From the NCBI RefSeq assembly GCF_900177245.1, contig NZ_FXBM01000001.1:1860001-1924000 (forward strand): 64,000 bases of DNA, read 5' to 3'. The DNA is from Rathayibacter oskolensis (GTDB lineage Bacteria > Actinomycetota > Actinomycetes > Actinomycetales > Microbacteriaceae). Positions 1 through 64,000 of this stretch are shown here, one piece after another. The notes below the pieces were generated by a model. The model worked only from the letters and a program-made list of their open reading frames with translations. It ran no database searches and was not told the origin of the DNA. Numbering within the stretch: position 1 is the stretch's first letter; every line of letters starts with the position of its first letter. The translations under genes and the position numbers were made by a program.

Positions 1-303
1 GAGGTTCGCGGCCCCCGAGAGGAACGGGTAGAAGCCCGGCCCCTCGACGAGGGCGCCCACCCGGGGCAGCACGTCGGCCGCCCGCCGCGGCATGGCGGAC
101 CCGAGGACGGTGATCGTCCCCTCCGTCGGCGCCGCGAGGGCGAGGAGCATCCGGATGGTCGTGGTCTTGCCGGAGCCGTTCGGGCCGAGGAACCCGAACA
201 CGGCCCCCCGGGGGACGGCCAGGGCGAGACCCGACACGGCCTCCTGCCGCCCGAAGCGCTTGGTGAGACCGCGGGTCTCGACCGCGAGCTCGCCCGTCGT
301 CAC
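1..303 (-). CDS. ABC transporter ATP-binding protein, 3' part cut by window edge
   Basis: This is the first 101 codons of an ABC ATPase that runs off the left edge. Reading from the GTG at 303, the LTKRFGRQEAV start is typical of ABC-2 type exporter ATPases. The Walker A motif GPNGSGKTT lies at about residues 40-48, and the VEGPGFYPFLS segment stands where these proteins carry their Q-loop region. The signature and Walker B motifs lie outside the window. The GTG overlaps the stop of the upstream LolA-like gene by 4 nt, so the two are co-translated, and a permease gene probably follows. The substrate cannot be told. The family is certain, the exact subfamily is not. Confidence 0.9.
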   Translation of the reverse strand, partial: MTTGELAVETRGLTKRFGRQEAVSGLALAVPRGAVFGFLGPNGSGKTTTIRMLLALAAPTEGTITVLGSAMPRRAADVLPRVGALVEGPGFYPFLSGAANL

Positions 304-1403
304 CGCCCGGCAGCCGCGTCGAGCAGGGTGCTGGTCGGCACCGCGCCGGCGAGGACGCGCCCGTCGTCGGTGAACAGGACGGTGAGCAGCGAGGAGGACA
401 GCACGCGGCCACCGTCGACCGGAGTGGTGACGGCGTCGAGAGCGGCGAGGGACTCCGCGTCTCCGGCGGCGACCTCGACGACGGTGCTCCAGCCGGTGCC
501 GGTGGTGGTGACGCCGGAGTCGTCGGCCGGCGCGGCCCTGTCGGGAGTCGCACCGTCGGGAGTCGCGGTCTCGGGTGCGGTGCCCTCGTGGGTGGGCGCC
601 GCCTCCTCGGTCACCTCGGCGCCCTCGGGGGGCGTGAAGGCGAACATGCCGGCGTCGGGCGCGGAGAAGTCGATGCTCGAGTAGGCGACGCTGAAGGCGG
701 GAGCGGTCGCTCCGCTCGCGGTCACGGCGACGCCGAGGGGCAGACCGGTCTCACCGTCGACCGAGACGGTGACGGAGCCGACGAGGGTGTCGGAGCTGCG
801 GGGCGTGAGCACGAGCTCGTAGGCGTCGCGTCCGGCGACCCGGACGTCGGAGCCGACGGCCACCGTCGTCGTCGGGTCGATCGACGACAGGAACTGCTCG
901 GCGATGCTCGACGGGGTCGGGACGTCGGTCATCGGCGCCGGCTCCTCCGTCTCGCCCGTGGGGGCGAGGAAGTGGGTGGCCGTGTTCTCGGAGGAGTCGT
1001 AGACCCAGACTCCCTCGCCCTTCGCAGCGACGATGTCGCGCTCGGCGAGCCGGTCGAGGACCTGGAGGCGCGCGCCCTTCTCGGCGTCGACGAACACCCG
1101 GGCCTGGTGCGATCCGGTGGCCAGCTCGAGCAGAGCGTCGGTCGGCGACGCGGAGTCGGTCGACCCGGACGCGGAGCCGCCGCCGAGGGCGGAGAGATCG
1201 GGGAGGCCGAGGTCGGAGGACTGCTCGATCTCGCCGGAGAAAGCCGTGACGTCGCTCTCGGCGACGAAGCTCAGAAGGTCCGCGGCGGACTTCTCGGGGA
1301 GGTCTCCCGCGGCGCTGGCCGAGAGAGGAAGGGCGACGGCCGCGGCGACGACGACCAGGGGGACGGCGGCGAACGGGGTCCAGCGCTTCCAAGAGGTGCT
1401 CAT
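300..1403 (-). CDS. Secreted LolA-like / DUF2092-type protein
   Basis: A 367-residue exported protein. Residues 1-32 form a signal peptide with a basic start, a hydrophobic stretch and an ASA-A cleavage region. The middle (about 100-270) has the alternating beta pattern of the LolA-like fold: repeated short strands such as GEGVWVYDSSEN and RDAYELVLTPRSS, then a final strand ending in FAFTPPEGAEV. A Thr/Ala/Pro/Asp-rich linker and about 60 more residues follow. In actinobacteria such proteins sit beside an ABC exporter, as here, and may carry lipids or bind hydrophobic ligands outside the membrane; that role is inference. It overlaps the ATPase gene by 4 nt. The ATG at 1403 is followed directly by the signal peptide. 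Confidence 0.7.
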   Translation of the reverse strand: MSTSWKRWTPFAAVPLVVVAAAVALPLSASAAGDLPEKSAADLLSFVAESDVTAFSGEIEQSSDLGLPDLSALGGGSASGSTDSASPTDALLELATGSHQARVFVDAEKGARLQVLDRLAERDIVAAKGEGVWVYDSSENTATHFLAPTGETEEPAPMTDVPTPSSIAEQFLSSIDPTTTVAVGSDVRVAGRDAYELVLTPRSSDTLVGSVTVSVDGETGLPLGVAVTASGATAPAFSVAYSSIDFSAPDAGMFAFTPPEGAEVTEEAAPTHEGTAPETATPDGATPDRAAPADDSGVTTTGTGWSTVVEVAAGDAESLAALDAVTTPVDGGRVLSSSLLTVLFTDDGRVLAGAVPTSTLLDAAAGR

Positions 1404-1467
1404 ACCCCGGGAGGGTACGCGCCGAAACGCCGAGGCGGCTGCGAATCACCCGATCCGGGCGCTGGCG

Positions 1468-2118
1468 TCAGGCGATGCGCTCGGCCGAGACGACGACGTT
1501 GTCGACGTAGTGGCCGTAGGAGTCGTCGAACACGCCCCCGCAGGTGATGAGGCGCAGCTGCGCCGTGGGCGTGGGCCCGTAGACGTCCTCCGTCGGGAAG
1601 TCCTCCTTCGGCACCGTGACGGAGCCGGTCACGGCGAAGGTGCGGGTGCTGCCGTCCGAGAGCATGACGTCGACCGTGTCGCCCGGCGCGAGCTCGGAGA
1701 GTCGGAGGAAGACGCCGGGACCGATCCGGGAGTCGACGTGGCCCGCGATGACCGACGGGCCGATGTCGCCCGGCACCACTCCGTCGCGGTACCAGCCGGC
1801 CTCGTCGACGAGCACGGGAGGCTGGATCCAGCCGGTCTCGTCGCGGGTCAGCGACTCGAGCGTCGAGTCGACGCCGAGCGCGGGGATGACCACCCGCTCG
1901 GGGACGACGGTCGAGCGGCTCCTCGCGTCGGCGGCGACCGGGTCCTGCAGCTGCCCTGCGGCAGCGGCCGCCGCGGTCGGCGTACTCGTGGGGGCGCTCG
2001 TGGGGGTGCTCTCCGAAGCAGCCGAGCCGGTGCTCGTCGGCACGGGTGCCGCGGTCGAGCACCCGGTCAGCGTCAGGGCCACTGCGAGAGCGACGCCGAC
2101 GCGCGCGACCGCGCGCAT
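1468..2118 (-). CDS. Class F sortase, probable lipoprotein
   Basis: A 216-residue transpeptidase predicted to anchor surface proteins. It starts with a short hydrophobic signal ending in the lipobox LTGC (Cys20), then a Ser/Thr/Pro/Ala-rich spacer to about residue 60. The sortase domain carries the catalytic His in VIAGHVDS (His127) and the catalytic Cys in LRLITCGG (Cys193), the class F form of the TLxTC signature. I could not assign the catalytic Arg with confidence; Arg189 and Arg214 are candidates. The ATG at 2118 overlaps the stop of the DUF4397 gene upstream (ATGA), so enzyme and likely substrate are made together. A lipidated sortase is less usual than one held by a transmembrane anchor. 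Confidence 0.88.
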   Translation of the reverse strand: MRAVARVGVALAVALTLTGCSTAAPVPTSTGSAASESTPTSAPTSTPTAAAAAAGQLQDPVAADARSRSTVVPERVVIPALGVDSTLESLTRDETGWIQPPVLVDEAGWYRDGVVPGDIGPSVIAGHVDSRIGPGVFLRLSELAPGDTVDVMLSDGSTRTFAVTGSVTVPKEDFPTEDVYGPTPTAQLRLITCGGVFDDSYGHYVDNVVVSAERIA

Positions 2119-3020
2119 CAGCCGGCGCGTCGAGCGCCGACCGCGTGGCGACGCGCGAAGAAGGCGACCCCGGCCAGCAGCAGGGCGACGACCGAGCCGA
2201 TGCCGACGAAGCCCTGGACGAGCGGCGCCCCGGCCGAGCCGACGTGGACCGCCGTCGCGCCGCCTCCGGTCTGGATGCCGCCGGTCGGCAGGTCGCCGAC
2301 CGCGGCGGAGTCGAGGACGGGCGAGACGACGAGTCCGCCGGCGGCGTCGTCGAGCACGAACAGCGACGCGACCGAGCCGGCCGCGAGGTCGAGATCGGCC
2401 TTCGCCGTGGCCGAGGCCGTGCTGACGTCGAGGGTCCACGGTCCCGCCGGGACGTTCTTGTAGGGCGTCGCACTCCCCTGCTGCGCACCGCTGGCGATGA
2501 TCGCACCGGTCGTGGTGACGACGTCGACCTGAGAGGCGGTGGTGGAGGCCTGGATGACGCGCACCCTGGCCTGGCCGTCGGCCGGCGGGGTGAGGTCGTC
2601 GGTGAAGACGGTGGTGTTGAGGACGGCGTTCCGGCCGAGCGCGGCGACGGTCAGCGGGGTGCCCGCGGTCACATCGACGGACTGCTGGATCACGGGCGCC
2701 GAGCCCTCCGGAGCATCGGAGGGGACCATCGAGACGACGTAGGTGCCCGGCGTCAGCGTCCAGTAGGGAGAGACCGCGCCGTAGGCGACGTCGTCCAGCT
2801 CGAAGGCTGCGCCTCCGCCGGCCAGCGCCGTCAGCGAGACGTCGACCGACTTCGTGTCGGGAGAGAGGTGAGCGACCCGCACCCAGCCCGTCGCGGGAGC
2901 CGCCTCCTCGGCGGACGCGGGTGCCGCGCCGAGAGCGGCCAGCGCGGCGACGGCCGCGAGCGCGATCGCCGCCCGCGGCAGCCGTCGGAGCGGGCGGGCG
3001 GAGCGGGTGATCGGGTCCAT
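2118..3020 (-). CDS. DUF4397 surface protein, likely sortase substrate
   Basis: A 300-residue exported protein. A signal peptide covers residues 1-38, ending at the ASAEE region. Two DUF4397 beta-sandwich repeats follow, recognisable by WVRVAHLSPDTKSVDVSL and ARVRVIQASTTASQVDVV. The tail has the layout of a cell-wall sorting signal: LPTGG at about residue 244, IQTGGG, a spacer, a hydrophobic helix and a basic end (ARRHAVGARRAG). The motif lies farther from the C-terminus (57 residues) than in classical LPXTG proteins. It overlaps the sortase gene by 4 nt, which supports the pairing. The biological role of DUF4397 is unknown. The gene starts 24 nt downstream of the end of the hexad-repeat gene, so all three may be co-transcribed. 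Confidence 0.85.
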   Translation of the reverse strand: MDPITRSARPLRRLPRAAIALAAVAALAALGAAPASAEEAAPATGWVRVAHLSPDTKSVDVSLTALAGGGAAFELDDVAYGAVSPYWTLTPGTYVVSMVPSDAPEGSAPVIQQSVDVTAGTPLTVAALGRNAVLNTTVFTDDLTPPADGQARVRVIQASTTASQVDVVTTTGAIIASGAQQGSATPYKNVPAGPWTLDVSTASATAKADLDLAAGSVASLFVLDDAAGGLVVSPVLDSAAVGDLPTGGIQTGGGATAVHVGSAGAPLVQGFVGIGSVVALLLAGVAFFARRHAVGARRAG

Positions 3021-3043
3021 GGTGCGTCCTTCGGGTGGGTGGT

Positions 3044-5890
3044 CTACGGCGCGTCCGGGAGGAGCCCGGACGGCTCGTCGAGGTCGAACGTCACGAGCAG
3101 GCCCGCGGAGGTCGATTCGACGGAGGTGGGGACGAAGTCGCCGGTCTGGCTCCCGAGCCAGGCCGTGGCCTCGGTGGTCGCGACCGCATCCGCGGGAACG
3201 CTCGCGCCGTTGTAGCCGGAGAGGAGCAGGCGGTGCCGCACTCCCTCCGTCTCGTTCGCGCCGGCGGGGAAGTCGGTGACCGAGAGCGGTGCGGCGGCGA
3301 GCTGCTGGCCGAGGAGCAGGAGCAGCCGCGCGTCGACCTGGCCCGCCTCGAGCAGTGCGCGGGCGGCGGGCGTGGTGGTGAGGGCCGGGTTGCCCGCGAG
3401 CTGGCCGCCGGCGGAGGCCCGCGCGGCGGTGAGGACCGCGGCGGACGCGGCGGCCGCCTCCGTGCCCTGATCGAGGACGCGGCGCACCTCGATCGAGGAG
3501 TCGCCGCTGCCGAAGGCGGCGACCGGCTGCGAGTTCGCGAGCGCGGTCTCGACCTCGCCCGACGCCGAGTCGGTCAGCCCAGGGGTCACCAGGAGGTAGT
3601 CGGCCGCTCGCCAGGCCGAGTCGGGCGCCGCGGCGGCGAGCGTCGACTCAGGGATGATCGTGTCGGCCGGGAAGCCGGCCTCGGAGACCTGGTCCACGAG
3701 TCCGTCCTCGACGACCAGCACTGAGGCGGGGTCGAGGGAGGAGGCGATCCACGCGACGGCCGCGGTGGTCGTCCCGGGGTCGGCGGCCGGTGCGTCGTCG
3801 GCGCCTCCGCCCGAGAGCAGCGGGACGGCGACGAGCGCTCCTCCGATGACGAGGACCGCCGCTCCGATGCCGATGCCGACGGCGAGGAGGCCGCGCCGCG
3901 AGCGGGGGAGGTCGGCGTCGTCACGGTCGTCGGGCTCGACGTCGACCGGGACGATCCCCGGGAACGGCGGAGCGGTGGCCGAGCGGGCGTCGTCCAAGCC
4001 GCGGAGGTCGGCGGGCGGCTCGCTCCGGTCCGAGTGGCGGGGATGGGTCGCGAGCGCGTGGCCCGCCTCCGATGCGGCGGACGGCTCGGCCTCGGGGACG
4101 AAGGCGGCCGCGCGGGGGTGGGGGAACTCGACGGCATCGGGATCGAGGGTGCAGATCTCGCCGATCGCCGGAGCGAGTCCGAGCACCGTCGCGAAGGCGA
4201 CGGGGGCCACGGGAGCGGCGCTGCGCTCGAAGGCGGTGGGTCGGGCGGGCTCGGCGGCGTCGGGCCGGTTCCGGGGGGCGTCCTCCGCCTCGGAAGCGCG
4301 GTCCGTACGCCGAGCCTCTGCTGCGCGCTGAGCCTCCGCGACCCGCTCCGCCTCGGCGAGACGGACGACCTCGGCTGCGCGCCGGGCGCGCTCGAAGCGC
4401 TCGATCCCGGCTGCACGCCGACTCCTCTCGACGCGTTCGGCCTCGACGCGCCGCTCGTTCTCGGCGACTCGCGCGTCCTCTGCGGCACGCGCGGCTTCCG
4501 CGAGCCGCTCGGCCCGCGCGACGCGCTCGGCCTCGACACGACGGGCGGCCTCGGCGATCCACGCGGCTTCGGCGAGGCGCTCGGCTTCGGCGAGGCGCTC
4601 GGCCTCCGCGAGGCGCTCGGCCTCCGCGAGACGCTCCGCCTCCGCGACACGCTCAGCCTCCGCGAGGCGCTCCGCCTCCGCGACACGCTCAGCCTCGGCG
4701 AGGCGCTCAGCCTCAGCCGCACGCTCGGCCTCCGCCACACGCTCGGCCTCCGCCACACGCTCGGCCTCCGCCACACGCTCAGCCTCCGCGAGGCGCTCGG
4801 CCTCCGCGAGGCGCTCGGCCTCCGCGACACGCTCGGCCTCCGCGACACGCTCGGCCTCCGCGACACGCTCAGCCTCCGCGACACGCTCAGCCTCCGCGAC
4901 ACGCTCAGCCTCCGCGACACGCTCAGCCTCCGCGACACGCTCAGCCTCCGCGACACGCTCAGCCTCCGCGACACGCTCAGCCTCCGCGACACGCTCAGCC
5001 TCCGCGACACGCTCAGCCTCCGCGACACGCTCAGCCTCCGCGACACGCTCAGCCTCAGCGACACGCTCAGCCTCCGCGACACGCTCAGCCTCCGCGACAC
5101 GCTCAGCCTCCGCGACACGCTCAGCCTCCGCGACACGCTCAGCCTCAGCGACACGCTCAGCCTCCGCGACACGCTCAGCCTCCGCGACACGCTCAGCCTC
5201 CGCGACACGCTCAGCCTCCGCGACACGCTCAGCCTCAGCGACACGCTCAGCCTCAGCGACACGCTCAGCCTCCGCGACACGCTCAGCCTCAGCAAGACGC
5301 TCAGCCTCCGCCACACGCTCGGCCTCAGCGAGGCGCTCAGCCTCCGCAACACGCTCCACCTCCGCGACCCGCTCGACCTCGGCGAGACGCTCAGCCTCCG
5401 CAACGCGCTCAGCCTCGGCGCGCTCCTCCTCGGCGAGACGATCGAGATAGCCGGCGCGGTCCGCTGCAGCCGTGCGCTCCTGCGCGGACACGGCAGCGAG
5501 GGCCGAGACGGGGGCCGGCGGACCGGCCGGCGGCACGAGCGGAGGCGCAGCGGGAGCGCGCTCGACGCGCGGCGCAGGAGTGGAGCGGGCGCCGGACCCG
5601 CGGTGCCGGGTGAGGTCAGGGACGAAGTCGGCGACTCCGGGGTGCGGGAACTCGATCGCGTCCGGATCGAGCTCGCAGTACTCGCCGATCGAGGGCGCGA
5701 GCACCTCGACCGTGCGGAGGAACGGATCGGCAGGCCCGTGGGCCGCTGAGGGCGCCGGAGCGCCGGAGCTCTCGCGTGCCGGAGCCTCCCGCACGGGGAG
5801 GTCGTCGACCTCGTGCTGCTCCTCCGCGATGTCCCGACGACGGCCGAGCCCCAGCAGTCGTCGCCCGACGCCGGCGGTGCCCCGCGCCAT
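3044..5890 (-). CDS. Large single-pass membrane protein with about fifty VAEAER hexads
   Basis: A 948-residue protein of unknown function. Residues 1-130 are an acidic/Pro-rich region with a motif at about 65-91 ([20 protein letters not shown]). From about 150 to 450 the chain is almost pure [12 protein letters not shown] hexads. These predict one long charged alpha helix with Glu-Arg pairs at i,i+3, resembling single-alpha-helix or TolA-type rods rather than a heptad coiled coil. A second copy of the motif ([20 protein letters not shown]) follows at about 568-598. Basic residues then precede one membrane helix (about 665-692), so the rod should be cytoplasmic. The last 255 residues should be outside and look like a globular Ala-rich domain. 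I chose the ATG at 5890 because GGACGGAG lies 9 nt upstream; a TTG at 5926 is possible. I recognise no family. Confidence 0.8.
4550..5430. repeat. Coding array of 18-bp units (hexad VAEAER)
   Basis: About fifty head-to-tail 18-bp units inside the membrane protein gene. On the plus strand the commonest unit is GCCTCCGCGACACGCTCA. From about 4861 to 5280 copies are nearly identical, with one recurring synonymous change (CTCC to CTCA); outer copies vary more. The period is a multiple of three and holds no stop in any frame, so all six frames are open. Near-identity in the core suggests recent expansion by slippage or recombination, so copy number probably differs between strains. Confidence 0.97.
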
Positions 5891-6136
5891 CAGCGCGAGC
5901 TCCGTCCGCGCGCGCGCCGACTGCAAGAGGTCATACCTGCTCTTCGGAGCCCCCCGGCCGTCCGGTCTGGTCCGTCATACGATCCGGAACGTCGTCCCCA
6001 CCTGTCCATGGCCCCAGTCTCCTGGGTGCGGTGGCGCGAGACGAACGCTCTTCGCGCGCGGAACCGGCGTGTCGCCTCCGCGGCGGACGTCGGGCAAGGG
6101 GGTGCGGCTCCCCCGCGCGCCCGGGATGATCGGAGG

Positions 6137-7189
6137 ATGGACCTCCCGTTCGCGCTCCCGATCGCCCCGATGCTCGCCAAGGCCGTGCCCTCGGTACCCG
6201 CGCAGGACAGCGGGGCGGGCGGCTTCTCGTACGAGCCGAAATGGGACGGCTTCCGCGCGATCGTGTCCGTCTCGGGCGGTGCGTGCGAGATCGGGAGCCG
6301 CGGATCGAAGCCGCTGACCCGCTACTTCCCCGAGCTGGTCGAGGCGTTCCTGCGCCTGCTGCCCGACGGATGCGTCCTCGACGGCGAGATCGTGCTCGCG
6401 ACCGGGGAGCCCGGAGCACAGCGCCTCGACTGGGAGCTGCTCTCGCAGCGCATCCACCCGGCCGCGAGCCGGGTCGCCCTGCTCGCCGCGGAGACCCCCG
6501 CGATGCTCGTCGCCTTCGACCTGCTCGCCGTCGGCGGCCGCAGCCTGCTCGACGAGCCCTACTCGTCGCGTCGAGCGGCGCTCGCCGACCTCCTCGACGG
6601 CGTCCCGCATCCGCTGCATCTCGGCCGCACCACCTCCGACGAGGCCCTCGCCCGCGACTGGCTCGACCGGTTCGAGGGCGCAGGTCTCGACGGAGTCGTC
6701 GCGAAGCCGCTCGCCTCGCCGTACGCCCCGGGGAAGCGGTCGATGCTCAAGGTGAAGCACCACCGCACGGCCGACGTGATCGCGATCGGCTACCGCGAGC
6801 ACACGTCCAAGCCCGGAGTCGGCTCCCTGCTGCTCGGGCTCCACGACGCCGCCGGTGCACTGCGCCAGGTCGGCGGCGCCTCGGCCTTCACCGACGTGCG
6901 CCGCGTCGAGCTGATCGAGGAGCTCGCCGACGTCGTCGAGCGCGACGGGGCGGGAGATCCCGTGCGCGGGGACGGCGAGCGCAGCCGCTTCTCCGGCGGC
7001 CGCGACACCTCCTTCGTCCGGCTGCGACCGACGAGGGTGCTCGAGGTGCGCTACGACCAGATGGAGGGCGACCGGTTCCGCCACACGGTGCAGTTCGAGC
7101 GCTGGCGTCCCGACCGGGAGGCCCGCTCGTGCACCTTCGAGCAGCTCGAGCAGCCCGCGGCGTACGACCTCGACGACGTGCTCGGCTGA
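6137..7189 (+). CDS. ligC: ATP-dependent DNA ligase, LigC type
   Basis: A 350-residue stand-alone ATP-dependent ligase, the usual length for actinobacterial LigC. Motif I is EPKWDGFRA with the adenylated Lys at about residue 35. DGEIVLATG is motif III, the segment around DGVVAKPL is motif IV and LKVKHH is motif V. The C-terminal part (EVRYDQMEGDRFRH) is the OB-fold region. It seals breaks in the end-joining and repair routes of bacteria that carry Ku/LigD modules. I chose the ATG at 6137 because homologues begin at MDLP; a GGAGG touches it, so initiation may be weak or leaderless. It converges with the LigD-type polymerase gene, whose stop lies 10 nt away. No Ku gene is in the window. Confidence 0.9.
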   Translation: MDLPFALPIAPMLAKAVPSVPAQDSGAGGFSYEPKWDGFRAIVSVSGGACEIGSRGSKPLTRYFPELVEAFLRLLPDGCVLDGEIVLATGEPGAQRLDWELLSQRIHPAASRVALLAAETPAMLVAFDLLAVGGRSLLDEPYSSRRAALADLLDGVPHPLHLGRTTSDEALARDWLDRFEGAGLDGVVAKPLASPYAPGKRSMLKVKHHRTADVIAIGYREHTSKPGVGSLLLGLHDAAGALRQVGGASAFTDVRRVELIEELADVVERDGAGDPVRGDGERSRFSGGRDTSFVRLRPTRVLEVRYDQMEGDRFRHTVQFERWRPDREARSCTFEQLEQPAAYDLDDVLG

Positions 7190-7199
7190 CCACGCCGCG

Positions 7200-8231
7200 C
7201 TACTCGGCGGCGGGCTTCTTCGCCCGGCTCGGCTGGACGCGCGGCGGCTCGCCGGGCATCTTCGGGAAGTCGGGCGGGAAGGGCAGCTCACCGAGTCCGT
7301 CGGCCACGTCCCGCTCCCACCAGCCGAGGAGCGCGTCGAGGCGCCCGGGAGAGTCGTGCATCCGTGCCCACGGGTCGCCCTGCGAGCGGAGTCGGTCGGG
7401 GACCGAGCGGATGGTGAACTCCTGCGGGTCGACTCCGTCGAGCTCGTCCCACTCGAGCGGGCAGGACACCGGTGCGTGCGCGAGAGGGCGGGGGCTGTAG
7501 GCGCCCGCCATGGTCCGGTCGCGGTTGGCCTGATTGAAGTCGACGAAGATGCGCTCGCCGCGCTCCTCCTTCCACCAGGCCGTCGTCACCTGCTCGGGCA
7601 TCCGCCGCTCGAGCTCGCGGGCCGCGGCGATCACCGCGTGCCGCACCTCGAGGAACTCGTGCTCGGGGACGACCGGCGCGAAGACGTGCAGGCCGCGGTT
7701 GCCCGAGGTCTTCACGAACGACTCGAGCCCGGCCTCGCGGAGCACCTCGCGGAGGGAGTGCGCCGCCCGCACCGCGTCGGCGACGTCGGTGCCCGGCTGC
7801 GGGTCGAGGTCGATGCGCAGCTGATCGGGCTGGTCGGGGTCGCCGGCCTTCGACGCCCACGGGTGGAAGACGATCGTGTTCATCTGCGCGGCCCACACGG
7901 CCACGGCCGGCTCGTCGATGACCAGCTGAGGATGCACCCGACCGCTCGGGTAGGTCACGGGGACGGAGCGCACGTACTCCGGCGCCCCCTTCGGCGGGTT
8001 CTTCGAGAAGAACTGCTCGCCGTCGATCCCGGAGGAGAACCGCTGCAGAGACACGGGCCGGTCGCCGTTGGCGGCGACGAACGCCTCGCCGATCGCGATC
8101 AGGTACTCGGCGACCTCGCGCTTCGTGATGCCCGGCTCCGGGAACAGCACCCGGCCCGGACTCGAGATCCGCACCTCCCGGTCACCGTGCGGACCGGGGA
8201 CGGTGAGGACGACGGCGTCGCTGCTGGGCAT
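7200..8231 (-). CDS. LigD-type polymerase (primase) domain protein
   Basis: A 343-residue free-standing polymerase domain of the archaeo-eukaryotic primase family, as in the Pol domain of LigD. The catalytic acidic pair is in LRIDLDPQPGTD, the phosphate-binding signature is TSGNRGLHVFAP and the third Asp is in IFVDFNQ. In bacterial end-joining this enzyme fills gaps and adds ribonucleotides at double-strand break ends. Here it is separate from ligase and nuclease; the ligase is the convergent neighbour. The ATG at 8231 lies 10 nt after the DUF2256/DUF3253 stop, so those two form an operon. Confidence 0.9.
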   Translation of the reverse strand: MPSSDAVVLTVPGPHGDREVRISSPGRVLFPEPGITKREVAEYLIAIGEAFVAANGDRPVSLQRFSSGIDGEQFFSKNPPKGAPEYVRSVPVTYPSGRVHPQLVIDEPAVAVWAAQMNTIVFHPWASKAGDPDQPDQLRIDLDPQPGTDVADAVRAAHSLREVLREAGLESFVKTSGNRGLHVFAPVVPEHEFLEVRHAVIAAARELERRMPEQVTTAWWKEERGERIFVDFNQANRDRTMAGAYSPRPLAHAPVSCPLEWDELDGVDPQEFTIRSVPDRLRSQGDPWARMHDSPGRLDALLGWWERDVADGLGELPFPPDFPKMPGEPPRVQPSRAKKPAAE

Positions 8232-8240
8232 CCTGTGAGG

Positions 8241-8669
8241 CTATCCCGCGGTGCCGCCGGGCGACAGGGGCCCGCCGGGGCGGCGGCGGAGGCGGATCGG
8301 GCCCTTCGCGCGCGACGGATCGACGATCTGCCCGCCCTGCACGATGTCGATCTCGCCGCGGTCGACGAGCCGGCGGGCCGCACGGCGGACCGGCTCCATG
8401 AGGGGACGCCAGTCGTCCACGCCGACCTTGCGGGCCACCTCGGACGGGCACGCCGTCGACGAGGCGGCCCTCGCGAGCAGGACCGAGCGGATCTCCTCCT
8501 CGAGCCGCGCCTCCTCCGGACCGACGCCGCGACGGCGGCAGGCGTCGGAGCAGTAGCGGACGTTCTCCCAGTCGCGCGCCCACTTCGCGCGCCACTCGAT
8601 CTCGCGACCGCAGGAGGCACAGGTCTTGTTCTCGGGGCGGGCGGAGGACTCGCGGACGCGGTGGGCCAT
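8241..8669 (-). CDS. DUF2256 and DUF3253 domain protein
   Basis: A 142-residue protein. The N-terminal half has a four-Cys zinc-ribbon-like DUF2256 module: CASC at residues 17-20 and YCSDAC at 39-44. The second half (about 55-125) is a DUF3253 winged-helix-like domain ending in [20 protein letters not shown]. Function is unknown; a small DNA- or RNA-binding role fits the fold. It lies directly upstream of the LigD-type polymerase gene on the same strand, so a link to repair is possible but not shown. The ATG at 8669 gives the expected start. Confidence 0.82.
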
Positions 8670-9065
8670 GACGTCGAGTCTGCGCGCGCGGGTCGGGAGG
8701 CGCGACGGGTTGCGCTGTGGGCGATCCGGAGGGGGCGGTGCGATCCGCAGGAGGCGGTGCCGTCCGCAGGAGACGGTGCGGTCTGCAGGAGATCGTGCGA
8801 CTCCTCACCGATCGACGGGGCGGAGACTCCGGCGCGCGACTCCTGCGAATCGCACACCCCGCCTTCCGGCTCGCGCTCCGCCTCCGGGATCACTCTCCGC
8901 CTCCGAGCAGGGGAGGCGGGACGGACGCCGCATTCGCAGCCGGCGGTGTCATACTCCGCAATGCGGCGGAGGCCCGACCGGCGGTACGACAGGCTGGAGG
9001 GGCCGTGCTGCGGCGCGAAGGCGGGCCCTTCCCGAGCCGCACCCTCCAACGATCAGGAGTCTCCG
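8670..9065. other. 396-nt intergenic region with short degenerate repeats
   Basis: No gene is seen here. It lies between the divergent DUF2256/DUF3253 gene and the flavin reductase gene, so it holds both promoters. It contains three 19-bp tandem units (8734-8790). An inverted relative, CTCCTGCGAATCGCAC, lies near 8840-8855. A partial dyad, CTCCGCAATGCGGCGGAG, lies at about 8954-8971. I could not place -10/-35 boxes with confidence. Confidence 0.6.
8734..8790. repeat. Three tandem 19-bp units
   Basis: Units GGCGGTGCGATCCGCAGGA (8734), GGCGGTGCCGTCCGCAGGA (8753) and GACGGTGCGGTCTGCAGGA (8772) follow each other with an exact 19-bp period. A further decayed copy begins at 8791. They sit upstream of the flavin reductase gene. 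Confidence 0.9.
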
Positions 9066-9632
9066 ATGAGCCGTGAGAATCTCGCCACCAGTGCCGACGT
9101 CTCGGACGAGTCCCGCCCGCGCGCCTTCGCGGGGCTGTCCCCGGAGGAGTTCAAGCTCGCGTTCCGCAACCACGCCGCCGGCGTCGCTCTGATCACCGCG
9201 GACCCCGGCACGGGTCCCGTGGCGCTGACCGCCACCTCCGTCTTCTCGGTGAGCGCGGAGCCGCCGCTGTTCGTCTTCTCGCTCTCCTCCGCCTCGTCGA
9301 GCTCGCCGGCCATCCAGGCGTCCGAGACGCTCGTCGTGCACCTCCTCGGGGCCGGCCAGCTCGATCTCGCCCGCCTCGGCTCGACCAGCGGCATCGATCG
9401 CTTCGCCGACACCGCGATCTGGTCGCGACTGCCCACGGGCGAGCCTTACTTCCCGAACGCGGCGGCGTGGATCCGCGGCACCGTCATCAACCGCATGGAG
9501 GCGGGCTCGTCGACGATCGTCGCGGTGCACGCGCTCGAGGCGCACGTGCCGGAGGACTCCGACGCCACCGCCCCGCTCGTCTACCACAACCGCACCTGGC
9601 ACCACCTCGGCGAGCACTCCCGCCTGAGCTGA
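9066..9632 (+). CDS. Flavin reductase family protein
   Basis: A 188-residue protein of the HpaC/DIM6-like FMN-binding split-barrel family, which reduces free FMN or FAD with NAD(P)H to supply flavin monooxygenases. The core pattern is clear: FRNHAAGVALITAD, then VALTATSVFSVSAEPPLFVFSL, and the C-terminal YHNRTWHHL. The ATG at 9066 was chosen because the family domain starts soon after it. It converges on the ten-gene minus-strand operon whose first two genes are an SsuD-like and an SfnB/DszC-like flavoenzyme; both types need reduced flavin, so it is a plausible partner. That link is inference. Confidence 0.88.
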   Translation: MSRENLATSADVSDESRPRAFAGLSPEEFKLAFRNHAAGVALITADPGTGPVALTATSVFSVSAEPPLFVFSLSSASSSSPAIQASETLVVHLLGAGQLDLARLGSTSGIDRFADTAIWSRLPTGEPYFPNAAAWIRGTVINRMEAGSSTIVAVHALEAHVPEDSDATAPLVYHNRTWHHLGEHSRLS

Positions 9633-9659
9633 ACGCCCGGCCGTCCGCGACCGCGTCGA

Positions 9660-10120
9660 CCGCGCAAGAGTTGTCGCACTCGACGTCGACGGCGACAACT
9701 CTCGCGTTCTCGCGAACCCGGAGTCGCTGAGGACGCGCCGTCCCCGCCCCACTCGGGCCGCGAGTGCGCAGAAGTTGTCGCACTCGACCACGACCGCGAC
9801 AACTTTCGCGTTCTCGCGAACCCGGGCTCGCTCAGGGCGGCCCGTCCGCCACGGGCGGGACCTCGAATGCGCAGAAGTTGTCGCACTCGACCACGACCGC
9901 GACAACTCTTGCGTTTTCGCGAACCCGGAGTCGCTCAGGCGGCCCGTCCCCGCCAAGGTCGGACCGCGAATGCGCAGAAGTTGTCGCACTCGACGTCGAC
10001 GGCGACAACTTTCGCGTTGTCGCGAACCCGGAGTCGCTCAGGGCGGCCCGTCCGCCACGGGCGGGACCGCGAGTGCGCAGAAGTTGTCGCACTCGACCAT
10101 CGAGTGCGACAACTCCTGCG
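9660..10120. repeat. Five tandem ~103-bp units, each with a GTTGTCGC hairpin
   Basis: The 539-nt gap between the convergent flavin reductase and rhodanese genes is filled by a tandem array. The motif GTTGTCGC starts at 9670, 9774, 9877, 9980 and 10083, giving steps of 104, 103, 103 and 103. In each unit AGTTGTCGC is followed by GCGACAACT, forming a stem of at least 9 bp. Between hairpins runs a spacer with TTCTCGCGAACCCGG and TCGCTCAGG. The units differ by scattered substitutions. Stems lack a T-tract, so simple terminator function is uncertain. Short reading frames through it are products of the repeat. Confidence 0.93.
10082..10114. terminator. Perfect 15-bp hairpin closing the repeat array
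   Basis: AGTTGTCGCACTCGA and TCGAGTGCGACAACT are exact inverted copies around the 3-nt loop CCA. It is the longest stem in the array and the unit nearest the rhodanese stop. It could act as a bidirectional terminator for the two converging transcripts, although no U-run follows. Confidence 0.5.
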
Positions 10121-10171
10121 TTCTGGACCGGGCGGGAGCGAGGGTGCCCGCGCCCGCACGCCGAGCGGACT

Positions 10172-11068
10172 CTAGGCCTCCGCGCCCGTCGCGACGGCGC
10201 GGCCGGGGGTGTTCGACCACTGCGACCACGAGCCGGGGTACACGGCCGGCGCGAAGCCCGCGAGGGTGAGCGCGACCGCGTCGGCCGCGGCCGTCACTCC
10301 GGAGCCGCAGTAGACGCCGACGGGAGCGTCGGCCCGGACGCCGACCGCCTCGAAGCGCGCACGGAGCTCCGACGACGGCAAAAAGCGCCCGTCCGAGCCG
10401 ACGTTCTCGGTCGCGGGCGCGTTCAGCGCCCCCGGGATGTGCCCGGCGCGCGGGTCGATCGGCTCGACGTCGCCGCGGTAGCGCTCGGGCGCCCGCGCGT
10501 CGAGCAGCACGCCGAGCGAGGGGAACTCGGCCGCCTCCTCGATGTCGAGCACCGGCAGCGCGCCGTAGGCGAGCTCGACGTCGCCGGGCGCGGGCGTGAC
10601 CGGCCCGGTCTCGAGCGCTCGACCGGAGCCGGTCCACGCGCGGAGCGATCCGTCGAGCAGGCGCACGTCGGCGACTCCGGCCGCGCGCAGCAGCCACCAC
10701 GCGCGGGCCGACGAGAGGTTCTTCAGGTCGTCGTAGACCACGACGGCCTGGCCCCGGCGCAGGCCCCAGCCGTGCGCCGCCTCCTGCAGCGCCTCGATCG
10801 GAGGCAGCGGGTGCCGCCCGTCGCCGGGGTCGCCGTGCGCCGCGAGCTCGTGGTCGAGGTCGACGTAGACGGCACCGGGGAGGTGCCCCTCGAGGTAGGC
10901 GGGACGGCCGTCGGGGCGGTCGAGGCGCCAGCGCACGTCGAGGACGAGCGGCGGCTCGGGCGACGCGAGCGCCGCCTCCAGCTCGTCGGGCGTCACGAGG
11001 ACGTCGCTGCGATCGGGGATGGCGGATTCGTCGGGGATGTCGGTGTCGGAGGAAGCAGTGTCGGTCAT
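10172..11068 (-). CDS. Sulfurtransferase (rhodanese / 3-mercaptopyruvate sulfurtransferase type)
   Basis: A 298-residue two-domain rhodanese. Both domains show the usual pattern (LVLDVRWRLDRPDGR; VLLDARAPERYRGDVEPID). Only the second has the active-site loop, CGSGVTA, with the persulfide-forming Cys. The enzyme moves sulfane sulfur from thiosulfate or 3-mercaptopyruvate to a thiol or cyanide acceptor. The ATG at 11068 has AAAGGA upstream. It lies 20 nt after the FAD oxidase gene, so it is probably the last gene of the long operon that starts with the SsuD-like monooxygenase, which fits a sulfur role. Confidence 0.9.
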   Translation of the reverse strand: MTDTASSDTDIPDESAIPDRSDVLVTPDELEAALASPEPPLVLDVRWRLDRPDGRPAYLEGHLPGAVYVDLDHELAAHGDPGDGRHPLPPIEALQEAAHGWGLRRGQAVVVYDDLKNLSSARAWWLLRAAGVADVRLLDGSLRAWTGSGRALETGPVTPAPGDVELAYGALPVLDIEEAAEFPSLGVLLDARAPERYRGDVEPIDPRAGHIPGALNAPATENVGSDGRFLPSSELRARFEAVGVRADAPVGVYCGSGVTAAADAVALTLAGFAPAVYPGSWSQWSNTPGRAVATGAEA

Positions 11069-11088
11069 GTCCGTCCTTTCGAGTGCGC

Positions 11089-12404
<1,316 letters not shown>

Positions 12405-12408
<4 letters not shown>

Positions 12409-13115
12409 GCCTCCACCCGCGTGATGATCGGCGCGGTCGCCGCCGACGCCTTCACCCGCTCGAGGAAGAGCACCACGGTCGCGGCGGCAGAGCGGTGCGT
12501 CGCGTCGTTCAGGGCGTCGTGCCGCCCGTCGGCGACGAGGTGGATCTCGGCCCGCGGGGCAGTGCGGTAGAGGGCCACCGCCTCCGCGACGGGGCTGATC
12601 GCGTCGGCCCCTCCGTGCAGCGCGAGCAGCGGCACGCGCACGGCGCTCGCCGCGACGGCGAGCAGCTCCGGAGGCAGCACCGCGTCGCGCGCACCCGCGT
12701 CGGTCTCGCGCGCCAGCACCCCCGCGTGGTTCGGGCAGGCGGTCCGCTCGGCGATGCCCTCGCCTCCCTCTGCGCGGACGGGCAGACCGGCGACGATCAC
12801 GGCGTCGACCGCGTCGTGGTGGGTGGCGGCGATCTCGAGGGCGACGGCCGCGCCCGCGTCGGAGCCGACGAGGACCACGGGCGTGACCGCGGCGGGGTCG
12901 CGGAGGAGGTCGAGCGCCGCCTCCCGCACGACCTCGGCCGTCGCGTCGCCGAGGGCGCGGACGCGGTAGGCGTCGCGGGCGAGGCGGGTGCCGAAGCGCT
13001 CGTAGACGGCGGGGGTCTCGCCGCGACCGCCGAGGACGATCAGCGTGCCGCGGGGCGCGATGCCCTCGGGCTCGTCGAAGCTGCGGGCGAGGAGGACAGG
13101 GGTGGTGACGGTCAT
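12405..13115 (-). CDS. Alpha/beta hydrolase
   Basis: A 236-residue serine-hydrolase-like protein. An early GRGE loop (TLIVLGGRGETPAVYERFG) suits the oxyanion region. VVLVGSDAGAAVALEIAA stands at the nucleophile elbow but reads GSDAG rather than GxSxG, so Asp may replace Ser. LLALHGGADAISPVAE holds the acidic residue and DGRHDALND the His. Asp nucleophiles occur in some hydrolases of this fold such as dehalogenases and epoxide hydrolases; activity here is unknown. It overlaps both neighbours by 4 nt, inside the proposed organosulfur operon. Confidence 0.8.
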
Positions 13116-14092
13116 GCGGGGACTCCTTCGGGAGAGGGGACGGAGAGCTCGGCGAGCGGGAGCGGCGCGGCGGCCGCCTCCCGCCCGCGGAGCCCGAGGA
13201 GGTACTGGAGGCGCTCGCTCACGGGAGCGGGGACGCCGGCTCGGCGGGCGAGCAGCACGACCTCGCCGGTGAGGTGGTCGACCTCGCTGCCGGCGCCGCG
13301 GGCGAAGCTCTGCCAGGTCGAGAGGCGGCCGGCGGTGTGACCGGTGACGGGCTCGACCCGGAGGCGAGTGCCGTCGTCGTCGGCGATCGTGCGGCCGTTC
13401 GCGGTGAGCGCGAGGCGCGCCTCCGCGACGAGCAGCTCGCGCAGGGCGGCCCGCTCGTCGTCGGGGCCGGTGAAGAGGTCGAGGCCGTTGACCGCGTTCG
13501 CGAGCAGCTTCCGCGCCTTCCACGCGCCGATGTCGGGCACGGCCCGGGCCGCGAAGCCCGCGTCGCGGAACGTCGCGGCGAGCACCGGAGCCAGGGCGTC
13601 GTCGGCGTCGGGGTGCCGGCCGATCCAGAGCGCGCCGACGGTCGGGAACGACGGCGACACGACCTCGCCGGGGATGAGGAAGCTGGCCGCGATGCCGATC
13701 GAGACGCCGAACACGTCGGCGAAGCGGCGGAGCGCCAGGTCCTCGGCGGCGAGCCCGTTCTGGAAGGTGAGCACCGGCAGCTCGCTGCCCGCTCCCCCGT
13801 CGGCCAGCGGCGTCCACGCCCACTCGGCGAGCGCCGTCTCGGCGTCCTGCGCCTTCACGGTGAGGACGAGCACGTCTCCGCGCCGCGGCGCTGCCTCGAG
13901 AGGCCCGCTCGCGACCTGCACGCGCACGATCTCGTCGCCCGCCGGCCGTCGGAGGCGGAGCCCGTTCTCGCGCACCAGGCGGAGGTGCTCGCCGCGCGCG
14001 ATCAGCACGACGTCCTCCCCCGCGAGGTGCAGCTGCGCCGCGACGACCGAGCCCACCGCCCCGCCGCCGATGACGAGGAATCGCCCGCTCAC
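13112..14092 (-). CDS. Ketopantoate reductase-like (ApbA/PanE family) enzyme
   Basis: A 326-residue NADPH-dependent reductase. The Rossmann start FLVIGGGAVGSVVAAQLHLAG gives the dinucleotide site. LTVKAQD marks the substrate Lys region and FQNGLA and WKARKLLANAVNGL are family signatures. The family reduces 2-oxo acids such as ketopantoate. Its place inside an uptake and oxidation operon, with 4-nt overlaps at both ends, argues for a catabolic substrate rather than pantothenate synthesis. The GTG at 14092 overlaps the ATPase stop. Confidence 0.85.
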   Translation of the reverse strand: MSGRFLVIGGGAVGSVVAAQLHLAGEDVVLIARGEHLRLVRENGLRLRRPAGDEIVRVQVASGPLEAAPRRGDVLVLTVKAQDAETALAEWAWTPLADGGAGSELPVLTFQNGLAAEDLALRRFADVFGVSIGIAASFLIPGEVVSPSFPTVGALWIGRHPDADDALAPVLAATFRDAGFAARAVPDIGAWKARKLLANAVNGLDLFTGPDDERAALRELLVAEARLALTANGRTIADDDGTRLRVEPVTGHTAGRLSTWQSFARGAGSEVDHLTGEVVLLARRAGVPAPVSERLQYLLGLRGREAAAAPLPLAELSVPSPEGVPA

Positions 14093-15723
14093 GAGGCCAC
14101 CGCCGAGGTTCCGGGGATCGCCGCCAGGAGCGCCCTGGTGTACTCCGCCTCCGGCGAGCGGAAGACGCGGGAGGTGCTGCCCGCCTCCTCCACCCTGCCG
14201 CGGTTCAGCACCACGATCTCGTGCGACACCTCGGCGACGACCGCGAGGTCGTGCGAGACGAAGAGGTAGGCGACGCCGAGATCGCGCTGCAGCTCGACCA
14301 GCAGCTCGAGGATCTGCGCCTGCACCGACACGTCGAGCGCCGACACCGGCTCGTCGAGCAGCACCAGGTCGGGGCCCAGCGAGAGCGCTCTGGCGATCGC
14401 CACGCGCTGCCGCTGGCCGCCCGAGAGCTCGGCGGGCAGGCGCGCGAGGAAGGAGTCGGGCAGCCCGACGCGGTCGAGGAGCTCGTGGGCGCGGGCGAGG
14501 CGGGCGACGCGGTCGCCGACGCCGAAGGACACGAGCGGCTCGACGACCGACTCGAGCACCGTGAAGCGAGGGTCGAGCGCCGCGAACGGGTTCTGGTGCA
14601 CCAGCTGGATGCGCCGCCGGAGCGGCCGCCACTGCTTCTCGCGCGCCGTGGTGAGGTCGGCGCCCTCGACGAGCACCCGGCCGCTCGTGGAGCGCTCGAG
14701 GCCCAGCGCGATGCGCAGCGCGGTCGTCTTGCCCGAGCCCGACTCCCCCACCAGCGCCAGCGTCTGCCCGGCGCGCACCGAGAACGAGACGTCGTCGAGC
14801 GCCCGGAAGTCGGCGCGCCGTCCCGGGAGCGAGAACTCCTTGACGACGTTCTCGAGGCGCAGGATCTCGGGAGCCGGCTCGACGTTCTCGAGGCGCAGGA
14901 TCTCGGGAGCCGGCTCGACGTGCTCGAATCGCGGCACGATCCTCCCGCCGTGCCCCAGGCCGGGGGCGGCGGCGAGGAGGGCGCGCGTGTACTCCTGCCG
15001 GGGCGCGACGAGGATCTCGGCGGGCGGACCCTGCTCGACCACCTCGCCCGCGCGCATCACCAGCACGCGATCGGCCCGGTCGGCCGCGACCGCGAGGTCG
15101 TGCGTGATGATCAGCAGCGCGATCCCCTGGTCGCGGACGAGCGACTGCAGGTGGTCGAGGATCCGCTTCTGCACGGTGACGTCGAGGGCCGAGGTCGGCT
15201 CGTCGGCGATGATCAGCCGCGGCTTCCCCGCCAGCGCGATCGCGATCAGCGCGCGCTGGCGGAGGCCCCCGGAGAGCTCGTGCGGGTACTGCCGCGCCCG
15301 CAGCTCCGGATCGTCGATGCCCGCCTGCCCGAGCGCCTCGAGCACCTCGGCGTCGACCGAGCGGCGGTCGACGCCGCGCAGGCGCACGGCCTCGGCGATC
15401 TGCGCGCCGATCCGGAGGGTCGGATCGAGCCCGACCATCGGGTCCTGCGGCACCAGGCCGACGAACCGTCCGCGGAGGCGGCGCAGCTCCTTCTCGGAGG
15501 CGCGCGTCACGTCGTCGCCGGCGATCTCGATCGAGCCTCCGGTGATGCGCCCGGCGGTGGGCAGGAGCCCCAGGACGGCGTTCGCGGTCGTCGACTTGCC
15601 CGACCCCGACTCGCCGACCACGGCGACGATCTCGCCCGGCGCGATCTCGAGCGACAGCTCGCGGACGACGATCTGCGCGTCGTAGGCGACCGAGAGGCGG
15701 TCGAGCCGCACGAGCGCGCTCAT
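14089..15723 (-). CDS. Peptide/nickel-type ABC transporter, fused double ATPase
   Basis: A 544-residue protein holding two ABC ATPase domains of DppD and DppF type in one chain. Each has a Walker A (GESGSGKST near residue 38; GESGSGKTT in the second), an LSGG signature (HELSGGLRQR; AELSGGQRQR) and a Walker B (LIIADEPTSALD; LVLLDEPVSALD). It powers import together with the two permeases and lipoprotein encoded just upstream. The linker contains a 12-residue direct duplication (VEPAPEILRLEN) from a 36-bp tandem repeat. It overlaps both adjacent genes by 4 nt. Confidence 0.95.
   Translation of the reverse strand: MSALVRLDRLSVAYDAQIVVRELSLEIAPGEIVAVVGESGSGKSTTANAVLGLLPTAGRITGGSIEIAGDDVTRASEKELRRLRGRFVGLVPQDPMVGLDPTLRIGAQIAEAVRLRGVDRRSVDAEVLEALGQAGIDDPELRARQYPHELSGGLRQRALIAIALAGKPRLIIADEPTSALDVTVQKRILDHLQSLVRDQGIALLIITHDLAVAADRADRVLVMRAGEVVEQGPPAEILVAPRQEYTRALLAAAPGLGHGGRIVPRFEHVEPAPEILRLENVEPAPEILRLENVVKEFSLPGRRADFRALDDVSFSVRAGQTLALVGESGSGKTTALRIALGLERSTSGRVLVEGADLTTAREKQWRPLRRRIQLVHQNPFAALDPRFTVLESVVEPLVSFGVGDRVARLARAHELLDRVGLPDSFLARLPAELSGGQRQRVAIARALSLGPDLVLLDEPVSALDVSVQAQILELLVELQRDLGVAYLFVSHDLAVVAEVSHEIVVLNRGRVEEAGSTSRVFRSPEAEYTRALLAAIPGTSAVAS
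14845..14916. repeat. Perfect 36-bp tandem duplication in the linker of the fused ATPase
   Basis: Positions 14845-14880 and 14881-14916 are identical; a decayed third start follows (GACGTGCTCGAATC). The duplication is in frame and repeats VEPAPEILRLEN between the two ATPase domains, so it lengthens the linker without disrupting the protein. Confidence 0.97.
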
Positions 15724-16622
15724 CGCTGCACCTCCTCGACGGTCTTCGCCACGTGGTTCAGCGAGAACACCAGGAGGCCGACGAACAGACCGGGCAGGAG
15801 CGAGAGCCACGGACTGGTCACCAGGTAGTTGCGGCCGCTCGAGATGAGCGTGCCCCACTCCGCGGCGGGCGGCGCCGCTCCGAAGCCGAGGAAGCTCAGC
15901 GCGGCCACGGCGATGATCGCGGTGCCCAGGTCGAGCACCGCCAGCACGGCGACCGGGCCCCACGAGTTCGGGAGCACGTGCCGCGCGAGGATGCGCAGGC
16001 GGGTGGCGCCTCCGGTGCGGGCGGCCTCGACGTAGGGCAGCGTCTTCACCCGCAGCACCTCGGCGCGGGTGGTCCGCGCGAAGCCCGGCAGGATCCCGAT
16101 GCCCACGGCGAGTGCCACGGGCAGCGTGCCGAAGCCGATCGCGGTGACGATCGCGAGCGCCAGCAGCAGCCCGGGGATCGCGAGCAGCACGTCGACGATC
16201 CGCATGACGACCGCGTCGACGACTCCGCCCGCGTAGCCCGAGACCACCCCGAGCGCGAGACCGCCGACCAGGGCGATCGCGATCGCGATCACCGTGGCCT
16301 GGATGGTCAGCGACCCGCCGTGCAGGACCCGCGCGAACAGGTCGCGGCCGAGCTCGTCGGTGCCGAAGAGGTGGGCGGCGCCGGGTGCCTGGAGCTTGTC
16401 GGCCGGCGCGGTCGCGTACGGGTCGTAGCCGGTGAACAGCGCTGGGGCGATCGCCGACACCAGCACGAAGACGGCGAAGGCGAGCGCGATCACGAATCCG
16501 GGGCGGCGGAGGAGGAGCCGGAGCGTTCTGAGGCGCCGTGCGCTCCTCCCGTGCGCGGCGCGCTCGCGGGGCGGGGAGGCGGCCGTCACGGCTGTCTCGT
16601 CGCGGGTCAGTTCGAGCGTCAT
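15720..16622 (-). CDS. ABC transporter permease, DppC type
   Basis: A 300-residue inner-membrane permease with about six membrane helices. The N-terminal segment (FGTDELGRDLFARVLHGG) is the hallmark of DppC/OppC proteins. The EAA loop, which contacts the ATPase, is at YVEAARTGGATRLRILARHVLPNSW. It works with the DppB-type permease encoded upstream. ATG 16622 overlaps that gene's stop by 4 nt. Confidence 0.93.
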   Translation of the reverse strand: MTLELTRDETAVTAASPPRERAAHGRSARRLRTLRLLLRRPGFVIALAFAVFVLVSAIAPALFTGYDPYATAPADKLQAPGAAHLFGTDELGRDLFARVLHGGSLTIQATVIAIAIALVGGLALGVVSGYAGGVVDAVVMRIVDVLLAIPGLLLALAIVTAIGFGTLPVALAVGIGILPGFARTTRAEVLRVKTLPYVEAARTGGATRLRILARHVLPNSWGPVAVLAVLDLGTAIIAVAALSFLGFGAAPPAAEWGTLISSGRNYLVTSPWLSLLPGLFVGLLVFSLNHVAKTVEEVQR

Positions 16623-17638
16623 GGCCGGCTCGCCTTCGCTGTCGTGGTGATGCGCGGATCGAGGAGGGGGTAGAGCAGGTCGACGAGGAGGTTGATCCCG
16701 ACGAAGACGGCCGCGGCCAGAACCACGACGGCCTGCACCACCGGCACGTCCTGGGTGAGCACCGACTCCTGGGCGAGCGTGCCGATGCCCTGCCGGGCGA
16801 AGATCGTCTCGGCGACGATCGCGCCGGTGACGGTGTTGCCGGCCAGGACGCCGAGGATCGTGAGCGTCGGCAGCGAGGCGTTGCGGAACGCGTGCCGCCA
16901 CTGGACGGCACCGCGGGAGAGCCCCGTGGCGCGCGCGGTGGTGATGTACGCCTCCCGCTCGACGTCGGCGAAGCTGCGGGTCAGCACCTGCGCGAGCATC
17001 GCCGAGGTGGGGATCGCCATCGTCACCGCCGGCAGGATCAGGCTCGCCGGCGTCGCGCTGCCCGTGGAGGGCAGCAGGTGCAGGGTGAAGGCGAAGAACT
17101 GGATGAGCAGCAGGCCGATCCAGAACCCGGGGAACGCGACGCCCGCGGAGGGCAGCCGGCTCAGCACCACCTTGAGCGGACGCCACCGCACGTACGCCGC
17201 CAGGTAGGCGAGCGTCGTGCCGCCGACGAGCGCGAGCCCGATCGCGAGGGCGCTGAGCTGCAGGGTTCCCGGCAGCTTCTCGGCGATCAGCTCGGTGACC
17301 GGGATCCCCTTGGTGATGGAGGTGCCGAAGTCTCCCCGCAGAGCACTGCCGAGCATGTGCAGGTACTGCTGCCAGACCGGCTGGTCGAGCCCGTAGCGCG
17401 CCTGCGCCTCGGCGAGCTGCTGAGGGGTCAGGGAGTCGAGCTCGACGTTGTTGGCCGAGAGCAGCAGGGCGAGCGGGTCGCTCGGCAGCAGCCACAGCAC
17501 GGCGAAGGTCACGGTGTAGGCGGCCCACAGCACCAGCACCGCCTGCCCGAGCCGGCCGGCGAGGTAGCGGCCGAGGCCCGAGGGGGCCGAGCGGGTGCCC
17601 AGCCTCCCCGGTGCCGCCGCGGTCGCGAGGGTCGTCAC
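16619..17638 (-). CDS. ABC transporter permease, DppB type
   Basis: A 339-residue permease with about six membrane helices. The N-terminal helix is followed by a periplasmic stretch (YGLDQPVWQQYLHML, GDFGTSI) characteristic of DppB/OppB. The EAA loop is at YITTARATGLSRGAVQWRHAFRN. It forms the channel with the DppC-type partner. The GTG at 17638 overlaps the stop of the substrate-binding protein gene (GTGA). Confidence 0.93.
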   Translation of the reverse strand: MTTLATAAAPGRLGTRSAPSGLGRYLAGRLGQAVLVLWAAYTVTFAVLWLLPSDPLALLLSANNVELDSLTPQQLAEAQARYGLDQPVWQQYLHMLGSALRGDFGTSITKGIPVTELIAEKLPGTLQLSALAIGLALVGGTTLAYLAAYVRWRPLKVVLSRLPSAGVAFPGFWIGLLLIQFFAFTLHLLPSTGSATPASLILPAVTMAIPTSAMLAQVLTRSFADVEREAYITTARATGLSRGAVQWRHAFRNASLPTLTILGVLAGNTVTGAIVAETIFARQGIGTLAQESVLTQDVPVVQAVVVLAAAVFVGINLLVDLLYPLLDPRITTTAKASRP

Positions 17639-19293
17639 GGCTGGATCCAGGTCCCGGCGAAGTCGCCGAACGCCTCCGAGGTGAAGCGGAAGCCGTGCAC
17701 CGCCGACGACACGCCCGCGAGCTGCACGCGCTCGGCGAAGGGGAACACCAGCGCGTTGTCGAGCAGGTAGTCCTGCAGCTCGGCGTAGACCGCCGCTCTC
17801 GCCGTCGTGTCGACAGTCTGCACGCCCTCGTCGAGCAGCGCCTGCACCTCGGTCGCCTGCTCGGCGGTGAAGTTGTTGACCGCCTGAGCCTTCGATCCGG
17901 CGTACCGGGAGTCGATGATCCACTGGATCACTCCCGGATCGGCACGCGTGTAGTAGGTCGAGATCAGGTCGTAGTCACCGCTGTTCAGCACGTCGGCGCG
18001 CTGCGCGTTCGTGATCACGTTCAGCTCGAGGTCGATGCCCACCTGCTTGAGCTGGTCCTGGATCAGCTGGTCGCCCGCTCCGAACTGCGCCACGATCGGC
18101 ACCGAGAGGGTGAGCTTCTGCCCGTCCCTGTAGCGGTAGCCGTCGTCGCCGAGCGCCCAGCCCGCCTCGTCGAGCAGCTCGCCCGCTCCGTCGGCGTCGA
18201 AGGCCAGCTTCGAGGACTCGTCCTGGTAGAAGGGCGTCGTCGTGTTGTAGACGCTCGTCACGGCCGGGTAGTCGGCGCCGAAGATCGTCGAGGCGTAGGT
18301 CTCGCGATCGATCGCCTTCTGCACGGCCTCGCGCACCCTCTGTTCCGAGAGGATCTTCCCCTCGGAGACGTTCGGGTAGTAGTCGCTCGCGGGGCCCGGC
18401 AGCGACCGGCTCTCGACGGTGTCGCCGTTGCCGGTGATCACCGCCTGGTCGTTCTCCGAGATCGGGTTCCGGCCCCAGGCGATGTCGATCTCGTCGCTCG
18501 TGAGCTGGCCGACGCGGACGCTGTCCTCGGCGACGTAGGTGACGTCGATGCCGTCGAGGTACGCCTCCCCCGGGTTGTCGCGGAGGCCGGAGCCCCAGGC
18601 GTAGCCGGCGCGCTTGTCGAGGGTGATGCCGGTGCCCGGCGTGTAGTCGCTGAGGGTGAAGGGCCCGGAGCCGACCACGGCCCCGAGGCAGCGCTCCTCG
18701 GGCGTCTTCTCGTACGACGAGGCGGCGAGGATCGCGAGATTGGTGGTCGACGTGCCCTGGAGGAACGCGGCGTTGGGCGTCGAGAACGTCACCTTCACCG
18801 TGTCGGCGTCGACCACCTCCGTGCCCGAGTAGCCGGCCAGGTAGACGCCACCGTAGGCCGCGGGCAGCTGCTCGAGTGTCGCCTCGTCGTTGTCGAACGC
18901 CGTCTTCACGCTGTCGGCGGTGAAGGCGGTGCCGTCCGAGAACGTGACGTCGGTGCGCAGATCGAAGGTGTACTCGGTGCCTTCGTCATTGACGCTCCAG
19001 TCGGTCGCGAGCCAGGGCTCGATCTCGCCCGTCTCGGGGTCCTGGTCGGTCAGGGAGTCGGCGACGTTCCGGATCACGGTGCGGTGCTCGATCCAGTAGG
19101 TCTGGAACGGGTCGACGCACGAGAACGCGGCGTTGTCGGGGAAGAACGCGAGCGAGAGGCGGCCACCGGCCACCGGGGTCGCGTCGTCGGAGGCGGTGCC
19201 CGCGTCGGAGGATCCGGAGCAGGCGGTCAGGGCCAGGGAGGCGGCGAGGGTGAGCGCGGCGGCGCCGGCCCAGCGGGATCGTCGATGAGTCAT
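17635..19293 (-). CDS. ABC transporter substrate-binding lipoprotein, family 5
   Basis: A 552-residue extracytoplasmic solute-binding protein of the peptide/nickel family. The lipobox LTAC places the lipidated Cys at residue 25. The family 5 signature lies around EYTFDLRTDVTFSDGTAF. I chose the ATG at 19293, which puts the signal peptide at the very N-terminus. In related operons with flavin monooxygenases such proteins bind small organosulfur or heterocyclic compounds rather than peptides, but the ligand here is unknown. The gene sits 25 nt after the SfnB-like gene. Confidence 0.93.
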   Translation of the reverse strand: MTHRRSRWAGAAALTLAASLALTACSGSSDAGTASDDATPVAGGRLSLAFFPDNAAFSCVDPFQTYWIEHRTVIRNVADSLTDQDPETGEIEPWLATDWSVNDEGTEYTFDLRTDVTFSDGTAFTADSVKTAFDNDEATLEQLPAAYGGVYLAGYSGTEVVDADTVKVTFSTPNAAFLQGTSTTNLAILAASSYEKTPEERCLGAVVGSGPFTLSDYTPGTGITLDKRAGYAWGSGLRDNPGEAYLDGIDVTYVAEDSVRVGQLTSDEIDIAWGRNPISENDQAVITGNGDTVESRSLPGPASDYYPNVSEGKILSEQRVREAVQKAIDRETYASTIFGADYPAVTSVYNTTTPFYQDESSKLAFDADGAGELLDEAGWALGDDGYRYRDGQKLTLSVPIVAQFGAGDQLIQDQLKQVGIDLELNVITNAQRADVLNSGDYDLISTYYTRADPGVIQWIIDSRYAGSKAQAVNNFTAEQATEVQALLDEGVQTVDTTARAAVYAELQDYLLDNALVFPFAERVQLAGVSSAVHGFRFTSEAFGDFAGTWIQP

Positions 19294-19318
19294 GGCTGTG
19301 TGTCCTAAGAAGAGAGGG

Positions 19319-20491
19319 TCAGAACGCGGCAAGGGTGCGCGTGCCGGCGATCAGGAGGGCGGCGTCGTCCTGCGGCGGGTGCACCCGCGAGGCGAGGACG
19401 TCGCGGAGGTGGCGCTCGAGGGGGTTGTGCCGCGTGAGCCCCGGGTTGCCGAGGGCGGCGACGGCGGTCTCGACCGCCGCGACCGCCGAGCGGGTGGCGA
19501 GCAGCTTGCCGACGACGAGGCGCTCCGCGGCCCGCGGATCTCCCGCGTCGACGCGGGCGGCGAGCGAGAGCAGCACCTCCTCGGCCTGCACGAGCTGCGC
19601 CTCGATCTCGCCGGCGACCGAGCGGATGCGCTCCGTCGTCGCGATCGGGCGTCCGAGCGAGGTCGGGATCCGCTCGTTCGCGAACTGGACGAAGAAGCTC
19701 TGCGCCGCCCGCCCGATACCGACGTAGAGCGCCGCGACCGCGAGGCCGAATCCTCCGCCCGCCCCCGCCTCCGGAGCGAGCTGCGAGCGCGGGGTGCCGC
19801 GGAAGTGCTCCAGCGGCAGGCGGACCTGCTCGTAGACCACGTCGTGCGTGCTCGAGGCGCGCTGGCCCAGGTGGTCCCAGGTCTTCTCGATGCGGACACC
19901 CGGAGCGTCTCCCGGCACTATCGCGTGCGCGAGCTCGGGCTCGCCCGAGGCGCCCTGCAGGTCGACCGCCCAGACGAGGTGGTAGGCGAGCCCCTCGGAG
20001 CCGGTGGCGAAGCCCTTGCGCCCCTCGAGCACCCACTCGTCGCCGTCGGGGCGGATCGTCGTGGCGGGCAGTCCGCCGCGGGCGGGCGCGCCCCACTCGG
20101 GCTCGGCCCGCACCGCGTTCAGCAGCACCGGGCGCTCGGCGGAGTCGGCGAGGACGGTGCGGTAGAGCTGGTCGGGCCAAGTCGCCCCTCGGTCCTGCGC
20201 CGCGTGCTGCAGAACGGTCATCGCCGAGATGAGCGCGACGGCCGGGTCGCCCTGACCGAGCGCCTCGAAGATCCGGACGAGATCGACCGTCGAGGGCGGG
20301 GTCCCGCCGTAGCGGGAGCCGACCGCGACGGTGAGGAGCCCGGCGTCGTGGACGGCGCGGATCCCCTCCCACGGGAACTCGGCGGTGCGGTCGTAATGCT
20401 CGGCGGTCTCGGCGAGGCGGGCGGTGAGCCGGCCGAGCGCCCGGTCGGAGAGGTCGGGGACGAGGCGGGCGGGCGCGTCGAGGAGCGTCAC
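19319..20491 (-). CDS. SfnB/DszC-like acyl-CoA dehydrogenase-fold flavoprotein
   Basis: A 390-residue protein with the acyl-CoA dehydrogenase fold: an N-terminal helical domain, a middle beta domain (WVLEGRKGFATGSEGLAYHL, then DHLGQRASSTHDVVYEQVRL) and a C-terminal helical bundle. The substitution pattern and the neighbouring SsuD-like gene point to the SfnB/DszC branch, which uses reduced flavin to oxygenate or release sulfur compounds, rather than to fatty acid oxidation. The GTG at 20491 overlaps the monooxygenase stop by 4 nt. The real substrate cannot be read from sequence. Confidence 0.8.
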   Translation of the reverse strand: MTLLDAPARLVPDLSDRALGRLTARLAETAEHYDRTAEFPWEGIRAVHDAGLLTVAVGSRYGGTPPSTVDLVRIFEALGQGDPAVALISAMTVLQHAAQDRGATWPDQLYRTVLADSAERPVLLNAVRAEPEWGAPARGGLPATTIRPDGDEWVLEGRKGFATGSEGLAYHLVWAVDLQGASGEPELAHAIVPGDAPGVRIEKTWDHLGQRASSTHDVVYEQVRLPLEHFRGTPRSQLAPEAGAGGGFGLAVAALYVGIGRAAQSFFVQFANERIPTSLGRPIATTERIRSVAGEIEAQLVQAEEVLLSLAARVDAGDPRAAERLVVGKLLATRSAVAAVETAVAALGNPGLTRHNPLERHLRDVLASRVHPPQDDAALLIAGTRTLAAF

Positions 20492-21666
20492 GCGATCGCT
20501 CCGACCAGCTCGGTGCTCTCGAGCGGCGGCTGCGCGACGATCTCGCCGCGGCGGCCGGTGGCCTCGCGGTGCGCGAGCTCCTCCCGGACCAGCGGGATGA
20601 GGTAGCGCCCGTAGTCGACAGCGTCGTTCAGGTTGTCGTAGCCGCGGATCGAGATCAGATCGGCGCCGAGGTCGACGTAGTCGAGGATCGCCGCGGCGAC
20701 GGTCTCCGGCGTGCCGACGAGGGCGGTGGAGGCGCCCTGCGCGCCGGTCGCGGTCGCGGTCGGCGTCCAGAGGGCGCGGTCGTGCAGATCCTTGCGGCGC
20801 GCGATGTCGAGCAGACGCTGCGAGCCGACGTTCGCAGGTCCCTCCGCGTCGGGCGTCTGCACCCAGAGGCCCTTCTCGCCCTTCCGCGGGTTCGAGGTCG
20901 TCGCCGAGCGGCTCTGCAGGATCCCGAGGATCCGGTGCGCCTTCTCCCACGCGAGCTCCTCGGTCGGCGCGATGATCGGCCGGAAGGTGACCCAGGTGCG
21001 CGGAGTGTCGGGGCGGCCGGCTTCGCGGGCGGCGTCGGCGATCCGGTCGATCTGCTGCTGGGTGTCGGCGAGCGGCTCACCCCAGAGCCCGAAGATGTCG
21101 GCGAGCGCGCCGCCCTGGCGGTAGGCCTCGTCGCTCGAGCCGCCGACCGAGACGGGGATGCTCCCGCGCACCGGCCGGACCCGCGAGACGAAGTCCTCGA
21201 AGCGGTAGTAGGCGCCATCGTGGTCGAACGGCTCCGTCGCCGACCAGACCCGGCGCAGGATCCGGATGTACTCCTCCTGGCGGGCGTACCGCTCGGTCTT
21301 GCCGAGGCGGTCGCCCTCGCGCGCCTGCTCGTGGTCGTTGCCACCGGCGATGAGGTGCACGACGGCGCGGCCGTTCGAGAGCTGGTCGAGGGTGGCGAGC
21401 GCCTTGGCGGCCACCGTCGGGTAGACCGTGTTCGGCCGCAGCGCCACGATCGGCTTCAGGTGCTCGGTGTACTGCGTGAGCGCCGAGGCGATGGTGAAGG
21501 GGTCGTGCCCGGCCGAGCCGTAGGGGACGAGCGTGTAGTCGAAACCGCCGTCCTCGAGGATCCGCGAGTAGCGGCGGAGGTAGGCGACGTCGATGCCCGG
21601 CTGGGCGAGGCCGTTGACCTCGTTGGAGCTGTTGACGTTGATCGCGGAGATGAACTCGACGGCCAT
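20488..21666 (-). CDS. LLM-class flavin-dependent monooxygenase, SsuD-like
   Basis: A 392-residue bacterial-luciferase-fold enzyme. The start EFISAINVNSSNEVNG, the DYTLVPYGSAGHDPFTIASAL segment, and DQLSNGRAVVHLIAGGNDHEQ (FMNH2-binding region) fit the alkanesulfonate monooxygenase/nitrilotriacetate group. Such enzymes use FMNH2 and oxygen to cleave C-S or related bonds. First structural gene of a ten-gene operon. A 168-nt leader separates it from an upstream Cys-containing short ORF. AAAGGACC precedes the ATG at 21666. The exact substrate is unknown. Confidence 0.88.
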   Translation of the reverse strand: MAVEFISAINVNSSNEVNGLAQPGIDVAYLRRYSRILEDGGFDYTLVPYGSAGHDPFTIASALTQYTEHLKPIVALRPNTVYPTVAAKALATLDQLSNGRAVVHLIAGGNDHEQAREGDRLGKTERYARQEEYIRILRRVWSATEPFDHDGAYYRFEDFVSRVRPVRGSIPVSVGGSSDEAYRQGGALADIFGLWGEPLADTQQQIDRIADAAREAGRPDTPRTWVTFRPIIAPTEELAWEKAHRILGILQSRSATTSNPRKGEKGLWVQTPDAEGPANVGSQRLLDIARRKDLHDRALWTPTATATGAQGASTALVGTPETVAAAILDYVDLGADLISIRGYDNLNDAVDYGRYLIPLVREELAHREATGRRGEIVAQPPLESTELVGAIA

Positions 21667-21834
21667 GGTGGTGGTCCTTTCGAAGGGAGGTGCGCGAGGG
21701 CGCGGAGATGGTGCGCGGGCGCGGCGAAGCAGCCCGGAGGAGGGAGTCGACGGCGCTGCTCGAGGAGCGCGGGTCGCGTGCGGCGGGAGGCGCCGTGTCA
21801 GTGCGGGCGACGCGGAGGCGTCAGCGCCGGAGAG

Positions 21835-21993
21835 TCAGCGAGGGGCCGGACAGGAACATCCGCGCACCGACGCGAAGCGGTTCCCGCCCAGGAGCATTCG
21901 ACGCTGGAGCATTCGCCCGGCCGGGGCTCCGACGCGCACCGCTCGGACCGCGCCGGAGGGCGCAGTCGAGACGAGGGCACGCGGGGAGGTCAT
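21835..21993 (-). CDS. Probable cysteine-responsive leader peptide
   Basis: A short frame of 52 codons lies 168 nt upstream of the SsuD-like gene on the same strand. It ends VRGCSCPAPR, with two Cys codons (TGT) separated by one codon close to the stop. Actinobacteria are known to control sulfur genes by short leader peptides in which ribosome stalling at Cys codons changes RNA folding. The following RNA can form CGGCG-GGAGG-CGCCG (21781-21795) and GACGC-GGAG-GCGTC (21809-21822). No good ribosome site precedes the ATG at 21993, so it may be leaderless or start at an internal ATG (RMLQRRMLLGG region). Placement and composition support it; translation is unproven. Confidence 0.45.
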   Translation of the reverse strand: MTSPRALVSTAPSGAVRAVRVGAPAGRMLQRRMLLGGNRFASVRGCSCPAPR

Positions 21994-22027
21994 GTCGTCG
22001 ACGCTACGGTCGGGGCCGCTCGGGCGT

Positions 22028-22074
22028 CCAACGATGATTCCGGATGCGTTCCGATCGGCGAACCCGATCGTTGG
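22028..22074. promoter_or_regulatory. Inverted repeat in the promoter region of the SsuD-like operon
   Basis: CCAACGAT at 22028 and ATCGTTGG at 22067 are exact inverted copies 31 nt apart. They lie between the LysR gene stop and the putative leader peptide, where the operon promoter should be. The LysR product encoded just upstream is the natural candidate to bind here. Confidence 0.4.
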
Positions 22075-22106
22075 TAAGACTTCGTCATCTTCGCGTCGCA
22101 CGGGCA

Positions 22107-22994
22107 TCACGAACGGACCTCGTGGAGCGGAGTCCGGGGGCGGGCGGGGCCGAACAGCTCGGCGAGCGCAGTGAGCGCCGTGTCCTCCACGTCCGGCGCG
22201 AGGCCCCGCCGCGAGACCAGGCGGAGGTTCACCGAGCCCAGTGCGGGCAGGTCGCGCCGCACCTCGAGTCCGTCGGCGACGGAGCCCCGGTGCGAGGTCG
22301 GCAGGACCGCGACTCCGACGCCCGCTCTCGCCGCGGCGATCACCCCCTCGAGCCCCGCGGACTCGGCGACGACCCGCACCTCGTGCCCGAACGCGCCGAG
22401 CTGCTGCAGGGCGCGCTGGCGCATCCCGCACGGCTCCGAGTAGGCGACGAGCGGGATCGGGGCGCCCTCGGGAGGCAGCCAGCCGGGCGCCGCGTACCAG
22501 TCGAGCGGCAGCGTGGCGACCTGGCGGCCCGGCAGATCGCCGCCGACCCCGAGGATGACCGCGAGGTCGAGCACCCCGCGGGCCACCGCCTCCGCGAGAT
22601 GGGTGGAGCGGTCGAGAGAGAAGGTCAGCGGCCGGTCGTCGAAGGCGCGGCGCAGGGTCTCGAGGAGGCGCGGCAGCAGCTGCTCGGCGGCCGGCTCGGT
22701 CAGGCCCAGGGCCAGCGGGTTCTCGCTCGCCGCGTCGAGGGTCTCGAGCGCGTCGTCGTGCACGGCGAGGATGCGCCGGGCCTGCACGAGGAGGCGCTCG
22801 CCGGCCGGGGTGAAGCGGGCCCTCCGCCCGACCTTCTCGATGAAGGTGCGCTCGAGCCGGCGCTCGAGGGTGCGGACGTGCTGCGACACCGTCGGCTGGC
22901 TGATGTGCAGCGCGACGGCCGCCCGCCCGAACCCGCCGCAGTCGGCGATCGCCACGAGCGTGCGCAGGTGGACGATGTCGAGGGTCTCGGGCAT
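22107..22994 (-). CDS. LysR-family transcriptional regulator
   Basis: A 295-residue LysR regulator. The winged helix-turn-helix is at residues 5-65 (LVAIADCGGFGRAAVALHISQPTVSQHVRTLE). The effector domain follows with VLDLAVILGVGGDLPG and GVGVAVLP. The gene lies upstream of and on the same strand as the organosulfur-type operon, ending 113 nt before its leader ORF, and probably regulates it. The effector could be a sulfur compound or a pathway intermediate, but nothing in the sequence says which. Confidence 0.9.
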   Translation of the reverse strand: MPETLDIVHLRTLVAIADCGGFGRAAVALHISQPTVSQHVRTLERRLERTFIEKVGRRARFTPAGERLLVQARRILAVHDDALETLDAASENPLALGLTEPAAEQLLPRLLETLRRAFDDRPLTFSLDRSTHLAEAVARGVLDLAVILGVGGDLPGRQVATLPLDWYAAPGWLPPEGAPIPLVAYSEPCGMRQRALQQLGAFGHEVRVVAESAGLEGVIAAARAGVGVAVLPTSHRGSVADGLEVRRDLPALGSVNLRLVSRRGLAPDVEDTALTALAELFGPARPRTPLHEVRS

Positions 22995-23067
22995 CCCCCG
23001 ACGGTACTGAGGGCCCTCGCTCGCCGAGGTCGCCGCCGCAACACGCCGACATCTGCCGCGGATGCAG

Positions 23068-23101
23068 GAGCGGACGAGACCCCGGAGGATCTCGTCCGCT
23101 C
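23068..23101 (-). terminator. Hairpin downstream of the first bulb-lectin gene
   Basis: GAGCGGACGAGA and TCTCGTCCGCTC form a perfect 12-bp stem with a 10-nt loop, 35 nt after the lectin stop (minus strand). Stem and loop resemble the terminator at 24413-24454. Confidence 0.75.
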
Positions 23102-23135
23102 GACGCTCTCGCTGCAGGATCGAGCTGCCGCGAGG

Positions 23136-24323
23136 TCAGGCGCCGGAGGGAGCCACGTAACCGCTCGGCTGCCGGTTCCAGAGGGCCCGGTCGTTCGCGC
23201 TGTAGACGACGAGGTTGGCGTCGCTCTGGAGCACGAGGACCGCACCCGGATTGCCTCCCGTCGCGGTCGACCACAGCGCGCGGCCACCGGCGCTGTAGAC
23301 GACGGCGTTGCCGTCCGCCTGCATGACGAGACGGTTGCCCGCCCCACTGGTGCCGGTGCTCCAGAGGGCGCGCTGCGGGTTGCCGGGGTACCCCCTCGTG
23401 TAGACGACGAAGTTGCCGTCGCTCTGCATCGCTCCGAAGAGGAAGCTGTCGAGCGATGTCAGCGACTGACCGGCGACGAGCTGAGACCCGGCGGCCAGCG
23501 CGTTGCGGTACGTCGGCGCCGGCGGGAACTGCTGGGTCGACCAGATTGCCTGGCCGGTTCTGGAGTAGAGGACGAGGTTGCCGTCGGTCTGCATCACGAG
23601 GCGGTCCTCGTTGTAGCCCGAGGTACCGGTGAACCAGACGGCGCCCTGCCCGGCGACGCTGACCAGGTCGCCCGCCCGCAGGACGAGCTTCGTCCCCCCG
23701 CTGGTGCCCGCGCTCCAGCTCAGTCCGAAGGGTGCGTAGACCACGAAGTTCCCGTCGTTCTGGTACACGGCGCGGTATCGACCGTCGGCCGAGACGAGTG
23801 CCTGCCCTCGATCGAGCTGGCGGCCGTCGAGCAGGGTGTCCTCGCCGCGGCTCGCCCAGAGAGCTGCACCCGACGCCGAGTACGAGACGAGGTTGCCATC
23901 GTTCTGGATCGCGAGGAAGGCCGGCGCGCCGCGCCCGGCGCTGCCGCTGGACCAGAGTGCTGCGCCCTGCGCGGAGTAGATCACGATGTTGCCGTCGCTC
24001 TGGAGAGTCAGGGTGTTCCCCGCGCCCTGGGTCGAGCTGACCCAGACGGGCCGACCGCTCGGGTTGTAGACGACGGCGTTGCCATCGGTCTGCAGGGCGA
24101 AGGTGTACGTGCCCCCTTCGTTCGCCGCGGCAGAGACGAGCTGCTCGCCGGCCTTCAGAGTTCCTCCGACCTCGAGGCGATCACCGACGGCCACGGCGGC
24201 GGATGCGGCCTCCGTCGAGACCCGGGTGGCGGGAGCCGCGAGCGCCGGCGCTGCGACGACTCCGCAGCTCAGCGTGGTGGCGAGGACGGCGGCCGCGATG
24301 CGGCTGCGGGTGGACAAGGTCAT
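23136..24323 (-). CDS. Secreted bulb-type (B) lectin repeat protein
   Basis: A 395-residue exported protein. The signal peptide covers residues 1-29 (ending ALAAP). The rest is built from bulb-lectin subdomains marked by eight QxDxNxVxY motifs, for example LQTDGNAVVY, LQSDGNIVIY and MQTDGNLVLY. These motifs are the mannose-binding sites of plant and bacterial B lectins. A second, larger lectin is encoded at 26816-28678. AAGGGGGA lies upstream of the ATG at 24323. The likely role is binding of mannose-rich glycans outside the cell; the target is unknown. Confidence 0.92.
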   Translation of the reverse strand: MTLSTRSRIAAAVLATTLSCGVVAAPALAAPATRVSTEAASAAVAVGDRLEVGGTLKAGEQLVSAAANEGGTYTFALQTDGNAVVYNPSGRPVWVSSTQGAGNTLTLQSDGNIVIYSAQGAALWSSGSAGRGAPAFLAIQNDGNLVSYSASGAALWASRGEDTLLDGRQLDRGQALVSADGRYRAVYQNDGNFVVYAPFGLSWSAGTSGGTKLVLRAGDLVSVAGQGAVWFTGTSGYNEDRLVMQTDGNLVLYSRTGQAIWSTQQFPPAPTYRNALAAGSQLVAGQSLTSLDSFLFGAMQSDGNFVVYTRGYPGNPQRALWSTGTSGAGNRLVMQADGNAVVYSAGGRALWSTATGGNPGAVLVLQSDANLVVYSANDRALWNRQPSGYVAPSGA

Positions 24324-24412
24324 GAAGATCCCCCTTCGTGCGTGGACCGCGTCATCGCGGGCCCCTCATCCTCACAGCTGCGGGCCTGCGTGCCATCCAC
24401 CACGCGGCCGAC

Positions 24413-24454
24413 GCGGGAGCGGACGGGACCCCCGAGGATCCCGTCCGCTCCCGC
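24413..24454 (-). terminator. Terminator hairpin of the efflux pump gene
   Basis: GCGGGAGCGGACGGGA pairs perfectly with TCCCGTCCGCTCCCGC (16 bp, 10-nt loop), 14 nt after the transporter stop on the minus strand. Confidence 0.8.
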
Positions 24455-24468
24455 TCCCACGGTGGGGC

Positions 24469-25983
24469 TCAGTGCGCGACGACCGGCTCCGCCCCTGCTG
24501 TCGGCGCGATCGCGTCCGACTTCCGACGGAACAGCAGCACCGACAGCACCGCGCCGAGGGCGAAGAAGCCCGCGCCCCAGCCGTAGGCCACCGCGTAGCT
24601 CTGCACCGCTGCCTCCGCCGCTGTCGTGGCGGTCGCGGGAGCGTGCGAGGCGAGGTAGTCGGTGACCGCCGTCGCGGCGAGCGTGTTCAGCAGCGCCGTG
24701 CCGATCGATCCGCCGACCTGCTGACTCGTGTTGACCATCGCCGACGCGACTCCGGCGAAGCGCATGTCGACCCCGCGGGTCGCCGTCTGCATCGAGCCGG
24801 GCATGATCGAGCCCATCGCGAAGCCGAGCACCATCAGCGCCGGCAGGACATCGGCCGCATAGACGCTGTCGAGGTCGAGGCGGGTGAGCAGCAGCATCCC
24901 GATCACGCCGAGCACCATGCCGAACGGCACCATGATCTTCGGACCGAAGCGGGGCAGGAGCAGGTTCGTCGACAGCTGCGCGGCGAGCACCAGCATGCCG
25001 ATCATGGGGAGGAAGGAGAGCCCGGTCTGGATCGGCGAGTAGCCCAGCGACACCTGCAGGAAGTAGGTGACGAAGAGGAAGATGCCGAACATCCCGGCAC
25101 CGGCGATCAGCACCGACAGGTAGGCGGCGCCGCGATCGCGGTCGAGCACGATCTGCAGCGGCAGCAGCGGGTGCTCGGTGGTGCGCTGGCGCAGCACGAA
25201 TCCGACGAGCAGCACGACCGCCGCGGCGAGCGGGACCCAGGTCATCGGCGAGTCCCAGCCGTCGGTCTCGGCGTTCGCGAAGCCGAAGACCAGGCCGAAC
25301 AGAGCGGCCGAGACGAGGATCGTGCCGGGGACGTCGAGCTTCGGGCGGGGGCCCGTGCGGTCGATGGCCGGGACGAAGACGATCGCGCCGATCACCGCGA
25401 CGACGGCGATGATCACGTTGATGTAGAGGTTCCAGCGCCAGTCGAAGCTCTCGGTCAGCACACCGCCGAGGAGCAGGCCCACGGCGCCGCCGGCACCCGC
25501 GATCGCGCCGAAGACGCCGAACGCGCGCGCCCGCTCCTTCGGAACGGTGAAGGTCGTGGTGAGGACCGCGAGGGCGGTCGGTGCGAGGAGGGCGCCGAAG
25601 ACGCCCTGGAGCGCGCGAGCCGCGATCAGCAGCTCGAAGTTCGGTGCGGCGCCTCCCAGGGCGGAGGCGATGGCGAAGCCGATCAGGCCGATCACGAAGG
25701 TGCGCTTGCGGCCGATGAGGTCCGAGAGGCGCCCGCCGAGCAGGAGGAGGCTGCCGAAGGCGAGCGAGTAGGCGGTGACCACCCACTGGCGATCGCCGTC
25801 GGAGAAGCCGAGGTCGGCCTGGGCGGCGGGGAGGGCGATGTTCACGACGGTCGAGTCGAGCACCACCATGAGCTGGGCGAGTCCGACGGCGACGAGCGTC
25901 CACCAGCGGCGGTTCGAGGGGGCCGGGACCGCGGGGGCGGTGACTACCGGCAGTGAGGAGGTCTGCGACATGAGGGAGACCAT
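24469..25983 (-). CDS. MFS drug efflux transporter, DHA2 (EmrB/QacA) type
   Basis: A transporter of up to 504 residues with about 14 membrane helices. Motif C region LAQLMVVLDSTVVNIALP and motif A GGRLSDLIGRK are those of the DHA2 drug:proton antiporters. It probably exports hydrophobic or cationic toxic compounds. The start may be the ATG at 25983 or 25971; neither has a clear ribosome site. It is divergent from a TetR gene 102 nt away, with palindromes between them, so repression by that TetR protein is likely. Confidence 0.92.
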   Translation of the reverse strand: MVSLMSQTSSLPVVTAPAVPAPSNRRWWTLVAVGLAQLMVVLDSTVVNIALPAAQADLGFSDGDRQWVVTAYSLAFGSLLLLGGRLSDLIGRKRTFVIGLIGFAIASALGGAAPNFELLIAARALQGVFGALLAPTALAVLTTTFTVPKERARAFGVFGAIAGAGGAVGLLLGGVLTESFDWRWNLYINVIIAVVAVIGAIVFVPAIDRTGPRPKLDVPGTILVSAALFGLVFGFANAETDGWDSPMTWVPLAAAVVLLVGFVLRQRTTEHPLLPLQIVLDRDRGAAYLSVLIAGAGMFGIFLFVTYFLQVSLGYSPIQTGLSFLPMIGMLVLAAQLSTNLLLPRFGPKIMVPFGMVLGVIGMLLLTRLDLDSVYAADVLPALMVLGFAMGSIMPGSMQTATRGVDMRFAGVASAMVNTSQQVGGSIGTALLNTLAATAVTDYLASHAPATATTAAEAAVQSYAVAYGWGAGFFALGAVLSVLLFRRKSDAIAPTAGAEPVVAH

Positions 25984-25987
25984 ATAC

Positions 25988-26018
25988 GAGACTCGCGAGT
26001 TTCGGAACTGCGTAGTTC
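25988..26018. promoter_or_regulatory. Probable TetR operators between efflux pump and regulator
   Basis: GAGACTCGCGAGTTTC at 25988-26003 is a near-perfect palindrome around ACTCGCGAGT. GAACTGCGTAGTTC at 26005-26018 is a second dyad. Both sit just upstream of the transporter start, where TetR binding would block transcription. Confidence 0.55.
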
Positions 26019-26085
26019 AGTATTTGTCGTAGAATTCACACAGGCCGTCATCCGGGCGGCCGAGAGACCGACAGGAGAAGCCGCG

Positions 26086-26721
26086 ATGACGCCGCCCCCC
26101 TCCCCCTCCCTCGAGTCGGAGGCGCCCGCGCGCCCCGGCCGTCGCCGCGATCCCCAGCGCGACGTCGAGATCCTCACGGCCGCCCTCGACGTGCTCGCCG
26201 AGACCGGCTACGACGGGATGACCATCGACATGGTCGCCGCCCGAGCCCGCGCCGGCAAGGCCACGCTCTACCGGCGCTGGGACTCGAAGGCCGAGCTTGT
26301 CGTCGAGGCCCTCGCCTGCCTCAAGGGCGCCGACCTCTCGGAGGACGCACTCCCCGACACCGGCACCCTGCGCGGCGACCTCGTCGCACTGATCAAGCCG
26401 CGCACGATGGAGGACGCCGAGCGCAAGCTGCAGATCATGGCCGGAGTCGTCGCCATGATCACGAAGTCGCCCGAGCTGTCCGACGCCGTGCGGGCCGCGA
26501 TCGTCGAGCCGCGCGCGCGAGCGAACGCCTTCCTGCTTCGCCGGGCGGTCTCGCGCGGCGAGATCACGCGCGACATCGACATCGAGCTGCTGGCGCTGCT
26601 CACGCCGTCGATGGTCGCCTACCGCGTCCTGCTCCTCCGCGAGCCGGTCGACCGCGCCTACCTCGTCTCGCTCGTCGACGACATCCTGCTGCCCGCGGTG
26701 GGGCTGCGCAGCGGGGAGTGA
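26086..26721 (+). CDS. TetR/AcrR-family regulator
   Basis: A 211-residue repressor. The DNA-binding domain (about 22-70) has ILTAALDVLAETGYDGMTIDMVA and ARAGKATLYRRWDSKAELV. The C-terminal ligand domain (TetR_C_16-like in its ARANAFLLRRAVSRGEI stretch) follows. It is divergent from the DHA2 efflux gene and most likely represses it until a drug binds. The ATG at 26086 follows GGAGAAGC. Confidence 0.92.
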   Translation: MTPPPSPSLESEAPARPGRRRDPQRDVEILTAALDVLAETGYDGMTIDMVAARARAGKATLYRRWDSKAELVVEALACLKGADLSEDALPDTGTLRGDLVALIKPRTMEDAERKLQIMAGVVAMITKSPELSDAVRAAIVEPRARANAFLLRRAVSRGEITRDIDIELLALLTPSMVAYRVLLLREPVDRAYLVSLVDDILLPAVGLRSGE

Positions 26722-26766
26722 TGCTGCGTCCTTCGACGCAGTGGCATCGAAAGGCTCAGCGGACGG

Positions 26767-26803
26767 GCGAAGGCCCGCCTCCTACTGGGAGGCGGGCCTT
26801 CGC
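26767..26803. terminator. Bidirectional terminator between TetR and second lectin gene
   Basis: GCGAAGGCCCGCCTCC pairs perfectly with GGAGGCGGGCCTTCGC around a 5-nt loop (16 bp). It lies between two convergent genes and can stop both. Confidence 0.85.
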
Positions 26804-26815
26804 TACGCAGTCACG

Positions 26816-28678
26816 TCAGTAGTCGTACGAGTCGCAGGCCTGACCGTTCTCGGGAGTTCCGTCCAGCCGGGCGAAGTCGCCGTACCACTGCCCCCAGTAG
26901 AGGAAGTAGTTCTGCGCTTCCGCCTGGCTATCGAAATCGGGGCAGTCAACATCAGCGGGCCGAGCAGGCGCTGGTCCGGGACCCGGCTGCGGCGCCGGCG
27001 CCGGCTGATTGCTCTGCCACAGCGGTCGACCCGAAACGGAGTAGATCACCAGGTTGCCGTCGTTCTGCATGACCATGCGGGCGCCTCCGTTGCCGCTGGT
27101 GCCCGACTGCCACCTGACCTGATTGCTAGCGGAGTAGATCACCGCATTGCCGTCGGTCTGCATCACCAGGCGGTTGCCGCCACCCGAGGTGCCGGCGCTC
27201 CAGCGTGCCGATCCGCCGCTGTAGACGACGAAGTTCCCGTCGGTCTGCATCGCCGCCTCGCTGCCGCCGTCGGTCGAGCGGAGGCTGCGACCCGAGCCGA
27301 GTTCGTTGCCCGAGAACAGCGTGTCCTCGATGGCGGGAGCAGGCGGTGCCGGCGGCGTGTAGCTCGACCAGAGTGCGCGACCCGAGGCCGAGTAGATCAC
27401 CAGGTTGCCGTCGTTCTGCATGACCATGCGGGCGCCGCCGTTGCCGCCGGTCCCCGACTGCCACAGCGCACGACCGCCCGAGGAGTAGACCACCGCGTTG
27501 CCGTCGGTCTGCATCGCGAGGCGGTTGCCTCCGCCCGAGGTGCCGGCGCTCCAGCGCACGGAGTTCCCGCTGTAGACGACGAAGTTGCCGTCGCCCTGCA
27601 TCACCGCGCGCGAACCGCCGTCGCTCGAGAGCAGCTGCTGGCCCGAGCGGAGCTCACCGCCTCCCGAGAGCACGTCGCGCAGGACAGGCGCCGGGGGCGT
27701 GTAGCTCGACCACAGCGCGCGACCCGAGGCGGAGTAGATCACCAGATTGCCGTCGTTCTGCACGACCATCCGCGCGCCCGGGTTTCCGGAGGTGCCCGAC
27801 TGCCAGCGGACGCCGCCGCCCGAGGAGTAGACGACCGCGTTGCCGTCGGTCTGCATCGCGAGGCGGTTGTCGGCTCCGGAGGTCCCGGCGCTCCAGCGGA
27901 CGGAGTCGCCGCGGTAGACCACGAAGTTCCCGTCGGACTGCATGACGGCGCGCGAGTCTCCGTCGGTCGAGAGGATCTGCTGAGCGGAGCGCAGCTCGGA
28001 TCCCCCGCGCAGAGTGTCTCCGCTGACCACCGGAGGGGTCGAGTTCGACGACGCCCAGGCGGCGGTGCCGTTGCTGCGGTAGATCACCAGGTTGCCGTCG
28101 TTCTGCATGACCAGGTAGGCGCCGGGGTTGCCGCCCGTCCCCGAGCTCCACACCGGACGGCTCGTGGGCGTGTAGATCACCAGGTTGCCGTCGCTCTGCA
28201 TGACGATGCGCGAACCGCCCGAGCCCGCGGTGCCGGTGCTCCACCGCGCGTTGAGGGTGTCGTCGTAGACGACGGCGTTCCCGTCGGACTGCAGGGTGAA
28301 GCGGAAGAAGCGGTTGGTCGACGTGATGCTCTGGTTCGGGGTGAGCGACTGACCGGCGGTGAGGCGGTCGCTCCGCACGGCCGGCGGAGGCGTGGGCGTC
28401 CGGGTCGGCGTCGGGGTGGCCGTCGGGGTCGGAGTCGGGGTGGGAGTCGGCGTCGGCGTCGGAGTCGGGGTGGCCGTCGGCTCGGCGGTCGGCGTCGCGG
28501 TCGCCGTCGGCTCGGCGGTCGGTGTCGCCGTCGCCGTCGGGGTAGGCTCTGGGCTCTCGGTCGGGGCGACGACGGACGGCAGAGCCGAGGCGCTCGGAGC
28601 GAGGGCCGCCGCACCTCCCGTCGCGAGGAGACAGGCCAGAGTGAGCGCCGCGAGGCGGCGGTGGTGGAGCTGTGGCAC
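26816..28678 (-). CDS. Secreted multi-domain bulb-lectin protein with Thr-Pro linker
   Basis: A 620-residue exported protein. A signal peptide (about residues 1-35) is followed by a Thr-Pro/Ala-Thr linker of roughly 60 residues (PTPTPTPTP). Four bulb-lectin units follow, with twelve QxDxNxVxY motifs in groups of three (FVVY, AVVY, LVIY types). The C-terminus (DCPDFDSQAEAQNYFLYW ... LDGTPENGQACDSY) resembles an excalibur-like calcium-binding module. I chose the GTG at 28678, preceded by AAAGGG at a good distance; a GTG at 28693 is possible. It should bind mannose-type glycans at or beyond the cell wall. Internal units are similar at DNA level. Confidence 0.9.
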   Translation of the reverse strand: MPQLHHRRLAALTLACLLATGGAAALAPSASALPSVVAPTESPEPTPTATATPTAEPTATATPTAEPTATPTPTPTPTPTPTPTPTATPTPTRTPTPPPAVRSDRLTAGQSLTPNQSITSTNRFFRFTLQSDGNAVVYDDTLNARWSTGTAGSGGSRIVMQSDGNLVIYTPTSRPVWSSGTGGNPGAYLVMQNDGNLVIYRSNGTAAWASSNSTPPVVSGDTLRGGSELRSAQQILSTDGDSRAVMQSDGNFVVYRGDSVRWSAGTSGADNRLAMQTDGNAVVYSSGGGVRWQSGTSGNPGARMVVQNDGNLVIYSASGRALWSSYTPPAPVLRDVLSGGGELRSGQQLLSSDGGSRAVMQGDGNFVVYSGNSVRWSAGTSGGGNRLAMQTDGNAVVYSSGGRALWQSGTGGNGGARMVMQNDGNLVIYSASGRALWSSYTPPAPPAPAIEDTLFSGNELGSGRSLRSTDGGSEAAMQTDGNFVVYSGGSARWSAGTSGGGNRLVMQTDGNAVIYSASNQVRWQSGTSGNGGARMVMQNDGNLVIYSVSGRPLWQSNQPAPAPQPGPGPAPARPADVDCPDFDSQAEAQNYFLYWGQWYGDFARLDGTPENGQACDSYDY

Positions 28679-28782
28679 GGGGGGCCCTTTCACGGTGCAG
28701 GTGGGGGCGATCGCCGCTCGTCATCGGGCGGCATGCGGAGCCTGGCACGCGCTCGTCGCGACGGTCCATCCCTCCTGAGTAG

Positions 28783-30354
<1,572 letters not shown>

Positions 30355-30369
30355 CACCCTGCACGCCGA

Positions 30370-30417
30370 AAGCCCCCGTGCACGCCGCTCCTCGGAGTCT
30401 GGCGTGCACGGGGGCTT
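30370..30417 (+). terminator. Strong terminator of argG
   Basis: AAGCCCCCGTGCACGCC pairs with GGCGTGCACGGGGGCTT over 17 perfect base pairs with a 14-nt loop, 15 nt after the argG stop. The same GTGCACG core recurs at 30423-30429. Confidence 0.85.
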
Positions 30418-30443
30418 CTGTCGTGCACGCGCGGGTCGATCCG

Positions 30444-30480
30444 CACCTCCGGCTCGCAGAGACACGTTCGGCTCGCAGGA
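30444..30480. repeat. Dispersed 37-bp intergenic repeat, copy A
   Basis: This stretch (beginning CACCTCCGGCTCGCAGAGAC) matches 53715-53751 at 34 of 37 positions. Both copies lie between genes just after a plus-strand coding region. Confidence 0.8.
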
Positions 30481-30528
30481 GTCGCCGGACTGAGCGAGCC
30501 GATCGCGGTTCCGCGCGCCGGAGGTGGG

Positions 30529-31119
30529 TCAGGAGTCGCGCGACTCGCGCAGCAGGGCCAGCGCCGCGTCGACCGTCGCCACCGACTGCGCGGAGTCGAC
30601 GCGCGCCAGCACCAGCGCCGCGACCAGCAGCGACACCAGCACGTCGGCCTGCTGCGCCCGCCAGTCGGAGTCGGCGCTCGGCCAGCGCGAGGCGACCCCC
30701 GCGCGCATCGCGGCCAGCAGCTCGGCGCGGTAGTCGGCGATGACCTCGCGCACCGCGTCGTCGCGCGCGATCGGCGCGCCGGCCGCGTTCAGCAGGAGGC
30801 AGCCGCTCCGCGCCGAGATCGAGGCCCGGTCGGCGAGTGCGCCGCGCAGCCCCGTGAAGTAGTCCTCGAGCGCTCCGGAGGCGACCTCTCCCGTCACGAG
30901 CGGCGCCAGCCGAGGCCGCACCACCTCGTCGAGGTAGCTCTGCACCGCAGCGTCGAACAGCCCGCGCTTGCTGCCGAACGCGTGGTAGAGACTCGAGCGG
31001 CCGACGCCGGTGGCGATCTCGAGCTCGGGGAGGGACGCCTCCTCGAAGCCGCGCTCCCAGAAGACGGCGCGCGCGGCCCGGACGACCGCACCGGTCTCGA
31101 AGCCCTGCAGCCGACCCAT
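30529..31119 (-). CDS. TetR-family regulator
   Basis: A 196-residue regulator. The N-terminal HTH (about 10-55) reads AARAVFWERGFEEASLPELE and VGRSSLYHAFGSKRGLFDAA, typical of the AcrR/YcdC-like group. The ATG at 31119 has GAGGAGGCGCG upstream. It is divergent from the DUF1304/oxidoreductase pair 72 nt away, and the gap holds nested inverted repeats, so it probably represses that pair. Confidence 0.92.
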   Translation of the reverse strand: MGRLQGFETGAVVRAARAVFWERGFEEASLPELEIATGVGRSSLYHAFGSKRGLFDAAVQSYLDEVVRPRLAPLVTGEVASGALEDYFTGLRGALADRASISARSGCLLLNAAGAPIARDDAVREVIADYRAELLAAMRAGVASRWPSADSDWRAQQADVLVSLLVAALVLARVDSAQSVATVDAALALLRESRDS

Positions 31120-31132
31120 CGCGCCTCCTCGG

Positions 31133-31178
31133 TTGTGTAACGCTCGATCCAGTATGTTCTGGACCGACCATTACACAA
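31133..31178. promoter_or_regulatory. TetR operator region with nested inverted repeats
   Basis: TTGTGTAA (31133-31140) and TTACACAA (31171-31178) are exact inverted copies. Inside them TCCAG (31148) and CTGGA (31159) form a second dyad. The region separates the divergent TetR and DUF1304 genes. Confidence 0.6.
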
Positions 31179-31191
31179 TCAGGAGGCTCCC

Positions 31192-31581
31192 GTGATCGTC
31201 ATCGGACTCGTGCTCGCGGTTCTCGCCGCCCTGCTGCACGTCTACATCTTCGTTCTCGAGTCGCTCCTCTGGACCACTCCGCGCGCCCGCTCGACCTTCG
31301 GCACGACGCCGAGCGAGGCCGAGATCACGAAGCAGCTCGCGTTCAACCAGGGCTTCTACAACCTGTTCCTCGCGATCGTGACGATCGTCGGAGTCGTGGC
31401 GCTCGCCTCCGGGGGGACGGCGGTCGGCGCCGCCCTGGTCTTCACCGGCACCGGCTCGATGGTCGCCGCCGGGCTGGTCCTGCTGCTCTCCTCGCCCGCG
31501 AAGCGGCGCGCAGCCCTGACCCAGATGACGCCGGGTCTGCTCGCGGTCCTCGCCCTCGCGATCGGCCTCCTCGCCTCCTGA
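31192..31581 (+). CDS. DUF1304 integral membrane protein
   Basis: A 129-residue protein with four predicted membrane helices and almost no loops. The AALLHVYIFVLESLLWTTP start and LAFNQGFYNLFLA are the DUF1304 signature. The family is often paired with TetR regulators and oxidoreductases; function is unknown. GTG start at 31192 preceded by AGGAGG. The NADP oxidoreductase gene follows after 26 nt, so the two form an operon. Confidence 0.9.
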   Translation: MIVIGLVLAVLAALLHVYIFVLESLLWTTPRARSTFGTTPSEAEITKQLAFNQGFYNLFLAIVTIVGVVALASGGTAVGAALVFTGTGSMVAAGLVLLLSSPAKRRAALTQMTPGLLAVLALAIGLLAS

Positions 31582-31607
31582 ACCGCCGCTCCATCCCGAA
31601 AGGTCTC

Positions 31608-32612
31608 ATGATCACCAGCACTCAGATCCAGCTCGTCCGCCGCCCCGACGGCTGGCCCGTCCACGACGACTTCCGCACCGTCGAAGTCCCGTACGACGAG
31701 CCGGCCGACGGAGAGGTCCGCGTCGAGAACGCGTTCCTCTCGGTCGACCCCTACATGCGCGGGCGCATGAACGACGTGAAGAGCTACACCCCGCCCTACG
31801 CTCTCGGCGAGACCATGACCGGCGGAGCGATCGGCCGGGTCACCGCCTCCGCCGACCCCGCCGTGCCCGTCGGCAGCGTCGTGCTGCACCAGCGCGGCTG
31901 GCGCGACATCGCCCAGGGACCGGCCTCGCAGTTCCGGGTCGTCGACGAGATCCCCGGAGCGCCGCTCTCGCTCCGGCTGGGCGTCCTCGGCATGACCGGG
32001 CTCACCGCCTACGTCGGGCTCACCGCGATCGCGGGCATGAAGGAGGGCGACACCGTCTTCGTCTCGGGCGCCGCAGGAGCGGTCGGCTCGGCCGCCGGGC
32101 AGATCGCGCGCCTGCTGGGGGCCTCCCGCGTGATCGGATCCGCTGGCTCAGCCGAGAAGGTCGCACTGCTCACCGGCACGTACGGCTATGACACCGCGTT
32201 CGACTACCACGCGGCTCCCGTGCGCGAGCAGCTCGCGGCGGCGGCGCCCGACGGCATCGACGTCTACTTCGACAACGTCGGAGGCGACCACCTCGAGGCC
32301 GCGCTCGATGCGTTCCGCGACGGCGGGCGTGCCGCGCTCTGCGGCGCCATCGCCGGCTACAACAGCACCGAGAGCGTGCCCGGCCCCGACAACATGGCGA
32401 ACATCATCACGCGCGGGCTCACCCTCCGCGGCTTCACGCTGAGCGGCTACCTGGATCACGCGGCAGAGTTCAACCGCCACATGGCGGGCTGGTTCGCCGA
32501 GGGCCGGATCGCCTACGACGAGACGGTGGTGGACGGCATCGAGAACGCCGTCGACGCGTTCCTCTCGATGATGCGCGGCGCCAACACCGGCAAGATGGTC
32601 GTCCGCCTGTAG
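31608..32612 (+). CDS. NADP-dependent oxidoreductase, MDR / leukotriene B4 12-hydroxydehydrogenase type
   Basis: A 334-residue medium-chain reductase that saturates activated double bonds (enones, enals) with NADPH. The domain start VDPYMRGRMNDVKSYTPP and the cofactor motif VSGAAGAVGSAAGQIARLLGA are those of the CurA-like group, and VYFDNVGGDHLEAAL is conserved. There is no zinc-binding Cys set. With DUF1304 and TetR it may form a small response to reactive electrophiles. GAAAGG precedes the ATG at 31608. Confidence 0.93.
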   Translation: MITSTQIQLVRRPDGWPVHDDFRTVEVPYDEPADGEVRVENAFLSVDPYMRGRMNDVKSYTPPYALGETMTGGAIGRVTASADPAVPVGSVVLHQRGWRDIAQGPASQFRVVDEIPGAPLSLRLGVLGMTGLTAYVGLTAIAGMKEGDTVFVSGAAGAVGSAAGQIARLLGASRVIGSAGSAEKVALLTGTYGYDTAFDYHAAPVREQLAAAAPDGIDVYFDNVGGDHLEAALDAFRDGGRAALCGAIAGYNSTESVPGPDNMANIITRGLTLRGFTLSGYLDHAAEFNRHMAGWFAEGRIAYDETVVDGIENAVDAFLSMMRGANTGKMVVRL

Positions 32613-32622
32613 GGCGGACAGT

Positions 32623-32688
32623 GAGGCGTCCCCGGACGGTCGGGACGGCCGGCTGCACCGGGCTGTCTCAACGGTCCGGGGACGCCTC
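32623..32688. terminator. Terminator between convergent oxidoreductase and apnO-like genes
   Basis: GAGGCGTCCCCGGAC (32623-32637) and GTCCGGGGACGCCTC (32674-32688) are exact inverted copies of 15 bp, spaced by 36 nt that can itself fold. It lies between two convergent genes. Confidence 0.7.
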
Positions 32689-32700
32689 GCCGAGAAGGAC

Positions 32701-33588
32701 TCAGCGCTTGACGGCGTCGATCTTCAGCATCTTCGCGATGACCGAGTCGAGCTCGGAGTCGTCGAAGATCTTCTTCCAGTCGTCCTTGATGAGCGCCTCG
32801 CGGCCGTAGCCCATGGCGATGTGGCACGCCTCCGAGAAGGGGTTCGAGCCGCGCAGGCCGTTGGTCAGCGCGATCCAGGTGTGGCCGTAGAGCATCGCGC
32901 GCGCCGCCTCGTAGGGAACGCCGACGCCGTTGACCGTCTCGTCGAGCGCCTCCTTGAGGAACTCGCCGATCATGCAGGCGATGGTCTCGACGAGGGTCGG
33001 CTCGAGCACGGCGAGCTGCTTCACGGTCACCCAGTGCACGGCGATGACGGGCGCGTAGATCGTCGAGATGACGCCCTCGGCGATGGCCCGCACCTCGTCG
33101 TCGCCCTCCTCGAGGGCCGCGACGACCTCCTGCGGGGCCGCGATGCCGCCGAACGTGTCGGCCCATTCCTCGGGAGTGGTGCGCTCGAGGAACACCGAGG
33201 GGTGGCAGGGGTGCGCGACGGCGTAGTGGATGTCGTCGCGCTTCGCCAGCAGGCCCGCGTAGGCGGCCGCCGGGTCGAGCGTCAGGATGATCGCGCCCGA
33301 CTTCATCTGCGGGATGACGTCCTCCGAGACCGCGCCGAGCACGACGTCGGGGACGGCGAGGATGACGACGTCGGCAGCGGCGACCGCCTCCGGGGTCGAG
33401 GTGATCTCGCGGCCCGCCTCGCGGGTGCGCTCCTGGCCGGCCGGGGAGGCCTCGCTGTACAGCGCGGTGTAGTCGGACTTCTGCAGGTTGTTCGAGACCC
33501 GCATGCCCATCTTCCCCCCGGCGCCGATGACGGCGACGGTGAGCGAGTGGGCGGCGGTGCCCGGGGTGGTGACGGTGGTGTCGGTCAT
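32701..33588 (-). CDS. apnO: D-apionate oxidoisomerase-like (phosphogluconate dehydrogenase C-terminal family)
   Basis: A 295-residue NAD-dependent enzyme. The Rossmann motif is VAVIGAGGKMGMRVSNNL. The HPCHPSVFLERT stretch and the helical C-terminal domain (WVTVKQLAVLEPTLVETIA) match the PGDH C-terminal family that includes ApnO. ApnO oxidises D-apionate and isomerises it to 3-oxo-isoapionate. The assignment rests mainly on neighbours: an ApnL-like lactonase, an OiaC-like TIM barrel and LerK/LerI/DerI-like genes share the locus. AAGGAACCC lies before the ATG at 33588. It overlaps the preceding gene by 4 nt. Other acid-sugar dehydrogenases of this family remain possible. Confidence 0.75.
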   Translation of the reverse strand: MTDTTVTTPGTAAHSLTVAVIGAGGKMGMRVSNNLQKSDYTALYSEASPAGQERTREAGREITSTPEAVAAADVVILAVPDVVLGAVSEDVIPQMKSGAIILTLDPAAAYAGLLAKRDDIHYAVAHPCHPSVFLERTTPEEWADTFGGIAAPQEVVAALEEGDDEVRAIAEGVISTIYAPVIAVHWVTVKQLAVLEPTLVETIACMIGEFLKEALDETVNGVGVPYEAARAMLYGHTWIALTNGLRGSNPFSEACHIAMGYGREALIKDDWKKIFDDSELDSVIAKMLKIDAVKR

Positions 33589-34415
33589 GGGTTCCTTCTC
33601 CTCAGATGGTCGAGAGTGGTGGTGACCCACTCGGCTTCGAGCCGGGTGGTGACGAGTGCCTGCTCCGAGGCCGGGACGGAGTCCTGCCAGGGGAGCCAGA
33701 ACTCGATGATCTGGGTGATGCCGCGCGCCTCGGGCTCGAGCAGCGCGAGCATGCCGTCGTAGTCGAGCCGGCCGTCGCCGAGCGCGGTGCCGGTGTAGAC
33801 GAAGCCGACCCAGCCGGGGTTGCGGCTGAAGTCGAAGTCCTTCACGTGCCAGTTCGCGACGTAGGGGGCGCAGAGCGCGGTCACGTCGGCCGGCAGCTCG
33901 AGGTTCGCGACGGTGTTGGCGGGATCGAGGCAGATCCGGATCCGCGGGTGATCGAGGGTCGCGACCACGTCGACGAGATCCCCGGTGCTCACCTGCTCGT
34001 AGGTCTCGAGGGCGAGGGTCACCCCCGCCTCCTCGAGCTCCGGCCCGATCTCGCGGAGGCGGCGCAGCGTCTCGTCTCGGTCGGGCCGGTCCTCCCCCGA
34101 GGTCCACATGCTGCGCAGCAGCGTCACGTCGAGGGCCGCGGCCAGGTGGAGGTAGCGCCGGAGGTGCGCGGGGTCGGTGCCGCGCGTCCCGAGCTCGAGG
34201 GCGACGCCCTCCGCGGCGGCGAGCAGGCGCAGCGCCTCGAGTCGCTCCGCGTCGAACTCCTCGATGGCCGGGGTGTCGCACAGCTGCAGCAGCCCGACGC
34301 CGAGCGCCGCGGTCTCGCGCACCATGTCCTCGATGCCGAGCGGCTCGGGGACGCGGTCGGAGGAGCGCCAGAAGAAGGCGTAGCTGCTGAGTCCGATGCT
34401 GCTCCTGCCGCTCAC
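33585..34415 (-). CDS. oiaC: TIM-barrel protein, probable 3-oxo-isoapionate decarboxylase
   Basis: A 276-residue xylose-isomerase-like TIM barrel. Metal and acid residues can be seen in ALETYEQVST, ICLDPANTVANLE, NWHVKDFDFSRN and IIEFWLPWQ. The family includes hydroxypyruvate isomerases, epimerases and OiaC, which turns 3-oxo-isoapionate into L-erythrulose. Its position between an ApnO-like and a LerI-like gene makes OiaC the best reading. The GTG at 34415 overlaps the upstream stop by 4 nt (GTGA), and the 3' end overlaps apnO by 4 nt. Without the context it would be called only a sugar phosphate isomerase/epimerase. Confidence 0.7.
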   Translation of the reverse strand: MSGRSSIGLSSYAFFWRSSDRVPEPLGIEDMVRETAALGVGLLQLCDTPAIEEFDAERLEALRLLAAAEGVALELGTRGTDPAHLRRYLHLAAALDVTLLRSMWTSGEDRPDRDETLRRLREIGPELEEAGVTLALETYEQVSTGDLVDVVATLDHPRIRICLDPANTVANLELPADVTALCAPYVANWHVKDFDFSRNPGWVGFVYTGTALGDGRLDYDGMLALLEPEARGITQIIEFWLPWQDSVPASEQALVTTRLEAEWVTTTLDHLRRRNP

Positions 34416-35212
34416 GGCCTGGCCTCCGCGAGCGCGAGCGCCTCGTCGAGGATCGTGCGCACCGCCTCCGGATCGTGCGCGAAGCGGCCGAGGAAGAGCC
34501 CGGGCACGCGGCCCTCGAGCGCGGTCAGCAGGCCCGGCCCGGCGCTTCCTCCGTAGATCACGCGACTGCCCGCTCGGCCGGGGAGCGCCGTGAGCGCCAC
34601 CTCGAGGGCGGTGACGACTCCGGCGATGAACGCGGGCTCGGCGGGCTCGGGCGCTCCGATCGCCCACACCGGCTCGTACGCCGCGAGGATCGGCCCGAGG
34701 GCTCCCGCGTCGTCGGCCGCCTCGAGTGCGGCGGAGATCTGCGCGAGCACCAGCTCGACGGCGTCCTCGACGCTGCCGCGCTCGGTCTCGCCGACGCAGA
34801 GCAGCGGCACGAGGTCGTTGCGGAACGCGGCGGCGACCTTCAGCCGGATGCGCTCCTCGTCGTCGCCGAACAGCGCTCGGCGCTCGGCGTGGCCGATCTC
34901 GACCAGACGGCAGCCGACCTCTCGCAGCTCGGCGCCGCTGACCTCGCCGGTGAACGCTCCCGCGTCCTCCCAGAACAGGTCCTGCGCGCCGACGGCGATG
35001 CCCGCCTCGGCCGCCAGCGTGCCGACGGGCACGAGGGAGGGGAAGGTCGGCACGACGAACAGCTCGACGGCGCCGGAGGTGATCGCCGGATGCGTCCGCG
35101 CCAGCTCCGAGACGCTGGTCGCCCAGTCGAGGGTGCGCGCGTGACCGAAGTACATCTTCAGGCTCACGCCGATCGTGAACGCCGGCGCCGGTCCGGCCGG
35201 AGTGGTCAGCAC
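34412..35212 (-). CDS. lerI: Triosephosphate isomerase-family enzyme, probable L-erythrulose-1-phosphate isomerase
   Basis: A 266-residue TIM homologue with all catalytic residues: Lys in [13 protein letters not shown], His in [16 protein letters not shown], Glu in AYEPVWAIG, and the phosphate loop [10 protein letters not shown]. In housekeeping TpiA the Lys lies in GNWKMN; the SLKMYF form is that of the EryH/LerI subgroup, which isomerises C4 ketose phosphates. LerI converts L-erythrulose 1-phosphate to D-erythrulose 4-phosphate. The likely start is the GTG at 35212, overlapping the end of the RpiB-type gene by 7 nt. Confidence 0.82.
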
Positions 35213-35703
35213 GAGCTCGGCGAGGCTGCCGAATCGGCCGGGTGCCCGGCCTCGTAGGCCTCGATGACCCGCACCTTCTCGGCGGAGGCGGAGGAGGTGT
35301 CGAACTCGTACCCCAGCCACTCCTTCGCGAGACGGCGGGCCAGCTCGATGCCCACCACGCGCTGGCCCATGCAGAGCACCTGCGCGTCGTTCGAGAGGAT
35401 CGAGCGCTCGACCGAGAACGAGTCGTGCGCCGTGACGGCGCGGATGCCCGCGACCTTGTTCGCGGCGATCGCGACTCCGAGTCCCGTGCCGCAGATCAGG
35501 ATCGCGCGGTCGGCGTCGCCGCGCGCCACCATCTCGGCGGCCGCGATGGCGACGCTCGGGTAGGGCGTGTGCGACTCGGCGTCGACTCCGACGTCGACGA
35601 GGCTCGCGACGCGCGGGTCCTTCTCGAGGTCGGCCTTGATGATCTGCTTGTAGTCGAAGCCGGCGTCGTCGGAGCCGACGACCAGACGGAACGGTGCGCT
35701 CAT
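35206..35703 (-). CDS. derI: RpiB-family isomerase, probable D-erythrulose-4-phosphate isomerase
   Basis: A 165-residue RpiB/LacAB fold enzyme. The start [19 protein letters not shown] and the loop [17 protein letters not shown], with the catalytic Cys, are clear. [26 protein letters not shown] fits the EryI/DerI subgroup. DerI turns D-erythrulose 4-phosphate into D-erythrose 4-phosphate, an intermediate of the pentose phosphate pathway. A true ribose-5-phosphate isomerase is the alternative, but the flanking LerK and LerI genes favour a C4 substrate. GGAGAACATCC precedes the ATG at 35703. Confidence 0.82.
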
Positions 35704-35745
35704 GGATGTTCTCCTCGTGCTCGTGGAATAGGGGCGGTGTCGACG

Positions 35746-37485
35746 CTACGCGCCGGTACGGGAGGCGCTCTCGACCAGCACCGCGCCGATCGCGGTGACG
35801 ATCAGGGCGAGCGAGTGCGCGCCGGCGTCGGGGGTGCCGAGGCTCTTCTCGGCGTGCGGACGGGCGCGGCCCATCCTCGGCAGCAGCTGCGCGGTGGCGG
35901 CGGCGGCCCGGGTGCAGGCGACGGCGGCGGTGCGCCAGGCGTCGGCCAGCGGTGCGCCTGCGGCGATCTCTGCGCCGAGCACGTCGGCGAAGGGCACGAG
36001 GGAGTCGACCATGGTCTTGTCGCCCGGAGTCGCGCCGAACCCGAGGATCGCGGTCCGCGCCTTCTCGACTCCCGCGAGCACCGACTCCGCGCTGGGCCGC
36101 TCGCTGTCGCCGAGCGCCGCTCCGACGGCGTCGAGGGCAGCGCCCCAGAGGGCCCCGGAGGTGCCGCCCGCGCGATCGGACCAGGCGTCGCCCGCGTGGG
36201 CGAGCACCGTTCCCGAGCCCGCGCCGGCCTCGAGCGCGGCGCGAGCGGTAGCGACGGCCGCGTGCACACCGCGCTGCATCCCGATGCCGTGATCGCCGTC
36301 TCCGGCGACCGCGTCGATGCGGCCGAGCTCGTCGGCGTTCTCGTCGATGACGCGCTCGGTCGCCTCGAGGGCGGCGAGGACGGTGGCGGCGGCGGCGCGG
36401 GAGTCGTCGGACGCCTCTGCGATCGCGACCGGCCCCGCGGTCTCCTCCGCGGTGTCGACCGCCGGGGCCGCGGTGCGGACGGCGCCCTTGCGGTAGGCCG
36501 GGGTCTCGGCCGGAGCCGCCCACAGCCGCTCGAGCTCGTCGTCGACCCAGAAGAGGGTGAGCGAGACGCCTGCCATGTCGAAGCTGGTGACGAGCTCGCC
36601 GACCTCGGGCTCGAGCACCTCGACGCCGAGCGCGCGCAGGCGCCGCTCGACGCCCGAGTAGACGACGAACAGCTCCTCGTACTTGACCGAGCCGAGCCCG
36701 TTGAGGATCACCACGAGGCGGGCGCCGTCGAGCGACTCGACGTCGTCGGGCCGCTCGGCGAGCAGCGACTCGACCAGCAGCCCGGCGAGGCCGTCGGCCG
36801 ACGGGACGTCGTCCTCGCGGATGCCGGGCTCGCCGTGGATGCCCATGCCGACCGCCATGCGACCCTCCGGCACCTCGAACAGCGGCTCCGACGCTCCGGG
36901 CAGCGAGCAGCCCGAGAACGCGACGCCGAACGAGCGCGTGCGCTCGTTCGCGAGGGCGGCGATCCGCTCGACCTCGTCGAGCGACGCACCCTCCTGGGCC
37001 GCGGCTCCCGCGACCTTGAAGACGGTGAGGTCACCCGCGATGCCGCGGCGCTTGTGCTTCTCGTGCGGTGCGGCACTCGAGATGTCGTCGGTCACCGTCA
37101 CGGTGCGCACGTCGATCCCCTCCGACCGGAGGCGGCGCTCGGCCGCGTCGAAGTTGAGCACGTCCCCGGCGTAGTTGCCGTAGCTGAGCAGCACGCCTCC
37201 GCCGTGCTCGGCCGCCTTCGCGACCGAGTGCACCTGCTGCGCCGACGGGGAGGCGAAGAGGTTCCCCATCGCCGCCCCGTGCGCGAGCCCCTGACCGACC
37301 AGCCCGCCGAACGCCGGGTAGTGACCCGAGCCGCCGCCGACGACCAGCGCGACCGAGCCGGGCTCGCTCGCGGTCGAGCGCACCACGCCTCCCTGCACCC
37401 GCCGCACGAAGCGGCGGTTCGCGGCGACGAAGCCGTCGATCATCTCGTCGGCGAAGTCGGACGGGTCGTTGTAGAGCCGGGTCAT
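35746..37485 (-). CDS. lerK: DhaK-DhaL fusion kinase, probable L-erythrulose kinase
   Basis: A 579-residue fusion of the two dihydroxyacetone kinase domains, which uses ATP directly. The DhaK part (1-330) has GGGSGHYPAFGGLVG and GMGIHGEPG, whose His holds the substrate as a hemiaminal. The DhaL part (about 375-575) has the magnesium motif AVAGDGDHGIGMQRG and WSDRAGGTSGALWG. LerK makes L-erythrulose 1-phosphate; ordinary dihydroxyacetone kinase is the alternative. The neighbouring LerI/DerI genes favour LerK. It is 42 nt upstream of derI. Confidence 0.85.
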   Translation of the reverse strand: MTRLYNDPSDFADEMIDGFVAANRRFVRRVQGGVVRSTASEPGSVALVVGGGSGHYPAFGGLVGQGLAHGAAMGNLFASPSAQQVHSVAKAAEHGGGVLLSYGNYAGDVLNFDAAERRLRSEGIDVRTVTVTDDISSAAPHEKHKRRGIAGDLTVFKVAGAAAQEGASLDEVERIAALANERTRSFGVAFSGCSLPGASEPLFEVPEGRMAVGMGIHGEPGIREDDVPSADGLAGLLVESLLAERPDDVESLDGARLVVILNGLGSVKYEELFVVYSGVERRLRALGVEVLEPEVGELVTSFDMAGVSLTLFWVDDELERLWAAPAETPAYRKGAVRTAAPAVDTAEETAGPVAIAEASDDSRAAAATVLAALEATERVIDENADELGRIDAVAGDGDHGIGMQRGVHAAVATARAALEAGAGSGTVLAHAGDAWSDRAGGTSGALWGAALDAVGAALGDSERPSAESVLAGVEKARTAILGFGATPGDKTMVDSLVPFADVLGAEIAAGAPLADAWRTAAVACTRAAAATAQLLPRMGRARPHAEKSLGTPDAGAHSLALIVTAIGAVLVESASRTGA

Positions 37486-37520
37486 GCGTTCAGTCCTGTT
37501 CGGTGCGGTGTCGGGAGGCG

Positions 37521-37568
37521 GGCGTCGGTGCGCTCGGGCGTCAGTGCGCTCGGGCGTCGGTGCGCGAC
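37521..37568. repeat. Three 16-bp tandem units between transporter and kinase genes
   Basis: GGCGTCGGTGCGCTCG, GGCGTCAGTGCGCTCG and GGCGTCGGTGCGCGAC follow one another with a 16-bp period in the 87-nt gap. The run may affect mRNA folding; no other role is seen. Confidence 0.85.
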
Positions 37569-37572
37569 GAGT

Positions 37573-38964
37573 TCAGTGCGCGATGACGTCGACGCTCGGC
37601 GCGTCCAGCGGTGCGTCCTTGTACTTGCGGGCCAGCAGCGACATCAGCACGGCCGAGAGCAGGAGGAAGAACCCGACGAAGAACATCGGCACCTCGTAGC
37701 CCCCCGTCGCGTCCCTCAGCGCACCCGTGATGTACGGCGCCGAGAAGCCGGCGAGGTTGCCGACCGTGTTGATCAGCGCGATGCCCGCGGCCGCCGCTGC
37801 TCCGGTGAGGAAGCGCGTCGGGAAGGTCCAGAAGTTGGGCAGCGCCGAGAAGATCGCCATCGCGGTGACGGTGATGACCGCGATCGTCGCCGCCGGCGAG
37901 CCGGCGAAGAGCGCGAGCGGGATGCTCAGGCCGCCGGCGATCGCCGGGATGACGATGTGCCAGGTGCGGACTCCGCGGCGGGTCGCGTCGCGCGACCAGA
38001 GGTAGAGCGCGATGGCGGCGGGCACGTACGGGATCGCGGTGATCAGCCCCTTCTCGAAGATGCCGAAGGTGGTGCCGTACTGCTCCTGGAAGCCCTCGAT
38101 GATCGTGGGGAGGAAGAACGCGAGCGCGTAGAGGCCGTAGATGAAGCCGAAGTAGACGAAGCTCAGCATCCAGACGCGGCCGCTCGTGAAGGCCGACGAC
38201 ATCCTGGGGTGCGTGGTGACGCCCTTGGTCTTGACGTCCTCCTCGCGCTGCAGGGCGGTGGTGAGCCAGACCTGCTCCTCGCGGGTCAGCCACTTCGCGT
38301 CGGAGGGCTTGTCCTTGAGGTAGAACCAGGCGATCACGCCGACGAGGATCGCGGGGATCGAGACGCCGAGGAACATGAAGCGCCAGCCCTCGAGACCGAA
38401 GATGCCGTCCTGCTCGATCAGCAGGCCCGCGAGCGGGGCGCCGATCACCGTGGTGAGGGGCTGTGCCAGGTAGAAGAGAGCGAGGATCTTGGAGCGGTGC
38501 TTCGCCGGGACCCAGAGGCTGAGGAAGAGGATCGCGCCGGGGAAGAAGCCGGCCTCCGCGACTCCGAGGAGGAAGCGCAGGGCGACCAGCTGCTCGAAGT
38601 TCTGCACCCAGGTGAACAGGAGCGCGACGATGCCCCAGCTGACCATGATGCGGGCGAGCCAGCGGCGGGCGCCGAAGCGGTGCAGCGCCAGGTTGCTCGG
38701 CACCTCGAGGAGGATGTAGCCGATGAAGAACACGCCCGAGGCGAAGCCGAACTGGGCGGCCGAGAGGGCGAGGTCCGCCTCCATGCCGTTGGGAGCGGCG
38801 AAGCCGATCGCGGTGCGGTCGAGGTAGTTGATGAAGAACATCAGGGCGACGAACGGCACGAGGCGCACCGAGATCTTCCTGATCGCACTCTTCTCGACGG
38901 CGGCGTCGGCCGCCGGCCGCGTGCCGGTCTGAGGGGGAAGGTCCACGTCGATCTCCTGATCCAT
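37573..38964 (-). CDS. MFS transporter, anion:cation symporter type
   Basis: A 463-residue, 12-helix transporter of the ACS family (relatives import hexuronates, galactonate, tartrate and other sugar acids). Features: FFINYLDRTAIGFAAP in helix 1, FFIGYILLEVPSNLALHRFGARRW after helix 2, and a charged central loop around KTKGVTTHPRM. It is the first gene of the minus-strand catabolic unit and probably imports apionate or a related acid. I chose the ATG at 38964 so that the protein starts MDQEIDVDLPP; the upstream region contains the operator. Confidence 0.92.
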   Translation of the reverse strand: MDQEIDVDLPPQTGTRPAADAAVEKSAIRKISVRLVPFVALMFFINYLDRTAIGFAAPNGMEADLALSAAQFGFASGVFFIGYILLEVPSNLALHRFGARRWLARIMVSWGIVALLFTWVQNFEQLVALRFLLGVAEAGFFPGAILFLSLWVPAKHRSKILALFYLAQPLTTVIGAPLAGLLIEQDGIFGLEGWRFMFLGVSIPAILVGVIAWFYLKDKPSDAKWLTREEQVWLTTALQREEDVKTKGVTTHPRMSSAFTSGRVWMLSFVYFGFIYGLYALAFFLPTIIEGFQEQYGTTFGIFEKGLITAIPYVPAAIALYLWSRDATRRGVRTWHIVIPAIAGGLSIPLALFAGSPAATIAVITVTAMAIFSALPNFWTFPTRFLTGAAAAAGIALINTVGNLAGFSAPYITGALRDATGGYEVPMFFVGFFLLLSAVLMSLLARKYKDAPLDAPSVDVIAH

Positions 38965-38996
38965 GTCAACGACTGTGTTGGGGCCCGATCGGCGAG

Positions 38997-39020
38997 AATT
39001 GGCTGACCGGTTGACCAATT
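38997..39020. promoter_or_regulatory. Operator site 1 for the FadR-type regulator
   Basis: A 24-bp dyad, AATTGG at one end and CCAATT at the other, encloses GACCGGTTGAC. It lies 33 nt upstream of the transporter start. The core is shared with sites at 39047 and 42502. Confidence 0.6.
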
Positions 39021-39046
39021 AGATGATGCTCCTCCGCCGATCTCCT

Positions 39047-39060
39047 GTCAACCGGTTCGG
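39047..39060. promoter_or_regulatory. Operator site 2, upstream of the FadR-type gene
   Basis: GTCAACCGGTTCGG; on the minus strand it reads GAACCGGTTGAC, identical to site 3. It lies 50 nt before the regulator start, suggesting autoregulation. Confidence 0.55.
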
Positions 39061-39110
39061 GTCTCGCGTCGCGGGCGTCCGCGGGCTCCGGCGGTTGCTA
39101 GCGTCGGAGC

Positions 39111-39845
39111 ATGCCGGCGTACCCCGAAGACGACCCGTCCCTCGTGCGCCTCGAGCTGCAGACGCTGCCGCGCGGCACCGCGGTCGCCGAGGTGGCCAAG
39201 CAGCTCACCTCCCTCCTCACCCGCGGCGACCTGGTGCCCGGCTCGCGGCTGCCGCCCGAGCGCCAGCTCGCCGAGAGCCTCGGAGTCGGCCGCTCGGCCG
39301 TCCGCGAGGCGCTCGCCGCCCTCGAGATCCTCGGCATCGTGACGGTGCGACCCGGCTCGGGGACCTACCTGCGCGACAGCACCTCCGAGCTCCTGCCGAC
39401 GACGCTCAGCTGGGGCCTGATGCTGTCCGCCGGACGCACCGCCGAGCTCATCGAGGTCCGCGGCGGACTCGAGATCCAGGCCGCCATGCTGGCCGCGATC
39501 CGGATCGACGACGAGGGACTCGAGAAGCTGCGCGCGCATCTCGCGGCGATGGAGTCGCATCTCGACGACATCAGCGCCTTCGTCGACGCCGACGTGCGCT
39601 TCCACCTGCAGATCGCCCTCAGCGCCGAGAACGTCGTCCTGCGCGACCTGCTGCAGACCATCCGCTCCCTGCTGCGGCTCTGGGTCGAGCGGGCACTGAG
39701 CAGCCCGGAGCAGGCGCTCGACGCGTTCACCGAGCACCGCGCCGTGCTCGAGGCGATCGAGGCGCGCGACCCCGCCGCAGCCGCGCGGGCCATGGAGGCG
39801 CACATGAGCACCGCCTCCCGCCGCCTCGCCGACACCGGGAGCTGA
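39111..39845 (+). CDS. FadR-subfamily GntR transcriptional regulator
   Basis: A 244-residue regulator. The winged helix (about 20-85) has LVPGSRLPPERQLAESLGVG and RSAVREALAALEILGIV. The C-terminal FCD domain carries the metal-binding pattern Asp/His in DVRFHLQIALSAEN, His in FTEHRAVL and His in AMEAHMSTA. FCD regulators usually bind organic or sugar acids as effectors. It is divergent from the transport/catabolic unit and convergent with the lactonase/SDR unit, and likely controls both. GGAGC precedes the ATG at 39111. Confidence 0.93.
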   Translation: MPAYPEDDPSLVRLELQTLPRGTAVAEVAKQLTSLLTRGDLVPGSRLPPERQLAESLGVGRSAVREALAALEILGIVTVRPGSGTYLRDSTSELLPTTLSWGLMLSAGRTAELIEVRGGLEIQAAMLAAIRIDDEGLEKLRAHLAAMESHLDDISAFVDADVRFHLQIALSAENVVLRDLLQTIRSLLRLWVERALSSPEQALDAFTEHRAVLEAIEARDPAAAARAMEAHMSTASRRLADTGS

Positions 39846-39873
39846 CCCGGGCGCGCGACGGCCCACGGACCCT

Positions 39874-41706
39874 CTACCGGGACGCCCGGCTCGGCCCGGG
39901 TGCGAGCTCCAGGCGCACGGCGTCACCCGGCGCGAGCCGCAGCGGCCCGCCGTCCGGAGCTTCGACGCTCGCCCGCCGGTACCGCACCACCCCGTCGGTC
40001 GCGACGTCGACGGCCTCGCCACCGAGGTTGCCGAGGAGCACGACGCGCTTCCCGGCGTGCGTCCCGCCGATCGCCGCGAGCCCGGGGGCGTCGACGTCGA
40101 GGCGGGCCGACCCGCTGAGCTCCGCCGCCCACTCGAGGACGCGGCCGGCGGCCGTCGCTCCGCCCCGTGACACGACTCCGCGCGGACCCCACTGCTCGAA
40201 GTAGGCGAGGGAGTCGACGGTCTCGACCGCGAGCGCATCGAGGCTGCCCACCACCCAGGCGGCCAGCGCCGGCGCCTCCTGGCGCTCGTCCGTCGCCCCG
40301 GAGACGTGCTGGGGCCCGTAGCCTCCGCCGTCGACATCGGGATCACCCGGATCGAACGGCGAGGTCGACACCGCGTTCATTCGCGCGCCGAGCGTCACCG
40401 GGCCGATGTGGAGGCGCCGTCCGGCTGCGATCGCGCGCGCGTCGCGCACCACGGTCCGCTGGACCGCGAGCGATTCGACGAGCTGGTGCCCCGATCGGTC
40501 GTGCATGAACGGGGTGATGCTGAAGGCGAGCGCGGCGTCGACCGGAGCGAGTGCCTCCGCCCCCCGGTTGAGTTCGGTGAAGTGCGCACGGACGCCGCCG
40601 ACGACGACGATGCCCCGCTCCCCCGCCGCGCGACGCGCCTCCTCGAAGAGAAGCGGCTCGCTGAGGTGGCTCTGCGCGCCGAAGGCCCCCAGCCGCAGCA
40701 GCGGCGCGTCGCCCGCCTCGGCCAGGACGACCGCGATGTCGTCGGGGGTCGCCGCCACGATGCGCAGGTCGACCGCTCCCGGAGCGTCCTCGAGCGCTCG
40801 GCGCAGTGCCCGGCGCCACCCTGTCCAGCGTGGATCGCACTCGACCAGGAGTCCGAGCTTGCTGGTGCGAACCGGGCGCTCGGCCTCCGGTGCGCTCGAC
40901 GCGGCCGTGAGGATCTCGGGGAGCGGGTGTCGCGCCTCCCCTGTGCGGATCGTCACCGCGGTGGCGACCTCGGGAACGGGCTCCTCGGCCGCGGAGAAGC
41001 GCGACGCCCCGCGGCCGCACTCGAGGCGGAGGCTCTGGCGGATCGTCTCGCCCTCGTCGACCGCGACGGGGAAGGGCAGGTCGAGCGGAGTGGAGTAGGT
41101 CTTGAACGAGCCGTCGGTCCAGTTGCGCTGGTCCTCCATCTCGAAGACGTCGCCCTCGAACGCCAGCGAGACCGGGACCGCGTCGGCGACCCAGGCGAGC
41201 CCCGCGAGGTCGCGGGCGGGCTGGTGGGCGGCGATGCGCTCGGGGAAGGCGAGCGAACGGGTGACCCCGTCGGTGCAACGCGCCTCGAGCGGCGCACCGG
41301 CCGACTCCGGACCGTGCAGCACGATCAGGCCGAGCCGGTTCCGGAGGAAGGAGGAGACGGCGATCGCCTCGAGCGCGACCGTGAGCGCCGAGTCCTCCAC
41401 GCCGACGCGGAGGGTCCAGTGGATCCGCGCCGCGCCGTCCGAGCTCTCGCCCTCGATCAGGAGGCCTCCGCCCGCCGCCACCGCGCTGCTGCGGGTGGTC
41501 GGCAGCGTGCCCCAGTCGCGGTCGCGCGCCACGAAGCGCACGCCCCGCAGGATCCGCGCCGATCCGAACCGGATGTCGTCGATGCGGCCGTCGGACAGGC
41601 GCATCGACCAGTCGCCCGCGCGGAGGAGCCGCTCGTCGCGTTCCGAGGGCTGGAGGAGGTCGTCGGGGACGGAGGGGGCCGACGGCACGAGGCGGATCGA
41701 GGTCAT
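39874..41706 (-). CDS. apnL: D-apionolactonase-like protein
   Basis: A 610-residue protein. The N-terminal part (LLRAGDWSMRLSDGRIDDIR, then GVRFVARDRDWGTL and RLGLIVLHGPESAGAPLEA) has the pattern I associate with the D-apionate lactonase family. The central part looks like a glycoside-hydrolase-type TIM barrel (RIVAATPDDIAVVLAEAGD, IVVVGGVRAHFTELNRG) and the C-terminal part (from about 500) is a beta domain. ApnL opens D-apionolactone to D-apionate. Lacking a signal peptide, it should be cytoplasmic. It follows the SDR gene by 2 nt on the same strand. Confidence depends on family memory plus the pathway context. Confidence 0.75.
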   Translation of the reverse strand: MTSIRLVPSAPSVPDDLLQPSERDERLLRAGDWSMRLSDGRIDDIRFGSARILRGVRFVARDRDWGTLPTTRSSAVAAGGGLLIEGESSDGAARIHWTLRVGVEDSALTVALEAIAVSSFLRNRLGLIVLHGPESAGAPLEARCTDGVTRSLAFPERIAAHQPARDLAGLAWVADAVPVSLAFEGDVFEMEDQRNWTDGSFKTYSTPLDLPFPVAVDEGETIRQSLRLECGRGASRFSAAEEPVPEVATAVTIRTGEARHPLPEILTAASSAPEAERPVRTSKLGLLVECDPRWTGWRRALRRALEDAPGAVDLRIVAATPDDIAVVLAEAGDAPLLRLGAFGAQSHLSEPLLFEEARRAAGERGIVVVGGVRAHFTELNRGAEALAPVDAALAFSITPFMHDRSGHQLVESLAVQRTVVRDARAIAAGRRLHIGPVTLGARMNAVSTSPFDPGDPDVDGGGYGPQHVSGATDERQEAPALAAWVVGSLDALAVETVDSLAYFEQWGPRGVVSRGGATAAGRVLEWAAELSGSARLDVDAPGLAAIGGTHAGKRVVLLGNLGGEAVDVATDGVVRYRRASVEAPDGGPLRLAPGDAVRLELAPGPSRASR

Positions 41707-41708
41707 GC

Positions 41709-42461
41709 TCAGAGTGTCGTCATGCCGCCGTCGACGCGGAAGAGGGCGCCGGTCGCGTAGCTCGACTCGTCGCTGGCGAGGTAGACCATGATCCCCTCGA
41801 CGTCCTCCGCCGATCCGGGGCGGCCGAGCGGGATGCGCGAGGTGATCGCCGCGCGCGCCTCGGCGTCGCCCGAGATCGCGGTGACGAGCGGAGTCTCGGT
41901 GTAGCCCGGCACGACGGTGTTGACCCGGATGCCCTCGTGGGCGTAGGCGGCGGCGACGGTGCGCGCCAGGCCGTGGATCCCGGCCTTCGAGCTGCTGTAG
42001 GCCGTGAAGTCCTGACCCTCGCCGTTGAGACCGGTCGGGCTGCCGGTGAGGATGATCGACCCTCCCCGGCCGAGCAGTGCGCGCACGGCGTGCTTCACGG
42101 TCAGGAACGTGCCGGTGAGGTTGATGTCGATCGTCCGGCGCCAGGCCTCGAGCGAGAGGTCGGCGATCTTCGCGTCCTGCCCGAAGAGCTGCACTCCGGC
42201 GTTCGCGACGACGACGTCCGGCGCGAGGCCGTCGGCGGCGAGACGGGCGAAGGCCTCCTCGACGCTCGTCTCGTCCGAGATGTCGAGGGCGACCGCCACG
42301 GATCCGTCGAAGGCGGAGGAGGCGCTCTCGGCCGCGGCGAGGTCGCGGTCGGTGAAGGCGACGCGTGCACCCTCCCGGGCGAAGCGCTCCGCGACGGCCC
42401 GGCCGATGCCGGAGCCGGCTCCGGTGACGAGGGCGGTCTTGCCAGTGAGACGTCCGGTCAT
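41709..42461 (-). CDS. SDR-family dehydrogenase, candidate apiose or polyol dehydrogenase
   Basis: A 250-residue classical short-chain dehydrogenase. Cofactor motif TGAGSGIGRAV, then Asp/Arg after strand 2 (TDRDLAAAES) favouring NAD. NAG at VVANAG, catalytic Ser in ILTGSPTG, and YSSSK active site. It is first in a two-gene unit with the ApnL-like lactonase. The known apiose dehydrogenase ApsD is of the Gfo/Idh/MocA family and is not in this window; this enzyme could do that step or oxidise a polyol such as L-threitol. AAGGAGAGC precedes the ATG at 42461. Confidence 0.85.
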   Translation of the reverse strand: MTGRLTGKTALVTGAGSGIGRAVAERFAREGARVAFTDRDLAAAESASSAFDGSVAVALDISDETSVEEAFARLAADGLAPDVVVANAGVQLFGQDAKIADLSLEAWRRTIDINLTGTFLTVKHAVRALLGRGGSIILTGSPTGLNGEGQDFTAYSSSKAGIHGLARTVAAAYAHEGIRVNTVVPGYTETPLVTAISGDAEARAAITSRIPLGRPGSAEDVEGIMVYLASDESSYATGALFRVDGGMTTL

Positions 42462-42501
42462 GTGTGCTCTCCTTCGAGTCGATCTGGACCGATCCTAGGA
42501 G

Positions 42502-42514
42502 GCGAACCGGTTGA
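42502..42514. promoter_or_regulatory. Operator site 3, upstream of the SDR/lactonase unit
   Basis: GCGAACCGGTTGA, followed by CC. It contains the 8-bp palindrome AACCGGTT at 42505-42512, 43 nt before the SDR start. It matches site 2 over 12 bases (GAACCGGTTGAC). Confidence 0.55.
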
Positions 42515-42658
42515 CCGCACCAGTTCCGCGGCGCGTTGCTCGTCGGAGCTCTCGTCCGCGGCACGAGCGCTCCCCCTCCGCGACCCCTTGACCGGCCCCT
42601 CGCCGAGCCGCCACGCTCGCTCTACTCGTCCCACACCACTCGCTTCCCGGAGGTCACC

Positions 42659-43225
42659 ATGAAGGTCGGCTCACTCGTTCTCCGTCTCGCCGTCGGCGGA
42701 CTCTTCGTCGGGCACGGACTGCAGAAGCTCCGCGGCTCGTTCGGCGGCCCCGGTCTCGAGGGCACCGCGCAGATGATGGAGAGCCTCGAGATGCACCCGC
42801 CCCGACGCAACGCCGTCGCGGCCGCGGTCACCGAGACGGCCGGAGGCGCCGCTCTCGCGCTGGGCGCGGTGACGCCCCTCGCGGCAGCCGGCCTGATCGC
42901 CACGATGATCACGGCCGTGCGCAAGGTGCACTGGAGCAACGGCCTGTGGAATGCGGGCGGCGGCTGGGAGTTCAACGGCGTGCTGGTCGCGGTGACGACG
43001 GCGATCGTCGCCGACGGCCCCGGCGCCCTGTCGCTCGACGGGCTGCTCGGCAAGAAGAAGTGGGGCGCCGGCTGGGCGCTGATCGCCCTGGTCGCCGGGG
43101 CCGCCGCCTCCACCGCCGCGATCGAGGCCGGCCGCCGCGCCGCCGCGGCTCCGGAGGAGGGCACCGCGAGCGAGACCCTCACCTCGCCCGACTCCCCCAC
43201 CTCCGCCGCCGACGGCACCGCCTGA
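42659..43225 (+). CDS. DoxX family membrane protein
   Basis: A 188-residue protein with four predicted membrane helices. The start VLRLAVGGLFVGHGLQKLRG and NGLWNAGGGWEFNGVL are typical of DoxX/DoxD-like proteins. Their role is ill-defined; mycobacterial members help in thiol and redox stress. A hydrophilic Ala/Glu/Ser-rich tail follows residue 165. CCGGAGG precedes the ATG at 42659. It is divergent from the SDR gene. Confidence 0.9.
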   Translation: MKVGSLVLRLAVGGLFVGHGLQKLRGSFGGPGLEGTAQMMESLEMHPPRRNAVAAAVTETAGGAALALGAVTPLAAAGLIATMITAVRKVHWSNGLWNAGGGWEFNGVLVAVTTAIVADGPGALSLDGLLGKKKWGAGWALIALVAGAAASTAAIEAGRRAAAAPEEGTASETLTSPDSPTSAADGTA

Positions 43226-43302
43226 GGCACACGGTCGCGGCCGGCGGTCGAGCAGTCGCCGCGGGGGCGTATCGGGACCCGCCCGCCCGCTACCGTCGCA
43301 GC

Positions 43303-43818
43303 ATGACCTCCGCCGATCCTGACACCCCCGACCTCTGGCAGCGCGCCGTCGACCGGCTGTGGGAGCACGAGGACCCCGAGCACGTCGTCGACCGCATGCG
43401 GATCCTCGCCGCCCGCTTCCCCGGCACCGACGGCTCCGCCCACTTCGAGCTGGGCGGCGCACTCGACAGCGCCGGCCACGAGGAGGAGGCGGCCGAGCAG
43501 TACGCGCTGGCGCTCGCTGCGGGCCTCGACGACGAGCGTCGCGCGCGCCTCACGATCCAGTTCGCCTCCACGCTGCGCAACCTGGGTCGCACCGAGGAGG
43601 CGGTCGTCCTCCTCGAGTCGGCTCCTCCTCACCCTGCGATCGGCCCTGCCCGCGAGTTCTTCCTGGCGCTCGCCCTGCACAGCGCCGGCCGACCGGACGA
43701 CGCCCTCCGCACCGCGCTCGAGGCGCTCGTTCCCACCCTCCCCCGCTACCAGCGCTCGGCAGCCGCGTATGCCGCGGAGCTGACCCCGGGCGCTCCGAGT
43801 TCCTCCGCTCAGGCCTGA
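43303..43818 (+). CDS. Tetratricopeptide repeat protein
   Basis: A 171-residue cytoplasmic protein with about three TPR units, for example AHFELGGALDSAGHEEEAAEQYALALAAG and LTIQFASTLRNLGRTEEAVVLLESA. Small TPR proteins of this kind occur widely in actinobacteria; they serve as protein-interaction scaffolds. I chose the ATG at 43303. Partners are unknown. Confidence 0.88.
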   Translation: MTSADPDTPDLWQRAVDRLWEHEDPEHVVDRMRILAARFPGTDGSAHFELGGALDSAGHEEEAAEQYALALAAGLDDERRARLTIQFASTLRNLGRTEEAVVLLESAPPHPAIGPAREFFLALALHSAGRPDDALRTALEALVPTLPRYQRSAAAYAAELTPGAPSSSAQA

Positions 43819-43864
43819 TAGGCTCGGCGGTCGGTGCCCGCTCAGTCTCGGCCGGCGGCACTCC

Positions 43865-43962
43865 TCACTCCGCGGCAGCGCGTCGATCTGGCCCTTGGAG
43901 AGATCGACGGCGTCCTGCACGGAGTCCAGAACGGTGATGGTGCGCTTCTCGAGCGGTGCCAC
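43865..43962 (-). pseudogene. Short unassigned frame after DUF4192, possible gene remnant
   Basis: A GTG at 43962, 6 nt after the DUF4192 stop and with GGCGGA next to it, opens a frame reading VAPLEKRTITVLDSVQDAVD and then SKGQIDALP. The composition is protein-like, but the frame then runs on into low-complexity antisense of the TPR gene. A one-base shift would stop it at 43865. It may be a truncated or frameshifted gene. I recognise no family. Confidence 0.2.
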
Positions 43963-43968
43963 TCCGCC

Positions 43969-45165
43969 TCAGGGGCGCTCGGAGGCCGAGACGAGTGATC
44001 GCGACGCCTCGTCGATCACCCAGTCCGGGAGGGATCGATAGTTGAAGACCGAGGTGTAGAGCTGAGCCATCGAGTAGCCGGGGTCGATCCGCAGCGCCGA
44101 GTCGAGGTGGACCGCGGCCAGTGAGGCCACACCGCGAGACCACCAGCACCAGGCGAGCACGGTCAGGACCGCCGGTCGCGACTCGAGGGGAGCGAGCGCG
44201 GCCAGCCGAGCCAGAGCGTCGGTGGCCGGACCGATCCTGTCGCGATCGGGCCCGGAGCCTGTCCCCATCAGGAGCGCCGCGGCCGCGATGTCATGCGCGT
44301 CCGCGTCCTCCGATGCGAGTTCGCGCTCCACGATCTCGTCCATGGTCTCGCCGGTGAACGCCTGCACCGCCTCCAACCGGCGCTGCCGGCGACGGGACTC
44401 CTCCGCCGCCTCCCGCCCGAGCGCGATCTGGATCGTCAGCTGGTCGCGCAGGGGCGGCGACTGCAGGATCCGGATGATCCGCGCCTCCCACTGCGGCGTC
44501 ACCCCGCCCTCCAGCCAGCGCTCCACCGTCGGGATCACGTTCCGCTCCCGATCCACCGCACCTCGCGCGAGGACCGCCGCGACGACGGCGCGGTCGTCGT
44601 CGTCCACCGCGGGCAGCGAGGCGAGGGCGACGACGTCCAGCGGCTCCGGAGTCGCCGCACGGGCGAAGAGACCCGTCTCGCTGGTCTCGATCTCGGAGAG
44701 CGGCCGCGGACGCCGGGTCTCCGTGGGAACGGTGTAGCGCCCCCAGCCGTCGTCTGCGACCCAGGCCACACCGACGATCCCGAAGTCGGTGCGCTCGACC
44801 CGTCGCAGGATCGCCCGGCCCAGCTCCAGCATCGGGACGCCTCCCGACTGCTCGTACGAGGCCGCGGTGTAGACCACGGCGAGCACGGAGCCGGCGTGCG
44901 GCACGGACCGGATGATGCGCACGCACCCGCGCGCCAGCTCCTCGATCTCCGCTCGTCGGAGGCGCTCCGGGAGCGGGATCCGGAAGCCGCCACTCGCTCT
45001 CCTGCCGAGGAACGGAACGACGACGAGCGAGTTCTCGGGTCGCATCCCGATCATCGACGGGACGGCCGAGAGCAGATCCTCGAAGCCGCTCGCACGGAGC
45101 AGCTCGGGTTCTCGATCGGGGACTCGGTGGGAGGGGCCTGACGCGGGGTGCTCGGTTCTGGTCAT
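43969..45165 (-). CDS. DUF4192 domain-containing protein
   Basis: A 398-residue cytoplasmic protein found across actinobacteria. The DUF4192 start is clear: LLSAVPSMIGMRPENSLVVV and then FRIPLPERLR. The C-terminal half has the family's helical part with AWCWWSRGVASLAAVHLDSAL. Function is unknown. The ATG at 45165 was chosen; a longer upstream extension has no family features. Confidence 0.9.
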   Translation of the reverse strand: MTRTEHPASGPSHRVPDREPELLRASGFEDLLSAVPSMIGMRPENSLVVVPFLGRRASGGFRIPLPERLRRAEIEELARGCVRIIRSVPHAGSVLAVVYTAASYEQSGGVPMLELGRAILRRVERTDFGIVGVAWVADDGWGRYTVPTETRRPRPLSEIETSETGLFARAATPEPLDVVALASLPAVDDDDRAVVAAVLARGAVDRERNVIPTVERWLEGGVTPQWEARIIRILQSPPLRDQLTIQIALGREAAEESRRRQRRLEAVQAFTGETMDEIVERELASEDADAHDIAAAALLMGTGSGPDRDRIGPATDALARLAALAPLESRPAVLTVLAWCWWSRGVASLAAVHLDSALRIDPGYSMAQLYTSVFNYRSLPDWVIDEASRSLVSASERP

Positions 45166-45260
45166 GGCGGACACCGTCCTCCACCGGTGCCACCGGCGGG
45201 GAGCGCGCAGCAGCATCCGTGGACGGAGTGCTTCGCTCGCCGCCTGGGGAGGAGAGCGTG

Positions 45261-46235
45261 TCAGCTCCTCCGGGCGCCCCTCGGCTCGGTTCCGGCCGAG
45301 TCGAGCGCTCCCCGCACGCGCTCCACCGCGGTCGACAGGCCGTCGAGCACCGCCGGCTCGCCGTCCAGCCGGTAGTCGACCTCCGTCGGGATCCAGACGA
45401 GGGCGGACAGCAGGCCCTCCACCGTCTCGGACTCGACCGGCCACCGCGTCCGACTCGCATCCAGCGCCTCGGCTCCGGCCGACCACCGACCGAGCACCTC
45501 GATCACCTCCCGCAGCGGGAGCGACAGCACCACGTCGAGGCGGAACCGCCCGTCGAGCCCCGCGTCCGTCTGCGCGTCCGGCGGCACGCGCGCCTCGAAA
45601 CGCACTCTCGTGCCGACGACACGGCTCATCCGATCGAGCCGGAACGTCCGCCACCCTTCGCGGCGCAGATCCCAGCAGACGACCACCCACGTGCGGTGGG
45701 TGGACACCACGGCGTGCGGATCGACGAGCCGATCGGTCTCGGTGCCGTCCGCCGCCGTGTAGTGGAACCGGATCCGCTCCTGGTCGCGGCAGGCGAGCGC
45801 GAGCCTCCCGAGAAGCTCCTGCGGCACCACCGCCTCGCGGCGGCGCCCCCACCGCTGCAGGCCGCTGACGGCGGCGACGCGCTCGCGCAGGGCGGCCGGG
45901 AGCACCTGCTCGAACTTCGCCAGAGCGCTCAGTGTCGTGCGCTCGCCGTCCACCAGACCCTCGTCCGCCGCGAGACGGAGCCCGACCGCCACGGTCACCG
46001 CCTCGTCGTCGCTCAGGAGGAGCGGCGGGACGCGCGTTCCCGCCTCCAGCCGGTAGCCGCCGGCAGCGCCCCTGGCCGCCAGCACCCGGTAGCCGAGGCT
46101 CCGCAGCCGCTCGACGTCGCGGCGGAGGGTGCGCTCGGTCACCCCGAGCCGCGAGGCGAGTGCGGGTCCCGACCACTGCTGGTGGGTCTGCAGCAGGTCG
46201 AGCAGTGACAGGACGCGCGAGGTGGTCTCGGACAT
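45261..46235 (-). CDS. YafY-type regulator with HTH and WYL domains
   Basis: A 324-residue transcription factor. The HTH_11 domain (7-60) has GPALASRLGVTERTLRRDVERL. The WYL domain (about 140-220) carries RIRFHYTAADGTETDRLVDP and WRTFRLDRMSRV, and a C-terminal extension follows. WYL proteins sense small ligands or nucleic acids. It is divergent from a small VOC protein 113 nt away, which it probably regulates. Confidence 0.93.
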   Translation of the reverse strand: MSETTSRVLSLLDLLQTHQQWSGPALASRLGVTERTLRRDVERLRSLGYRVLAARGAAGGYRLEAGTRVPPLLLSDDEAVTVAVGLRLAADEGLVDGERTTLSALAKFEQVLPAALRERVAAVSGLQRWGRRREAVVPQELLGRLALACRDQERIRFHYTAADGTETDRLVDPHAVVSTHRTWVVVCWDLRREGWRTFRLDRMSRVVGTRVRFEARVPPDAQTDAGLDGRFRLDVVLSLPLREVIEVLGRWSAGAEALDASRTRWPVESETVEGLLSALVWIPTEVDYRLDGEPAVLDGLSTAVERVRGALDSAGTEPRGARRS

Positions 46236-46348
46236 GTGTCGATTCTGCTCGGCAATCAGGACAGGAAGCGACCTGATGGACCTCTACGGTCATGACCAGA
46301 CGCGGAGGCGGTCATCGGCTCCGGGATCACGACGAGAAGGAGAGACCC

Positions 46349-46720
46349 ATGGACATGAAGCTCGAGCTGGTCCCCGTGCCGGTGACGGACGTCGACCGCG
46401 CGAAGGACTTCTACGTGACCTCGATCGGCTTCGTCGCCGATCACGACCACGTGGTGAACGAGGGTCTGCGCTTCGTGCAGCTGACCCCGCCCGGCTCGGC
46501 CTGCTCGATCGTGCTGGGCGTCGGCATCACCGAGATGGAGCCGGGATCGCAGAAGGGACTGCAGATGGTGGTCGAGAACGCCGAGCAGGCCCGGGAGGAG
46601 CTGCTCGGCCGCGGCGCGCCGGTGTCCGAGATCGACTCCCAGCCGTGGGGCGAGTTCGTGTACTTCGCCGACCCCGACGGCAACACCTGGGCGCTCCAGC
46701 AGATCGTGTACCCGAGCTGA
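46349..46720 (+). CDS. VOC (glyoxalase/bleomycin resistance) family protein
   Basis: A 123-residue single-domain VOC protein: KLELVPVPVTDVDRAKDFYV at the start, FVQLTPPGSACSIVLG in the middle and FVYFADPDGNTWALQQI at the end, holding the usual metal-ligand positions. It may be a dioxygenase, lyase or binding protein; the family does not define the substrate. A strong GAAGGAGAG lies before the ATG at 46349, so an earlier start at 46292 is unlikely. Divergent from the WYL regulator. Confidence 0.93.
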   Translation: MDMKLELVPVPVTDVDRAKDFYVTSIGFVADHDHVVNEGLRFVQLTPPGSACSIVLGVGITEMEPGSQKGLQMVVENAEQAREELLGRGAPVSEIDSQPWGEFVYFADPDGNTWALQQIVYPS

Positions 46721-46759
46721 GCCTGCCGGCGGCCCGGGATCGCGGGCCGCCGGACGGCA

Positions 46760-49700
46760 TCAGAACTCGGCTCGGAACGGCCCCGCCTCCGTCGGCGCGA
46801 CACCGTACCCGCCGAGGAAGTGCAGCGTGACCGCCATTCCCGGCTCGAGGCTCCGGAGGAAGACGAAGAAGGAGCCGTCCGCGCTCACCTCCGACGTCGC
46901 CGTGCGCTGCCGATCGAGCTCCTCGCCCTCGGCCAGGGCGGTCATCAGCACCGTGCCGTTGTCGGCCGGCTTCCCGTCGGCTCGCAGCACGACCCCGGAG
47001 GCGCCCGGCTCGGCGAAGAACGCGACGTCTTCGATGCGGGTGGCCCGGCCGGAGTCGACCTCGAGGGTGGCGCCCCCGGTGCAGAGCGCAGCGCACACGC
47101 CGGACACCCACCCCGAGATCTCGAGCACGTTCGACTGCTCCCAGATCAGGCCGCGATGCTGCTCGACGAACCCCTGCCAGACCGGGTCGCCGTCGAGCGA
47201 CTCCGTCATGACCTCGATCTCACGCGACTGCCGCGCGGGGAGGGACAGCCAGGCGTGCTCGAGGTAGGTGCGGTAGAAGGGCGACGTCTGCCTCACGCGC
47301 GGGTAGACGATCGCCGTCTCATCGGTCGGGTTCTCGAGCCTCACGGTGAAGCGCTTGCGCGCCGAAGGAGACGCGCTCTCCGACCAGAACCGGTCGTAGT
47401 TCGACTGCGCCGTGTTGTCGCGGTCGCTGCTCTCGTGGATCGCCGGGTCGCCGGGCTCCTCGTAGAGCGGGATGTCGACGACGATGCAGTGGTGCCCGCT
47501 CCCCGGCGCCACCCAGGTGATCCCGAGCTCTCGCACCTGCCCCGCCGGGATGGTCACCGGATCGGAGACGCCGAGCGGCTCCAGGGCCGGCGGCGGAGCG
47601 TCGGTGCCGTTCGTGGTCAGGTTCTTGATCGAGAAGGAGGCGCGGACGTCGCGGGCGTCGACACCCCCGCGGTTCCGCACACGGGCGACCAGACGGTTCG
47701 GGTTGCCGCCCCACGGGACGTTCAGCCACCGGGCGTCCGCGTCGCTCTTCGCGTTGCGCACCTCGATGTCAGGGCTCTGCCACTGCTTGTCGCCGTTCGG
47801 CCACGGCCGGATGGAGAGCTCGGGGCGCGCCTCCGAGTCGTAGCGGATCTGCAGGTCGGCGCTGTCGGGTCTTACGGCGACGACCTTCGCGACGAAGTCC
47901 TTGGGGGCTCCCTCGGTGAAGTCCTTCTCGCGGTAGTCGTCGCCGGGCGAGAGGAACGCGCCCTGCCGGAGGATCCCGTCGGTGTCGTCGATCGCGTCCG
48001 GATCGTCGTACAGCCTCAGCGTCATCGGTCTCGAGTCGTAGTTCTGCCCGCCGATCGGCGAGACGACGTCGACTCCCACGACGACCTCGTTCATCGGCAG
48101 CTGCGCGTCACCGAGCGAGGCGCCCTGTCGGCTGCGGTACTCGAAGTAGTAGTTGCGGCCGTTCGCGATGCGCACCTCGATCCCCCGGAGCGACCCCGGC
48201 GGGATCGTCTTCGTCTGCAGCGCCTGCAGCGTCACGGGCTGCAGGACGGGGGCGCCTCCGGCGGCGGCGAAGTCGAACGAGCGGATCTCGGCGGGTGCTA
48301 TCCACCCCAGCGCCATCCGCATCGACAGGCTGAGCTGCGGCAGACCCCGGTCTCGATGCATCAGATCCCAGTCCCGCAGCGCGCGCTCGGCGTTGCCGGC
48401 GTTCATCCACGGGTAGAGGTAGAGGTCGGGCAGCCCGAGGGTGTGCCCGAGCTCGTGGGCGAGCGTCTCGTACAGCTGACGGCCGTCGAGTGCCGTCCAG
48501 TCGGCCGGCATGAACAGGAGCGGTATCGTGCGGTCCACGCCGTCGAGCTTGACCGTCTGCGTCGACTGCTGCGGCCAGACGTAGCGGCCGATGCTCATCG
48601 GAGTCGGCGGAGAGACGGTGCCGTCCGGCGCGCTCGCCGTGCGGACCACGAACGCGACGGCATCCGTCTTCGAGAGGTCGAGCACCGGTGGCCTCGGCGG
48701 AGTCGCCGAGGCGGCGTCGGCGTTGGCCTGGGCGACCAGGGAAGCGAAGGCCTTCCACGTGTCGGGCTTCGGGTTCCATCGCCGGGGTCGCGTCATCCCC
48801 GGGTTCGCCGGATCCGGCTCGGTCTCGACCTCGAAGTAGTCCTCCCAGGGGCCGGTCGTGTGCAGGGGCCCGGCGATCGCGTTCCCGACCAGGCGCACGG
48901 ACAGCTTGCCGTAGGACGTCTCGGCGAAGTAATCGGACACCGACCGGGTGACGCCTCCCAGGGTCACGCCGTCCACCATCGCGTCCTTCCAGTCCTTCCT
49001 GATCGCCGAGAGGTCGGCCGCGGGATAGGTCGCCGTCGTCGTGTCCACCAGCACGATGCCGACCCGCCAGACCGGGCCGACGGGGTACACGCCGATGTTC
49101 TGCGGTCCCGCGCTCCCCCCTCCCCAGGCGTGGCGCACGACGGGTGCGTCGACCGCGCCCGTGACACTGAACGACGGACCGGCCGTCGCATCCGCCCACC
49201 GGTCGTCGACCGAGAAGCGGGCCCGGCCGACGGTCTCGCCGGTGGAGCTGTCGGTCGCGATCACCGTCGACTCGCCCGGCCTCCAGCCGGCGAGCAGGAG
49301 GAGGTGCGGGTCGGAGGCATCGAACGTGTCGTCCCGCGAGGGCGAGACGGAGCCGTGGTCCTCGTCCTCGACGCTCAGGACGACGTCGTCGACCGACAGT
49401 CCACTGCCGAGGAGCTCCAGCCGGACGGGCGTGTAGGCGCCGAGGAACAGCGGAGCCGGATCGATGACGAGACGGACGGGGTCGGTCGTCCCGAGCGGGA
49501 CCGGGTAGTCGAAGAGGGATCCACCGGCCGCGATCATCGCGCGGTCCGGGCCGAGCGCGATCGCGGCGGTGACGGGAGCGCCGGCGCCGATCGGAGGAAG
49601 ACTCCGCACGAGTCCCGCGTCCGAGACCGCCGCGACCTCGCCCCCAGCGCCGACGACCAGGCACCAGCCGGTTCCGAGATCGGCGATGCGGTGGCCGAAC

Positions 49701-50272
49701 GTCAGCGGCGCCTGCGTCGCACGCCGCACCGTCGCCGCGCCCAGGTCCGCGACGTCGACGTGGACGCCTCCTGCGACGGGGACCAGCAGATGCACGGTCG
49801 TCGCCGCAGCGTCCACGGCGAGAGCCGAGACGCCGTCGAGACCCGGGACCAGGACCGCCGATCCGGCCGCCGGCGGCATCGCGAGACGTTCGAGGAGCGT
49901 CCCACCCGAGGAGAGCACGGCCAGTCCCGGATCGGGTTCGGGGTCGCGGAGGAAGGCGAGGGCGCGCACCGGCCCGGCCGGTTCGGGCAGGCCCGTCGCC
50001 GCCGCGCGGTCGGCCCCCGACAGTCTGCCGAGCCAGAGCCCGTCGCCGGCCGCGACGGCGACCCGGCGACTCGGCCCGTGCACCGCGACCCCGATCGGCG
50101 CGGTGTAGCCCGAGCCGATCGACCGGGTCTCGTAGAGCCCGTCCTCCTCCCGGAGGAGATCGACGACGCTCACGCGACCCGACCGTTCGAGCACCACGAC
50201 CACCTGCCGTGATTCCGAGTAGTCGAGTCCGACGATCTCGGTGAAGTCTGTTGCGACGAGCTGTGCGGGCAT
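46760..50272 (-). CDS. Large M6-like zinc metalloprotease with propeller and Ig-like domains
   Basis: A 1170-residue protein. Residues 1-270 look like a beta-propeller of short repeated strands (SESRQVVVVLERSGRVSVVD). An Ig-like stretch follows, and then a metalloprotease domain. Its zinc motif HELGHTLGLPDLYLYP lies at about residue 604, followed by RDWDLMHRDRGLPQLSLSM and ALGWI, as in immune inhibitor A (M6) proteases. The C-terminal 400 residues include a CARDB-like domain (RLVARVRNRGGVDARDVRAS). No signal peptide is seen at MPAQLVATDF, which is unusual for an M6 protease. AAGGGCGGGG precedes the ATG at 50272. Confidence 0.82.
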   Translation of the reverse strand: MPAQLVATDFTEIVGLDYSESRQVVVVLERSGRVSVVDLLREEDGLYETRSIGSGYTAPIGVAVHGPSRRVAVAAGDGLWLGRLSGADRAAATGLPEPAGPVRALAFLRDPEPDPGLAVLSSGGTLLERLAMPPAAGSAVLVPGLDGVSALAVDAAATTVHLLVPVAGGVHVDVADLGAATVRRATQAPLTFGHRIADLGTGWCLVVGAGGEVAAVSDAGLVRSLPPIGAGAPVTAAIALGPDRAMIAAGGSLFDYPVPLGTTDPVRLVIDPAPLFLGAYTPVRLELLGSGLSVDDVVLSVEDEDHGSVSPSRDDTFDASDPHLLLLAGWRPGESTVIATDSSTGETVGRARFSVDDRWADATAGPSFSVTGAVDAPVVRHAWGGGSAGPQNIGVYPVGPVWRVGIVLVDTTTATYPAADLSAIRKDWKDAMVDGVTLGGVTRSVSDYFAETSYGKLSVRLVGNAIAGPLHTTGPWEDYFEVETEPDPANPGMTRPRRWNPKPDTWKAFASLVAQANADAASATPPRPPVLDLSKTDAVAFVVRTASAPDGTVSPPTPMSIGRYVWPQQSTQTVKLDGVDRTIPLLFMPADWTALDGRQLYETLAHELGHTLGLPDLYLYPWMNAGNAERALRDWDLMHRDRGLPQLSLSMRMALGWIAPAEIRSFDFAAAGGAPVLQPVTLQALQTKTIPPGSLRGIEVRIANGRNYYFEYRSRQGASLGDAQLPMNEVVVGVDVVSPIGGQNYDSRPMTLRLYDDPDAIDDTDGILRQGAFLSPGDDYREKDFTEGAPKDFVAKVVAVRPDSADLQIRYDSEARPELSIRPWPNGDKQWQSPDIEVRNAKSDADARWLNVPWGGNPNRLVARVRNRGGVDARDVRASFSIKNLTTNGTDAPPPALEPLGVSDPVTIPAGQVRELGITWVAPGSGHHCIVVDIPLYEEPGDPAIHESSDRDNTAQSNYDRFWSESASPSARKRFTVRLENPTDETAIVYPRVRQTSPFYRTYLEHAWLSLPARQSREIEVMTESLDGDPVWQGFVEQHRGLIWEQSNVLEISGWVSGVCAALCTGGATLEVDSGRATRIEDVAFFAEPGASGVVLRADGKPADNGTVLMTALAEGEELDRQRTATSEVSADGSFFVFLRSLEPGMAVTLHFLGGYGVAPTEAGPFRAEF

Positions 50273-50575
50273 GCCGCCCCGCCCTTCCGGGCGCGCCGAG
50301 CGCACCCTGTCGACCCGCACGCGCAGGCGGTGCGGGATCCGCTGACGATCTCTTCCGGCAGCACGCCGTGGTCGGCGGCCGGAGAGGCGGCATCGTCGGC
50401 GACGCGTGCGATCCGGCGCTGAGCGCCGGACGAGGGGCAGCTGGAGTCTCCTCCTGGGTGGCCGACTTGTCCAGGTACCGAGAGGCGACGGGGCCGGGTG
50501 CCCCGATCCGGATCACGGTGAGACGATCGCGTCTCTCGCGACACTGTCAGAGTGAGAGCGGGAGGAGGTGCGGCC
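50273..50575. other. 303-nt divergent promoter region
   Basis: It separates the metalloprotease and sigma factor genes. I see no gene and no strong repeat; GGCGCTGAGCGCC at about 50413-50425 is a short dyad. Both promoters should lie here, but I could not place them. Confidence 0.5.
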
Positions 50576-51142
50576 GTGACGATCGTCGAGGAGTCCGACG
50601 CCGAGCTCGTGCGGCGAGCCGCGGCAGGCAGCGAGGTCGCCTTCCGCACCCTCTATCGCGCCTACATCCGCCCGGTCTACTGGCTCGCGCACGGCCTGCT
50701 GCACGACGCGGGCGATGCCGAGGACGTCGCTCAAGAGACGTTCGTCGTCGCCTGGAGGAAGCTCGGCGACCTCGACCTCGTGAGCGACTCGATCCTTCCG
50801 TGGCTCGCCACGATCTGCCGGTTCCAGGCCGCGAACCGGGCCCGTTCCCGCCGGCGCGATCGCGAGCAGACGGTCGAGGCCGACGACGACCTGGCCTCCC
50901 CGCACGACCTCGAGCAGCAGATGGTGACGGCGGCACTCACCGAGGCGATCCTCCGCGAGACGGAGGGGCTCGCCGAGCTCGACCGGGCGATCTTCCGGCT
51001 CTGCGCCACCGAGGGCCGCGCCTACGACGAGGCAGCGGCCGCCCTCGGCGTCTCGCACGCCACCGTCCGCAACCGCCTCTCGCGCGTCAGACGACGCCTC
51101 CGCCTGGTGGTCGACGACTTCCGAGGAGCCGAGCAGCCATGA
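50576..51142 (+). CDS. RNA polymerase sigma factor, ECF-like
   Basis: A 188-residue sigma factor with regions 2 and 4 only. Region 2 is LYRAYIRPVYWLAHGLLHDA then GDAEDVAQETFVVAWRKL. Region 4 is GRAYDEAAAALGVSHATVRNRLSRVRRRLR. I chose GTG 50576 because GGAGGAGG lies 9 nt upstream. The stop overlaps the DUF4349 gene (ATGA), which makes that membrane protein the likely regulator of the sigma factor. Confidence 0.93.
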   Translation: MTIVEESDAELVRRAAAGSEVAFRTLYRAYIRPVYWLAHGLLHDAGDAEDVAQETFVVAWRKLGDLDLVSDSILPWLATICRFQAANRARSRRRDREQTVEADDDLASPHDLEQQMVTAALTEAILRETEGLAELDRAIFRLCATEGRAYDEAAAALGVSHATVRNRLSRVRRRLRLVVDDFRGAEQP

Positions 51143-52260
51143 CAGAACCCCTCACCCTCCCCCCGCTCGACGACGTGCGCGTCTCCGCCCTCGAGGCGCG
51201 GGTCTTCCGCTCGATCGCCGCCTCCCGCGCAGCACGAGCGACCCGACGCCGGCGGGCGGCCGCTCTCGGAGGGGTCGCCGCCGGGCTCCTCGTCGTCGCG
51301 GTGGTCATCGGTCCGCTCGTCGGCGGCGCGGGCCTCGGCGCGTCCTCGAGCGCGGGCAGCTCGGCCGCCGACGGGGCCGCGGTCTCCGGAGAGAGCGGCG
51401 CCGTCTCGAACCCGCAGGTCGCCCCCGAGTCGGCCGACAGCGCGGCGGGTGATGCGTCCGGCGACGCGGCATCGACCCGTGAGATCGTCTCGAGCGCGTC
51501 GGCCACCGTCGAGGTCGACTCGGTCGCCGACGCGCTCGCCGCCCTCACGACCACCGCCACCGAGCTCGGCGGCTACGTCGAGAGCTCGACCACGTCCTCA
51601 CTCGAGACAGGCAGCGATTCGACGGGCACGGGCGCGATGGGTGCCGACTCGATGAGCGCCGATTCGATGGCTGTCGATCCCTACCTCTTCCAGCCGCTGC
51701 CCGACGGGGCCGGAGTCATCACGATCCGCGTGCCCGCCGATCGCCTCGCCGATGCACGCGGATCGCTCGCCTCCCTGGGGGCGGTGACCGCGACCTCGAT
51801 CAGCCGCCAAGACGTCACGACGCAGGCGATCGACCTGCGCGCCAGGGTCGATTCCGCGCAGGCCTCGGTCGACAGGCTGACCGAGCTCGTCGCCCAGGCC
51901 GGCAGCCTCGCCGATCTCCTGGCCGCGGAGTCCGCCCTCGCCGACCGCCAGGCCTCCCTCGAGTCCTACCAGCAGCAGCTCACGGCACTCGAGAGTCAGG
52001 TCTCCCTCGCCTCGCTCACGGTCACCGCGGTGCCGGAGTCGCCCCCCACCTCCGCAGAGCCCGCCGGCTTCATCGACGGTCTCCTCGCCGGCTGGAACGG
52101 CCTGATCGCCGCCGCGAACGGCGCGCTGATCGGCATCGGCTTCCTGCTCCCCTGGCTCGCCGTGGTCGGGGTCGTCGCCCTGATCGTCGTCGCCATCCGG
52201 CGCCGCCGCGGCCCTCCCCGTCCTCCCCAGAGCAGCGGGGCCGAGGCACCCGACGCCTGA
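51139..52260 (+). CDS. DUF4349 membrane protein, possible anti-sigma partner
   Basis: A 373-residue protein with a short cytoplasmic N-terminus (1-43), one membrane helix (about 45-65), and a large outside region. The DUF4349 domain shows EIVSSASATVEVDSVADAL, GVITIRVPADRLADARGSL and QAIDLRARVDSAQASVDRLT, then a coiled coil. A second membrane helix lies near 335-355 with a basic tail. The 4-nt overlap with the sigma gene suggests an anti-sigma or signal-sensing role; no zinc anti-sigma motif is present. Confidence 0.88.
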   Translation: MTEPLTLPPLDDVRVSALEARVFRSIAASRAARATRRRRAAALGGVAAGLLVVAVVIGPLVGGAGLGASSSAGSSAADGAAVSGESGAVSNPQVAPESADSAAGDASGDAASTREIVSSASATVEVDSVADALAALTTTATELGGYVESSTTSSLETGSDSTGTGAMGADSMSADSMAVDPYLFQPLPDGAGVITIRVPADRLADARGSLASLGAVTATSISRQDVTTQAIDLRARVDSAQASVDRLTELVAQAGSLADLLAAESALADRQASLESYQQQLTALESQVSLASLTVTAVPESPPTSAEPAGFIDGLLAGWNGLIAAANGALIGIGFLLPWLAVVGVVALIVVAIRRRRGPPRPPQSSGAEAPDA

Positions 52261-52308
52261 TCACCCCCGGTGGGGGGCTAAGCGCTGAGGAGCTCCGGGC
52301 ACCATGGG

Positions 52309-52650
52309 TCAGGCGCGCAGCACCTTCTCCATCGACCGGCTCGTCCTGAGCTCATCGACGAGCTTGTCGAGTCGGCGGATGTTCTGCATGAGGGGATCCT
52401 CGACCTCCTCGACCCGCACCCCGCAGATCATTCCGGTGACCAGCTCAGCGTTCGGGTTCATCCTCGCCGAAGCGAAGAACTCCTCGAAGGTCGTGCCGCT
52501 CTCGAGGTGCTCGCGCAGCTCCTCGTCCGAGTATCCGGTCAGCCACGCAATGACCGCATCGACATCGGCCTGCGTCCGCCCCCTCCGCTCCGCCTTGGCG
52601 ACGTAGTGCGGGTACACCGAGGCGACGCTCGTCGCAAAGATCCTGTGCAT
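52309..52650 (-). CDS. DUF2200 domain protein
   Basis: A 113-residue cytoplasmic protein. MHRIFATSVASVYPHYVAKA, AVIAWLTGYSDEEL and MICGVRVEEVEDPLMQNIR span the entire DUF2200 family, whose usual length is about 110-120. Function is unknown. The gene stands alone between convergent and unrelated genes. Confidence 0.92.
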   Translation of the reverse strand: MHRIFATSVASVYPHYVAKAERRGRTQADVDAVIAWLTGYSDEELREHLESGTTFEEFFASARMNPNAELVTGMICGVRVEEVEDPLMQNIRRLDKLVDELRTSRSMEKVLRA

Positions 52651-52843
52651 GCTCGAAGGCTAGTCCCGCGGCCTCGTCCGCGGGGCCCGGTCGGGCACGG
52701 CCGCAGCACGAGGAGGCACCCGGAACGGACACCCGCGCTGCTCGAGGCGCCTGCGGCATCGATCTGCGACATGCCCTCGGGAGCGGCCGGAAGCGGCGCG
52801 TCCTGCCGCGCAGAGAAGTCCAGACCGGCCGCAGACATGACGA

Positions 52844-52875
52844 AGCCCCGATGAGAACAGCGTCTCATCAGGGCT
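52844..52875 (-). terminator. Terminator downstream of tRNA-Pro
   Basis: AGCCCCGATGAGA and TCTCATCAGGGCT form a 13-bp stem with one mismatch and a 6-nt loop, directly after the 3' end of the tRNA on the minus strand. Confidence 0.8.
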
Positions 52876-52880
52876 TTCTG

Positions 52881-52954
<74 letters not shown>

Positions 52955-53111
52955 TGGCAGTCCGGACCGAGGTCCGGGCAACTCGACTACCCTAGCGGAT
53001 CCCGCCTCCGGAAGTGAAAACGACCGGTGCTCGGCGCCCGTAGACTCGCGGGGCGCCGAGCGGCGCAGAGCAGGGTCGCACGGGGTGCGCCGGGACGAGA
53101 AGGGCCAAGCA

Positions 53112-53696
53112 GTGGACGCACGGCAGAGACGGTCGCAGACGGCACTGCACGCAGCCATCATCGACCTGGCCACTGCCCGCGACGTCTCGACGCTCACCGT
53201 CTCCGACATCACCGATCGCGCAGGGGTGAACCGCTCGACCTTCTACGCTCACGCCGCGTCGGCGGCCGAGCTGCTCTGCGCGGCGCTCCGCTCCGAGCTC
53301 GACACCATTCGCGACGGGTACCTCGCCGAGCTCCGGGCGGGAGCCACGACGGCCGCGACGATCCGCACCGGGACCGCCAGGATCCTCGGGCACCTCGAGG
53401 GCCACCGCGAGCTCTACCTCCGCGCGTTCGATGCAGCCGGAGGCGACTCGGGCCTGCGCGAGATGCTGACCGTCCACTTCCGCTTCTCGGTCGTCGCCAC
53501 GATCGAGACCGGGATGCTCGAGATCCCCGAGGACGACGGGCTCGGGGCCTTCCTCGCGGACGGGACGGCCGCCTACCTCGCCGCCGGATCCACCGGCCTG
53601 ATGGAGGCGTGGCTGCGCCTCCCGGCTCCCCGCCGCCCCGAGACCTACCTCGCCGCCTACCGACGGCTGCTGCCGCCGTGGTGGCCGTTCGCCTAG
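53112..53696 (+). CDS. TetR-family regulator
   Basis: A 194-residue regulator. The HTH (about 8-55) reads AAIIDLATARDVSTLTVSDIT and AGVNRSTFYAHAASAAEL. The C-terminal domain is of the TetR_C group with a Pro/Trp-rich end (LLPPWWPFA). GTG start at 53112. It is separated from der by a bidirectional terminator. Its target is not evident; no likely partner gene is adjacent. Confidence 0.9.
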   Translation: MDARQRRSQTALHAAIIDLATARDVSTLTVSDITDRAGVNRSTFYAHAASAAELLCAALRSELDTIRDGYLAELRAGATTAATIRTGTARILGHLEGHRELYLRAFDAAGGDSGLREMLTVHFRFSVVATIETGMLEIPEDDGLGAFLADGTAAYLAAGSTGLMEAWLRLPAPRRPETYLAAYRRLLPPWWPFA

Positions 53697-53714
53697 AACC
53701 GAACCGCCCGCCGC

Positions 53715-53751
53715 CACCTCCGGCTCGCACAGACACGTCCGGCTCGCGGGA
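53715..53751. repeat. Dispersed 37-bp intergenic repeat, copy B
   Basis: It begins CACCTCCGGCTCGCACAGAC and matches 30444-30480 at 34 of 37 positions. Its 3' part forms the left arm of the terminator at 53738-53774. Confidence 0.8.
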
Positions 53752-53774
53752 TCCGAGGATTCCCGCGAGCCGGA
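53738..53774. terminator. Bidirectional terminator between TetR and der
   Basis: TCCGGCTCGCGGGA and TCCCGCGAGCCGGA pair perfectly (14 bp, 9-nt loop) between two convergent genes. Confidence 0.8.
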
Positions 53775-53797
53775 GGCGGAACGACGAGCCGGAGCGC

Positions 53798-55318
53798 CTA
53801 GCGCTCGCGCTTCTCGCGCACGCGCATGTTGACGTTCACCGGCGAGCCCTCGAACCCGTAGATCTCCCGGAGGCGCCGCGCGATGTAGCGACGGTAGCCC
53901 GGGTCGAGGAACCCGGTCGTGAAGAGCACGAAGGTCGGCGGGCGCGACGACGCCTGGGTGCCGAACAGCACGCGCGGCTGCTTGCCTCCGCGCAGCGGGT
54001 GCGGGTGCGCCGCGGTGAGCTCGGCGAGGAACGCGTTGAACTTGCCGGTCGGGATGCGGGTGTCCCACGACTCGAGGGCGAGCTCGAGAGCGGGCACCAG
54101 CTTCTCGAGGTGCCGGCCGGTGCGGGCCGAGATGTTGACGCGCGGTGCCCAGGCGACGTGCGCGAGGTCCTTCTCGATCTCGCGCTCGAGGTAGCGTCGC
54201 CGCTCGTCGTCGAGCAGGTCCCACTTGTTGAAGGCGAGCACGAGCGCACGGCCCGACTCGAGGACGAGGTCGATGATCCGGACGTCCTGCTCCGAGATCG
54301 GCTGCGAGACGTCGATCACGACGACCGCGACCTCGGCCTTCTCGAGCGCGGTGGAGGTGCGCAGCGACGCGTAGAAGTCGGCGCCCTGCTGCAGGTGCAC
54401 GCGGCGGCGGATGCCGGCGGTGTCGACGAAGCGCCACACCTTGCCCGCGATCTCGACCTGCTCGTCGACCGGGTCGCGCGTGGTGCCGGCGAGCTCGTTG
54501 ACGACGACGCGCTCCTCCCCCGCAGCCTTGTTCAGGAGGCTCGACTTGCCCACGTTCGGGCGTCCGAGGATCGCGACGCGGCGCGGTCCGCCGACCTCGC
54601 GCTTGGCGACGGCCGACTCGAGCGGCAGCTTCGCGAGCACCGTGTCGAGCAGGTCGGCGACCCCGCGACCGTGGACGGCCGAGACCGGGTAGGGCTCGCC
54701 GAGTCCGAGCGACCACAGCGACGCGGCGTTCGGCTCCTGCCGCACGTCGTCGACCTTGTTCGCGGCGAGGAACACCGGCTTCTTCGTCTTGCGCAGCAGC
54801 CGCACGACGTGCTCATCGGTCGCCGTCGCCCCGACGTTCGCGTCGACCACGAAGATGACGGCGTCGGCGAGATCGATCGCGATCTCGGCCTGCATGGCGA
54901 CGGAGGCGTCGATCCCGCGCGCATCCGGCTCCCACCCGCCGGTGTCGACGATGGTGAACGCCCGGTCGATCCACTCCGCCTTGTACGAGACGCGGTCGCG
55001 GGTCACGCCCGGCGTGTCCTCGACGACGGCCTCGCGGCGACCGAGGATGCGGTTCACGAGAGCCGACTTGCCGACGTTCGGGCGGCCGACGATCGCCACG
55101 ACCGGCAGCGCCGGGAGGTAGCGCACCTCGTCGGAGTCGCCGGTCGCGAACTCGAGGAGGTCGCGGTCCTCCTCGTCGAGGTCGTAGTCCTCGAGTCCGC
55201 TGCGGAGCGCCTGTGCGCGGGAGGCGGCGAGCTGCTCGTCGACGTCGCCGAGACGCTCGACGAGATCGTCGTCCGGGAAGTTCAGCTCGTCGTCACCGAC
55301 GCGCGTGTCCTGTGCCAT
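53798..55318 (-). CDS. der: Ribosome biogenesis GTPase Der
   Basis: A 506-residue double GTPase needed for 50S subunit maturation. The two G1 motifs are [17 protein letters not shown] and [17 protein letters not shown]3 is DTGG in the first and DTAG in the second domain, with NKVD and NKWD as G4. The C-terminal KH-like domain is at [20 protein letters not shown]. The N-terminus has about 65 extra residues relative to enterobacterial Der, as usual in actinobacteria. It overlaps the cmk gene by 26 nt. Confidence 0.97.
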
Positions 55319-56132
55319 GATCGGCCCTTGCTCTCGAAGTTCGGACCTCGGCGATGACCGCATCGACGGTCTGCTCGAAGTCGAGATGAGTGGAGTCGAG
55401 AAGAGTGACTCCTTCTGCGGCGTTCATGAAGTCGACCACCTGGGAGTCGGCGCGGTCCCTCGACCGCAGTGCCTGACCCGTCGCCTCAGCGGATTGCGTG
55501 GTGACCTCGCGCGAACGCCTCGCCATCCTAGCCTCTTCGCTCGCGGTCAGGAGGATCCGGACCGCTGCGGTGGGAGCGACGACGGTCGTGATGTCGCGTC
55601 CCTCGACGATGATCCCCGCCTGCCGGGTCTCGCCGATGATGCGGCGGAAGAGGAGCGTGATCCTGCGGCGCACCTCCGGCACCTTCGCGACGGCCGACAC
55701 CTGCGCGGTCACCCGCGGTTCGCGGATGGCCGCCGTGACCTCGGTCCGGCCGACCCAGACCGAGTAGGTCTCGGGGTCGGTGCCGATCGAGTAGTCGAAG
55801 CCGTCGAGCGCGTCGACGATCGCGTTCTCGTCCGAGAAGTCGAGCCCGGTGTCGAGCCCGTGCCAGGCGAGTGCCCGGTAGGCGGCGCCCGTGTCGAGGA
55901 ACTCGAAGCCGAGCCGGCGGGCGGCCTCCCGCGAGACGCTCGACTTGCCGCTGCCGGCGGGCCCGTCGACCGCGACGACGAGGACGTCGCCGAAGTCCTG
56001 GCTGCCCTCCGTCCGCGGTCCGCGCGAGCGCTCGGGAGCGGCGCCCCCGTCCTCCGGGATGCTCTGCTGCGCGCGGCGCGCGGGAGTCATGCGGTTCAGG
56101 CCGCCGTCCTGTCTGTTCTGCTCGGTGCTCAT
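55293..56132 (-). CDS. cmk: Cytidylate kinase
   Basis: A 279-residue kinase that phosphorylates CMP and dCMP. The P-loop is [18 protein letters not shown]. The CMP-binding part has [15 protein letters not shown], and the lid has [11 protein letters not shown]. The N-terminus carries about 45 extra Gln/Pro/Arg-rich residues before the P-loop domain. The start region is duplicated: ATGAGCACCGAGCAGA also occurs 20 nt upstream, out of frame. The gene lies between tyrA and der, as in other Microbacteriaceae. Confidence 0.96.
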
Positions 56133-56148
56133 GCGCTCTGCTCGGTGC

Positions 56149-57255
56149 TCATCCGGCGATCCTCCAGCCGCGTGCGGTCAGTTCGTCGGTCAGCGGTGCG
56201 ACCGCCTCCGGCACCACCGAGATCTCGGCGAGGCCCACGCGGCGCCCCTCCGCGTGCTCGAGGCGCACGTCCTCCAGGTTGACCCCGGCCTCGCCGATCT
56301 CGACGAGGAGGCGCGCCAGGGTTCCCGGAACGTCGTCGATCAGCACGATCAGGGTCGAGAACCGCTCGGCCTGGCCGTGCTTGCCCGGCAGGCGGGCGAC
56401 GCCCGCGTTGCCGGCGGCGAGGTGCTCGGCGAGGAGGCGGCGCGCACCCGGCGCGTCGAGCTCGCGCAGCGCGTCGGCCACGGCCGCCACGTCGTCGCGG
56501 AAGGCGTCGAGCACAGCGACGACGTGGGCGCGGTTGGCGGCGAGGATCTGCACCCACAGCTCGGGGGCCGAGGAGGCGAGACGGGTGACGTCGCGCACGC
56601 CCTGGCCCGCCAGCCGCAGCGCGTCATCGGGAGCGTCGAGCAGGCGCTGACCGAGCAGCGACGAGATCACCTGCGGCGCGTGCGAGACGAGACCGACCGA
56701 CAGGTCGTGCTCCTCCGGGTCCATCTCGACGATCGCGGCACCGAGGTCGAGGGCGAGCGCCTCCACCCGGGCGAGGGCGTCGGGCGCGGTCTCGCCGTCG
56801 CGGCAGACGACCCACGGCCGACCCACGAACAGGTCGCCACGGGCCGCGACCGGGCCGCCGCGCTCGCGCCCGGCCATGGGGTGCGAGCCGATGTAGCGGA
56901 CGAGGTCGATCCCGCGCTCGCGCAGCTCGCGGAGCGGCTGCATCTTGACGCTCGCGACATCGGTCACGACGGCGTCGGGGTACGCGGCGAGCTCGCGCTC
57001 GACCACGCTCGCCACGACGTCGGGCGGGACGCAGACGACGATCAGCGCCGGTCGGTCGTCGTCGGAGGCGGTGCGGCCGGCCCCGTAGTCGACGGCGAGC
57101 GAGAGGCTGGCCGGAGAGGCGTCGTCGAGGACGACGTCGACCCCGCGAGAGGCGAGTCCGAGTCCGATGGAGGCACCGAGGAGTCCCGAGCCGACAACCC
57201 GCACCGTCCCCGTCGTCCGCATCGCGGGCGGTGCGGGGTGCAGGAGCTCGTTCAC
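56149..57255 (-). CDS. tyrA: Prephenate dehydrogenase
   Basis: A 368-residue NAD-dependent enzyme that converts prephenate to 4-hydroxyphenylpyruvate in tyrosine synthesis. The Rossmann motif is [29 protein letters not shown] holds the catalytic His, and the helical dimerisation domain follows. The C-terminal end ([20 protein letters not shown]) is an ACT domain, a site for feedback by aromatic amino acids. GTG start at 57255; an ATG at 57222 is possible. It overlaps no neighbour but lies 9 nt after rluB. Confidence 0.95.
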
Positions 57256-57264
57256 CCCGACAGC

Positions 57265-58218
57265 CTACCGATCCGGTCGTCGCTGCTTGTCGCGCCCGGT
57301 GCGACGAGGAGGCGCCTCCCGCCGATCCGTCGACGACGAGGTCCGGGGCGAGGGCCGGCGGCCCGGCGCCTCGGTGCGCGCAGGTCGTGCCTCGCGGCGC
57401 TCGGCTCCGGAGGTGCCGCCCGCGTCGGGCCCGGCACGGCGGGCGTCGTCCGGCTTCTCCCCGCCCTGCCGCGAGATCGTGAGCAGCGCGCCCAGCTCGT
57501 CGCGGGTGAGGTCGCGCAGATCGCCCGAGCGCAGGGTGCCGAGGTGGAGCGGACCGAACTGCCGGCGCACGAGCTCGAGCACCGGGTGACCCACCGCCGC
57601 CATCATGCGGCGCACGATGCGATTGCGTCCCGAGTGCAGCGTGATCTCGACGAGGGAGGCGTTCGACCGGCCCTCGGGCCGCCCGAGCAGGCGGGTCTTG
57701 TCCGCGGCGACCGGCCCGTCCTCGAGCTCGATCCCGGCGGTCAGCGCGGCGATGGTCTGCGGCAGGACCTGTCCGTGGACCTTCGCGATGTAGGTCTTGG
57801 TCACTCCGAACGAGGGGTGCGCGAGCACGTGCGCCAGCTCGCCGTCGTTGGTGAGCACCAGGAGCCCGGAGGTCTCGGCGTCCAGACGGCCCACGTTGAA
57901 CAGCCGCTCCTCGAAGTTCTGGGTGTAGGTGCTGAGATCGGGGCGGCCGTTCTCGTCGGCGAGCGAGCTGACGACGCCGATCGGCTTGTTCAGCATCACG
58001 TAGCGCCGGGACGTGTCCAGCTGCACCGCGACTCCGTCGACCTCGATCAGGTCGGAGGCCGGGTCGATGCGGCGGCCGAGCTCGTCGGCGACCTCGCCGT
58101 TCACGCGGATCCTCCGCGCGACGATCATCTCCTCGACGACGCGACGGGAGGCGACCCCGGCCGCCGCGAGGACCTTCTGCAGTCGTTCGCCCTCCGGCGC
58201 GTGCTCAGAGGTGCTCAT
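57265..58218 (-). CDS. rluB: Pseudouridine synthase, RluB family
   Basis: A 317-residue enzyme that makes pseudouridine in 23S rRNA. The S4 RNA-binding domain is at 11-60 (RLQKVLAAAGVASRRVVEEM). The catalytic Asp lies in GRLDAETSGLLVLTNDG, and RNRIVRRMMAAVGHPV is the family C-terminal signature. A basic, Arg/Pro/Ser-rich tail of about 60 residues follows the domain. It overlaps scpB by 14 nt. Confidence 0.94.
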   Translation of the reverse strand: MSTSEHAPEGERLQKVLAAAGVASRRVVEEMIVARRIRVNGEVADELGRRIDPASDLIEVDGVAVQLDTSRRYVMLNKPIGVVSSLADENGRPDLSTYTQNFEERLFNVGRLDAETSGLLVLTNDGELAHVLAHPSFGVTKTYIAKVHGQVLPQTIAALTAGIELEDGPVAADKTRLLGRPEGRSNASLVEITLHSGRNRIVRRMMAAVGHPVLELVRRQFGPLHLGTLRSGDLRDLTRDELGALLTISRQGGEKPDDARRAGPDAGGTSGAERREARPARTEAPGRRPSPRTSSSTDRREAPPRRTGRDKQRRPDR

Positions 58219-58795
58219 CGAATCCGTCCCGTCCGTCGCTCAGAAGTGGTGAGATCTTCGGCAGCTCATCGAGCGAGGTGAGGCCGAGGTGCACGAGCAG
58301 CTGCTCGGTGGTGCCGTAGAGGATCGCTCCGGTCTCGGGGTCGTTGCCGACCTCGGCGATCAGGCCGCGGCCGAGGAGGGTGCGCGCGACGGAGTCGACG
58401 TTGACCGCGCGGATCTGGGCGACCTGCCCGCGCGAGACGGGCTGCTTGTAGGCGATGACCGCGAGCGTCTCGAGCGCCGCCTGCGACAGCTTCGTCGGGT
58501 TCTGGGTCAGCACGAAGTCCGAGACCACGGAGTCGTACTCGCGGCGGACGTAGACCCGCCACCCTCCGCCGACCTCGCGCAGCTCGAATCCGCGCCGCAC
58601 GCCGCCGTCCTCGCCGTCGAAGTCGGCGACGAGCCGCTCGATCGACTGGCGCACCACCGCGATCGGCCGTGAGAGCGCGGTGGCGATCGCGACGAGCGAC
58701 TGCGGCTCGTCGGCGACCATCAGGATCGCCTCGACCGCCCGGTCGATCTCGAAGGCGACCGTTCCGGGAGACGCGACGGACGGCTCAGCTGTCAT
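58205..58795 (-). CDS. scpB: Segregation and condensation protein B
   Basis: A 196-residue subunit of the SMC-ScpAB condensin, built of two winged helices. EAILMVADEPQSLVAIATAL starts the first, and ETLAVIAYKQPVSRGQVAQIR is the conserved ScpB signature. It organises newly replicated chromosome origins. It overlaps scpA by 11 nt and rluB by 14 nt. Confidence 0.96.
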   Translation of the reverse strand: MTAEPSVASPGTVAFEIDRAVEAILMVADEPQSLVAIATALSRPIAVVRQSIERLVADFDGEDGGVRRGFELREVGGGWRVYVRREYDSVVSDFVLTQNPTKLSQAALETLAVIAYKQPVSRGQVAQIRAVNVDSVARTLLGRGLIAEVGNDPETGAILYGTTEQLLVHLGLTSLDELPKISPLLSDGRDGFDEHL

Positions 58796-59627
58796 AGTCG
58801 GCTCCGAGATGCGCCAGGTTCGCGTCGCTCCACGACTCCGCGACCCACTGGAGCGTGAGCTCGCCGAGCGGCTCCGGCTGCTCGAAGGCGATGGCCGCGT
58901 GCCGGTAGAGCTCGAGCACGGCGATGAAGCGCGCGACGACCACTCCCTTCTCGGGGGCGTTCGCGATGAGCTCGCGGAAGGTCGCGGTGGTGTGCTCGCG
59001 GAGCACGCCGACCACGTAGGCCGCCTGCTCCCGGATGCTGATCAGGGGCGCGTGCAGGTGGTCGAGCCCGACCGTGGGGATCTCGCGGGGCGCGAGCGCG
59101 AAGGCGGCGAGGGCCGCGAAGTCCTCCGCCGACAGGGTCCAGACGAGCTCGGGCTTCTTCGCCCGGAACTCCTCCTCGAGCGGCACCTGACGGACGTGCC
59201 GCGTCGTCTCGACGTCGATCCGCTCGGCGAACCAGCTCGACACCTGCTTGAACGCGCGGTACTGCAGGAGTCGGGCGAACAGCAGATCCCGCGCTTCGAG
59301 CAGCGCGGCGTCCTCCGCGTCGACCAGTTCGCCCTGGGGCAGCAGTCCCGCGATCTTGAGATCGAGGAGGGTCGCGGCGACCACCAGGAACTCCGACGCC
59401 CGATCGAGCCCTTCCGCGGTGTCGATCCCGTGCAGGTAGGAGAGGAACTCGTCGGTGACCGCGCTCAGGGCGATCTCGGTGATGTCCACCTGCTGCTTCG
59501 CGATCAGACTGAGGAGCAGGTCGAACGGGCCCTCGAAGTTCGAGAGCGCGACGCGGAAGCCGGGCTCCGGTCCGGAGGCGGCGACCGCCGCCTCCTCGAC
59601 CAGCACGGCCTCAGGCGACCGCGCCAC
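58785..59627 (-). CDS. scpA: Segregation and condensation protein A
   Basis: A 280-residue kleisin that bridges SMC heads. The N-terminal signature FEGPFDLLLSLIAKQQVDIT is clear, with FLVVAATLLDLKIAGLLP in the middle and the C-terminal winged helix from about residue 195. Start is the GTG at 59627, inside the last codons of parA (17-nt overlap). Confidence 0.96.
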   Translation of the reverse strand: MARSPEAVLVEEAAVAASGPEPGFRVALSNFEGPFDLLLSLIAKQQVDITEIALSAVTDEFLSYLHGIDTAEGLDRASEFLVVAATLLDLKIAGLLPQGELVDAEDAALLEARDLLFARLLQYRAFKQVSSWFAERIDVETTRHVRQVPLEEEFRAKKPELVWTLSAEDFAALAAFALAPREIPTVGLDHLHAPLISIREQAAYVVGVLREHTTATFRELIANAPEKGVVVARFIAVLELYRHAAIAFEQPEPLGELTLQWVAESWSDANLAHLGADYDS

Positions 59628-60498
59628 GCGAGATCAGCTCCCTGGCGAGCTTGCGGTACGCCTTCGCGGCGGCGTGCTCGGGCGCGAACTGGGTGATCGG
59701 CACCCCCGAGACGCTGGCGTCGGGGAACTTCACCGTCCGCCCGATGACCGTCTCGAGCACGCTGTCGCCGAAGGCGTCGACGACGCGGTCGAGCACCTCG
59801 CGCGAGTGCAGGGTGCGCGAGTCGTACATGGTCGGGAGGATGCCGTCGAGCTCGATGACCGGGTTCAGCCTGTCGCGCACCTTGTCGATCGTCTCGATCA
59901 GCAGCGCCACCCCGCGCAGGGCGAAGAACTCGCACTCGAGCGGGATGAGGACACCGTGGCTCGCGGTCAGCGCGTTCACGGTGAGCAGCCCGAGCGAGGG
60001 CTGGCAGTCGATGAGGATCACGTCGTAGTCGGCGCTCACCTTGCGCAGCACGCGGGCGAGGATCTGCTCTCGCGCGACCTCGTTGACGAGGTGCACCTCG
60101 GCGGCCGAGAGGTCGATGTTGGCGGGGATGATGTCGAGGCCGGGCACGTTCGTCGACTGGATCGCCTCGGCCGGGTCCTTCACGGTCCCCAGGAGGAGGT
60201 CGTAGACGGTGATCGCGTCGTAGGTCGCGACGCCGAGGCCGGCCGAGAGCGCGCCCTGGGGGTCGAAGTCGATGGCGAGCACGCGGCGGCCGTACTCGGC
60301 GAGGGTCGCGCCCAGGTTGATGGTGGTCGTCGTCTTGCCGACGCCGCCCTTCTGGTTGCAGAGCGAGATGATGCGCGCGGGGCCGTGCCCGGTCAGCTCG
60401 ACCGGCAGCGGGAAGTCGCGCAGGGGGCGTCCGGTGGGGCCGAGGACCGGGGCTTCGAGACCGGTGAGCTCGGCCGTGTCGTCCGTCTTGCGTGTCAC
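59611..60498 (-). CDS. parA: ParA family ATPase
   Basis: A 295-residue ParA/Soj ATPase. The deviant Walker A is CNQKGGVGKTTTTINLG, and Walker B lies at VILIDCQPSLGLLTVNAL. It takes part in chromosome partition; no parB is adjacent, which is usual for the parA of the scpAB locus. The GTG at 60498 was chosen as start. A 161-nt gap to xerD probably holds its own promoter. Confidence 0.94.
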   Translation of the reverse strand: MTRKTDDTAELTGLEAPVLGPTGRPLRDFPLPVELTGHGPARIISLCNQKGGVGKTTTTINLGATLAEYGRRVLAIDFDPQGALSAGLGVATYDAITVYDLLLGTVKDPAEAIQSTNVPGLDIIPANIDLSAAEVHLVNEVAREQILARVLRKVSADYDVILIDCQPSLGLLTVNALTASHGVLIPLECEFFALRGVALLIETIDKVRDRLNPVIELDGILPTMYDSRTLHSREVLDRVVDAFGDSVLETVIGRTVKFPDASVSGVPITQFAPEHAAAKAYRKLARELISRGAVA

Positions 60499-60659
60499 CT
60501 GCGTCGCCTCGCTTCCCTGTCGGCGTGCGCTCCCGCGCGGCCTGCACCGAGTGTACCGGCGGCCCGTCCCGCCGCCGCGTCGCCCCGCCGTCCGACCTGC
60601 TGGTCGGGCAGCCGCCCTCGGGAGGCGTCTCGAGACCCGCCGACAGAGTGCGCCCGCCG

Positions 60660-61604
60660 TCAGCGCCGGGCTCGCGGATGCGCGGTCGTGTACACGTCTC
60701 GCAGCGTGTCCGCCGTGACCAGCGTGTAGATCTGGGTGGTCGCGACCGACGCGTGCCCGAGCAGCTCCTGGACCACGCGCACGTCCGCCCCGCCCGCGAG
60801 CAGGTGCGTCGCGAAGGAGTGCCGGAAGGTGTGCGGCGAGATCTCGCGGTCGAGCCCCGCCCGCTCCGCGACGGCGCGGATCACCAGCCAGGCGCTCTGC
60901 CGCGAGAGCCGACTCCCGCGGACGCCGAGGAAGAGCGCCGGTGTCGCACGACCGCGCCGCGAGAGCTCCGGTCGAGCGCGCACGAGGTAGTCGTCCACCG
61001 CCTCCCGCGCGAAGCGCCCGAGCGGCACCATCCGCTGCTTCGAGCCCTTGCCGGTCAGCCGGACCACCTCCGCGTCGAACACGTCGTCGACGTTCAGGTC
61101 GACCGCCTCCGAGATGCGGGCACCGGTCGCGTAGAGCAGCTCGAGCAGCGCGCGGTCGCGCAGATCCGCGAGCTCCTCGCCCCGCGCCGCGTCGAGCAGC
61201 GCGGCCATCTGCTCGACCGTGATCGCCTTCGGGAGGGTCATCGGGAGCTTGGGCGGCACCACGTCGTGGGCGACGTCGTCGGCGACGATCCCCTCCTCGA
61301 GGGCGAAGCGGTGGAGTCCCCGCACGCTCGACAGGATCCGCGCCCGCGAGCTCGGCGCGAGCGGCCGCTCGACGCGGGAGGCGAGCCACGAGGCGAACGC
61401 GCCGACGTCCGCGCGCCGCAGCGTCGCGAGATCGTCGACCCCCTTCTCGGCCAGCCAGCCGAGGTAGAGCTCGAGATCGCGGCGGTAGGCGGCGATCGTG
61501 TGCGCCGACAGCCCTCTCTCGACGCTCGCCTGCCGGAGGAAGGCGTCGGCGCAGGCCCGCGGGCTCACCCCCGGGGGTGGCGGACCCGGGGGTGCCGTGT
61601 CCAC
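60660..61604 (-). CDS. xerD: Tyrosine recombinase XerD
   Basis: A 314-residue recombinase that resolves chromosome dimers at dif with XerC and FtsK. The N-terminal SAM-like core-binding domain starts AYRRDLELYLGWLAEKG. The catalytic set is seen: Arg in LYATGARISEAVDL, Lys in LTGKGSKQRMVPLG, HTFRHSFATHLL, GHASVATTQIY and its Tyr. GTG start at 61604 within the end of the NUDIX gene (40-nt overlap). The conserved location argues for the housekeeping enzyme, not a phage integrase. Confidence 0.95.
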   Translation of the reverse strand: MDTAPPGPPPPGVSPRACADAFLRQASVERGLSAHTIAAYRRDLELYLGWLAEKGVDDLATLRRADVGAFASWLASRVERPLAPSSRARILSSVRGLHRFALEEGIVADDVAHDVVPPKLPMTLPKAITVEQMAALLDAARGEELADLRDRALLELLYATGARISEAVDLNVDDVFDAEVVRLTGKGSKQRMVPLGRFAREAVDDYLVRARPELSRRGRATPALFLGVRGSRLSRQSAWLVIRAVAERAGLDREISPHTFRHSFATHLLAGGADVRVVQELLGHASVATTQIYTLVTADTLRDVYTTAHPRARR

Positions 61605-62203
61605 GGCGAGGAGGCGTCGCCCAGGCCGACCCATCCGCGCGAGCGGAAGGCGTGCGCGGCGAGCACGGCGATCGTCAGCGACGGATTCTGCACGCGGCGC
61701 GCGAGCACGGCGTCGACGGCCTCGTCGAGATCGACCCAGCGCAGCTCCATGTCGGCCTCCTCCGCCTCGCGGTCGAACACGGAGTCGGTCGCGGACAGGT
61801 CGCGCGCGAGGTAGATGCGGATCGCCTCGTCGCTGCCACCGGGCGAGGTGGCGAACTCCGAGAGCAGGTCCCAGCGGTCGGCCCGGAGGTCGGTCTCCTC
61901 GGCCAGCTCCCGCTGGGCCGCCACCAGAGCGTCCTCCCCCTCGATGTCGAGGAGGCCTGCAGGGATCTCCCACTCGCGGGCCCTGACCGGGTGCCGGTAC
62001 TGCTTGATCAGCGCGACGCGGTCCTCGTCGTCGAGCGCGAGCACCGCGACGGCTCCCGTGTGATCGAGGAACTCGCGGCGCAGCTCGCCGTCGCCGTAGC
62101 GGAAGGTCTCGGCCCTGACGCCCCAGACCATCCCGTCGAAGACCCGTTCGCTCGTGAGGATCTCGGGTTCGACGAGCTCGTCCGCGAGCTCCCGGTCACT
62201 CAT
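61565..62203 (-). CDS. NUDIX hydrolase, ADP-ribose pyrophosphatase type
   Basis: A 212-residue NUDIX enzyme. The NUDIX box extends from about [20 protein letters not shown] to [13 protein letters not shown]. It probably splits ADP-ribose into AMP and ribose 5-phosphate, as similar proteins at this locus do. It overlaps pyrG by 8 nt and xerD by 40 nt. Confidence 0.92.
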
Positions 62204-63956
62204 CGGCGCCCGCCTCCGAGGCCGGGAACAGGCGCGACGCCTCCTGGCGCTCGAGCGCCGCCGACACGAGCCCGCGGAAGAGCGGGTGCGCGTTGTTCGG
62301 CCGCGAGCGCAGCTCGGGGTGCGCCTGGGTGCCGACGTAGTACGGGTGCTTGTCGCGGGGCAGCTCGACGTACTCGACGAGGTGGCCGTCGGGGGACGTG
62401 CCCGAGAACCACAGTCCCGCCTCGGCGATGCGGTCGCGGTAGCTGTTGTTGACCTCGTAGCGGTGGCGGTGGCGCTCGGCCGCCTCGGGGGCGCCGTACA
62501 CCTCGGCCACGATCGACCCCTCGGCGAGAGAGGCGTTGTACAGTCCGAGCCGCATCGTCCCGCCCATGTCGCCGGAGGCGAGGATCTCGACCTGCTCCGC
62601 CATCGTCGCGATGACGGGGAAGGCCGTCTCCGGGTCGAACTCGGAGGAGGAGGCGCCCTCGAGTCCCGCTTCGTTCCGCGCGTACTCGATGACCATGCAC
62701 TGGAGGCCGAGGCACAGCCCGAGGGTCGGGATGCCGTTCTCGCGCGCGAAGCGGAGTGCTCCGAGCTTGCCCTCGATGCCGCGGATGCCGAAGCCTCCCG
62801 GCACGCAGATCCCGTCGAGCTCCGAGAGCGCCTTCGACGCCGCCTCCGGATCCTCGAGTCCGTCCGACGCGATCCAGCGGATCGCGACCTTCGTCTGCTG
62901 CGCGAATCCGCCGGCGCGCAGCGCCTCGGTCACCGAGAGGTAGGCGTCCGGCAGGTCGATGTACTTGCCGACCAGGCCGATGGTGACCTCGTGCTTGGGC
63001 TCGTGGACCGCCTCGAGGAGCTTCGACCAGCCGTCCCAGACGACCTCGCCCGCGGGGAGCCCGAGCTGGTCGATGATGTAGGCGTCGAGCCCCTGCTCGT
63101 TGAGCATCTCGGGGATCTCGTAGATGGAGGCGACGTCCTTCGCATTGACGACAGCCTGCTCGTCGACGTCGCACATCAGCGCGATCTTGCGCTTGTTCGA
63201 CTCCGAGACCGGTCGATCGCTCCGCAGCACCAGCGCGTCCGGCTGGATCCCGATGGAGCGCAGCGCTGCGACGGAGTGCTGCGTCGGCTTGGTCTTCTGC
63301 TCGCCGGAGGCGCCCATGAACGGCACCAGCGACACGTGGACGAAGAAGACGTTCCGGCGACCGAGCTCGTGGCGGACCTGCCTCGCCGACTCGATGAACG
63401 GCTGGCTCTCGATGTCGCCGACAGTGCCGCCGATCTCGGTGATGATCACGTCGGGCTGAGGGTCGTCCTCGGCCTGGAGGCGCATGCGCCGCTTGATCTC
63501 GTCGGTGATGTGCGGGATGACCTGCACCGTGTCGCCGAGGTACTCGCCGGCGCGCTCGCGGGCGATGACGCGGGAGTAGATCTGGCCGGTCGTGACGTTC
63601 GCGGCCTGATTGAGGTTGATGTCGAGGAAGCGCTCGTAGTGCCCGATGTCGAGGTCGGTCTCGGCCCCGTCGTCGGTCACGAAGACCTCGCCGTGCTGGA
63701 ACGGGTTCATCGTCCCGGGATCCACGTTGAGATAGGGATCGAGCTTCTGCATCACGACGCGCAGCCCGCGAGCGGTCAGCAGGTTGCCGAGGCTGGCGGC
63801 CGTGAGTCCCTTGCCGAGCGAGGACACGACTCCGCCGGTGACGAAGATGTGCTTCGTGACCTTCGAGGAGCCGCCGCCGCGGCGCTCCAGCGAGGAGCGG
63901 TCCTGGGAAGAACTGTCAGGAGAAGAAGAAGGGCCCGAGTTCGAAATGTCCACCAC
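62196..63956 (-). CDS. pyrG: CTP synthase
   Basis: A 586-residue enzyme that aminates UTP to CTP using ATP and glutamine. The synthase domain starts [20 protein letters not shown]. The class I amidotransferase domain has its Cys in [18 protein letters not shown] and the His/Glu pair near AHPELRSRP. An N-terminal Ser/Pro/Asp-rich extension of about 32 residues precedes the usual start. Two adjacent GTG codons (63956, 63953) can serve as start. Confidence 0.97.
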
Positions 63957-64000
63957 GGGCTTCCACCCTAACAGCAGTTCCGGGGCGGCTCGCAGGCGGC
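63957..64000 (-). promoter_or_regulatory. Putative pyrG promoter or ribosome site
   Basis: Read on the minus strand, TAGGGT (63970-63965) resembles a -10 box, followed by GGAAG and the GTG start 8 nt later. Transcription could begin almost at the start codon, or GGAAG could serve as ribosome site. The -35 region is not convincing. Confidence 0.3.

Follow-up and report, generated by a model that had tools for sequence, protein, structure and literature searches.

A ten-gene operon of Rathayibacter oskolensis with the features of a probable sulfur-starvation system for organosulfur scavenging

Described systems closest to the locus

The ssu, msu and sfn operons combine an FMNH2-dependent LLM monooxygenase, a flavin reductase, an ABC importer and sulfur control, and the msu and sfn operons also contain an acyl-CoA-dehydrogenase-fold partner. 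The same elements, with putative sulfur control, occur in and beside an operon that we analyzed in a 64,000-nucleotide stretch of the R. oskolensis genome, here called the window (Table 1). The organism is a bacterium of the soil and plant type, and its genus includes a regulated species. Moreover, MsuE itself was found in relatives of this operon (FMN reductase over its cut-off in L051 and L024). However, the monooxygenase g1 lacks the sulfonate arginine clamp, the importer is of the peptide type, and a PanE-like protein, a GlcD-like protein, a hydrolase and a mercaptopyruvate-type sulfurtransferase are added. The Dsz/Bds desulfurisation operons likewise pair an LLM with an acyl-CoA-dehydrogenase-fold monooxygenase, but no desulfinase was recognised among the ten proteins. 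The preliminary description had called g2 SfnB/DszC-like; this is right for the fold, whereas membership is contradicted by scores of 96.3 bits against the SfnB model TIGR04022 (cut-off 430.9) and 31.4 bits against the DszC model (cut-off 850). The sulfoquinovose monooxygenase SmoC (structure 7oh2, which we take to be SmoC) has the same fold as g1 and presumably shares C-S cleavage with it, but retains both clamp arginines.

In clusters of the KPN_01854/KPN_01858 type, a TIGR04028 binding protein accompanies a TIGR04027 LLM. The importer family is shared, as g3, an SBP_bac_5 protein, reached 322.6 bits against TIGR04028 (cut-off 468.5). Furthermore, a different, TIGR04027-like LLM in locus L076 sits beside a comparable back end, which comprises genes for a PanE-like protein, a GlcD-like protein and a mercaptopyruvate sulfurtransferase. 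In contrast, g1 had no match to the TIGR04027 profile at E 0.001, and tblastn found none of g1, g2 and g7-g10 in the 20 kb taken from each of four loci above the TIGR04027 cut-off (L093-L096). To our knowledge, no familiar enzyme set accounts for the organosulfur use implied here, and literature searches in open-licence PMC papers found no described pathway with this ten-gene set, in agreement with the preliminary description. According to excerpts of two papers, peptide-type ABC genes were among those induced in Gordonia terrae on benzothiophene compared with sulfate (PMC3868597), and SfnB, LLM and mercaptopyruvate-sulfurtransferase genes were raised in Gordonia on dibenzothiophene (PMC11852219). 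An operon of the same make-up was not found in the excerpted part of the latter.

We consider it highly probable (about 0.87) that the locus is a sulfur-starvation operon for organosulfur scavenging. The organosulfur assignment had been proposed before and is supported by three independent lines of evidence, namely a Cys-ending leader, a marked scarcity of Cys and Met among the residues of the encoded proteins and a gene set that is retained while its order varies.

Gene order, conservation and sulfur content

ORF inspection of the window re-found the ten genes on the minus strand (10172-21666) that had been described previously, and they form one operon. Seven junctions are 4-nt overlaps, with GTGA at g1/g2, g3/g4, g6/g7 and g8/g9 and ATGA at g4/g5, g5/g6 and g7/g8; gaps of 25 nt and 20 nt separate g2 from g3 and g9 from g10. 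GC at third codon positions was 94-97% in all ten ORFs. For g10 the ATG at 11068 has a better ribosome site than the alternative GTG at 11092. Internal promoters or terminators that would split the genes had been named as a concern; a scan of positions 9600-23100, weak at 72.5% GC, detected neither a terminator-like nor a sigma-70-like site (chance expectation 1.4 and 0.1).

Table 1. Features of the operon and its surroundings in the window
Feature	Position	Strand	Remark
Regulator of the LysR family, probable activator of g1-g10	22107..22994	-	LysR homologue in 20/48 actinobacterial loci
Operator-like dyad GAT-N8-ATC (GATCGGAACGCATC)	22043..22056	-	11 nt before TTGGAC; fixed spacing
TTGGAC, -35-like element	22026..22031	-	
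TAGCGT, -10-like element	22001..22006	-	7 nt before leader ATG
Leader ORF, 52 codons, MTSPRALV...VRGCSCPAPR (stop), Cys codons TGT	21835..21993	-	Conserved frame and tail
g1, luciferase-like FMNH2 monooxygenase, separate clade	20488..21666	-	
g2, acyl-CoA-dehydrogenase-fold flavoenzyme, probably monooxygenase	19319..20491	-	
g3, lipoprotein binding protein, TIGR04028-like	17635..19293	-	
g4, DppB-like permease	16619..17638	-	
g5, DppC-like permease	15720..16622	-	
g6, double ATPase, DppD-DppF type	14089..15723	-	
g7, PanE/ApbA-like oxidoreductase	13112..14092	-	
g8, alpha/beta hydrolase, Asp at nucleophile place	12405..13115	-	
g9, GlcD-like FAD 2-hydroxyacid dehydrogenase	11089..12408	-	
g10, mercaptopyruvate-type sulfurtransferase	10172..11068	-	
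Convergent RutF/HpaC-family flavin reductase, probable supplier of FMNH2	9066..9632	+	Neighbour of g10

The survey of relatives covered 48 actinobacterial and 24 alphaproteobacterial loci, with L071, L072 and L075 set aside, and its maps rest on tblastn because gene calling was incomplete where the GC content is lower. In the suggested survey of gene order, LysR and all ten genes occurred in identical order in four Rathayibacter loci (L001-L004), which is beyond chance, and in other Actinobacteria the set is conserved in permuted orders. Carriers include Cellulomonas denverensis and Streptomyces avicenniae. In Alphaproteobacteria it is reduced, and g8, g9 and g10 were missing from 24/24 loci; this back end is therefore not required for the function of g1 and g2. 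The convergent flavin reductase stays next to g10 in four relatives, at 89-93%. Further accessory genes in relatives that fit the sulfur reading comprise an SsuE-like reductase, a second rhodanese and an LldD-like 2-hydroxyacid oxidase. With the best 8-11 or so first-look candidates scored per genome, relatives of g9 and g10 were present in at least 147 and at least 70 of 199 Microbacteriaceae genomes, respectively; as cluster markers both were rejected as unspecific, being common outside the cluster. By the same scoring of the best 8-11 or so candidates, g7 was a specific marker, found in at least 9/199 genomes, and all four with a match at 80% or more carry g1.

Proteins made in sulfur starvation are generally sulfur-poor. 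A literature search on such proteins returned nothing on point. The ten operon proteins contain 12 Cys and Met in 3773 residues compared with 251 in 15134 for 46 other ORFs of the window (p=3.6e-13), a count in which g4 was shortened to 306 aa by the gene caller and some comparison ORFs are possibly spurious. Similar differences between cluster and other proteins were obtained in relatives (0.32 vs 2.78% in Rathayibacter, 0.42 vs 1.65% in the remaining Actinobacteria and 0.43 vs 2.65% in Alphaproteobacteria). g9 has no Cys or Met at all, whereas seven GlcD paralogues outside the cluster, read in the aligned frame, have 1.87-3.04%. Across its 188 aa the flavin reductase has a single Met and lacks Cys, and the alternative LLM cluster L076 is likewise sulfur-poor. 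Among comparison proteins the content was 0.30% in an SfnG fragment, 0.87-0.91% in SsuD and MsuD and 4.25% in SmoC; the low values of SfnG, SsuD and MsuD indicate that low sulfur content is a mark of starvation genes and not of one substrate. Low Cys and Met content can help to delimit sulfur-starvation gene clusters.

Leader, putative promoter and putative operator

The preliminary description mentioned neither the leader, the promoter and the operator nor the convergent flavin reductase. The leader frame and its RGCSCP tail are retained in 8/8 Rathayibacter. The leader uses TGT for Cys, whereas the ten genes and LysR together use TGC seven times and TGT never. Upstream regions were scanned in the window, 47 further actinobacterial and 24 alphaproteobacterial loci (L011, L071, L072 and L075 set aside). 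A leaderless Cys-tail ORF was present in 17/48 actinobacterial clusters compared with 0.04% of 2400 shuffles, and any Cys-tail ORF in 30/48 compared with 3.6%, counts that, like the other locus counts given here, include close relatives such as the eight Rathayibacter and hence are not independent events. Among 192 control genes the respective numbers were 0 and 14. No Cys-tail ORF was found upstream in 18/48 actinobacterial and 23/24 alphaproteobacterial regions.

Excerpts of PMC9031893 and PMC9094748, which refer to Canestrari et al. 2020, describe operons of Mycobacterium smegmatis that are attenuated via leaderless ORFs with contiguous Cys codons. The design found here appears to match that of these cysteine attenuators in its leaderless-type start, its Cys codons and its position before sulfur genes. 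The putative start codon lies 7 nt after TAGCGT and thereby within the 6-8 nt rule for the TANNNT box of leaderless attenuators. In contrast to the mycobacterial leaders as excerpted, a fixed-spacing dyad is attached, the cysteine response is putative and contiguous Cys codons are missing; Cys-Ser-Cys stands instead in 8/8 Rathayibacter. CCC is present in the tails of two Cellulomonas loci (L005, L008) and one of Kineosporia (L017). Folding of the RNA from leader to g1 in search of an attenuator hairpin scarcely surpassed that of shuffled sequences (z about -1.1), a point against the attenuation reading.

The dyad stands at its fixed spacing at 22 of the 23 TTGGAC sites in the 48 actinobacterial upstream regions, compared with a single match over 39 other offsets and 0/192 in control genes. 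In a scan of ten genomes, the dyad-TTGGAC pattern had its only genome-wide match at the operon in G001, G002, G003 and G007 and occurred at one place away from it in each of G004, G006 and G041; it was unmatched in G005, G010 and G102, although all three carry g1. We also considered a wider regulon defined by TTGGAC-TANNNT-ATG. This pattern occurred at eight places in four genomes, four of them at the operon with Cys-tail ORFs (one each in G001, G002, G057 and G007); the other four lacked such ORFs and the regulon was rejected.

Control by LysR combined with cysteine attenuation is the best reading of this region. When sulfur is short, the LysR protein would bind the dyad and drive the leaderless promoter, and the transcript would open with the leader ORF ending in two rare TGT codons. 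By mycobacterial precedent, scarce Cys-tRNA may stall the ribosome at these codons, so that the ten genes are expressed; their products, nearly free of Cys and Met, could be made with little sulfur.

Enzymes, possible substrates and implications

Compared with curated cut-offs, the earlier calls of a peptide-type importer, a PanE-like and a GlcD-like enzyme hold at superfamily level. The importer g3-g6, with a binding protein, two permeases and a double ATPase of the peptide/nickel type, would take up an organosulfur compound. g1, with FMNH2 from the convergent flavin reductase, and g2 may then oxidise it and cleave a C-S bond. In 61/61 rows g2 carries HxPQxD near the domain end, which resembles HNPPMDD of 5gj7, and its alignment to an acyl-CoA dehydrogenase ends just short of the catalytic-Glu motif. 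Catalytic acyl-CoA dehydrogenases have a C-terminal Glu of the EGT motif. g7, g8 and g9 could process the 2-hydroxy/2-oxo acid part. The hydrolase assignment of g8 stands as an alpha/beta hydrolase, with Asp rather than Ser at the nucleophile place, and a PDB profile search with its family gave no match at 1e-5. By sequence, g9 is of the active type. The protein g10, earlier termed a rhodanese, has two rhodanese domains and is closest to 3-mercaptopyruvate sulfurtransferase (135.1 bits against NF008557, cut-off 250); it might hand the sulfur on as persulfide. Its loop CGSGVT, exact in 30/33 ungapped rows and identical in E. coli 1urh, is the typical active-site loop of that enzyme.

Our tentative guess at the substrate is a thioether in which 3-mercaptolactate, or a related 3-thio-2-hydroxy acid, is the thiol part, since g9 together with g10 would yield pyruvate and sulfane sulfur from 3-mercaptolactate. 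It is possible, though less likely than not, that g1 and g2 hydroxylate the carbon beside sulfur and so open the thioether, after which g9 oxidises the 3-mercapto-2-hydroxy acid and g10 takes the sulfur as persulfide. The g10 loop and the active type of g9 favor such a route, as do recurrent pairings of an LLM with a rhodanese and with a 2-hydroxyacid oxidase, including an LLM-rhodanese fusion (L066) and the second cluster with another LLM. However, the back end is missing in all alphaproteobacterial loci, which weakens the 3-mercaptolactate guess, g7 has no evident part in the route and many mercaptopyruvate-type proteins act elsewhere.

It is doubtful that the operon is of the ssu/msu kind, with g1 splitting an organosulfonate, for example of the sulfolactate or sulfoacetate type, into sulfite and an aldehyde acid, g7 and g9 processing the carbon and g10 handling sulfite or sulfane sulfur. 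SsuD and MsuD are the nearest solved relatives of g1, Trp195 (in the window and 73/75 g1-labelled rows) and Tyr330 are retained, a relocated Arg, at the His227 position, might bind an anion, relatives have MsuE, and an SsuA-type importer, its binding protein just above the cut-off, occurs in two or three Rhodococcus loci. However, MsuD can do without neither Arg225 nor Arg296 according to an excerpt of PMC8234197, and these positions are Thr and Thr in the window and Arg in 0/73 rows of the whole sampled g1 clade, whereas SsuD, MsuD, SmoC and the SsuD-like L025_4 have both. This absence across the clade makes a sulfonatase doubtful. Of the earlier name SsuD-like, the luciferase-like fold is borne out (177.7 bits against TIGR03565, cut-off 518.2), while the implied activity is not; judged by these alignments, g1 is probably not a standard sulfonatase. 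A general catabolic operon for peptides, opines or organic acids with an accidental sulfur link is very improbable, as the peptide/nickel-type importer and the PanE, GlcD and hydrolase families, none sulfur-specific, would fit it but the Cys leader, the sulfur-sparing and the sulfurtransferase contradict it.

Returning to organosulfur scavenging, we regard a fully new pathway as an unlikely but conceivable form of it. A new FMNH2-monooxygenase clade would act on a natural thioether and release a 3-mercapto-2-hydroxy acid, whose sulfur the hydroxyacid dehydrogenase and the mercaptopyruvate-type sulfurtransferase would deliver as persulfide, bypassing sulfite, with the LysR dyad and the Cys-ending leaderless leader as the switch. 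The operon points to an organosulfur compound that members of several actinobacterial families, and also some Rhizobiales, can seemingly use. A monooxygenase clade with a changed active site is now available for assay, and leader and operator make the sulfur question testable by reporter. At the level of sequence, the cysteine-leader design of mycobacteria is extended to Microbacteriaceae, Cellulomonadaceae, Kineosporiaceae and Streptomycetaceae.

Gene content and sulfur economy of the operon

In the preliminary description ten genes were placed on one strand, and this was borne out, since all of them lie on the minus strand and their families match those described. They encode a luciferase-like monooxygenase (LLM, g1), an acyl-CoA-dehydrogenase-fold flavoenzyme (g2), a binding protein (g3), two permeases (g4, g5), a double ATPase (g6), a PanE-like protein (g7), a hydrolase (g8), a GlcD-like protein (g9) and a sulfurtransferase (g10). 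A LysR gene lies upstream on the same strand, and a convergent flavin reductase gene of the RutF/HpaC kind, retained at 89-93% in four relatives, lies downstream. The g1 of R. tanaceti is 95% identical to that of the window, placing the organism close to Rathayibacter. Between g10 and the flavin reductase gene there are five repeat copies at a spacing of 103-104 nt, each pairing a AGTTGTCGCACTCGA half with a second half that is roughly its inverse; the exact 15-mer was not found in the corresponding stretch of four relatives (L118-L121). Two proteins of repeated QSDGNxVxY-like units near the LysR gene were judged by eye to be lectin-like. A tRNA-Leu placed inside g8 by ARAGORN is probably false, as the sole tRNA reported by Rfam lies elsewhere.

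Coordinates of the features in the window and in loci fetched for comparison
Feature	Sequence	Position	Strand
Operon g1-g10	window	10172-21666	-
Repeat copies	window	9657-10124	
tRNA-Leu (ARAGORN)	window	12998-13089	+
Leader ORF	window	21835-21993	-
TAGCGT	window	22001-22006	
TTGGAC	window	22026-22031	
Dyad	window	22043-22056	
LysR gene	window	22107-22994	-
QSDGNxVxY-repeat protein	window	23136-24323	-
QSDGNxVxY-repeat protein	window	26816-28693	-
Stretch compared with L077	window	43303-45216	
tRNA (Rfam)	window	52881	
MobF/TrwC relaxase gene	L027	4309-8349	
Stretch with the g1-like trio	L077	7742-11660	
LLM-rhodanese ORF	L066	7864-9438	
Second kind of cluster	L076	2395-12796	

Proteins produced under sulfur starvation are expected to be poor in Cys and Met, and the operon products conform to this expectation. 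Across their 3773 residues there are 5 Cys and 7 internal Met, compared with 67 Cys and 184 Met in 15134 residues of the 46 other ORFs of the window (p=3.6e-13 for the sum); g1, g7 and g9 have neither. Cluster genes versus neighbours gave 0.32% (56 genes) versus 2.78% (37) Cys plus Met in Rathayibacter, 0.42% (279) versus 1.65% (311) in other Actinobacteria and 0.43% (103) versus 2.65% (229) in Alphaproteobacteria. For LysR (1.02% in Rathayibacter, 1.67% in other Actinobacteria) the depletion was smaller or absent. Seven GlcD paralogues outside the cluster contain 1.87-3.04%, whereas g9 contains none. Neighbours at or below 0.6%, a list preselected by this content and hence giving no rate, include DsbA-like, LldD-like, FMN reductase, SsuA-like and LLM-rhodanese genes.

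A monooxygenase clade and its recurring partners

MsuD is reported to require Trp195, Arg225 and Arg296 for methanesulfonate (PMC8234197). We aligned 75 rows labelled g1 with SsuD, MsuD and SfnG. Trp is kept at the first place in 73/75 rows; the Arg225 and Arg296 places hold Thr in 65 and 70 rows, and the His227 place holds Arg in 73. Arg at 225 or 296, or no Arg at 227, occurs solely in two rows that the tree places outside the 73-row g1 clade, namely L061_9 and L025_4, the latter SsuD-like with Arg-His-Arg intact. Judged by these residues and the placement of the exceptions, g1 is a separate clade with one relocated arginine and is probably not a standard sulfonatase.

By their motif residues, g7, g8, g9 and g10 all look active. 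In g7 the ketopantoate-reductase Lys is present in 40/40 rows. Among ungapped rows, g7 has the corresponding Glu in 39/39, g8 has Asp at the serine-hydrolase Ser place in 19/19, g9 has HAGDGN in 25/28 and EHG-V/I-G in 28/28, and the g10 loop CGSGVT is exact in 30/33.

Similar activities recur together elsewhere. A second kind of sulfur-poor cluster (L076, genome G041) combines a related importer, a PanE-like protein, a TIGR04027-like LLM, a DUF1684-mercaptopyruvate sulfurtransferase fusion and a GlcD-like protein. One ORF of Luteimicrobium xylanilyticum (L066) joins an LLM to a rhodanese domain, and the two regions adjoin in L067 and L068. An LldD-like 2-hydroxyacid oxidase was found in L024 by search and in L064 and L044 by clustering. 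These pairings would connect oxygenation by an LLM with 2-hydroxyacid oxidation and with the transfer of sulfane sulfur, from which we guess a 3-mercapto-2-hydroxyacid as pathway compound; that g8, g9 and g10 are absent from all 24 alphaproteobacterial loci weakens this guess. Flavin reductases are recurrent around g1 clusters, with MsuE above its cut-off at L051 and L024 and SsuE-like reductases at L013 and L025.

Cysteine leader and operator-like dyad

When the roughly 450 nt preceding g1 were aligned for seven sequences, conserved blocks emerged, among them a small ORF of 52 codons in the window. Its RGCSCP tail is retained in 8/8 Rathayibacter, while the middle varies in length and letters. 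The ORF starts 7 nt past TAGCGT, with TTGGAC farther upstream, which is the arrangement of a predicted leaderless transcript. Cys is encoded in this ORF by TGT, a codon that does not occur in the ten genes or LysR, where all seven Cys codons are TGC. With CC or CxC within the last 12 residues as criterion, 30 of 48 actinobacterial upstream regions have a Cys-tail ORF and 17 a leaderless one, compared with 3.6% and 0.04% of shuffled sequences (n=2400), 14 and 0 for 192 other genes of the same loci, and 1/24 and 0/24 in Alphaproteobacteria. The 17 comprise eight Rathayibacter including the window, Cellulomonas L005 and L008, other Microbacteriaceae (L006, L007, L012, L024, L064), Kineosporia L017 and Streptomyces L029. 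Operons attenuated by leaderless Cys ORFs are described for M. smegmatis, according to two papers that cite the original study (PMC9031893, PMC9094748).

Moreover, a GAT-N8-AT dyad lies exactly 11 nt ahead of TTGGAC in 22/23 cases, and 39 other offsets together gave one match. Searched in ten genomes, the pattern matched once at the operon in four, at one other place in three and nowhere in three. This points to an operon-specific candidate regulator, most simply the LysR protein.

Distribution and overall reading

With g1 as query and one genome per species, 75 loci were obtained and mapped with tblastn. The layout LysR-g1...g10 is found in four Rathayibacter loci, and partially in three more (L009, L047, L069) that reach the end of the fetched stretch. 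In a set of 48 actinobacterial loci, of which several are short contigs, homologues numbered 39, 37, 36, 35, 37, 31, 19, 28 and 29 for g2 to g10 and 20 for LysR. Other orders are g1-g6 LysR g10 g8 g9 (Cellulomonas L005, L008), g10 g1-g7 g9 (five Microbacterium loci and Quadrisphaera), LysR g10 g1-g7 g9 (Aeromicrobium L013, L015; Subtercola L014) and g1-g7 g10 (Kineosporia). In Rhodococcus L022, L027 and L028 retained g1, g2, g8, g10 and g9, with g7 in two of them, flank an SsuA-type importer. A MobF/TrwC relaxase gene directly upstream of the L027 cluster hints at a mobile element. Two Microbacteriaceae genomes (L024, L064) carry, immediately behind the first, a second g1 cluster that has a Cys leader of its own and includes an LldD-like oxidase. 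Rathayibacter Leaf185 (L077) has a trio of a g1-like monooxygenase (51%), an NAD_binding_9 protein and a GNAT gene without counterpart in the window, where its flanking genes are adjacent (synteny by eye).

Among the candidates scored in 199 Microbacteriaceae genomes, g1 exceeded 78% identity in five and g1-like genes of 50-54% occurred in 13 more, which makes the operon accessory. The 24 alphaproteobacterial loci have g2 in 22, importer genes in 17 and g7 in 8. Most alphaproteobacterial g1 rows form a single group nested within the actinobacterial rows, which suggests transfer.

The GlcD-paralogue control and the MsuE match favour a sulfur-starvation organosulfur core. We consider the ten genes to be a sulfur-starvation organosulfur operon, with a probability of roughly 0.87 and with its enzymatic steps predicted. 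It would be of the same kind as ssu, msu and sfn, but its monooxygenase clade and its gene set would be new, and an operator-like dyad at fixed spacing would accompany its cysteine leader.
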